A stretch of 34,022 nucleotides of DNA from Methanococcoides seepicolus (GTDB taxonomy: Archaea > Halobacteriota > Methanosarcinia > Methanosarcinales > Methanosarcinaceae). This document shows positions 1 through 34,022 of this stretch, in pieces. The notes beneath the pieces were generated by a model. That model saw only the letters and a program-made list of their open reading frames with translations, was not told the DNA's origin and made no database searches. Each line of letters begins with the position of its first letter. Position 1 is the stretch's first letter. The translations under genes and the position numbers were made by a program. The stretch lies in the NCBI RefSeq assembly GCF_023684405.1, contig NZ_JAGSOI010000013.1, positions 11,414 through 45,435 on the forward strand, written 5' to 3'.

Positions 1-516
1 GGTATCCTTTTCGCGATATGCAAGATATTCATAAGTATGATCCCATCCCGGGTTCAGCATGGCTCCGCAGGCAGCAAGAGCACCGATAAGTCCTCTTCCA
101 TTCTTCCATCCTCTTGAAGGCAGGTCCAAGTTAGCGATAAGGTTCTTTGCATCATCTATCTGCAATACCTCACGCACCGCTTTCAGGAAAAATTCGCCGA
201 GCTCTTCTTTAACTTTCTCAGATCGGTCTTCGGGTATGAACACCACTCCGGGATTTGTCATCTCGCTCTGCAGTTCAGAAAGTTCGTCGACCCTTGAGAT
301 GACATGTTCCATTACTTTTTCCGGTTCTGATGTTGTTATTTCAAAAGCGGTTGAAGCATTGCCCCTGGTCTTATAGGGAATAGTAGGATTGAGGCGTATA
401 AGTATAGGGCTTCCTCTGATATTTCCGTATTCTTTCAGCTCGTCCATCAATATTGCACAAAGATAGGTGGTGCACATTCCTTCTCTGGAATCGGTATCGT
501 CTATACTTATTATCAT
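1..516 (-). CDS. tiaS: tRNA(Ile2) 2-agmatinylcytidine synthetase TiaS, N-terminal part (runs off window)
   Basis: The minus strand is open from an ATG at 516 to the window edge, giving 172 codons with no stop. The N-terminus contains IDDTDSREGMCTTYL, followed by RLNPTIPYKTRGNAST, which are the nucleotide-binding and TiaS-type signatures. TiaS is an archaeal enzyme that adds agmatine to C34 of the CAU-anticodon tRNA-Ile2 using ATP, so that the tRNA reads AUA. Later the segment DLPSRGWKNGRGLIGALAACGAML also fits the family. The usual length is about 420 residues, so the zinc-ribbon and C-terminal domains lie outside. The gene is divergent from the HTH regulator at 591, with about 75 bases between them. 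The identification rests on recalled family motifs and is strong. Confidence 0.88.
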   Translation of the reverse strand, partial: MIISIDDTDSREGMCTTYLCAILMDELKEYGNIRGSPILIRLNPTIPYKTRGNASTAFEITTSEPEKVMEHVISRVDELSELQSEMTNPGVVFIPEDRSEKVKEELGEFFLKAVREVLQIDDAKNLIANLDLPSRGWKNGRGLIGALAACGAMLNPGWDHTYEYLAYREKDT

Positions 517-555
517 GGTCTTTCAATCTGTGTTCGTTCATATACTAACAAATAC

Positions 556-565
556 ATTTATATAG
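556..565 (+). promoter_or_regulatory. TATA box of the HTH regulator gene
   Basis: ATTTATATAG is centred about 30 bases before the ATG at 591, so transcription should start only a few bases before the start codon. The mRNA would be leaderless or nearly so, which fits the lack of a Shine-Dalgarno sequence there. Confidence 0.6.
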
Positions 566-590
566 ATGTGCAAACAATGGCTTTATTGTA

Positions 591-1562
591 ATGACAAAGG
601 ATATTCTGATACATCAGATAATTGAAGTATTGGAACGCGCCGGTTTCATGGTGTCGAATCAATGTAATATCAGGCCCCGTAGTTTTGACCTCGCTGCACG
701 TCAGGGTAATACGCTCCTATTCTGCAAGGTCTTATACAATATTGACGGTCTGAACGAAGAAACGGCCCGTGAAATGAAATCTCTGGCAAAATACCTGAAT
801 GGCTATCCCATACTCATAGGTGCAAAAACACGCGACCAGCTGCTTGAGGATAGCGTAGTTTATATGAGATATGATATTCCTGCATTGAGTATACAGACAC
901 TTTACGATTATTTTGTAGAAAATGTACCTCCGCTTGTATCCGCAGCACCCGGAGGTTTGTATGTATCCATTGACGGGGATGTGCTCAAGGAAGCGAGGAT
1001 GAACATATCGATGTCTCTGGGGGCTCTTGCTTCCGAGTTGGGTGTATCCAGACGTACTATAAGCAAGTATGAAGAAGGTAAGATGGATGCATCTATTGAT
1101 ATTGTGCTTCATCTGGAGGAGATACTGGATATGGCACTTGCAAAGTCCATCGATATACTCCGCAGTTTTGAGAAAGAATTGGACCCTGCAACTGTGAATG
1201 AAGATACCTCTGAAAGGAAAACACCGCCTAATGACAATATCCTGAACCTTATATACACTCTGGGGTATGATGTCCTTTCAACGAACCAAGCTCCGTTCAA
1301 GGCGGTTTCAAAGGATACTTCCAGTACTTTCCTGACAGGGGTTAGTGAATACAGCAATGCAATGGTCAAACGTGCTCATTTGATGAGCAGCATCTCCAAT
1401 GTCATCGAGACCCAATCCGTTTTCATTATCGAGGGTAAGAGCAGGTATAAGTCTGTTGAGGACACCGTACTTATCGAAAGGGATGAGCTCAATAATATCG
1501 CAGATGCGGATGACCTTGATACTCTTATTCATGAAAGGTCCAAGCGGCATAAAGGGGAATGA
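591..1562 (+). CDS. Archaeal HTH-type (Cro/C1-like) transcriptional regulator
   Basis: This 323-residue protein belongs to the archaeal family annotated as putative HTH-type transcriptional regulatory protein. Residues 1-115 form a domain resembling a restriction-enzyme or Holliday-junction-resolvase fold (FDLAARQGNTLLFCKVLYNID resembles an endonuclease-like core, probably without catalysis). Residues about 130-190 are a Cro/C1 helix-turn-helix, with LGALASELGVSRRTISKYEEGK as the recognition region. The C-terminal 120 residues are unassigned. The start follows a TATA box by about 30 bases and has no ribosome binding site, so it is likely leaderless. No partner is indicated; tiaS diverges from it and purN follows with its own promoter. 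Target genes cannot be read from the sequence. Confidence 0.82.
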   Translation: MTKDILIHQIIEVLERAGFMVSNQCNIRPRSFDLAARQGNTLLFCKVLYNIDGLNEETAREMKSLAKYLNGYPILIGAKTRDQLLEDSVVYMRYDIPALSIQTLYDYFVENVPPLVSAAPGGLYVSIDGDVLKEARMNISMSLGALASELGVSRRTISKYEEGKMDASIDIVLHLEEILDMALAKSIDILRSFEKELDPATVNEDTSERKTPPNDNILNLIYTLGYDVLSTNQAPFKAVSKDTSSTFLTGVSEYSNAMVKRAHLMSSISNVIETQSVFIIEGKSRYKSVEDTVLIERDELNNIADADDLDTLIHERSKRHKGE

Positions 1563-1628
1563 ACTTTTTTGAGTTCCCTTCTTAATATGATCGAATGTTT
1601 TTCTGTAACAATATGTTGAGTGTTTGGA

Positions 1629-1656
1629 TATATAAGCCCAAAACTCTAATATATAG
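1629..1656 (+). promoter_or_regulatory. Probable purN promoter (two TATA-like sites)
   Basis: TATATAAG at 1629 and TAATATATAG near 1648 are both TATA-like. The second would place the transcript start close to the ATG at 1678; the first would give a short 5' leader. Which one is used cannot be decided from the sequence. Confidence 0.45.
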
Positions 1657-1677
1657 CAATCCCGTATGATGTGAGCA

Positions 1678-2286
1678 ATGACTCTCAATATTGCAGTTCT
1701 TGTATCTGGACGTGGTTCAAATCTACAGTCCATTATCGATAATATTGAAAATGGCTACATCCCGAATGCTGCTATCAAGGTCGTTATCAGTGACAAGGGA
1801 GATGCCTATGCACTTGAGAGGGCAGAAGCACATGGTATTGTTCCTGTTTTTGTGGACCCTTCCGCTTTTGGGGATAAAAAAGGCTACGAGGATAAGATCC
1901 TGGAGGTTCTTGGTAAATATGATACCAACCTTGTCCTCCTTGCAGGATACATGCGTATTCTAGGCAGCAGGATAATTGGGAAATACCGGAACAGTATAAT
2001 GAACATCCATCCGGCTTTGTTACCTTCTTTCATGGGACTTCATGCACAGAAGCAGACGTTGGATTATGGTGTGAAGGTTGCAGGGTGTACAGTTCATTTC
2101 GTTGATGAGGGAATGGACACCGGCCCGATAGTTCTTCAGAGATGCGTGCCTGTACTTGAAGGAGATGACGAGGATTCCCTTGCAGAGCGTATCCTTGAGC
2201 AGGAACATAAGATATATCCTGAAGCCGTGAAACTGTTCGTTGAGAACAGGCTTGTGGTGGATGGCAGAAGAGTATCGGTCATATGA
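1678..2286 (+). CDS. purN: Phosphoribosylglycinamide formyltransferase PurN
   Basis: This 202-residue cytoplasmic enzyme transfers the formyl group of 10-formyl-tetrahydrofolate (or the archaeal analogue) to GAR in purine synthesis. The N-terminal VLVSGRGSNLQSIID is the phosphate-binding loop. NIHPALLPSFMGLHAQKQ carries the catalytic Asn and His, and the segment TVHFVDEGMDTGPIVLQ carries the catalytic Asp. The length matches bacterial PurN. It is followed by glyA and folD, which make and interconvert folate C1 units, so the setting matches a folate-dependent biosynthetic C1 pathway separate from methanogenesis. About 110 bases separate it from glyA. Confidence 0.95.
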   Translation: MTLNIAVLVSGRGSNLQSIIDNIENGYIPNAAIKVVISDKGDAYALERAEAHGIVPVFVDPSAFGDKKGYEDKILEVLGKYDTNLVLLAGYMRILGSRIIGKYRNSIMNIHPALLPSFMGLHAQKQTLDYGVKVAGCTVHFVDEGMDTGPIVLQRCVPVLEGDDEDSLAERILEQEHKIYPEAVKLFVENRLVVDGRRVSVI

Positions 2287-2397
2287 TCGGTATGATATAA
2301 TTAATATCAGGCACTCATATCACATTATCAATTTCATACAATCACATCACTTAACAATTGATCAATTAAAACTATAATTTTTAAGGAACGATATAAT

Positions 2398-3642
2398 ATG
2401 TCTTACATTTCAGAGATTGACCCGGAAATTGCCAATGCATTGTCATTGGAGGCACAGCGTCAGGATTTCAAGTTGAACTTGATCGCTTCAGAGAACTACA
2501 CCAGCCGTGCTGTTATGGAAGCACAGGGCTCCATCATGACCAACAAGTACGCAGAAGGATATTCAGGAAAGCGTTACTATGGTGGCTGTGATTTTGTCGA
2601 TATGGCAGAGGACCTTGCGATCTCAAGAGCAAAGCAGATCTTCGGTGCAGAGCATGTAAATGTCCAGCCTCATTCAGGCTCAGGGGCTAACATGGCTGTT
2701 TATTTCTCTGTTCTCAAGCCAGGCGACAAGATCATGTCAATGGACCTTTCCCATGGTGGTCACCTTTCCCATGGAAGTCCTGTGAGCTTTTCAGGTCAGC
2801 TTTACAACATCGTTCCATACGGTGTTTCCCAGGAGACCGAGATGCTTGATTACAATGAGCTCATGGAAATGGCAAAGAAAGAGATGCCACAGATGATCGT
2901 TGTTGGGGCATCTGCATATTCACGTATCATCGATTTCAAGGCATTCAGGGAGATCGCAGACGAGGTAGGAGCATACCTGCTCGCAGATGTTGCTCACATT
3001 GCAGGCCTTATCGCTGCTGGTGTACACCCAAATCCATTCCCATATGCTGACTTTGTGACAACTACCACTCACAAGACCCTTCGTGGTCCAAGGGGTGGAA
3101 TGGTAATGTGCAAGGAAGAGTACGCAAAAGCTATCAACAAGTCCGTCTTCCCGGGAATACAGGGCGGTCCTCTCATGCACATCATTGCTGCAAAGGCAGT
3201 TGCGTTCAAGGAAGCATTGAGCGACAATTTCAGGAAGGACCAGGAACAGACCGTAAAGAACGCAAAAGCACTTTGTGCAGCGCTTCAGGACAGGGATTTC
3301 GAGATAGTTTCCGATGGTACTGACAACCACCTTATGTTATTGAACCTCAACCAGTACGACCTTACAGGAAAGGACGCAGAGGTTGTTATGAGCAAGGCAG
3401 GTATCGTCATCAACAAGAACACCATTCCGTTCGAGACAAGAGGTCCTTTCATTACCAGTGGTCTCAGGGCAGGTACTCCTGCTTCAACAACCCGTGGAAT
3501 GAAGGAATCTGAAATGGAAGAGATCGCAGACTTCTTCAAGACCGTCATTGACAACAGGGACAACGATACAGTTCTCGAATCCGTCAATGCGGATGTTCAG
3601 GAACTTTGCAGCCGTTTCCCTATCTACGAGCACCTCGGATAA
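2398..3642 (+). CDS. glyA: Serine hydroxymethyltransferase
   Basis: The 414-residue PLP enzyme interconverts serine and glycine and loads a C1 unit on the pterin carrier. The motif [14 protein letters not shown] holds the PLP lysine at about residue 226. Other family segments are [45 protein letters not shown], and [21 protein letters not shown]. The length is that of bacterial-type SHMT, in keeping with use of tetrahydrofolate. The ATG is preceded by AAGGAACG. FolD begins 28 bases after the stop, so the two are probably cotranscribed. Confidence 0.97.
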
Positions 3643-3670
3643 TTTATTGGATAATAGAAGGTGATCTTCA

Positions 3671-4531
3671 ATGCCTGATACTGATAAATCAAAGATCATT
3701 GATGGACGGGCCATCGCAAAGAAAGTGGAAGCTGAAGTGAAAGCTGATATCGAGAAGCTGATAAGCGAAAAAGGAGTAACTCCCGGGCTTTCAGCCATAC
3801 TCGTGGGTGAAGATCCTGCATCAAAGATGTACGTGAGGCTGAAACACAAGGCATGTGAGCGTGTCGGTATCTTCGCAGAGGATCAGCATCTTCCTGAGGA
3901 TATCACTCAGGAGGAACTTCTTGATGTTATCAGTTCACTGAACGCAAGGAAGGATATCCACGGTATCCTCCTGCAACTGCCATTGCCTAAACATCTTAAT
4001 GAGCAGGAAGCAATGAACGCCATCGATCCTGCAAAGGATGCGGACGGTTTCCATCCTTTCAATATGGGGCAGTTGCTTATCGGGATCGAAGGGCTTGTGC
4101 CATGCACTCCCAAGGGAATTATCCGTGCTCTTGAGGAATACGGTGTCGAGATACAGGGTAAACATGCGGTAATTGTCGGGCATAGCAATGTCGTGGGAAA
4201 ACCCATGGCTGCAATGCTTGTGAATAGGAATGCGACCGTGAGCATCTGTCATGTGTTCACTGAGGATGTCACGAAGTTCACCAGAGATGCAGATATCCTT
4301 GTTGTCGCTACGGGTGTTAAACATCTCATCAAAGAGGATATGGTCAAGGAAGGGGCTGTTATCTTCGATGTGGGTATCACCGAAGAGAATGGCAAGGTCT
4401 ACGGAGATGTTGATTTTGAGAATGTCATCAACAAGGCATCCCGCGTGACCCCTGTTCCGGGTGGCGTTGGGCCGGTGACCATTGCAACCCTAATGCAGCA
4501 TGTCCTTATGTCCGCTCAGAAGACTGCCTAA
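3671..4531 (+). CDS. folD: Bifunctional methylene-THF dehydrogenase / methenyl-THF cyclohydrolase
   Basis: The 286-residue protein carries the FolD signatures: [15 protein letters not shown] (substrate tyrosine and catalytic lysine), [36 protein letters not shown] (NADP-binding loop) and [15 protein letters not shown]. It oxidises methylene-THF to methenyl-THF and hydrolyses that to formyl-THF, feeding PurN. The start has GAAGGTGATC just upstream. It lies 28 bases after glyA. A hairpin overlaps its stop codon, so the glyA-folD transcript probably ends here. Confidence 0.96.
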
Positions 4532-4560
4532 GAGGCAGTCTGTACCTTTCTTTTCTCTTT
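4521..4560 (+). terminator. Hairpin plus T-rich tract at the folD stop
   Basis: AGACTGCC (4521-4528) pairs perfectly with GGCAGTCT (4534-4541) around a 5-base loop, and the folD TAA lies in the loop. A pyrimidine/T-rich stretch follows to about 4562. In archaea T-tracts terminate transcription, and the hairpin may also stabilise the 3' end. Confidence 0.6.
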
Positions 4561-4570
4561 TTCAGTCGAA

Positions 4571-4580
4571 TTATATATAA
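4571..4580 (+). promoter_or_regulatory. TATA box of the DHPS-like gene
   Basis: TTATATATAA lies about 36 bases before the ATG at 4612 and just after the folD terminator. The DHPS-like gene therefore seems to start a new transcription unit. Confidence 0.6.
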
Positions 4581-4611
4581 TCGATGAAAACTCATAATTG
4601 TTGGTTATACA

Positions 4612-5838
4612 ATGGTCGTTGATGTTGACATATGTGGCTTGAAGGTAGGTGATGAGCACCCCGTACGCTTAATGGGTGTTATAAACCTAAGCCGCGAATC
4701 CTTTTACAAGGGCTCCGTAGTTGATACGGATTCTCTTCTTGATGTTGCTCATAAGATGATGGATGATGGTGCAACAATTATTGACCTTGGTGCACGGTCA
4801 ACATGGCCGCTTGCTGATCCCATCACAAAGGAAGTGGAATGTGCTCGCCTTCTTCCTGCACTGGAACTTTTGAAGGACAACGTTGATGCTATGATCTCGG
4901 TGGATACCGTGTTTGCAGATATTGCGGAAAAGGCCATTGAAAGTGGTGCAGATGTGGTGAACGATGTCGCAGGTTTTGCAACCGATGGCGGCATGCTTGA
5001 TGTAGTCGCTGAACATGGCTGTCCCGCAGTTGTGATGGCAGCGGGCAAACTTCCCGGTGATCCGCTGGGTATGGATGCTATCATGCAGTCCCTTGACGAT
5101 ATTCTCATTCGTTCTGAAGAACGTGGCATCGATACAGATCAGCTCATACTGGACCCTGCCATCGGTAAATGGGTGCCGGAAAAATCCGCGATGTATGACC
5201 TTGAGACCATCGACCAGTTCGAACGCCTGAAAGTCTTCGAGAAACCCCTGCTTGCAGCGATTTCACGCAAGTCCTTCATTGGTGATCTGCTCAACAAGCC
5301 TGCAGCTGAGCGCCTTTATGGAAGTCTGGCAGCAGCCGCGATCGTTGTGCAGAAAGGTGCACACATCATTCGTACTCACGATGTTGCAGAAACAGTTGAT
5401 GTGGTTCAAATTGCAGCCGCTGTACGAAGCAGACAACCCATTGTGGAAGAAAGCGGTTTCAAGGTCAGCGTTCTGGACATTACCTGTCCCGACGATGCAG
5501 CTCTTTCCATGCGAAATATAGGTGTTACCGGCACAGGTTCCAAGATAATGAAGAACAAGACGGTATCCCGTGTGCTGCGTATCAGTAATATCACAACCAC
5601 AGAGGCGCTGATAATCAAACAGGAGATCCTTGCAAGGGGTGGGGATGCAGCACTGGAAAGGGATGCGGTTTCTCATGAGACCGAAAGGACCGATGTCATT
5701 GTCATTGGTACATTGCTACAGGTAAGAAAACTTGCAGATAAGCTTGAGTGTCAGGCAAGGAACCTTCCGCTTATCTCAAAGATGATAAAGGATGCACTGA
5801 ATCAGGGATCGGACCTCGAATACCGTTATTCTTTGTAA
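4612..5838 (+). CDS. Dihydropteroate-synthase-like protein, full length, with extra C-terminal domain
   Basis: This 408-residue protein has a DHPS (pterin-binding TIM-barrel) domain in residues 1-275. It shows GVINLSRESF, IDLGARSTWP, ISVDT, NDVAG, ILDPAIGKW, SRKSFIGDLL and a final IRTHDV, which match the family order. Residues about 285-400 form a second domain with GVTGTGSKIMKNKTVSRVL and IKQEILARGGDAALERDA. From memory, this domain sits at the N-terminus of many Firmicutes FolP proteins, so the order here looks reversed. A role in making or binding a folate-like pterin is likely; a methyl-pterin-binding role is an alternative. Three N-terminally shortened copies follow downstream. In those, metV abuts the stop; here an insert of about 850 bases separates them. 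Confidence 0.85.
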   Translation: MVVDVDICGLKVGDEHPVRLMGVINLSRESFYKGSVVDTDSLLDVAHKMMDDGATIIDLGARSTWPLADPITKEVECARLLPALELLKDNVDAMISVDTVFADIAEKAIESGADVVNDVAGFATDGGMLDVVAEHGCPAVVMAAGKLPGDPLGMDAIMQSLDDILIRSEERGIDTDQLILDPAIGKWVPEKSAMYDLETIDQFERLKVFEKPLLAAISRKSFIGDLLNKPAAERLYGSLAAAAIVVQKGAHIIRTHDVAETVDVVQIAAAVRSRQPIVEESGFKVSVLDITCPDDAALSMRNIGVTGTGSKIMKNKTVSRVLRISNITTTEALIIKQEILARGGDAALERDAVSHETERTDVIVIGTLLQVRKLADKLECQARNLPLISKMIKDALNQGSDLEYRYSL

Positions 5839-5870
5839 AGGCAAAAAAATAATAACACTATGATAACAAC

Positions 5871-6117
5871 TCAATTTTTATTATATCCAAATGTGCCTGA
5901 TAAAAGAGCCCTCTTCCAGTATTGTTCTCTTTCAATGATAATTTTATCATCTGTTTTCATCGAGCGATATTCTAAAATAGAAAACTGGAAGTTTTTCCTT
6001 GCATAATCAATACCATTTTCTTTGATCAATTTTGTAAGTTCATCATTCCATTATTTTTATCCACTATCAGATATACTCCATTGATGTTCTTTAGCGCAGC
6101 CATCCAGTCTCTTTTAT
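5871..6117 (-). pseudogene. Remnant of a GIY-YIG nuclease gene
   Basis: On the minus strand, one frame reads DWMAALKNINGVYLIVDKNNG from about 6105. After an internal deletion and frame change it continues as NDELTKLIKENGIDYARK and then FQFSILEYRSMKTDDKIII, ending at the TAA/TGA complement near 5871. This matches the start and the C-terminal half of a known GIY-YIG family protein. The segment with the YIG motif and catalytic Arg is missing, so no active nuclease can be made. It lies directly downstream of the HNH gene on the same strand, inside the insert between the first DHPS-like gene and metV. Confidence 0.68.
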
Positions 6118-6392
6118 TTGTTCGCTTTTGAATGTCTGCTTCTTTTCCTTTCATCATTTCCTTTGCTTCGGTTTATTGATGTGTTAAGAGCTTGTAGATT
6201 TATTGTAGAATCAGATCCACCTTTTGATTTTGGCTTTATGTGGTCCACATCCCACCCCATCTTGGAGTCTTTCCCATGTGAAGCTTTATACATTGTTTTT
6301 CCATACGGATCTTTTCGGTATTTGTTGGGGTCTTTTCCTTTTATTTTCTTTGCCTTTTCCCAAACAGCTTCTTTTTTGTTGTTATTCACCAT
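6114..6392 (-). CDS. Small HNH endonuclease-like protein
   Basis: This 92-residue, very basic protein has the HNH core WDVDHIKPKSKGGSDSTINL followed by QALNTSINRSKGN, which holds the two metal-binding His/Asn positions. It is a stand-alone HNH domain without a DNA-recognition domain. It lies in the insert that separates the first DHPS-like gene from metV, next to a GIY-YIG remnant, and on the opposite strand to its neighbours. Both point to a decayed mobile element. Its substrate cannot be inferred. Whether it is expressed is uncertain; no clear promoter was seen upstream. Confidence 0.7.
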   Translation of the reverse strand: MVNNNKKEAVWEKAKKIKGKDPNKYRKDPYGKTMYKASHGKDSKMGWDVDHIKPKSKGGSDSTINLQALNTSINRSKGNDERKRSRHSKANK

Positions 6393-6685
6393 TGTTATTC
6401 ACCAGTCTGTAAACTATCATTATTAAAATCAAAGAATATTTATCATCATGCATGTATTAATTCAAAAAATATAAAAATTTCCACTAGTAGGGGTTTGAAT
6501 TACAATCAGCACCAATTATTCAAGCTTTAAGTTATTCTTCTTAATGTGTCTCTTGTGACAAAATGCTCTAATGAGAAGTTTATTTCCCTTTTTATCGAAT
6601 CCTTTTACCAACAACTTTATTCATTCTTTGTTGTCTATATATGAAAAGCTCTAAGCACAAAAATTACCGTTATCAGTGATACAAA

Positions 6686-7300
6686 ATGATAATCTCATCT
6701 TCCAAACCTTTCAATGAGATCCTTGAAATGCTCATGGACAAGGATGCCGTTTATATTATAGGGTGCAGCGTCTGTGCCGCCAAACAGCACGTAGGCGGTG
6801 AGCCCGAGGTCGCAGAGATGGTATCTCTCCTTTCTGATGCCGGAATAAACGTTATCGGGGGAGTCGTTGCAAAGGCCGCATGCAGTGTCCGCTCCTGCGA
6901 GTATCTTATGGAGCTTGCCCCGAACATCAAAGATGCTACTGCTGTTCTGGTAATGGCATGTGGCAGCGGTACTTCCAACATTGCACGCTTTGTGGACGTG
7001 GATGTTTATCCTGCCAACAACACCGATTCGCTGGGTGCTATGACAGGAGACAAGGTCATCCATCATCTGTGTGCCATGTGTGGTCAGTGTACGATTGCCG
7101 ATTTTGGTGGCATCTGTCCCACAGCACAGTGTCCCAAGGAATTGCTTAACGGTCCGTGTGGCGGTTCAATGGAAGGCAAGTGCGAGGTAGATCCCGAAAA
7201 GGATTGCGCGTGGGAATTGATATATGAGCGTCTTGAGAGGATCGGCAGGCTGGACCTTCTGGAAGAGGTTCGGGATGCCAAGGATAGATTGGTGAAGTGA
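6686..7300 (+). CDS. metV: MTHFR C-terminal-domain protein (MetV-like), copy 1
   Basis: The 204-residue protein is cysteine-rich: CSVCAAKQHVGGEPE, KAACSVRSCEYL, VMACGSGTSN, HLCAMCGQCTIADFGGICP, and near the C-terminus GPCGGSMEGKCEVDPEKDC then AWELIYERLERIGRL. This is the MTHFR_C family, called MetV in acetogens, where it works with MetF in reducing methylene-THF to methyl-THF. The many cysteines suggest zinc or an iron-sulfur cluster. No metF gene is present in this window. In the other three modules metV is translationally coupled to a DHPS-like fragment. Here the insert leaves it with its own upstream region, and no clear ribosome binding site is seen before the ATG. Confidence 0.88.
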   Translation: MIISSSKPFNEILEMLMDKDAVYIIGCSVCAAKQHVGGEPEVAEMVSLLSDAGINVIGGVVAKAACSVRSCEYLMELAPNIKDATAVLVMACGSGTSNIARFVDVDVYPANNTDSLGAMTGDKVIHHLCAMCGQCTIADFGGICPTAQCPKELLNGPCGGSMEGKCEVDPEKDCAWELIYERLERIGRLDLLEEVRDAKDRLVK

Positions 7301-7387
7301 GTTCTTTTTTTGTAATTTGATGTGGGTTATTGTTGATCGGTTTCAAAGTAGGATGTCGGACAAGTCTTCTGATTTCTGCCACATCTT

Positions 7388-7408
7388 TCCTGTAAAAACA
7401 GGATATTC
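7388..7408 (+). repeat. Alternating TCCTGT/ACAGGA half-sites, copy A
   Basis: TCCTGT, AAAA, ACAGGA, TAT and TCCT(A/G)T follow one another, so that two overlapping dyads share the middle half-site. The same arrangement recurs downstream of the other metV copies, at about 10680, 14768 and 19031. It lies about 25 bases before the dyad operator. It may be a second regulator site or a 3' hairpin of metV transcripts. Confidence 0.45.
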
Positions 7409-7417
7409 CTATGTATT

Positions 7418-7466
7418 CAACTGTTCACTTTCAGTTCGATGATATGGCCAGAGAATATTTATAATG
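7418..7466 (+). promoter_or_regulatory. Dyad operator plus TATA box, copy A
   Basis: CAACTG (7418) and CAGTTC (7432) are separated by 8 bases. TTTATAAT begins at 7458, exactly 26 bases after the start of the right half-site, the same spacing as in the five other copies. Here the right half-site has one change from the dyad consensus CAGTTG. Confidence 0.7.
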
Positions 7467-7481
7467 TGACTTGGTTAGAAC

Positions 7482-7557
7482 ATAATGCAACATCATAAAG
7501 ATGTTAGTGGGGGTTCAGCTAGTCTTGACGGAATAACTGAAGCCCCGTGCCCGGAGG
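7482..7557 (+). ncRNA. Conserved structured leader, copy A (3' part missing)
   Basis: AACATC/GATGTT (7489-7505) forms a hairpin, and GGGGGTTCAG (7509-7518) pairs with CTGAAGCCCC (7537-7546), as in the other copies. After CCCGGAGG at 7557 the sequence jumps straight into a protease coding region. The last stem, the closing strand and the ribosome binding site are lost. Confidence 0.65.
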
Positions 7558-8176
7558 AGAAGATATTGAAGAATCAAGATCATCTTATTGGAGACCTCTT
7601 ATAGGTGGAATAAAAATAACACGTATATTGAATGTAGGTTCTACATTGTCCTTTGCAGCTGTTGACGATAATGGAAATGAAGGATATGTAATGTCAGGAC
7701 ATGCTGCACTTAATGCAGGAGGAATTGGAGGAAACATATACCAGTACTTACTTCCAGTTGGAGATGTCACTGACATAGGTGGATATTATTCAGATGCAGC
7801 TTGGGTAGAATATAGCAATGTAGATCCATCAATATATTATACAGATAGCAATGTTGTAAAGGATGTATATGATCAGACTGATCCATTATTGGGCAGCATG
7901 GTCTATAAGTCTGGAAAAGAAAGCGGTTTGACATCAGGTGTTGTTACAGCTAAGTACCAAACTCAGCCTAGCCAAAGTTTTGGAACCCTTTATAAGCAAT
8001 TTAGTGCAACATACAATTCAGATGATGGGGACAGTGGAGGACCTGTGTTCATAACAACACCCACTGGTAAAGTGGTTCTACATGGTGTGCATCGAGGACG
8101 TTACAATGGATACGCTTCATTTTCACCAATCAGTGGAGTGATGAATGACTTAGATGTAACGCCAATACATGCTTAA
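7547..8176 (+). CDS. Trypsin-fold (S1-like) protease domain, N-terminally truncated
   Basis: The 209-residue frame holds a complete chymotrypsin-fold catalytic domain. The likely catalytic residues are His52 (VMSGHAA), Asp83 (SDAAWVE) and Ser163 (DGDSGGPVF). Compared with the paralogues at 10923, 15023 and 19275 it lacks the signal peptide and the ~130-residue N-terminal domain. The only available start is a GTG at 7547, which lies inside the leader RNA element. A deletion therefore joined the leader to the catalytic domain. Without a signal peptide the product would stay in the cytosol, so this is probably a dying gene although the frame is intact. A hairpin-T-tract follows it, then the stand-alone N-domain gene at 8307. 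Confidence 0.7.
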   Translation: MPGGEDIEESRSSYWRPLIGGIKITRILNVGSTLSFAAVDDNGNEGYVMSGHAALNAGGIGGNIYQYLLPVGDVTDIGGYYSDAAWVEYSNVDPSIYYTDSNVVKDVYDQTDPLLGSMVYKSGKESGLTSGVVTAKYQTQPSQSFGTLYKQFSATYNSDDGDSGGPVFITTPTGKVVLHGVHRGRYNGYASFSPISGVMNDLDVTPIHA

Positions 8177-8191
8177 GGAGTAATAGACAGT

Positions 8192-8235
8192 CAATAGTCA
8201 AATTATTTTAAAAATGATTTGGCTATTGCTTTTTT
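8192..8235 (+). terminator. Hairpin and T-run after the truncated protease
   Basis: CAATAGTCAAAT (8192-8203) pairs with ATTTGGCTATTG (8217-8228) apart from one internal T/G. It is followed by CTTTTTT. This is a good stem with a T-run, between two plus-strand genes. Confidence 0.65.
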
Positions 8236-8306
8236 ATAGTACAAAATTCTTACAGAAGTTTTACTTATCATTATAACCACATAGTAAATTTCCCGGTTGT
8301 GAGCAA

Positions 8307-8846
8307 ATGACAAATTTTTTAAAAAACACAGGTATTATGCTTTTAATTATTTTGCTATTGTTTGGGTATTCAAATGCTGCAGCTAATGAAACACAAAATA
8401 TAAAAAATCTCAAATTACCAGATTACGGTCCCCATATTTTTAAAGAAGTTCAAAATGAGCCTGAGTTTATATCTGTACGCGGAAAAATGCCCACAATTAT
8501 TGATAATAAAGAGAAACTTGAATGGACTGACAAACTTGTTCAATGTTCCATAAACAACAAAGAAATGGACAAATACTATTCCGCATCTGGAGGTCCGGTA
8601 CTAAGTTTTGGGACTAGCATTAATGGTTATTTAGAAGTAGGCTGCAACTCAGCCACACCAGAACAGATAAATGAGTCAGTTATCAATGAAATTTACCAGG
8701 TAATAGACGAGCAATGTGAAAAAGAGGGAGTAGCTGATGTTCCAGTTGTCTTTATATGGACAGAAATGGCAACTGAGGAAACTCCTGGTTTCGCTTCAAT
8801 AATGCTTATTTTGTCCATGTTGCTCTTAGTCAAAATAAGAAAATAA
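8307..8846 (+). CDS. Secreted, PGF-CTERM-anchored single N-domain protein
   Basis: This 179-residue protein starts with a signal peptide (residues 1-24, LLIILLLFGYSNAAA). One copy of a domain follows, shared with the N-terminal regions of the trypsin-fold proteases: LPDYGPHIF, RGKMPTI, GGPVLSFGTSINGYLEVG, INESVINEIYQVID and VADVPVVF (about residues 32-155). The end, TPGFASIMLILSMLLLVKIRK, is a PGF-CTERM-like sorting tail. Archaeosortase would remove that tail and attach the protein to a membrane lipid. No catalytic residues are visible. Because it is the pro-region-like part of the adjacent protease, a role as inhibitor, chaperone or binding partner is plausible but unproven. Confidence 0.75.
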   Translation: MTNFLKNTGIMLLIILLLFGYSNAAANETQNIKNLKLPDYGPHIFKEVQNEPEFISVRGKMPTIIDNKEKLEWTDKLVQCSINNKEMDKYYSASGGPVLSFGTSINGYLEVGCNSATPEQINESVINEIYQVIDEQCEKEGVADVPVVFIWTEMATEETPGFASIMLILSMLLLVKIRK

Positions 8847-8939
8847 AAAACATTTATATTAAGACAATCCAAAAACCAAGAAAAGTTCTCTTAATATCTC
8901 TTTCCTCTTTTATATTTTCACATGAATTTCTCCTCATAA

Positions 8940-9440
8940 ACCAGCTGCACCACCGTAGAGCAGATATCTGTAGTTGAAATTGATGGTTCAGGAGTATTTA
9001 CATCATTAGTAATTGATGCATTACAAGGAGCTGCTGCTGATATTCAAGGTCGTATAACCCCTGGTAGTGTTTATGCATATGTAGACTCAGCATTAGGAGC
9101 ATGGGACCAAAGACCCGTATTTAAAACAAATATATCCAGATTTATTCCTTTAAGGACTGTAAATCCAAAAATACCTCTTGAAATACTCAGAAAAACCACT
9201 GATTATTTCCCAGAACCTGAAGATGAATTTTATCTTGACCCCACATATGAATTTACCGAAGAATCTAAAATTGATGCAAATTCCCAGATTTACAAACATC
9301 TTCAGAAATATGAATCAGAAGGGCTTGTAAAACCAGTTGGAGAAGAACATATGTATTATGCAGCAATTAACTCAAAGTCCTGTAGATTAACAGCAACTGC
9401 TCATCACTATTGGACACTTGTTAAAGAAAACAAAATCTAA
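8940..9440 (+). pseudogene. 3' fragment of a caspase-like (C14) protease gene
   Basis: One frame is open from 8940 to a TAA at 9438-9440, with no start codon context at its beginning. It reads GVFTSLVIDALQGAAADIQG, GSVYAYVDSALGAWDQRPVF, LRTVNPKIPLEILRK, and later EEHMYYAAINSKSCRLTATA. These match the region after the catalytic Cys in a widespread caspase-family protein. The catalytic His and Cys are absent, so this is a remnant. It lies between the first stand-alone N-domain gene and the second DHPS-like fragment, and it breaks the module order like the GIY-YIG/HNH insert does further upstream. Confidence 0.65.
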
Positions 9441-9512
9441 TCTTATTTCACAAGTTCCCCTTTACCTGCTATTCAATGTCAGTACTTCGCTAATTTCTAT
9501 CAGCATGAAATA

Positions 9513-9971
9513 ATGTCATTCGATAGCTATATATGCGGCGAAAACGCCGCCATACGCAGCAGGCAGCCGGTCGTGGAAGAGAACGGCTTCGAGGTAAGTG
9601 TGCTGGACATCACAAACCCTGATGATGCAGCTCTTGCGATGCGGAATATCGGTGTGACAGGTACGGGTTCCACTATCATGAAGAACAATACCGTGAACCG
9701 TGTACTGAGGATCAATAACATCACCACCACCACCGAGGCCCTGATAATAAAGCAGGAAATCCTGGCACGTGGCGAGGATGCAGCGCTTGAACGTGATGCT
9801 GTCTCTCATGAGACCGAGGAGACCGATGTCATTGTAATGGGCACATTCCTCCAGGTCAGAAAACTTACCGATAAGCTCGAATGCCAGGCAAGAAACCTTC
9901 CGCTGATATCAAAGATGATCAAAGAAGCATTAAAACAGGAATCCGATGTGGAATACTGCTATCTGAGGTAA
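9513..9971 (+). CDS. DHPS-like protein, C-terminal domain only (copy 2)
   Basis: The 152-residue frame starts with about a dozen unrelated residues, then joins the DHPS-like protein at the position of AAxRSRQP (residue 275 of the full protein). It keeps only the C-terminal domain: GVTGTGSTIMKNNTVNRVL, IKQEILARGEDAALERDA, and VIVMGTFLQVRKLTDKLE. The whole barrel is lost, so no DHPS activity is possible. The domain itself is intact, and metV begins two bases after its stop, so coupled expression is likely. It has one extra threonine in ITTTTEAL. A perfect hairpin (9535-9550) lies at the junction. Confidence 0.65.
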   Translation: MSFDSYICGENAAIRSRQPVVEENGFEVSVLDITNPDDAALAMRNIGVTGTGSTIMKNNTVNRVLRINNITTTTEALIIKQEILARGEDAALERDAVSHETEETDVIVMGTFLQVRKLTDKLECQARNLPLISKMIKEALKQESDVEYCYLR

Positions 9972-9973
9972 TC

Positions 9974-10588
9974 ATGATAATCTCATCTTCCAAACCCTTT
10001 AGCGAGATCCTTGGGATGCTGATGGACAAAGAGGCCGTTTTTATTGTAGGCTGCAGTGTATGCGCTGCCAAGCAGCATGTTGGAGGAGAGCCGGAGGTCG
10101 AGGAAATATCCTCTTACCTTAAAGAGGCCGGAGTAAACGTTGTCGGTGGGATTGTTGCAAAAGCCGCATGCAGTGTCCGGTCCTGCGAGTACCTTCAGGA
10201 ACTTGCTCCGAACATCGGTGATGCTACTGCTGTTCTTGTAATGGCATGTGGTAGCGGCACTTCGAACATTGCAGGCTTTGTGGATGTGGATGTTTATCCT
10301 GCCAACAACACCGAATCACTGGGTGCCATGACAGGAGATAAGGTAATCCATCATCTGTGTGCCATGTGTGGTCAGTGTACAATTGCCGATTTTGGTGGCA
10401 TCTGTCCCACAGCACAATGCCCGAAGGAATTGCTTAACGGTCCGTGTGGCGGTTCAATGGAAGGCAAGTGCGAGGTAGATCCCGAAAAGGATTGCGCGTG
10501 GGAATTGATATATGAGCGTCTTGAGAGGATAGGTCGGCTGGATCTGCTGGATGAGGTCCGGGATGCCAAGGATCGGCTGGTGAAGTGA
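9974..10588 (+). CDS. metV: MTHFR C-terminal-domain protein (MetV-like), copy 2
   Basis: This copy has 204 residues, full length and with every cysteine of copy 1. I chose the ATG at 9974 because MIISSSKPF is the common N-terminus of all four copies, although the frame is open 31 codons further upstream into the DHPS fragment. It starts two bases after that fragment's stop. Differences from copy 1 are spread through the middle (EEISSYLKEAGVNVVGG in place of AEMVSLLSDAGINVIGG); the C-terminal 100 residues are nearly identical. It is followed by the half-site repeat, dyad operator and leader B. Confidence 0.87.
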   Translation: MIISSSKPFSEILGMLMDKEAVFIVGCSVCAAKQHVGGEPEVEEISSYLKEAGVNVVGGIVAKAACSVRSCEYLQELAPNIGDATAVLVMACGSGTSNIAGFVDVDVYPANNTESLGAMTGDKVIHHLCAMCGQCTIADFGGICPTAQCPKELLNGPCGGSMEGKCEVDPEKDCAWELIYERLERIGRLDLLDEVRDAKDRLVK

Positions 10589-10710
10589 GTTTTCCCAGTC
10601 TTTCTGTAATCGGAGATGCTTTTTGTTGGTCGACTTCAGAGTTGGATATCGATCATTTTCCTGAATTTCTACCACATCTTTTCTGTAAAAACAGGATATT
10701 CCTGTGTATT

Positions 10711-10758
10711 CAACTGTTCACTTTCAGTTGGATGATATGGCCAGAGAATATTTATAAT
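10711..10758 (+). promoter_or_regulatory. Dyad operator plus TATA box, copy B
   Basis: CAACTG (10711), 8 bases, CAGTTG (10725) form a perfect dyad. TTTATAAT begins at 10751, 26 bases after the start of the right half. The intervening GATGATATGG matches the extended half-site of the 22950 dyad. Confidence 0.78.
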
Positions 10759-10772
10759 GTGATTTAGTTAAG

Positions 10773-10905
10773 ACATAATGCAACATCGTAAAGATGTTAG
10801 TGGGGATTCAGCCAGTCTTGACGGAATAACTGAAGCCCCGTGCCCGGAGGCAGGGTTATACTTTGCTGTTTGTACTATATAAGCGTAGCTTCGCCTCTGG
10901 AGAAA
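10773..10905 (+). ncRNA. Conserved structured leader, copy B
   Basis: The predicted stems are as follows. The outer stem pairs ATAATGC (10775) with GTACTAT (10872), with one mismatch and one G-U. A hairpin AACATC/GATGTT lies at 10782-10798. A long stem pairs GGGGATTCAG (10802-10811) with CTGAAGCCCC (10830-10839). TGCC-CGGA-GGCA lies at 10841-10852, and a short GCG/CGC hairpin at 10883-10894. The predicted transcript start falls at about 10776-10780, so the element begins the mRNA. It ends just before the ribosome binding site of the protease at 10923. It could be a cis-acting RNA, or it could encode a short peptide (frame at 10778). Confidence 0.68.
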
Positions 10906-10922
10906 TAAATGAGGTATATATT

Positions 10923-12029
10923 ATGAAAAATATGCTAAAGATAAGCTTGAGCATAATGATTATAAGCATTATGTTCACTGGTTTCGCATGGGCGGGATCA
11001 TCCGATTCCAGCCAAGATGAATATTTTGAAGAAGAATACTATTTCCCGGATTACGGGTCAATCGCATTTGATTCGCTGGAAAAAGATTCGAATGTGCTTG
11101 AAAGTCGAGGAACCGTTCCTGGAATTACAGAGGATAAAGAAAAACTGGACTGGTTAGATACAATTTGGGAGTGCATTAATAATTCGGAAAAAGAACTTCA
11201 TCCATACATGAAAGAAAATGGGGGTCCATTGACTGGGTTCGGTGTTAACTATGGAGGATATCTATTTGTAGAGTTCGATGAGGAGATAAAGGATATTAAT
11301 AAATCTACAATTGACAATTTCTACAACATAATAGATGCAAATGCAAAAAAAGCAGAATTATCTGATATTCCAGTAGTTTTCAGAAAAGGAGAAAAAGTGC
11401 ATCTTGATTCACGTACTACACTATGGGATGATATGATTGGCGGGATTAAAATAAACCACAAGGACCCATCAACTGGCTTATGGTATAAGTCAACATTATC
11501 ATTTGCTGCAGAAGATAGTAATGGCAATAAAGGATTTGTTATGTCAGGGCATGCCGCAATGGGTGCCGGTGGTGTTGGAGGAGACATCTATCAAGGTGGA
11601 AGGAAAGTAGGGGATGTAACTTATCTCACAGGTCACTTTGCAGATGCTGCATGGGTGGAAGCCAATAATGTCAACGCTGAGATTTATTACGATGACGTTG
11701 ATGATGTTAGAGGTGTCCACGGTTATTATCCTGATGATGTATCCGTAGGTTCTACAGTTTATGTTTCAGGAATAACCACTGGTTATACGTCTGGTTGTGT
11801 AACAGATAGATATAAGAATAAAAACAGCGCGACTTTTGGAACTCTTTATGATCAATTCATTGCAGATTACCCCTGTGCTAGTGGGGATAGTGGAGCTCCT
11901 GTTTTTAAAATGTATGGAAATGAAGTGGTAATTGCTGGTGTACACTGGGGACACACTGACACAGAATCCTTTTTCTCACCAATGAGTGGTGTTATTTTGG
12001 ATTTAGATGTAACCCCTCTGACAACTTAA
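10923..12029 (+). CDS. Secreted trypsin-fold (S1-like) protease with N-terminal pro-region-like domain
   Basis: The 368-residue protein begins at the ATG at 10923, with GAGGT 8 bases upstream. The frame is also open 20 codons further upstream, but that part lies in the leader. The signal peptide is residues 1-22 (MIISIMFTGFAWAG). Residues about 35-150 form the shared N-domain (FPDYGSIAF, RGTVPGI, GGPLTGFGVNYGGYL, LSDIPVVF). The catalytic domain has His210 (VMSGHAA), Asp241 (ADAAWVE) and Ser323 (SGDSGAPVF), resembling bacterial streptogrisin and alpha-lytic-type enzymes. It is probably an exported serine protease whose N-domain acts as a pro-region. It has no C-terminal anchor, so it may be released. 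The N-domain gene at 12177 follows. Confidence 0.82.
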   Translation: MKNMLKISLSIMIISIMFTGFAWAGSSDSSQDEYFEEEYYFPDYGSIAFDSLEKDSNVLESRGTVPGITEDKEKLDWLDTIWECINNSEKELHPYMKENGGPLTGFGVNYGGYLFVEFDEEIKDINKSTIDNFYNIIDANAKKAELSDIPVVFRKGEKVHLDSRTTLWDDMIGGIKINHKDPSTGLWYKSTLSFAAEDSNGNKGFVMSGHAAMGAGGVGGDIYQGGRKVGDVTYLTGHFADAAWVEANNVNAEIYYDDVDDVRGVHGYYPDDVSVGSTVYVSGITTGYTSGCVTDRYKNKNSATFGTLYDQFIADYPCASGDSGAPVFKMYGNEVVIAGVHWGHTDTESFFSPMSGVILDLDVTPLTT

Positions 12030-12176
12030 ATGAATGGATTTTTTTAACATGTTTGCTGAATTACAAATCGTAATTTGGCACATTATTTTTAATAATTATG
12101 ACTAAATTATTTAATGTAAAATAGAAGTAATTTGTTGTATGATAACAATATATTACTGATTACCGGGGACCATGAA

Positions 12177-13256
12177 ATGCTAAAGAGAAAAGAAATTGGT
12201 AAAATTTTAATGCTTGTACTATTAGTTTCTTTTTTATCATTAGATTCTGCAAGTGCTGCTGATGATGAATTAAATGATTTTGAAGATACTGATGGAATCT
12301 CTGATTTAAATAACTCTAGTTCTTATTTTGGAGAATATATGGCTGATCCATTGTTCATAGCCAGCAGAGGAGCTTTCCCTGAAACAATTGACCAGGAATG
12401 GAAAAATTCTGGTACTGATTGTTGGATTTCTATACACAATATGGGACCATCATATTTAGATCCGTGTATAAAAAGCTCCATGTCTGACAAGAATCGATTA
12501 ACAATAGTGGAATTGTATCCTGTTTGTCAGGGAAAGATAAATGAGTCAAAAATTGATGAAATATATCAGACAATAAACAAACACTTTGAACATGAGAGTA
12601 TCAGTGAGATGCCTGTGGTCTTTATGTGGGCACAGGATGATGAAGATATGCCGCTTCCCGATTATGGTCCGGAGATCTTTGAGGAGGCTAAAAGTGATCC
12701 ATCGTTTATAGCTGCCTACGGGACAATGCCCGTAATCAGGCAGGAAATTGAAAAAAGAGAATGGACGAATTTACTTTCTACTTACAGCCGCAACAATAAG
12801 GAAGTTCTCCAGTTTTTCGCTGAGTTTGATGGGCCTGTACTAAGTTATGGGACTAGCATCAACGGATATCTGAGGGTGGGTCTGGACTTAGAAAACCCGG
12901 AAAAAGTAAATGCGTCTGTAATTGATGAAATATATCAGACGATAAACAAACCTTTTGAAGAGGAAGCAGGCATAAATGAAGTGCCAGTACTGTTTGAATG
13001 GGAGGGACGTGCTGTTGAAGACATAGCTTTAGACACCCCTCCATTATCAGATGAAGAGGATATTTGTGTGATAGATGATGATGGAAATGTTATAACCTAT
13101 ACAAAGGATGAAGCATACTTCGACGAAGATGGAAATCTTGTGATCATAGGCAATGAAACAATACAAGAAGAAAACGGGACAAACAAGCAAACACCAGGTT
13201 TCACCTCAATAATGCTCATTATCGGACTGTTGTTATCGGCAATGCATAGAAAATGA
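12177..13256 (+). CDS. Secreted protein with two N-domains and a PGF-CTERM anchor
   Basis: The protein has 359 residues from the ATG at 12177, chosen because the start context (GGGGxCCATGAAATG) and the N-terminus MLKRK-IGKILMLVLLVSFLS recur in the paralogue at 30587. After a signal peptide (1-27) come a diverged N-domain (about 38-140) and a typical one (about 160-285: LPDYGPEIF, GTMPVI, GPVLSYGTSINGYLRVG, INEVPVLFEW). An acidic linker and TPGFTSIMLIIGLLLSAMHRK, a PGF-CTERM-like tail, end it. It carries no catalytic site. It directly follows a protease with the same N-domain. Its last ~65 codons begin a block duplicated at 17311. Confidence 0.76.
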   Translation: MLKRKEIGKILMLVLLVSFLSLDSASAADDELNDFEDTDGISDLNNSSSYFGEYMADPLFIASRGAFPETIDQEWKNSGTDCWISIHNMGPSYLDPCIKSSMSDKNRLTIVELYPVCQGKINESKIDEIYQTINKHFEHESISEMPVVFMWAQDDEDMPLPDYGPEIFEEAKSDPSFIAAYGTMPVIRQEIEKREWTNLLSTYSRNNKEVLQFFAEFDGPVLSYGTSINGYLRVGLDLENPEKVNASVIDEIYQTINKPFEEEAGINEVPVLFEWEGRAVEDIALDTPPLSDEEDICVIDDDGNVITYTKDEAYFDEDGNLVIIGNETIQEENGTNKQTPGFTSIMLIIGLLLSAMHRK

Positions 13257-13340
13257 TGGGTTTTGGCTCATCTGCAAAACCAAAAAGGAACATTACGATG
13301 ATGGGAATATTCATTCTGGTGTTCTTTGATACATGCCATT

Positions 13341-14078
13341 ATGCATTCGGAATTGCGTAGAATTGATACTGATAATCTCATACTGGACCCTGCCATCGGT
13401 AAATGGGTGCCGGAGAAATCAGCGATGTATGACCTTGAGACCATCGACCAGTTCGAACGCCTGAAGGTGTTCGAGAAACCCCTGCTTGCAGCCATTTCAC
13501 GCAAGTCTTTCATCGGTGATCTGCTCAACAAGCCCGCAACTGAGCGTCTGTACGGAAGTCTGGCGGCAGCCGCCATTGTTGTGCAGAAAGGGGCTCATAT
13601 CATCCGTACACATGATGTTGCAGAGACATTTGACGTTGTGCAAATAGCGGCTGCTGTTCGAAGCAGGCAGCCCGTTGTGGAAGAGAATGGTTTCGAGGTC
13701 AGCGTTCTGGACATTCCCTATCCCTATGATGCGGCTCTTTCCATGCGAAATATAGGTGTTACAGGCACAGGGTCCAAGATAATGAAGAACAAGACGGTGT
13801 CCCGTGTGCTGCGTATCAGTAATATTACGACCACAGAGGCATTAATAATCAAGCAGGAGATCCTTGCAAGAGGTGGGGATGCAGCACTGGAAAGGGATGC
13901 GGTTTCCCATGAGACCGAGAAGACCGATGTCATTGTCATTGGTACGTTGCTACAGGTAAGAAAGCTTGCAGATAAGCTCGAGTGTCAGGCAAGGAACCTT
14001 CCCCTTATCTCAAGGATGATAAAGGATGCACTGAAGCAGGAATCGGACATTGAATTCCGTTATTTGAGGGAATCATGA
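13341..14078 (+). CDS. DHPS-like protein, N-terminally truncated (copy 3)
   Basis: The frame joins the full DHPS-like protein at about residue 165 (HSELRRIDTDNLILDPAIGKW) and continues to the end, about 245 residues. It keeps DPAIGKW, SRKSFIGDLL, IRTHDV and the whole C-terminal domain, but lacks the first five or so barrel strands with their pterin-binding motifs, so it should be inactive as a DHPS. The ATG at 13341 is the first methionine in frame; a TTG at 13326 is an alternative. Its TGA overlaps the ATG of metV copy 3 (ATGA), which gives translational coupling. The upstream junction is the same as in copy 4. Confidence 0.65.
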   Translation: MHSELRRIDTDNLILDPAIGKWVPEKSAMYDLETIDQFERLKVFEKPLLAAISRKSFIGDLLNKPATERLYGSLAAAAIVVQKGAHIIRTHDVAETFDVVQIAAAVRSRQPVVEENGFEVSVLDIPYPYDAALSMRNIGVTGTGSKIMKNKTVSRVLRISNITTTEALIIKQEILARGGDAALERDAVSHETEKTDVIVIGTLLQVRKLADKLECQARNLPLISRMIKDALKQESDIEFRYLRES

Positions 14079-14689
14079 TAATCTCATCTTCCAAACCTTT
14101 CAATGAGGTCCTTGAAATGCTGATGGACAAGGATGCCGTTTATATTATCGGGTGCAGTGTCTGTGCTGCCAAACAGCACGTAGGCGGGGAGCCTGAGGTC
14201 GAGGAAATGTCCTCTCGCCTTAAAGAGGCCGGAGTAAACGTTGTCGGTGGAATTGTTGCAAAGGCAGCATGCAGCGTTCGCTCACTTGAATATCTTGAGG
14301 AAATTGCACCGAACATCGGAGATGCTACTGCTGTTCTGGTAATGGCATGTGGCAGCGGTACTTCGAACATTGCACGGTTTGTGGACGTGGATGTTTATCC
14401 TGCCAACAACACCGATTCGCTGGGTGCTATGGCCGGAGATAAGGTCATCCATCATCTGTGTGCCATGTGTGGTCAGTGTACGATCGCCGATTTTGGGGGC
14501 ATCTGTCCCACAGCACAGTGCCCCAAGGAGTTGCTTAACGGTCCTTGTGGCGGTTCAATGGACGGCAAGTGTGAGGTCGATCCCGAAAAGGATTGCGTGT
14601 GGGAATTGATCTATGAACGTCTTGAGAGGATAGGCAGGCTGGATCTGTTGGATGAGGTTCGGGATGCCAAGGATAGGCTGGTGAAGTGA
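14075..14689 (+). CDS. metV: MTHFR C-terminal-domain protein (MetV-like), copy 3
   Basis: This copy has 204 residues, starting in ATGA overlap with the DHPS-like fragment. The conserved cysteines are present except that the second cysteine of KAACSVRSCEYL is Leu here (SVRSLEYL). Other small changes are AMAGDK for AMTGDK, and CVWELIYERL. It is followed by the half-site repeat, operator and leader C. The product is expected to bind zinc or iron-sulfur and to assist MetF, but no metF gene is nearby. Confidence 0.87.
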   Translation: MIISSSKPFNEVLEMLMDKDAVYIIGCSVCAAKQHVGGEPEVEEMSSRLKEAGVNVVGGIVAKAACSVRSLEYLEEIAPNIGDATAVLVMACGSGTSNIARFVDVDVYPANNTDSLGAMAGDKVIHHLCAMCGQCTIADFGGICPTAQCPKELLNGPCGGSMDGKCEVDPEKDCVWELIYERLERIGRLDLLDEVRDAKDRLVK

Positions 14690-14807
14690 GTTCTTTTTTT
14701 GTCATTTCGATGTGGGTTATTGTTGATCGGTTTCAAAGTAGGATGTCGGACAAGTCTTCTGATTTCTGCCACATCTTTCCTGTAAAAACAGGATATTCCT
14801 GTGTATT

Positions 14808-14856
14808 CAACTGTTCACTTTCAGTTCGATGATATGGCCAGAGAATATTTATAATG
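14808..14856 (+). promoter_or_regulatory. Dyad operator plus TATA box, copy C
   Basis: CAACTG (14808) and CAGTTC (14822) are 8 bases apart. TTTATAAT begins at 14848, 26 bases from the start of the right half. The half-site repeat TCCTGT-AAAA-ACAGGA-TAT-TCCTGT lies just upstream, from about 14778. Confidence 0.75.
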
Positions 14857-14870
14857 TGACTTGGTTAGAA

Positions 14871-15000
14871 CATAATGCAACATCGTAAAGATGTTAGTGG
14901 GGATTCAGCCAGTCTTGACGGAATAACTGAAGCCCCGTGCCCGGAGGCAGGGTTATACTTTGCTGTTTGTACTATATAAGCGTAGCTTTGCTTCTGGAGT
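14871..15000 (+). ncRNA. Conserved structured leader, copy C
   Basis: It has the same stems as copy B: outer ATAATGC (14872) with GTACTAT (14969), AACATC/GATGTT, GGGGATTCAG/CTGAAGCCCC and TGCC-CGGA-GGCA. In the last small hairpin GCG pairs with TGC instead of CGC, a G-C to G-U change that keeps pairing. It ends before the AGGAGAT ribosome binding site of the gene at 15023. Confidence 0.68.
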
Positions 15001-15022
15001 AAATAAATAGGAGATAAAGTAA

Positions 15023-16123
15023 ATGAAAACAAATACAAAACCAATACTACACATTTTGTTAATATGTGTATTTTTAGTTGGAATGTCATTTGCGGGGACA
15101 GCTGCTCCAAATGAGGACAAAGAAGAAAAGAATTTACCTGAATTTGGGCGCAACATCCATGAAAAATTAGAAAAGGACACAAAAGTAATAAAAGTAAATG
15201 GAACAATTCCCGAAATAAAATATGAAAAAGAGAAAAGGAAGTGGCTTGATAAATTAGATAAGAATGGAAAGAAAGTGAACAAAGAAATGCTTCAATATAT
15301 GCAACCAAATGGTCCATTAGTTTCTTGTGGTTACAATTACCAAGGATATTTGGTTGTTGATATATTGGAAGGATCTGAAATTGACGAATCTATGATTGAC
15401 GACATATATGAAATATATAACAAACAAGCCAAAAAAGATGGAATCAAGGAAGTGCCAGTTGTATTTCAATATTCTCCACAAATTGAGGTAACATCACGAA
15501 GTAGTACGTGGAATCCACTTATTGGAGGAATAAAAGTTGAAAGAAATGGTGCCTCATCAACTCTTGGATTTGCAGTGAGAGACAAAACTACACATGACGA
15601 GGGATTCTTGGTTGCAGGCCACAGTGCTCTGGCTGCGGGTGGAATTGGAAGTATGTTCTATCAACCTTATGTAGATGCATCTAAAGAAATAGGAACCGTA
15701 GATATACTTACATTTAAGTATGCGGATGCAGCTTTCATAGAGGATGATAAAAGAAATGTTGACAACAAAATTTATTACAAAGATACTGACCAATTAATGG
15801 ACGTTACTTCTTCTGAAGAGCCAGAGGTTGGAGATTATGTTAAAATATCAGGAGTAGCATCGGGCCTTTCTGGTAGTGGTCGTGTAACAGATGTTAATCA
15901 TATTACAGCCTACCTAGGTTATCCCAAATTGTATGACCAATGTAAAGCGCTTTACAACTCTCAGGGCGGAGATAGCGGATCACCTGTGTTCGATGAAACT
16001 AGCACCTCCACAGTCGCTATATATGGAATACATAGTGGAAGTGCTACAGACGGATCCTACGCACTTTTTTCCCCAGTAAGTGGAATTGCTGAAGATTTAA
16101 ATGTAGAACCTCTTATAAATTAA
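15023..16123 (+). CDS. Secreted trypsin-fold (S1-like) protease with N-terminal pro-region-like domain
   Basis: This 366-residue protein starts 8 bases after AGGAGAT. It has a signal peptide (1-24) and an N-domain of about residues 38-150 (LPEFGRNIH, NGTIPEI, NGPLVSCGYNYQGYLVV, IKEVPVVFQY). The chymotrypsin-fold domain has His200 (VAGHSALAAGG), Asp235 (ADAAFIE) and Ser318 (GGDSGSPVF). The N-domain and catalytic domain have diverged far more from the 10923 paralogue than have the metV and leader sequences around them. A perfect hairpin with a T-rich tail follows the stop, so the protease mRNA probably ends before the HEAT-repeat gene. Confidence 0.82.
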   Translation: MKTNTKPILHILLICVFLVGMSFAGTAAPNEDKEEKNLPEFGRNIHEKLEKDTKVIKVNGTIPEIKYEKEKRKWLDKLDKNGKKVNKEMLQYMQPNGPLVSCGYNYQGYLVVDILEGSEIDESMIDDIYEIYNKQAKKDGIKEVPVVFQYSPQIEVTSRSSTWNPLIGGIKVERNGASSTLGFAVRDKTTHDEGFLVAGHSALAAGGIGSMFYQPYVDASKEIGTVDILTFKYADAAFIEDDKRNVDNKIYYKDTDQLMDVTSSEEPEVGDYVKISGVASGLSGSGRVTDVNHITAYLGYPKLYDQCKALYNSQGGDSGSPVFDETSTSTVAIYGIHSGSATDGSYALFSPVSGIAEDLNVEPLIN

Positions 16124-16124
16124 A

Positions 16125-16160
16125 GTGTTGTCTTAAATAGACAACACATTTATTTTTTAT
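16125..16160 (+). terminator. Hairpin and T-rich tract after protease C
   Basis: GTGTTGTC (16125-16132) pairs perfectly with GACAACAC (16140-16147) across a 7-base loop, followed by ATTTATTTTTTATATTTT. It starts two bases after the stop codon. Confidence 0.7.
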
Positions 16161-16203
16161 ATTTTCCAGAAGGAAGCGATGTAGTGTTAATGAGGTACAT
16201 TCC

Positions 16204-17499
16204 ATGATTATAAAAGTTTTAATTCTAACAACTGCGGTTCTAATATTCGTTACACCTATGACGTATGCTGATGCCAAGAATCTTGATTTTGAAAACAAGA
16301 CCACAATTGAAATACTAATCGAAGATATGGCAGTTCAAAATGTATCCGTAAGCTCAAATGCTGTAAGAAGTCTTGTTGATATAGGAGAGCCTGCAGTTGA
16401 ACCTCTTATTCAGGCGTTGGAAAACAACAATCTGGATATCCGGGAAAACTCTGCGATTACACTTGGTAAAATTGGGGATAAAAGAGCAGTTGAACCTCTT
16501 CTTAACTTAATAGACGATGAATGCCAGGAGGTAAGAATTGCAGCAGAAATCGCACTTGGGGACATCGGGGAAGAGCATATAGATCTTTTGGTAACTCATG
16601 CCAACAATCCAGACAAAAGCTTATCTTCACGAAAAATAGCAATAATTGTCTTGGGAGAATATGGCGAAAAAGCAGTACCTCACCTTATTGAGTTATTATC
16701 TGAAAACGATGATTATTTTACATTGTCTGGTGAAGTTAGATATTCTTTAGCAAAAATCGGGGAACCGGCTGTAGATCCATTGATAAAATTACTGGAAAGT
16801 GATGATCCTGATGTTAAATCCAGCGCCATTAAAGCTCTTGGCGATATTGGAGATGAGTGCGCGATTGAACCTCTTAGCAAGGCTTTGAACGATGAATCAG
16901 AACTGGTAAGAAACCTCGCCAAATCAAACATAGAGAGAATTGAAAACCATAATGCTCATTTCTCCTATGTAAGTTACGGAAAAGTTCCTACATTTTACAC
17001 AGAAGATGAAAGACAAGAATGGTTTAGCAATCTCGAGATTATTGTAGGCACTTCAGAAACAGAAATGGACAAATACATCCGACCTGAAGGTTCTGTATAT
17101 TCTTATGGATGCAGTTATGACGGACATATTTCAGTTGGCATTGTAGCAGATTCAGGAGTAAATGAATCATTGATGAATGAAATCTATGATATATTTGACC
17201 AACATGCACAGGAGATTGGAATTGAAAATGTACCTGTTTTGTTTGAGTACGGAGATATTGAGGCTGGCGAAGCTATTGATGAAGAGGATATTGTTGACAG
17301 AAACATTGCAGTGATAAATGATGATGGAAATGTTATCATCTATACAGAGGATGAAGCATATTTCGACAAAGAGGGAAATCTTGTGATCATAGGCAATGAA
17401 ACAACACAAGAAGAAAACGGGACAAATAAGCAAACACCAGGTTTTACCTCAATAATGCTCATTATCGGACTGTTGTTATCGGCAAGGAGTAGAAAGTGA
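16204..17499 (+). CDS. Secreted HEAT-repeat protein with C-terminal N-domain and PGF-CTERM anchor
   Basis: The 431-residue protein has GAGGT upstream of its ATG and a signal peptide (1-24). Residues about 30-245 are PBS-lyase-type HEAT repeats with recurring IGEPAVEPLIQAL, ALGDIGDECAIEPL and similar. They form an alpha-solenoid for protein binding. Residues about 248-350 hold the domain shared with the proteases (YGKVPTFY, GSVYSYGCSYDGHISVG, VNESLMNEIYDIF, IENVPVLFEY). The end, TPGFTSIMLIIGLLLSARSRK, is a PGF-CTERM-like anchor. HEAT solenoids are uncommon in anchored surface proteins. Its neighbour is the protease at 15023, again a protease/N-domain pair. Confidence 0.8.
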   Translation: MIIKVLILTTAVLIFVTPMTYADAKNLDFENKTTIEILIEDMAVQNVSVSSNAVRSLVDIGEPAVEPLIQALENNNLDIRENSAITLGKIGDKRAVEPLLNLIDDECQEVRIAAEIALGDIGEEHIDLLVTHANNPDKSLSSRKIAIIVLGEYGEKAVPHLIELLSENDDYFTLSGEVRYSLAKIGEPAVDPLIKLLESDDPDVKSSAIKALGDIGDECAIEPLSKALNDESELVRNLAKSNIERIENHNAHFSYVSYGKVPTFYTEDERQEWFSNLEIIVGTSETEMDKYIRPEGSVYSYGCSYDGHISVGIVADSGVNESLMNEIYDIFDQHAQEIGIENVPVLFEYGDIEAGEAIDEEDIVDRNIAVINDDGNVIIYTEDEAYFDKEGNLVIIGNETTQEENGTNKQTPGFTSIMLIIGLLLSARSRK

Positions 17500-17657
17500 T
17501 AGTTTTTGTGGTCATATCTCCAACCAAAAAGGAACATTACGATGATGTGGGCTGAGAATATTCATTCTGGTGTTCTCTGATACATGCCATCATGCGTTCG
17601 GAATAGCGTAGAATTGATACTGACCAGCTTATTCTGGACCCTACCATCGGTAAATGG

Positions 17658-18329
17658 GTGCCGGAAAAATCAGCGATGTATGACCTTGAGACCATCGACC
17701 AGTTCGAACGCCTGAAGGTGTTCGAGAAACCATTGCTTGCAGCTATCTCACGCAAGTCCTTCATTGGTGATCTGCTCAACAAGCCTGCAACTGAGCGCCT
17801 TTATGGAAGTCTGGCAGCAGCCGCGATCGTTGTGCAGAAAGGTGCACACATCATCCGTACCCACGATGTTGCAGAGACATTCGATGTGGTTCAAATTGCG
17901 GCTGCTGTACGAAGCAGACAATCTGTTGTTGAAGAGAACGGTTTCGAGGTCAGCGTTCTGGACATTACCTATCCCGATGATGCGGCTCTTTCCATGCGAA
18001 ATATAGGTGTTGCCGGCACAGGTTTTAAGATAATGAAGAACAAGACGGTATCCCGTGTGCTGCGTATCAGTAATATCACAACCACAGAGGCGTTGATAAT
18101 CAAACAGGAGATCCTCGCAAGAGGTGGGGATGCAGCACTGGAAAGGGATGCGGTTTCCCATGAGACCGAAAAGACCGATGTCATTGTCATTGGTACGCTG
18201 TTGCAGGTAAGAAAACTTGCAGACAAGCTCGAGTGTCAGGCAAGGAACCTTCCCCTGATCTCAAAGATGATAAAGGATGCACTGAAGCAGGAATTGGACA
18301 TTGAATACCGTTATTTGAGGGAATCATGA
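17658..18329 (+). CDS. DHPS-like protein, N-terminally truncated (copy 4)
   Basis: The frame runs 223 codons from a GTG at 17658, matching the full DHPS-like protein from about residue 185 to the end. Homology continues upstream to an ATG at 17592, but a TAG at 17604-17606 interrupts it, where copy 3 has TTG. The C-terminal domain is intact. The barrel is incomplete, so it should not be a working DHPS. The stop overlaps the metV start (ATGA). Members of the Methanosarcinaceae can read some TAG codons as pyrrolysine, so a read-through product from 17592 is conceivable, but simple decay is likelier. Confidence 0.62.
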   Translation: MPEKSAMYDLETIDQFERLKVFEKPLLAAISRKSFIGDLLNKPATERLYGSLAAAAIVVQKGAHIIRTHDVAETFDVVQIAAAVRSRQSVVEENGFEVSVLDITYPDDAALSMRNIGVAGTGFKIMKNKTVSRVLRISNITTTEALIIKQEILARGGDAALERDAVSHETEKTDVIVIGTLLQVRKLADKLECQARNLPLISKMIKDALKQELDIEYRYLRES

Positions 18330-18940
18330 TAATCTCATCTTCCAAACCTTTCAATGAGATCCTTGAAATGCTCATGGACAAGGATGCCATTTATATCATA
18401 GGTTGCAGCGTCTGTGCTGCCAAACAGCATGTTGGAGGGGAGCCCGAGGTCGCAGAGATGGTATCTCTTCTCTCTGATGCCGGAGTAAATGTTATCGGGG
18501 GAGTTGTGGCAAAAGCTGCATGCAGTGTCCGGTCCTACGAGTATCTTATGGAGCTTGCACCGAACATCGGTGATGCCACTGCTGTTCTGGTAATGGCATG
18601 TGGCAGCGGCACTTCGAACATTGCACGTTTTGTGGACGTGGATGTCTATCCTGCCAACAATACCGACTCGCTGGGTGCCATGACAGGAGATAAGGTCATC
18701 CATCATCTGTGTGCAATGTGTGGCCAGTGCACGATCGCCGATTTTGGTGGTATCTGTCCTACGGCACAGTGCCCCAAGGAATTGCTTAACGGTCCTTGTG
18801 GCGGTTCAATGGACGGCAAGTGCGAGGTAGATCCCGAAAAGGACTGTGCGTGGGAACTTATCTATGAACGTCTTGAGAGGATTGGCAGACTGAATCTGCT
18901 GGATGAGGTTCGGGATGCCAAGGATAGATTGGTGAAGTGA
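18326..18940 (+). CDS. metV: MTHFR C-terminal-domain protein (MetV-like), copy 4
   Basis: This copy has 204 residues, ATGA-coupled to the truncated DHPS-like frame. Its N-terminal half follows copy 1 (AEMVSLLSDAGVNVIGG) rather than copy 3, although its upstream neighbour matches copy 3; this mosaic suggests gene conversion among copies. One cysteine is replaced (SVRSYEYL). The C-terminal cysteine cluster and GPCGGSMDGKCEVDPEKDC are kept. Operator and leader D follow. Confidence 0.87.
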   Translation: MIISSSKPFNEILEMLMDKDAIYIIGCSVCAAKQHVGGEPEVAEMVSLLSDAGVNVIGGVVAKAACSVRSYEYLMELAPNIGDATAVLVMACGSGTSNIARFVDVDVYPANNTDSLGAMTGDKVIHHLCAMCGQCTIADFGGICPTAQCPKELLNGPCGGSMDGKCEVDPEKDCAWELIYERLERIGRLNLLDEVRDAKDRLVK

Positions 18941-19061
18941 GTTTTTTATCTTCTGCAATTGGAGATGCTTTTTTTGTTGATAGGCTTCAAGTTAGATGTC
19001 GGGCAGCTCTTCTGAATTTCGACCACATCTTTTCTGTAAAAACAGGATATTCCTGTGTATT

Positions 19062-19109
19062 CAACTGTTCACTTTCAGTTGGATGATATGGCTAGAAAAT
19101 ATTTATAGG
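19062..19109 (+). promoter_or_regulatory. Dyad operator plus TATA box, copy D
   Basis: CAACTG (19062), 8 bases, CAGTTG (19076) form a perfect dyad. TTTATAGG begins at 19102, again 26 bases from the start of the right half. The half-site repeat TTCTGT-AAAA-ACAGGA-TAT-TCCTGT lies just upstream, from about 19031. Confidence 0.78.
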
Positions 19110-19123
19110 TTGATTTAGTTAGG

Positions 19124-19255
19124 ACATAATGCAACATCGTAAAGATGTTAGTGGGGACTCAGCCAGTCTTGACGGAATAACTGAAGCCCCGTGCCCGGAG
19201 GCAAGGGTATGTTTTGTTGTTCGTACTATATATGCGTAGCTTCGCCTCTGGAGTA
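19124..19255 (+). ncRNA. Conserved structured leader, copy D
   Basis: The outer pairing is ATAATGC (19126) with GTACTAT (19223). AACATC/GATGTT and TGCC-CGGA-GGCA are intact. The long stem GGGGACTCAG/CTGAAGCCCC has one extra mismatch next to the usual internal one. The 3' GCG/CGC hairpin is present. The short frame starting at 19129 is open but ends later than in copies B and C, with a different C-terminus. Confidence 0.66.
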
Positions 19256-19274
19256 TATGATATGAGGTAAGAAT

Positions 19275-20441
19275 ATGAATCGAAATCAAAAAAGAATAGC
19301 TGCTATTGTACTTGCATCAATTGTACTTATTACAATAGCATTTTCTGGATTTGCATCTGCAAAAAAAGTAGATGACACGAATACTGAGAAAGAAGACCTT
19401 AAGGAACTTATTGACAACATTCCACCAACGAATCCAAGTATTCTAGAGGACAAGAAGGAAAATAAAAATGTGTTAAAAACTAAAGGAAAAATTCCTAAAA
19501 TAACCGAAGGAAAAGAGGTGTATGAATGGCAGAAAAAGCTAGATAAAATTCGAAGGCGCATAAACAAAGACAAAGCATTAGCCTCTTATACTGAGGATGG
19601 AACTGTAATGGCATATGGTGTCCATAAAGATGGTTATTTCATTGTTATGAATGATGAAAACGCAGAAATAACAGAAGAGGAAATGGTTGATATCACTAAA
19701 ATAATTGACAAGTATGCTAAATATCTGGGAATCAGTGATACTCCAATTGTGTTCACTAAAGAAAAGCCACCAAAGTTCACAGCTGCACCTGACCCTGCAA
19801 CTCTATTTTTATCTCCCTACTTCGATCAGTACAGACCAATCATGGGAGGAATTGGACATTCAGTAATAAATACAAACGCCAACCAAGCAGGGTTTGGCAC
19901 AATTGGATTTGCAGCAGAGGATAATAATAACCAAAAAGGATTTGTTATTGCTGGACATCTAGCAGGTTTCCAAACCGGTTTCCCCATATATCAACCAAAT
20001 CTTTCTGCAAGCAGTTACATTGCTAACGTATCGATTATTGGTACAACTACAGATGTAGCATTTGTCCCATATGATAATGTGGAAGGGAAATTACACATTA
20101 GCAATGGGTATATAATAGATGTTGATGGCTATTATTCTGGCGGGATTAAAGACATGTATCTCCAAAGATCAGGTATTTCATCGGGATACAAAGGTGGGGA
20201 GTATCTGGGAACATTAACACATGAAAATGTTTTAGGTCACCATATGGATACAATCGAATTCATGTGGGGACATTGTATTCAGGGAGATAGTGGTGGACCA
20301 ATATATGCACAATACAATAATCGCAATAAGCTAGTGGGAACAGTATGTGCAGATGGATTCTTTGAGGGTGATCCAGCTACCATATATATTCCATGCGGTG
20401 AAATCGTATCAAAGCTTGGTGTCGATCCTTTAGAAGCATAA
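19275..20441 (+). CDS. Secreted trypsin-fold protease, divergent paralogue, with N-terminal domain
   Basis: This 388-residue protein has a signal peptide (1-29, IVLITIAFSGFASAK). The diverged N-domain (about 45-165) shows KGKIPKI, GTVMAYGVHKDGYFIV and ISDTPIVFTKE. The serine-protease domain has His228 (VIAGHLAGF), Asp260 (TTDVAFVPY) and Ser339 (QGDSGGPIY). It is the most divergent of the four, with a longer insert between the N-domain and the catalytic domain (PPKFTAAPDPATLFLSPYF). GAGGT lies 7 bases before the ATG. It is followed by a hairpin terminator and the double N-domain gene at 20488, keeping the pair order. Confidence 0.8.
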   Translation: MNRNQKRIAAIVLASIVLITIAFSGFASAKKVDDTNTEKEDLKELIDNIPPTNPSILEDKKENKNVLKTKGKIPKITEGKEVYEWQKKLDKIRRRINKDKALASYTEDGTVMAYGVHKDGYFIVMNDENAEITEEEMVDITKIIDKYAKYLGISDTPIVFTKEKPPKFTAAPDPATLFLSPYFDQYRPIMGGIGHSVINTNANQAGFGTIGFAAEDNNNQKGFVIAGHLAGFQTGFPIYQPNLSASSYIANVSIIGTTTDVAFVPYDNVEGKLHISNGYIIDVDGYYSGGIKDMYLQRSGISSGYKGGEYLGTLTHENVLGHHMDTIEFMWGHCIQGDSGGPIYAQYNNRNKLVGTVCADGFFEGDPATIYIPCGEIVSKLGVDPLEA

Positions 20442-20445
20442 TAAA

Positions 20446-20474
20446 AAGGCACTTTAATGTGCCTTAATTTTTTC
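20446..20474 (+). terminator. Hairpin and T-run after protease D
   Basis: AAGGCAC (20446-20452) pairs with GTGCCTT (20459-20465) around TTTAAT, followed by AATTTTTTC. It starts a few bases after the protease stop codon. Confidence 0.72.
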
Positions 20475-20487
20475 AAGAGGCAGTGAA

Positions 20488-21549
20488 ATGAATTATAAAA
20501 TAATACTAGTAATTTTGTTCATTCTCTTTTCAAGCTCTGGAATTTGCTTTGCAAATGAAACAAATATTCTTTCTAACTACTATTCATCCACAGCCATAGG
20601 GGAAACGAATCAAACGATGTCATCGATTGATAGTGTTTTTATGGGTCTCACTGATCCAAATAGCACACACTATAACCCTTATGTACTGAAAACTTATGGA
20701 GATATACCAGCAATCGAAAATAAAGATCAATTAGCTATTTTCACAACCAAAATAAGAGAGATTCGAGAGAATTCTTTTGAAGAAATTGAGCCATATATGT
20801 ATCCATCTGGTCCGATAGTAACATTTGGTTCCCATCCGAGTAAAGGATATTTTCAAATAGAACTTTATGGAAGACTTGAAACAAAAGATGATTATTATTC
20901 AAATTATGATTTTGATTGCATCTACCTGATCCTTAAAGAACACGCAAAAGAGTCAGAAATTGACAAGTTTCCTGTTGTTTTTACAATTACAGATGATACG
21001 CAATTGGTAGGATTTTCAGATTGGTATGACGAGGAGTCTTACTTATTAATAAATAGTACCAATTTGCCACAGAGTGTATACACACTTCAAAGGTTGGAAG
21101 GCCAAAACTTGAACGATTCTACCATTATTGGAAGTCCTATATACGATCCAGATGTGATTGTTGGATATGGTGCAGTTCCAAAAATGGAATACATCTTATT
21201 GTCAAATTATACTGGCAAATTGCGGGCAATCAACAACAAAATATCTGGGCAAATGAAAATATTTGAATATCCATCTGGTCCAATTAAATCATATTCTGTC
21301 CATTCTTCAAATGGATATTTGATAGTCAACGTTACTAGTGTATCTAATCAAGAGGAACTGAACGATATATACAACCTCATTCAAGTAAAGGCAATGGATG
21401 AAGGAATTGAAAGCATACCGGTTCTCTTCATAAACGATTCTGAGGAGGGGTTAGATTCTAACGAAAGTACTTTTCTAAATAAAATAAGTGGTAAGGTCTC
21501 AGTCATTTCATCATTTATAAGATCACTAATTTCGATTTTTGACTTATAA
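20488..21549 (+). CDS. Secreted protein with two divergent N-domains, no C-terminal anchor
   Basis: This 353-residue protein starts 9 bases after AGAGG and has a signal peptide (1-22, LVILFILFSSSGICFAN). The first N-domain (about 65-175) shows YGDIPAI, SGPIVTFGSHPSKGYFQI and IDKFPVVFTI. The second (about 215-325) shows YGAVPKM, SGPIKSYSVHSSNGYLIV and IESIPVLFIN. Unlike the other stand-alone members, the C-terminus (SSFIRSLISIFDL) is a weak amphipathic stretch and not a PGF-CTERM tail, so the product may be released. It closes the series of four protease/N-domain pairs. Confidence 0.72.
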   Translation: MNYKIILVILFILFSSSGICFANETNILSNYYSSTAIGETNQTMSSIDSVFMGLTDPNSTHYNPYVLKTYGDIPAIENKDQLAIFTTKIREIRENSFEEIEPYMYPSGPIVTFGSHPSKGYFQIELYGRLETKDDYYSNYDFDCIYLILKEHAKESEIDKFPVVFTITDDTQLVGFSDWYDEESYLLINSTNLPQSVYTLQRLEGQNLNDSTIIGSPIYDPDVIVGYGAVPKMEYILLSNYTGKLRAINNKISGQMKIFEYPSGPIKSYSVHSSNGYLIVNVTSVSNQEELNDIYNLIQVKAMDEGIESIPVLFINDSEEGLDSNESTFLNKISGKVSVISSFIRSLISIFDL

Positions 21550-21597
21550 GCTTGAGAATATTGAGGCTTTGTAGAAATCCTCCACAATACAAAATAT

Positions 21598-21630
21598 ACA
21601 ATCTTGAATACCTGTCAAGATTGTGTTTTT
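21598..21630 (+). terminator. Strong hairpin and T-run after the double N-domain gene
   Basis: ACAATCTTGA (21598-21607) pairs perfectly with TCAAGATTGT (21615-21624) across 7 bases, then GTTTTT. It lies between convergent genes. Confidence 0.75.
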
Positions 21631-21708
21631 AGTTTGGGTGAGGAATAAATGCAAAAAACAGCAGTAGAGTCAGGAATGTGTAGCTCTTCTGAAATCAAGA
21701 TCAGATGA

Positions 21709-22443
21709 TTACCTTGCTAAAATGGCAGGTTCGACTTCCGATATGGCGTTTTCCAGATCTACCTCTATCGCCGGATTAATAAAACATCTTTTGTATTTTC
21801 CGTCGTTCTCAAAATATACAAGTCCTTCATTGTGCATGTCATTAATATGCCAGTGCACGGTGCTTTTGTCCAGATCAAATGTCTGCGTGAGATTCTGATT
21901 TGTCATTCCCGGTTTATGAAGAATGGATATCAAAATTGATTTTCCCGTGTCATTTCGCAGGAAGAATGCAATTTTTTGTTCTGTGTTGGACAATTTGCAA
22001 GAATTCTTAAAAATCATTACAATTTTTCCTTTCCTTACACATTTTACTTTGTTGCACATATGAAGTATTTTTAAATGATATTTAATAGTACCTCTGTTCA
22101 ATTTGAGTTGTTTTCCAATGTCAGATATCGTACTTCCGGGGTTAGCGGTTATAAATTCAAGAATTTCATCCCGATTTTGGTTTTTGCAGTTTTGTCTTAC
22201 TCTTCCGAGCAACAAAGGCAGGAACTTGTAAAGGGTTACGGAAGTCGCCAGCAGTCCTGATATATAAATTAGTTGAAGCTTAAAAGGAAGTTCCCAGAAA
22301 GAGATTGTGTCCTCTGCTCCACCGCCACTATACATCCCCCTTTCAGGACCGGTGTGTGGGACTATTTCATATTCGTTTGCACTGGCTAAAGTGGGAGTAC
22401 AAACAAGTATGGTCAGTAAGAGCAAAATCCACAATTTGTTCAT
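21709..22443 (-). CDS. Membrane-tethered transcriptional regulator with two winged-helix domains
   Basis: The 244-residue protein starts with a signal-peptide-like segment (1-22, LWILLLLTILVCTPTLASA). About 30 extracytoplasmic residues follow (NEYEIVPHTGPERG), then one transmembrane helix (about 55-80, LIYISGLLATSVTLYKFLPLLL). The cytoplasmic part holds two winged-helix domains: about 90-150 (NPGSTISDIGKQLKLNRGTI, KYHLKIL) and 155-230 (KPGMTNQNLTQTFDLDKSTV, HWHINDMHNEGLVYFE). It should bind DNA from the membrane and respond to an outside signal in one component. It lies 18 bases after the PPC-like gene in one operon. The operon promoter shares the 22943-22988 dyad, so self-control is likely. 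It is my best candidate for the dyad-binding protein. Confidence 0.78.
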   Translation of the reverse strand: MNKLWILLLLTILVCTPTLASANEYEIVPHTGPERGMYSGGGAEDTISFWELPFKLQLIYISGLLATSVTLYKFLPLLLGRVRQNCKNQNRDEILEFITANPGSTISDIGKQLKLNRGTIKYHLKILHMCNKVKCVRKGKIVMIFKNSCKLSNTEQKIAFFLRNDTGKSILISILHKPGMTNQNLTQTFDLDKSTVHWHINDMHNEGLVYFENDGKYKRCFINPAIEVDLENAISEVEPAILAR

Positions 22444-22461
22444 ATTCTATTGAAGAATTTT

Positions 22462-22884
22462 TCAAATATAATAGTCTTCCGTTCCACTGACACTATATCC
22501 GTAAACCTCATATCTCCAGGTTCCAAGGTCTATTCCGCTGGAGTTTCTTATATCAATATTGATCCTTCCGTCAATACTGCCGTCGAAACTGTCATAGAAT
22601 GTTCCAATAAGCTGGTTGTTTGGATCATATACTCTAAGCCTGAGTGAATCGCTTGTGTCACCCCAGTTCAGGTCGATGTGAAGGGAAGTTGCATAAGAAC
22701 TGACTGTTCTAGTGTGCCAATTTGTTTCTCCCTGTGTGATGGTATCAGCAACCCATCTTGGTGTGATAGTAATGTCTGATTTGACAGGGACGATGGTATA
22801 TCCGTTGTCCTGACTGGAAGTAGCTGCGGCAAAAGATACCGACACAAGCATCACTATTAACAATAATCCTATTTTTTTGATCAT
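22462..22884 (-). CDS. Secreted PPC-like beta-sandwich protein, probable partner of the regulator
   Basis: This 140-residue protein has a signal peptide (1-22, LLLIVMLVSVSFAAA). A compact beta domain resembles the bacterial pre-peptidase C-terminal (PPC) domain: SSYATSLHIDLNWGDTSDSL, RLRVYDPNNQLIG, and GTWRYEVYGYSVSGTEDYYI. The mature N-terminus, NGYTIVPVKSD, resembles NEYEIVPHTG in the extracytoplasmic part of the regulator encoded next, which hints that the two bind a common ligand or each other. GGAGG precedes the ATG. A stem TTTTACAA/TTGTAAAA lies in its 5' untranslated region (around 22905-22930). The gene is divergent from the C39-like peptidase at 23156. Confidence 0.68.
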   Translation of the reverse strand: MIKKIGLLLIVMLVSVSFAAATSSQDNGYTIVPVKSDITITPRWVADTITQGETNWHTRTVSSYATSLHIDLNWGDTSDSLRLRVYDPNNQLIGTFYDSFDGSIDGRINIDIRNSSGIDLGTWRYEVYGYSVSGTEDYYI

Positions 22885-22942
22885 ATAATATCCTCCAACA
22901 TTTTACAAACAATATTGTAAAAAAAATAGGATATAAGTTTTG

Positions 22943-23002
22943 TGTCCATATCATCCAACTGAAAGAAAACAGTTGGATGATGTGGACAGATTATATTTAT
23001 AC
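22943..23002. promoter_or_regulatory. Bidirectional operator: 19-nt dyad with symmetric TATA boxes, copy E
   Basis: TGTCCATATCATCCAACTG (22943-22961) and its inverted copy CAGTTGGATGATGTGGACA (22970-22988) differ at one position and are 8 bases apart. On the plus strand TTTATA starts at 22996, 26 bases after the start of the right half-site. On the minus strand TTATAT lies 25 bases after the start of the mirror half-site (around 22930-22936). One regulator dimer here could act on both the PPC/regulator operon and the peptidase gene. Confidence 0.82.
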
Positions 23003-23017
23003 TCTCTCTCATCTAGG

Positions 23018-23124
23018 ATATAGTGCAACATCGCAAAGATGTTAGTGGGGGTCCAGCTTAATCTTACAGTGATATCTGAACCCCGTGCCCGGAGGCAAGG
23101 TTAGGTTTGTAGTTTACACTATAT
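23018..23124 (+). ncRNA. Conserved structured leader, divergent copy E
   Basis: ATATAGTG (23018-23025) pairs perfectly with CACTATAT (23117-23124), closing the element. AACATC/GATGTT (23027-23043) and TGCC-CGGA-GGCA (23086-23097) are kept. The long stem reads GGGGTCCAG (23048-23056) with CTGAACCCC (23076-23084), where paired bases changed together relative to the other copies. The 3' GCG hairpin is absent. The short peptide frame is broken by TAA after about 12 codons. Confidence 0.7.
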
Positions 23125-23155
23125 TCTGAAGTAAATAAATCAAAGAGGTAAATGA

Positions 23156-24169
23156 ATGAGAACAAAAGAAATGAGAATTGTAACGCTAACGCTAATTGCA
23201 ATGTTTGTTGTAATCATGGCAGTTGTACCGGTTGCCATGGGGCAGGAAAATGAATTCAGTACCGAAAAAGAATATGGTGAACTATTCCTGAAAAATATGG
23301 GCCAGTCAAAGAAATTAATTAATCCCATTCCATTGAACAACATAAATGGTGATTTGGAAGCAGTATCATTTTCCATGAAAGATGGTGGCTACATAATAAT
23401 TAATGTAAATGACCTTTCAGTTCCTGAATTTTCGTTAGAGAGCAATTCGCCGTTTAGTGATAGTACCAGGACATATGTCTACAATGGTCCTCTCGCCTAC
23501 ATGGAAGACAAGCAGGGAAAATTATTCCAGATAGGAATAGGAGATAGGTCAGATGAAGCAGTAATTCCTGAATATATTTATGCAGTTGAAAGTGTGGATA
23601 AAGATAAAAAACTTGCTGATCTAAAAACCTTGGACAGTAGAGTAAGCGTACTATCTGTCAATTATGGATCATCATTGGATTATTCATTAAAAGAATGGAT
23701 AGCCACAACCACTTATAATTGTGGACCCACAGCGGCTGCTATAACTTTGGACTATTTTGATGATCACCACAACAATGCTTTTATTCCGTCACAATACGAA
23801 TCCCAAAGTGCTTTGTTTCCTTTTTTAACTCCCGACTACATCCCAAACGATGCGATTTTGCCACAAATGGAGCAAGGGCTTTTTGATATTTTATTTGATC
23901 ATGGCCTCAACAGCTACGATGCAGAAAGTAAAGACTATGTTGATTACAACAAGATAATATCTCTTATTAACTCTGACAAACCTGTAATTGTTGGTTTAGA
24001 TAATCATCCTACCTATGGTTATCATTGGGTAGTAACACATGGATACTATGTCGAAACTGTTCCATGGGTCACTCCGCATTATTATATCATAGTTAATGAT
24101 GGGGCGGGAAACAATAATGTTTATATCTTGGTAGACGGCTACGTTGACGACATGGTGTATATTGAGTAA
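23156..24169 (+). CDS. Secreted C39-like (papain-fold) cysteine peptidase
   Basis: This 337-residue protein has a signal peptide (about 1-31, LIAMFVVIMAVVPVAMG) and a ~140-residue N-terminal region that is probably a pro-domain (EYGELFLKNMGQSKKL, VSFSMKDGGYIIINVNDLS). The C-terminal papain-like domain has Cys189 (TYNCGPTAAAITLDYF), His290 (GYHWVVTHGYYV) and Asp315 (IIVNDGAG), the order seen in the C39-like_2 family. The likely role is cleavage of exported or extracellular peptides. It is the plus-strand partner of the bidirectional dyad promoter and is preceded by leader E. An inverted repeat follows the stop. Confidence 0.8.
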   Translation: MRTKEMRIVTLTLIAMFVVIMAVVPVAMGQENEFSTEKEYGELFLKNMGQSKKLINPIPLNNINGDLEAVSFSMKDGGYIIINVNDLSVPEFSLESNSPFSDSTRTYVYNGPLAYMEDKQGKLFQIGIGDRSDEAVIPEYIYAVESVDKDKKLADLKTLDSRVSVLSVNYGSSLDYSLKEWIATTTYNCGPTAAAITLDYFDDHHNNAFIPSQYESQSALFPFLTPDYIPNDAILPQMEQGLFDILFDHGLNSYDAESKDYVDYNKIISLINSDKPVIVGLDNHPTYGYHWVVTHGYYVETVPWVTPHYYIIVNDGAGNNNVYILVDGYVDDMVYIE

Positions 24170-24178
24170 TTCAAGTTA

Positions 24179-24215
24179 GAGAGATGGTAAAAACTGTCTC
24201 TCCAATTATTTTATT
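24179..24215 (+). terminator. Hairpin and T-rich tract after the C39-like gene
   Basis: GAGAGA (24179-24184) pairs with TCTCTC (24197-24202), followed by CAATTATTTTATTT. The loop is 12 bases, so the stem is weaker than others in the window. Confidence 0.5.
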
Positions 24216-24274
24216 TAAACATCACTATTTTATATTGATTGTAGAACAAAACAATTAGAGCTTAAGTGATATTT

Positions 24275-24778
24275 ATGGTTAAAATAGGATATATTTTAGT
24301 TTTAGTTTTTTTTGTAATTGGGGTGGTCAGTTTCATACAGTATATCCAGTATGAATCTGGAAAAAATGGGATTGAAGAAGGTCCGAAGACCCTTAGTGTT
24401 AATGCTAATGGTAGTCTGGAGATGATAAATGGTAGCTATTCCGATATAACCAAAATGTCCATCCGGAATGGATTCAACGGTGATTTAATTGAAATAAGTA
24501 ATAAGGACGAAATAAGTGCTTTGACAAAGCATATCTCCAGATTTTCATATACAGAGAATTCTTCCCTAGAAGGGATTAGAAGCTGTGGTTATTCAATCAA
24601 ATTCTACGATGAAAGTCACCTGATATCAACGTTTATTATTAGGAATATTAGGAATAGTTATCATGTTACGGTTGATGGTGTCCACTACACTCCCAATGAA
24701 CCGGGATTTGAAAGTTGTGTATCTAGATATTGGGATGATCTATATGGATCCGAATCGGATAAATGGGGATTGGATTGA
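24275..24778 (+). CDS. Membrane-anchored protein of unknown function
   Basis: The protein has about 167 residues from ATG 24275; a GTG at 24266 would add three. An N-terminal hydrophobic helix (about 4-22, IGYILVLVFFVIGVVSFIQY) anchors an outside domain of roughly 140 residues with SLEMINGSYSDITKMSIRNG, SYHVTVDGVHYT and two cysteines. I do not recognise a family. It has no leader element of its own and follows the C39-like gene by about 100 bases, with a TATA-like TTTTATATTG near 24229. It may be a separate unit. Confidence 0.6.
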   Translation: MVKIGYILVLVFFVIGVVSFIQYIQYESGKNGIEEGPKTLSVNANGSLEMINGSYSDITKMSIRNGFNGDLIEISNKDEISALTKHISRFSYTENSSLEGIRSCGYSIKFYDESHLISTFIIRNIRNSYHVTVDGVHYTPNEPGFESCVSRYWDDLYGSESDKWGLD

Positions 24779-24913
24779 AACAATATGGTATAATACCATC
24801 GGATTTACAGGATAGCAGCTTTCCATGTTAATTGTGTCGTTGTATTCTAATGCCTGTAAACCATCACCTTATTTCACCGCTCATTCTTATTCCGAAAGCA
24901 AGGGGGTATGCTT

Positions 24914-24948
24914 CAGTTCGATAACGTGATTACAAAGTATTTATATTG
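24914..24948 (+). promoter_or_regulatory. Single half-site plus TATA box resembling the dyad promoters
   Basis: CAGTTCGATAACGTG (from 24914) resembles the right half-site CAGTTCGATGATATG of copies A and C. TTTATATT begins at 24940, at the same 26-base spacing. The left half-site and leader element are absent. It lies about 90 bases before the PLDc_N-like gene. Confidence 0.45.
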
Positions 24949-25037
24949 GATAACTGTTTAAAAAACAATATTGCCAACTAATAAAATTGAGATCTGATTC
25001 GGTTGAAACTTGATCTATACTAAAAGGGGGTATAAAT

Positions 25038-25328
25038 TTGAACCGGAATTCGTCAAAATGGATAGTTTTTGGGATTATAGCTTTATCAATAATTGCTTTT
25101 ACAATTCAAATAGGAGTTAAGCTATTATGGGGAATCATTGCAATAGCTATTGTTTTTTGGCTCTTCATGCTATGTGACTGCCTTCAAAGGAACGCAGAGA
25201 ATTTTCCCAGTAAGGGATATCATGATAAACTAATATGGTCGCTTGTTCTTATTTTTCTGAATTTCATAGGTGCGATACTGTATTATTATCTGGTTAAGGT
25301 GCAAATTAATAATGGAACTCCCTCTTAA
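25038..25328 (+). CDS. PLDc_N-type small membrane protein
   Basis: This 96-residue protein starts at a TTG 11 bases after a strong GGGGG ribosome binding site. It has a transmembrane helix pair and then the PLDc_N pattern: FWLFMLCDCLQR, DKLIWSLVLIFLNFIGAILYYYLV. Such small proteins share the N-terminal membrane segment of cardiolipin synthases but lack the catalytic domain. After the TAA the same frame continues as FRQKEAQPPNPVEELKALSS to a TAG at 25398, resembling the linker before a SHOCT domain in longer relatives. The present stop may therefore have shortened the protein. Confidence 0.7.
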   Translation: MNRNSSKWIVFGIIALSIIAFTIQIGVKLLWGIIAIAIVFWLFMLCDCLQRNAENFPSKGYHDKLIWSLVLIFLNFIGAILYYYLVKVQINNGTPS

Positions 25329-26510
25329 ATTTTTAGATTTCGGCAAAAGGAGGCTCAACCACCAAATCCAGTTGAAGAGCTAAAAGCCCTTTCTTCTTAG
25401 ATCAGGCTATAAGGTAATCAAATGAAGAGTAAATTCAAAAGATATTCAGTCCTCCTCTTGTTCATGATACTCCTGTCCGTTTTTATTTCAGGTTGCGGAG
25501 AAGAGCCCAGCGCGGAAGAAGTTGTATCTAATATGCAGGTGAAAATGGATGATCTCGAAGACTACTCTTTTACAATGTTCAGTCATTCAAGTTTCCAGGG
25601 ACAGGGTGTGGGAACACAGAAAGTCATATGGAAAAAACCTGATCTTATGAAAACTACTATTCGAATCCCTGATAAAGATACGGAAGTAATTATGGTCTCT
25701 GATAGAGAATTCCAGTGGATCTATGATTCTGATTCTGAGACTGTTTTTAAAATGGATATTTCTGATGATTTGAATGGGTTAAAATTATTTGAGCCGAATA
25801 TTTTTGCTGAGTTTCTGAATGGAACTCTAAGGGGAAGACGGCTTCTCTGCTCGGAACAGAGGATCTAGATGGAAAGAATACATATTTGCTTGAGCTTACT
25901 CCTTCCGAGAACAATAAAAGCTCTTTTCAAGGGAGATCGATGATCTGGGTTGATAAGGATACCTGGATGCCCATCAGATAAAAGCTATATGATAGCAGTG
26001 AAATTCTGTATATGACGATTGAAATTCAGGATCTGAAATTAAATCCCGGGATTCCAGACTCAGAGTTTGAGTTTGAGATTCCAAAGAGGGCACAGGTAAA
26101 AGTACTGGGACCAGATGATTTCAAAATTGAACCAAAAAAAATTACACTTGAAGAAGCAAAACAACTTGTATATTTTGACATCCTTATTCCTGAATACCTC
26201 CCTGAAGGATATGAATTTAGTTATTCGCTGTTCTTTTCCAGTGAGGATACACCATATTCGGCTTTTCTTTATAACACGTTTAGTGCTTTTGTGGGTCAAC
26301 ATTACAAACAGGTCACTCTAGTGTATGTAAATGGAGATGATGAAATACGTATTGCTGAGAAGCTCTCCGAAAAAGACTTGCCTTCAATTCCGGATTTTGA
26401 AAGTGAAAGAGAATATGTTTTGGTCAATGACAGGAAAGGTATGATCTATCCGGTATTTGGGGGGAATATGAAAGAGCTGACTTGGCAAAATGAAGATATT
26501 GATGTTACTA

Positions 26511-28111
26511 CCCAAGTTTGACAGTTTTGACCCTTTTCTAAAGAGAATATCTTCTATTTCGTCCCAATTTCACTTTTTTTGTCAGGAAATCCTATTTGAC
26601 AGTTTCAACAAATTCACTTAAATCGTCATGAAATTGCCCATTTTGACCTTAAAAACAGAGTATTTATCGCATCAAAATTAGCGTAAATGTACTTTTTTGA
26701 TTTTCTCTGCCATGAATCCACTGTAACTGTCAAATTCGAAATGGATTTTTTGATGAATTTTGTTGATGTATGTTTTAATTCTGCAAATTCATATCGCATC
26801 AGCGATATGAACAGTTGTGCAATAAACCCAATGATAATCGCACCATAAATGCTATCATCCGTCCAAACTCTCAATGGTTTGATCTCTATCTCGTTCTTCA
26901 GAGAATGAAAGATCTTCTCAATAGAATCCTTTTTTCGATACGTTATAAGTGCCTGTTTTAATGTCAAATTCTTGCTTGACTTTAGGCAGAAAAATCCTTC
27001 TCTTCCAGTGATTAGCTTGTCTTCAAGAAGTTTAATCGCTTCATGTTCACTGAGTTGAATCAGTTTCGTCTGAAATGAATAACTTACATCGATCAGTATA
27101 TTATTGATCCTGAAACGTTTCGGAATCTTCTTTTTCCTGTCAATTATGTCCTGTAGTTCTTTAGCTTCATGAATTTGTCTTAGAACTTTTCTTCCCTTTG
27201 ATTCTAGTTGTTCTTTTTGAAGTTTCTCTGAGAAGTAAAGATAGTTCACACTATTGAGCTTAGTAATCTTGATTCCATAAATTCCATTCTCGGTATCAAC
27301 GATTTCTGGAGAATATTCATCAAAATCTGCGATGATCTTATCATCGCTTTTATTGAGCTTTTTTGCAGTTATGTACTGCATTTCATCGGCTCTAATCAAA
27401 CCAGTATTTTCTATACTGTTTGCACCTTTATCAAATACAACAAGAGAACCTTTCCGAAGTCTCTTGTTTACTTGATGATACGTCTTCTTAAAATGAGTCT
27501 GATCATTCAGGTTACCTTTCTCTACAGTAATCCCAATAGGAAGATTGATAGGATCAGCGAGTTCGCTAATCCCTATAGTAATTTGCTTCTTATCTGGCCT
27601 GTGATCACGGCTGTAACCATATTTACCAAGTGAAGCTTTGTCGCCATGAAGAACAACACTAGTCCAATCCATATTGATGTTGGTATGTTCAAAATCATAC
27701 CTTTTGAACAAGTTATCCTGGATATCTGAAATGATCTCTTCCCGATTTGAACCAATGTTTTCAAGAACTCGATAAAGAGTTCTTTCGCTGAATGTATCGA
27801 GATCAAAGAGTTCAAGCACCTCTTCACGGTTAATCCATTCATGTGCTTTTTTGATACTGAAATTATCTGTGAGCTTATAGCTCACAAGAGCCTTCAGTAA
27901 TTTGTTGATATCGATTCCACGTTGTTTGTGTTTGCCGAAAACAAAGTTAAAATTCAATACATCATAGAATTTTTCAACAGCAAGGATGGTTCCAATCGGA
28001 AAGGATATATTGTTATTTGGAACTATATCATATGTTCTTAGTTTTGTTTGCATTTTTGGTCGAATCAACATAACTAAGAACACTTATATTATTTTGACTG
28101 TCAAAGTTGGG
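26511..28111 (-). mobile_element. Complete IS4/IS1634-type insertion sequence with 6-bp target duplication
   Basis: The element is 1601 bases. Its ends, CCCAAGTTTGACAGT (26511-26525) and ACTGTCAAAGTTGGG (28097-28111), are inverted repeats with one mismatch. TTACTA flanks it on both sides (26505-26510 and 28112-28117). It carries one transposase gene on the minus strand. It lies inside the broken lipoprotein gene, whose frame is restored when the element and one TTACTA are removed. Confidence 0.9.
26626..28083 (-). CDS. IS4/IS1634-type DDE transposase
   Basis: The 485-residue protein has the DDE core: NMDWTSVVLHGD (first Asp), VVFDKGANSIENTG (second Asp) and, near residue 405, YRKKDSIEKIFHSLK. 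The last fits the Y-(2)-R/K-(3)-E-(6)-K signature of IS4-type enzymes and contains the Glu. The N-terminal 110 residues form a helical DNA-binding region. The frame is intact and the element has clean ends and a target duplication, so it may be active or recently so. The first ATG is at 28083; the ATG at MQTKLRTYD, ten codons later, is an alternative start. Confidence 0.9.
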   Translation of the reverse strand: MFLVMLIRPKMQTKLRTYDIVPNNNISFPIGTILAVEKFYDVLNFNFVFGKHKQRGIDINKLLKALVSYKLTDNFSIKKAHEWINREEVLELFDLDTFSERTLYRVLENIGSNREEIISDIQDNLFKRYDFEHTNINMDWTSVVLHGDKASLGKYGYSRDHRPDKKQITIGISELADPINLPIGITVEKGNLNDQTHFKKTYHQVNKRLRKGSLVVFDKGANSIENTGLIRADEMQYITAKKLNKSDDKIIADFDEYSPEIVDTENGIYGIKITKLNSVNYLYFSEKLQKEQLESKGRKVLRQIHEAKELQDIIDRKKKIPKRFRINNILIDVSYSFQTKLIQLSEHEAIKLLEDKLITGREGFFCLKSSKNLTLKQALITYRKKDSIEKIFHSLKNEIEIKPLRVWTDDSIYGAIIIGFIAQLFISLMRYEFAELKHTSTKFIKKSISNLTVTVDSWQRKSKKYIYANFDAINTLFLRSKWAIS

Positions 28112-28217
28112 TTACTATTCTTTCTTCCCTTGATAAGATGGAGCTATTGGATATTGCAGAAAATATTACCTGATATATTTAATAAAATCTCAGAAAGGAT
28201 TTGCTTAAAGGGTGTAG

Positions 28218-28276
28218 CCATATCTTCCAACTGTTCTCTTTCAGTTGGACGATGTGGTCACAAAATATTTATAATG
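28218..28276 (+). promoter_or_regulatory. Dyad operator plus TATA box, copy F
   Basis: CCATATCTTCCAACTG (28218-28233) and CAGTTGGACGATGTGG (28242-28257) form a long dyad with few mismatches around TTCTCTTT. TTTATAAT begins at 28268, 26 bases after the start of the right half-site. It is the second best dyad after 22943-22988. It lies about 45 bases after the end of the broken lipoprotein gene. Confidence 0.8.
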
Positions 28277-28291
28277 TGACTTGGTTAGAAC

Positions 28292-28420
28292 ATAATGCAA
28301 CATCATAAAGATGTTAGTGGGGGTTCAGCCAGTCTTGACGGAATAACTGAAGCCCCGTGCCCGGAGGCAGGGTTAGGTTTTGCTGTTTACACTATATAAG
28401 CGTAGCTTTGCCTCTGGAGT
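28292..28420 (+). ncRNA. Conserved structured leader, copy F
   Basis: The outer strands ATAATG (28292) and CACTAT (28390) pair with one mismatch. AACATC/GATGTT, GGGGGTTCAG/CTGAAGCCCC and TGCC-CGGA-GGCA are present, as is the 3' GCG hairpin. The first 90 bases are almost identical to copy A although they precede an unrelated type of peptidase. The ribosome binding site AAGAGG of the gene at 28447 follows. Confidence 0.68.
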
Positions 28421-28446
28421 AAATGAACTAAAGAGGAAAAGAAAGA

Positions 28447-29631
28447 ATGAAACCAAGTATAAAATTGGGATTGTGTACACTGCTTGTGTCTTTGTTGCTT
28501 ATAAGTGCAATTGTGCCAGCAATGGGTGCACAGCCAGAAGATAAAAACAGTGTATCGGTAGAAAAAGCTTTAGAACATGCAAATGCATATATGATGTACT
28601 TTACGGCTGAGAATACGCCAGGATTTGAAAAGTGGAATGGAGCATCAATTGATCCAAAACCGCTTGAACTTTATGACATTAACGGTACAAAGTTATACTA
28701 TCTATTCTCAGTAAAAAAGGAAGAAAATGTAATTGGGAAAATGAAAGTGGGAGCAAATAAAAAATTGGGAGCTTCAGTGCTCACCTTTGAGTTCAATCCT
28801 ATACCCATGAAAGTAGAAGAAGCATTGAAGAAATCAATTGAAATTGGTATGGAAGAATATCCGAATTGTGAAATCTCGTCAACTGTGATGGTACTATACA
28901 GCTATCCTAAAATTGGAGCGATGTCGGTTGTTATAGACAGTCGGGGTGAAATGCATCGAATTATTGTTGATGCGCATACCCTCGAAAAAGTACCAGATAA
29001 AAAAATAACTGAAACTGAGAATGGTATATGGTCAGTTTACGAACAGATTTCTGATATTGATGTAGATGACAATATAAAAAAATGGAATGATAGTGATAAA
29101 TTCACTGAAGCGATAAAAAACGCAAATAAAGAAGGAATCAGTACTTCTGAATATATTGCAAAAAATCAGATATTCAGACCAGATTACACAAAAACTTCTA
29201 GCAAGTTTCTCAACGTACCATTGTATGGGGGAGAAACCGTATTCTATTGTGCACCTGCAACTGCACAAATGATTGCAGCATATTATGGCGTGCAGCACAC
29301 TCAAGACTACATATATGGAATAATGGATGATGGTAGCGGTGGAGGATGCACTAATGCTGAGCAACTGACGTACTACAAAAGCTCAGATGGGCTAAATAAA
29401 AAGGGATCAAAAGAAGATACATCCCCTCAATATTATGAAGCTGTTTCAGAAATTGATCATAGCAGACCTTTAAAATGTGGAGTGACTGGCCATGCACGTG
29501 TGTGTACTGGATATCTGGACAATGGTTACCCCGCGTATTTGGCCATCAATGACCCGTCGCCAATGGGACAAGGAAGCCAATATTTAGAAGCATGGGGAAG
29601 CGTTGTAAATTACATATATGTGAGGGATTAA
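28447..29631 (+). CDS. Secreted C39-like (papain-fold) cysteine peptidase with pro-region
   Basis: This 394-residue protein has a signal peptide (1-28, LLVSLLLISAIVPAMGA). Residues about 35-180 form a PepSY-like or other pro-region (VEKALEHANAYMMY, YLFSVKKEENVIG, MHRIIVDAHTLEKVPD). The papain-like domain has Cys268 (VFYCAPATAQMIAAYYG), His349 (GHARVCTGY) and Asp369 (LAINDPSP). Similar bacterial proteins are called C39-like or papain-like peptidases. It shares promoter and leader type with the trypsin-fold proteases, which suggests joint control of two unrelated protease families. The gene after it starts right at its stop codon (TAAATG). Confidence 0.82.
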   Translation: MKPSIKLGLCTLLVSLLLISAIVPAMGAQPEDKNSVSVEKALEHANAYMMYFTAENTPGFEKWNGASIDPKPLELYDINGTKLYYLFSVKKEENVIGKMKVGANKKLGASVLTFEFNPIPMKVEEALKKSIEIGMEEYPNCEISSTVMVLYSYPKIGAMSVVIDSRGEMHRIIVDAHTLEKVPDKKITETENGIWSVYEQISDIDVDDNIKKWNDSDKFTEAIKNANKEGISTSEYIAKNQIFRPDYTKTSSKFLNVPLYGGETVFYCAPATAQMIAAYYGVQHTQDYIYGIMDDGSGGGCTNAEQLTYYKSSDGLNKKGSKEDTSPQYYEAVSEIDHSRPLKCGVTGHARVCTGYLDNGYPAYLAINDPSPMGQGSQYLEAWGSVVNYIYVRD

Positions 29632-30255
29632 ATGCCCTTTTCTTTTTATAGCAATATTAAAAATAGAATTCAAACTAATAAAATAATTATAATTGTATTA
29701 CTAAGCATTAGTATTGCAGTTATCATTGGTATCGCAGTTATCATAGGAGGAGTAAACACCGACACTTTAACCAATGAGTTCCCAGCAGATGAAATCATTT
29801 CCATCGGGGGAATACATGTGGCTTTTACGGATAGCACGACAGAGAAGGAAGCAATTGCAACTGTTGACAGAATTGCCCATGGAATGGAATATAGACTTGA
29901 ATACAATATTGATTACATTGCAAACAGTTATTATGTAGAAATAGATGAAAATAACTATACTTATAAAAGAAATAAACTTAGACAGGCAGAAAATTGGATT
30001 GAGGCATCAACCGACACTAAAAAGGGGAAGCACTTTATTGTCAGTATCTGGGATCCACTTGTTGAAGAGGAAGATTTTCTGATTATACTGGAAAAACAAA
30101 ACCTTTGCCTTAAAAAAAGAATTAACTGTTACGTTGTATTTGAAGATGAAAAATGGATGAACCAAAACAAAGAGAAAATCAAAGAAGAACTAAGAAAAAA
30201 TGAAAGAGTTATTGAAGTCTCTTTTGATTATATTGATAAAGCCGATTCAATCTAA
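29632..30255 (+). CDS. UPF0228-like membrane-anchored protein
   Basis: This 207-residue protein has one N-terminal transmembrane helix (about 16-40, IIIIVLLSISIAVIIGIAVI). An extracytoplasmic domain follows with IHVAFTDSTTEKEAIATVDR, YRLEYNIDYIANSYYVEID and ENWIEASTDTKKGKHFIVS. This layout fits the UPF0228 family of Methanosarcina proteins, whose function is unknown. The ATG follows the peptidase stop directly, so the two are translationally coupled. It may serve as a partner or pro-domain-like binder of that peptidase, which is speculation. Confidence 0.65.
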   Translation: MPFSFYSNIKNRIQTNKIIIIVLLSISIAVIIGIAVIIGGVNTDTLTNEFPADEIISIGGIHVAFTDSTTEKEAIATVDRIAHGMEYRLEYNIDYIANSYYVEIDENNYTYKRNKLRQAENWIEASTDTKKGKHFIVSIWDPLVEEEDFLIILEKQNLCLKKRINCYVVFEDEKWMNQNKEKIKEELRKNERVIEVSFDYIDKADSI

Positions 30256-30586
30256 GCTTGAACCTGACAGAGGCTCTCATTTTGCCACACTTTACAAATT
30301 TGTAACTATGTTGAAGTAAATATTGTCTTCTGAAGATCAATTTTGACAGTTTTGACCTTTTTCCAAAGAGAATGTCTTCTCTTTTGATCCAAATTTTTCG
30401 TTATTTTGCGCAATCAATCACAGGGGACTTATTATTATAAAAATTATAGTGGCTCAGTTGAATTTAGAGAAAAGGATTTCTACAGAGCCCATAAAATGAA
30501 AGTTCAAATGCTGTGAAACACAGTCACATTTGATGTTAAAAATATTTATTTTGGATCTATCTAAATAAATTATTGGGGGCCATGAA
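30256..30586. other. Intergenic region with IS end scars and a palindrome before the next gene
   Basis: No gene is seen. 30341-30405 resembles the left end of the IS at 26511 (TTTTGACAGTTTTGACC, then CAAAGAGAATGTCTTCT). A segment at about 30451-30490 contains GGATTTCTACAGAGCC, which looks like the end of another IS type. TCAAATG (30504) and CATTTGA (30527) form a dyad with an inner CTGTG/CACAG stem, and TATTTATT near 30542 is the probable TATA box of the gene at 30587. Confidence 0.55.
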
Positions 30587-31147
30587 ATGCTAAAGAGAAA
30601 AGTAATTGGAAAAATTTTAATGCTTGTATTATTAGTTTCCTTTTTGTCAGTAGCTTTTGCAAGTGCTGCTGATGACGAATTAAATGACTCTGATAATACC
30701 GATGAGATTACCGATTCAAATACCTCTAATTCTTATTTTGAACAATGTAAGCTTCATCCGCTGTTCATAACCAGCAGGGGAAGTTTTCCCGATACAACTG
30801 ATCAGGAATGGGAAAATTCGGTTTCCGGATGCTATGATTCCATAAAAATGGGGCCGTCATATACAATTGACAGTTCTATAAACTGCATCCTTTGCGGTCA
30901 TGAATTGATAGAAGTGCATCTGGGTTCTGCTTATCAGGGAAAAATGAATGAGTCTAAAATTGATGAAATCTACCGGAAAATAGAGGAGCGTTGTGAGCAG
31001 GAAGAGGGAATCAGTGATATACCCGTGGTCTTTATGTGGGCACAGGATGATGAGGATATGCCCCTTCCTGATTATGGTCTGGAGATATTTGAAGAAGCTA
31101 AAAGTAAAACTGCTCCGGGTTTTCCGGAGCTTATCTTTTTTAGTTGA
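30587..31147 (+). CDS. Short secreted N-domain-family protein, C-terminally truncated
   Basis: The 186-residue protein is closely related to the 12177 protein: the same signal peptide start (MLKRK-IGKILMLVLLVSFLS) and one diverged N-domain (about 40-155, ending DIPVVFMWAQDDEDMPLPDY). Where the 12177 protein continues into its second domain, this one goes from EIFEEAKS to KTAPGFPELIFFS and stops. APGF may be the start of a PGF-CTERM tail, but the hydrophobic helix is missing. The end is encoded by a terminator-like hairpin. It is therefore either a deletion derivative or a secreted short form. The start context matches that of 12177. Confidence 0.65.
   Translation: MLKRKVIGKILMLVLLVSFLSVAFASAADDELNDSDNTDEITDSNTSNSYFEQCKLHPLFITSRGSFPDTTDQEWENSVSGCYDSIKMGPSYTIDSSINCILCGHELIEVHLGSAYQGKMNESKIDEIYRKIEERCEQEEGISDIPVVFMWAQDDEDMPLPDYGLEIFEEAKSKTAPGFPELIFFS
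31112..31141 (+). terminator. Terminator-like hairpin inside the 3' end of the gene at 30587
   Basis: GCTCCGG (31112-31118) pairs perfectly with CCGGAGC (31124-31130) around GTTTT, followed by TTATCTTTTTT. It encodes the last residues of the preceding protein and ends a few bases before the next start codon. Confidence 0.6.
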
Positions 31148-31150
31148 GGA

Positions 31151-32857
31151 ATGCTGAAAATGAAAACAGCTATTATTACTGTTTGTCTACTGATTTCCTT
31201 ATTAGGAACACCGCTAGTGTCAGCAATACCAAATAATACCAGCATAATCGAAATCAATGACTTGATTCAAGCTGAAGATGGATTTTTCGCCTATCCCGCA
31301 GAGTGGAGTCCTAACGGAAAATACTTGCTTATCAGATCATATAACCCAATTTCAATGTCTGAAAGTATTAACAAACACTATCTGATAGATGTGGGTAACA
31401 AAACATATGGAGAAATTGACTATGGGATTACAGAAGAAGAAAGTAATTATGTCGTCTTCGCCTCATCCCTGGGATGGTTTCCCTCTGGCGATAGGATTTA
31501 TTTCACGATTTCAAAAAATGGGTATGGAAGGGGAACAGGTGGTACTAATTATGCTATTTGCAATCCTGATGGTACTGATGTGAGGGTACTCGGTTCTCCA
31601 AATATAGCCACCCTTTCTGGAGCAATAAACGATCTAGGAGGAGGGGAGCAGCACATGGAATTAGCATTCAGCCCGGATTCCAGCAGACTATCCTATGAAT
31701 ATGAAGACTCGGAAAATAGTCTTGGAAATCTGTGGATTGAAGACATAGACGGAACAAATTCCTTTGAATTAAGGGGAAAATCCAAGAATGTTGTCTGGTA
31801 TAACTCTACAACAGTCTATTTCATAACGAGAGAAGGAACCTTGATGGTTACTGACAAAGAAGGAAACGCCATCCGAACCTTTTCACCAGAGAATGACAAT
31901 GAAAAATATAACATTTTTACACTTAGTCCAGATAAGCAAAAGATGACGTTGCTATCGAGTCTTGGTGAAGAGTATACAAAGACATATCCTACATATATAG
32001 CTAACATTAACGGATCTAACCTACTGGAAACAGAAATTGGTACCGATTTATTAAATAGTAGTTCTCCATCTCCTGATATGGGTAACTGGCAACCAAATGG
32101 CTCTTCCATACTGCTGGAGAAAAACGGTGATTTGTATATTCTGGAAGGAAAAGAACATAGTAAACGCCTTCTGTATGAAGGTAATGCAACTTATCCCCAA
32201 TGGTTCCCTACAGGAGATAAAATACTCTTTCTTGAAAACAACAATCAAATTTACTCGATCAATGCTGACAGCACAAATATTTCATTTATTGCAAATATTG
32301 GACTGGTAAACCACCATATATGGGATATCTATGAATGGAAACAAATTTCAATCAGTCCAAGCGGAGATCGTATTGCATTTACATCCGCATTGTACCCTAG
32401 TGGAGGTAAAATAGATCTGGAACCATCTCTCAAAAAAGCTAAAAACATTGCAGCTCCGCTTTTTATAACCAATTCAGATGGTACAAATCTAACTCGCTTG
32501 ACACCTTCTATAAAGGGAAAGCACTACTTTTTAGACGGATGGAACCCTGATGAAAAATTGATGACAGTAGGTTTCATTCGCTTTTCTGAAAATGGAAATG
32601 ACCGTAGTCACTATCTTTTCTCTTTAGATGGAACAAATATCTGTGACGATTGGGAAAAGATGCCTGTGAGCCAGATTATTGGAAACGACAATCTTATTCA
32701 AATGAGCAATTCAACTCAGGTTGATGAAAGTACTGCGTCCAGTGAAATTGCATCTAATGGAACTGAAAATAAACAGATTCCATCTTTTCGGTTTTTTCAA
32801 TTCGTTTTCTGCTTGATGGGCGCATGGATGCTACAAAAAAAACAGAAGGAGTTTTGA
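31151..32857 (+). CDS. Secreted beta-propeller (TolB/PD40-like) protein 1
   Basis: The 568-residue protein has GAGG just before its ATG and a signal peptide (1-25, CLLISLLGTPLVSA). Propeller blades with WSPNG, FSPDSSRLSYEYED, LSPDKQKMT, WQPNGSSILLEKNGDLYILE, WFPTGDKILFLENN and SPSGDRIAFTSA spread over residues 50-500, typical of TolB/PD40 repeats. The C-terminus, NKQIPSFRFFQFVFCLMGAW followed by basic residues, resembles a PGF-CTERM tail with PGF changed to PSF, so surface anchoring is possible. The role is unknown; propellers usually bind proteins or sugars. A tandem paralogue follows. Confidence 0.75.
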   Translation: MLKMKTAIITVCLLISLLGTPLVSAIPNNTSIIEINDLIQAEDGFFAYPAEWSPNGKYLLIRSYNPISMSESINKHYLIDVGNKTYGEIDYGITEEESNYVVFASSLGWFPSGDRIYFTISKNGYGRGTGGTNYAICNPDGTDVRVLGSPNIATLSGAINDLGGGEQHMELAFSPDSSRLSYEYEDSENSLGNLWIEDIDGTNSFELRGKSKNVVWYNSTTVYFITREGTLMVTDKEGNAIRTFSPENDNEKYNIFTLSPDKQKMTLLSSLGEEYTKTYPTYIANINGSNLLETEIGTDLLNSSSPSPDMGNWQPNGSSILLEKNGDLYILEGKEHSKRLLYEGNATYPQWFPTGDKILFLENNNQIYSINADSTNISFIANIGLVNHHIWDIYEWKQISISPSGDRIAFTSALYPSGGKIDLEPSLKKAKNIAAPLFITNSDGTNLTRLTPSIKGKHYFLDGWNPDEKLMTVGFIRFSENGNDRSHYLFSLDGTNICDDWEKMPVSQIIGNDNLIQMSNSTQVDESTASSEIASNGTENKQIPSFRFFQFVFCLMGAWMLQKKQKEF

Positions 32858-32883
32858 TGTCTATTGGTAATAATCCAAAAGGA

Positions 32884-33972
32884 ATGCTTAAAATGAACCA
32901 TATTTTCCATATAACTTTACTACTCATTTTTCTGATTGGAGTACCACTAGTAGCAGCAACCCCAAACAACACATCTATAAGCTCAATCCAAATCAATGAT
33001 TTGATTCAAGCTGAAGAAGGATTTAGTTCATCCCCTGCAGAATGGAGTCCGGGTGGTAAATATTTACTTGTCCAATCACATAAATCAATTTCAATGTTTG
33101 AAGGAATTAATAAACACTATTTGATAGATATTGAAAATAGAACATTCGGAAAAATTGATTATGGAATTACGGAGAAAGAAAGCAATTATTTATCACCATT
33201 CACAGGATGGATCCCCTCTGGAGACAAAATATATTTTGGAGTTTCAAAATGGGGACATGGAATGAGTGCAGGCGGTAGTAATTATATTATTTGTAATCCT
33301 GATGGCACCGACATGAGAGTAATCGGCTCCCAAAATGAAACCACTCTTGCCAAAGCAGTAAACAATCTTGGAGGAGGAGTCAGGTACAGAGATTTAACAT
33401 TTAGTCCAGATAGCACTAAAGTAGCTTTTGAATATGAAGATCCAGATAATTTTCTTGGAAATCTGTGGATTGAAAACATAGATGGAACTAATTCTTTTGA
33501 ATTGAGAGCTAAGGCAAGGAAACTCGTATGGTATAACTCTACGACGGTTTTTTTCTTAACAAGAGATGGCTCATTGTTGGTTACTGATGATAGAGGTAAT
33601 TCTATCCAGGCTTTTATTTCAGATAACGATGGGGAAAAACATGGAATTGTTTCATTTAGTCCCGACAAACAAAAAATGACATTTCCCATATATTCGGCGG
33701 ATGATAGCTATAATAAGTATATATCTAATATTAATGGATCAACCCTTACAAAATCAGAGATTGGCAGTTGGCAACCCAATGGTTCATCCATGGTAATAAA
33801 TGAAAATGGAAGTTTGTACCTTCTTGAAGGAAAAGAACATAGTAAACGCCTTCTGTATGAAGGCAATGCAACCGAGCCTCGATGGTTCCCTGATGGTTCA
33901 AAAATACTATTTATTGAAAACAAAAACGTAACTATTCAGCCTAATTATCGTCAATCCTGTATTCAACTCTAA
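32884..33972 (+). CDS. Secreted beta-propeller protein 2, C-terminally truncated
   Basis: I chose the ATG at 32884 because it matches the MLKM start of the paralogue at 31151, giving about 362 residues. An earlier ATG at 32824 overlaps the previous gene. The signal peptide and the same blades follow (AEWSPGGKYLLVQSH, TFSPDSTKVAFEYEDPDNFL, WQPNGSSMVINENGSLYLLE). Similarity stops at WFPDGSKILFIENKN (about 33925), where the paralogue has some 200 more residues. The remaining tail VTIQPNYRQSCIQL is unrelated. An insertion or rearrangement probably cut the gene there; the cause lies beyond the window. Confidence 0.7.
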   Translation: MLKMNHIFHITLLLIFLIGVPLVAATPNNTSISSIQINDLIQAEEGFSSSPAEWSPGGKYLLVQSHKSISMFEGINKHYLIDIENRTFGKIDYGITEKESNYLSPFTGWIPSGDKIYFGVSKWGHGMSAGGSNYIICNPDGTDMRVIGSQNETTLAKAVNNLGGGVRYRDLTFSPDSTKVAFEYEDPDNFLGNLWIENIDGTNSFELRAKARKLVWYNSTTVFFLTRDGSLLVTDDRGNSIQAFISDNDGEKHGIVSFSPDKQKMTFPIYSADDSYNKYISNINGSTLTKSEIGSWQPNGSSMVINENGSLYLLEGKEHSKRLLYEGNATEPRWFPDGSKILFIENKNVTIQPNYRQSCIQL

Positions 33973-34022
33973 TACAAAAAATTAATTTGCAACCCTAAAA
34001 TCAAACAATCGTTGGAACAAAT

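Follow-up and report, generated by a model that had tools for sequence, protein, structure and literature searches.

Gene organization of the locus

The window, a 34,022-nt stretch of DNA from Methanococcoides seepicolus, belongs to the 2.8-Mb genome of a methane-producing archaeon. It contains a gene pair on the minus strand, which consists of a regulator ORF of 244 aa (21709-22443) and, 18 nt upstream, a partner ORF of 140 aa (22462-22884). Divergently from the pair, an exported C39-like peptidase is encoded on the plus strand (23156-24169; Peptidase_C39_2, E 3.7e-9). A dyad lies between two TATA boxes, one for the partner-regulator operon (22932-22937, minus strand), whose position is conserved in relatives, and one for the C39-like gene (22992-23001, plus strand).

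To examine the gene order, we inspected 40 fetched loci of regulator homologues. In most of the orthologue loci from several Methanosarcinaceae genera, the gene immediately 5' of the regulator is that of the partner, intact or decayed, and the pair is also found in a second family of Methanosarcinales (G154, G163, G175). This gene order across loci places an exported partner and the regulator in one operon, as for a regulator with a co-component. No recognisable partner accompanies the paralogous regulators of the source genus. Regulator homologues share 58-78% identity in close genera and 31-43% in more distant ones; outside Methanosarcinales, the related-locus search gave two homologues, both distant.

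Predicted architecture of the regulator

The regulator begins with a signal-like start, followed by an outside segment of about 30 residues with EYEIVP at residues 24-29. A single hydrophobic helix is predicted from the sequence at about residues 56-79, and two winged helix-turn-helix (wHTH) domains are C-terminal to it. Pfam HTH_24 matches two stretches of the protein (E 1.8e-16), and wHTH1 (residues 89-134) scores 36.1 bits against HTH_HVO_0163_N (PF24266), above the gathering score of 31. AF2 predicts two winged helices at a pLDDT of about 77-88, the models of regulator and partner being built on 1 and 3 sequences. Pfam and AF2 thus agree with the two wHTH domains that the sequence-only reading had proposed, next to a signal-like start, a short outside part and one transmembrane (TM) helix. 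The short ectodomain is conserved, with Y.V.P followed by SGAD.T.SFWELPL ahead of the TM helix.

With the Pfam wHTH match, the tandem wHTH fold of the AF2 model and a predicted TM helix, the protein has the composition that defines transmembrane transcription regulators (TTRs), in which a single polypeptide carries a DNA-binding domain together with one or more TM regions. We consider it most likely to be a transmembrane one-component regulator, similar to ToxRS in having a secreted co-component.

The exported partner and the YxVxP motif

The partner has a signal-peptide-like start and a beta-rich (PPC-like) sequence, with GYTIVP (residues 28-33) near the mature N-terminus. Its start agrees with the secreted PPC-like protein suggested previously, whereas the PPC assignment falls below the Pfam threshold. 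PPC (PF04151) matches of the partner stay under the gathering score, with a best E of 0.013 and in 2/16 homologues, and we rejected PPC membership for this reason. AF2 modelled the partner alone with pLDDT 55, and no fold match could be trusted; the top Foldseek match from this poor model is a Thermococcus subtilisin (3afg, E 0.013).

The likeness of YTIVP in the partner and YEIVP in the regulator, which the sequence-only reading had noticed, turns out to be real. Near the mature N-terminus, the pattern Y.[IV].P is present in 41/45 regulators and 15/20 partners, against 3/467 unrelated secreted-like ORFs. Counting all other secreted-like ORFs, it occurs in 7/471, and four of these seven have the N-terminus of the partner and lie in the same islands. 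Four loci (L096, 11822-13582; L097; L102; L104) also encode a large secreted protein, about 590 aa long, that shares the N-terminus of the partner (NYTVTPSFDTEIG) and may be a variant or fusion of it. The islands of this protein carry second regulator copies.

The common YxVxP strand suggests that partner and regulator bind each other or one third protein. The alternative, to which we give close to an even chance, is that the likeness reflects shared ancestry or the signal-peptidase context and involves no functional contact between the two proteins. The motif is short and sits just after the signal-like start in both, and several g1 regulators lack its proline (EYEIILDP), which is retained in the partner. 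Against this reading stand the rarity of the motif in unrelated secreted-like ORFs and its persistence in paralogues and in another family.

Half-sites at the divergent promoter

The dyad consists of two 19-nt arms, complementary at 18/19 positions and separated by a spacer of 8 nt. The arm at 22943-22961 (plus strand) contains the half-site CCATATCATCCAACTG (22946-22961) for the partner-regulator promoter, and the arm at 22970-22988 (minus strand) contains the half-site CCACATCATCCAACTG (22970-22985) for the C39-like promoter, whose TATA box starts 6 nt past it. The distance from the dyad centre to the centre of either TATA box is about 31 nt. In the lineages inspected, the 16-nt half-site CCAHATCRTCVAACTG or a close variant is present upstream of the gene pair. 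Within the window, we found nine half-sites with at most two mismatches, against 0.43 expected from shuffles.

The spacing of the half-sites at the pair's divergent promoter is 8, about 25 or about 50 nt depending on the genus. At other exported-protein promoters, single half-sites are located 6-7 nt ahead of the TATA box, and in copies 1-4 of the window the promoter-proximal half-site is the only intact one. Since the spacing varies and four promoters have one good half, we interpret the dyad as two independent half-sites, one for each promoter. The 19-nt-arm dyad shared by two promoters was correctly recognized in its arms, with a distance of about 31 rather than 33 nt, and the view of it as one symmetric operator is corrected accordingly. 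The dyad lies upstream of both TATA boxes and hence outside the transcripts of either promoter; a transcribed hairpin or terminator was rejected on the same ground.

Repeated promoter units in the window

Where a single shared dyad had been described, the window holds six units of half-site, TATA box and leader of about 145 nt, each ahead of an exported-protein gene except for the degenerate copy 1. The spacing is fixed in all six, with 6-7 nt between half-site and TATA box and 33-34 nt from there to leader stem P1, and is similar in relatives. The start of transcription is predicted about 5 nt ahead of P1. All half-sites of copies 1-4 are on the minus strand and all leaders on the plus strand. 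In copy 1, the half-site (7432-7447) is followed by a leader with a truncated P3 (7485-7630) and a protease ORF that has no signal peptide. This unit (7485-8176) is decayed in that P3 is gone and the signal peptide is missing.

The next three copies precede exported S1-like serine proteases on the plus strand: copy 2 (half-site 10725-10740, leader 10778-10921) the protease at 10914-12029 with SGHAA and GDSG, copy 3 (14822-14837, 14875-15019) that at 15023-16123 with AGHSA and GDSG, and copy 4 (19076-19091, 19129-19273) that at 19275-20441 with GDSGGP. The S1-like assignment is by the GHxA and GDSG motifs only, as no Pfam S1 match was found for these proteases of the window. The leader of copy 5 (23023-23151, plus strand; P1, P2 and a shortened P3) belongs to the C39-like gene of the divergent promoter. 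In copy 6, a distal half-site with one mismatch (28218-28233, plus strand) and a proximal one (28242-28257, minus strand) precede a leader with complete P1, P2 and P3 (28295-28439, plus strand) and a second exported C39-like peptidase (28447-29631, plus strand; Pfam C39_2, E 8.5e-8). A DDE transposase gene (PF01609; 26626-28083, minus strand) adjoins this leader copy.

The region 5105-19201 is built of tandem units of about 3.3-4.3 kb, in which the operator-leader units follow fragments of a pterin-binding (DHPS-like) gene and one copy of a methylene-THF reductase C-terminal-like gene. The promoter unit therefore seems to have multiplied through tandem duplication together with these upstream neighbours. 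Ahead of their catalytic part, the S1-like proteases (10914, 15023, 19275) have a domain of about 120 aa that recurs in neighbouring secreted proteins, alone, doubled or behind HEAT repeats (8307-8846, 12132-13256, 16204-17499, 20488-21549, 30587-31147). These neighbouring proteins may act on the proteases as propeptide-like inhibitors or as chaperones.

The half-site on the pair's own promoter and the half-site promoters ahead of exported proteases lend comparative-genomic support to the predicted self-regulation and control of exported proteases.

A structured leader RNA

All six half-site promoters of the window run into the structured 5' leader, which the sequence-only reading did not cover. 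Iterated profile and covariance searches found it in 58/112 Methanosarcinaceae genomes, and a refined covariance model in 100/186 genomes and 18/27 genera of Methanosarcinales, the one archaeal order searched. The leader forms three stems, P1 (AACATC/GATGTT), P2 (GGGG-TTCAG/CTGAA-CCCC) and P3 (GGAGGCA.../...TGCCTC). Among 115 distinct sequences, 87.8% of cells pair and 26/30 pairs show changes on both sides; the covariation score reaches 0.351, whereas shuffles give 0.193 and slid partners 0.05-0.12. These figures tend to be too high, since the alignment follows the model and the shuffle takes no account of relatedness. An earlier count, on fewer sequences and with the structure of a single group, agrees. 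Copy 5 alone has a weak structure (z -0.7 to -0.2), and its support lies in the family as a whole. With a plain MAFFT alignment, RNAalifold gave no structure because insertions misalign, a problem that the covariance-model alignment solved.

Neither in the window nor in seven further loci did a leader match reach the Rfam gathering score. Matches to a microRNA and to sRNA162 at the dyad and leader were rejected as chance hits caused by the palindrome. In a Methanosarcina-like genome, an Rfam PYLIS_5 pyrrolysine insertion element is located near leader copies (L130, 15982-16081).

ORFs downstream of the leader are signal-peptide-like in 84/92 cases, against 51% of the ORFs in the same islands, a high background under a crude rule. 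The Shine-Dalgarno (SD) region of a gene is complementary to the P3 3' strand in its own leader, with a mean of -9.1 kcal/mol against -7.9 kcal/mol in within-group shuffles (0/2000 shuffles in two groups, p 0.0045 in a third). Examples are CCTCCTAAG with CTTAGGAG, and CCTTTTG with CAAAAGG. This covariation suggests that the leader is a translational switch. A leader that is only a 5' structure stabilising the mRNA and was carried along by tandem duplication, without switching, has somewhat less in its favour, and we lean modestly against it. The position of P1 at the predicted mRNA 5' end and the tandem origin of the window units fit such a stabiliser, whereas the spread over 18 of the 27 genera, the compensatory changes in all three stems and the covariation of the P3 3' strand with the SD region inside groups favour a switch. 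The leader is also found without a recognisable half-site, so the two layers of control appear separable.

Direction of control

The position of the half-site just outside BRE/TATA, as with the ArnR boxes of Sulfolobus acidocaldarius, favours activation. Repression is the unlikely alternative: half-sites abutting BRE would block TFB/TBP, and an extracellular signal would lift the repression of the proteases and of the pair. This reading draws on the 6-7 nt between half-site and TATA box, which put the site next to or overlapping BRE, and on autorepression, which is common among wHTH regulators with ArsR/SdpR-like domains. Nevertheless, the sites leave most of BRE uncovered and lie strictly upstream, where activators usually bind. 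The ArnR boxes are likewise upstream, at -43 to -84 (PMC6396743).

Co-occurrence of the half-site and the regulator

We searched the 186 genomes of the order for the compact dyad and found it in 15, with none for the reversed pattern. A regulator homologue, broken in one case, is present in all 15, although such counts are not independent of phylogeny. Gene pair and dyad were expected to co-occur across Methanosarcinaceae, and in 12/12 dyad-bearing genomes of the family the dyad lies upstream of a regulator gene, which is truncated in G036. In G036, regulator and partner are both truncated, yet one dyad remains. In the second family, G154 and G172 carry the regulator on the dyad contig, and in G158 the regulator match has two stops and sits on another contig than the dyad.

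In the source genus, the six genomes with an orthologue contain 9, 5, 5, 4, 3 and 3 exact half-sites, against 0 in the five without. Three genomes of the sister genus (G031, G033, G035) have no orthologue and no exact half-site. A genome with many dyads and no regulator homologue would have spoken against the proposal; none exists among the 186, and the nearest case is G037 (94% complete), with one lone half-site, a leader and no regulator found.

The paralogues of the source genus have NSTVSYHL in place of KSTVHWHI in the second recognition helix and lie beside a half-site variant that differs by one base, CCATTTCATC. The paralogue-linked variant CCATTTCATCGAACTG precedes lipoprotein and exported-protein genes (L112-L117). 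This correlated change of recognition helix and half-site base is the best sequence evidence that the regulator reads the site. In another genus, a further variant, CAGTTTAAACGATGGCCAC, is found ahead of the leader's TATA box (L128, 7534-7640; L129, 7414-7520; L148; L154), beside yet another regulator paralogue. A recognition code across the regulator paralogues is possible.

It is very improbable that another, unlinked DNA-binding protein reads the dyad and that the membrane regulator merely shares the duplicating secreted-protein islands, for although leaders and islands exist without the regulator and G037 keeps its half-site and leader, the half-site is on the pair's own promoter in two families, is gone where the orthologue is absent, and differs by one base where a paralogue with another recognition helix takes over.

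Proposed model

The conservation of the gene pair, the conservation and co-occurrence of the half-site and the covariation of the leader are established computationally. From these we infer binding, activation, sensing and switching, and we consider it probable that regulator and partner act together as a membrane-anchored one-component module, the partner being its secreted co-component, with half-site operators and a leader-RNA layer in addition. The original observation at this locus is confirmed and its interpretation partly supported.

In this model, the single helix would anchor the regulator in the membrane, and its tandem winged helices, dimeric or paired, would recognise CCAHATCRTCVAACTG where it abuts BRE/TATA of each target promoter. 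Of the back-to-back half-sites at 22943-22988, one would act on the operon of the pair itself and one on the divergent C39 peptidase gene; single good half-sites would act on the remaining exported proteases. The partner, secreted and PPC-like, probably reports the extracellular state to the regulator's short ectodomain, and the signal might pass through the YxVxP strand, either by direct contact of the two proteins or by competition for one binder. Transcripts would open with the three-stem leader, in which the 3' strand of P3 could pair inside P3 or with the SD region. This strand exchange would act as a second, translational control of exported proteins.

A more general form of the model is tentative and falls somewhat short of an even chance. 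It would assign to Methanosarcinales a two-layer control of exported proteins, in which membrane regulators with a secreted, docking-strand PPC-like co-component act on paralogue-specific half-sites at TATA and an order-wide leader switches by P3/SD pairing.

Comparison with known systems

To our knowledge, how archaea sense the outside and tune their secreted enzymes is poorly known, and very few operators are defined for membrane-bound archaeal transcription factors. The system described here adds a candidate regulator with its partner, operator and regulon, and the genera concerned include the cultured and genetically tractable Methanosarcina. The leader, supported by covariation, absent from Rfam and present in more than half of the genomes searched in the order, makes a candidate translational switch of archaeal exported-protein genes. 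In the openly accessible literature, we found no prior description of the leader, the operator or the pair.

Both wHTH domains of the regulator have matches above Pfam cut-offs among the HTH_24, ArsR and HTH_HVO_0163_N families, and these families do not cover the ectodomain, the tandem layout or the partner. The leader resembles SD-sequestering translational riboswitches and leaders in its logic, since an anti-SD strand would be common to a conserved stem and the SD; it has no Rfam match, and its switching is putative.

ArnR and ArnR1 of S. acidocaldarius are likewise archaeal membrane-bound one-component regulators, with inverted-repeat boxes just upstream of the core promoter and surface-protein targets (PMC6396743). 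ArnR differs in its N-terminal HTH, HAMP and two C-terminal TM helices and in its boxes (TCGAC-N5-GTCGA), and the passages on it mention neither a secreted partner nor a leader RNA (PMC6396743). The present regulator, with the opposite domain order, one TM helix and no HAMP, does not have the ArnR-family architecture.

As in the TTRs of a recent census, a DNA-binding domain and a TM helix are joined in one polypeptide that acts from the membrane, the location being predicted for our regulator; single-pass forms are the commonest, and Methanomicrobia are enriched (Demey et al., 2023; PMC10269533). As far as its available text goes, the census treats proteins only and gives no operator, co-component or regulon for this group (PMC10269533).

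By its arrangement, the pair recalls ToxR/ToxS of Vibrio, in which a membrane wHTH regulator is encoded together with an exported modulating partner (PMC13042144). The topology is reversed, as the ectodomain comes first here and the DNA-binding domains are C-terminal and tandem, and the partner here is apparently a soluble PPC-like beta protein.
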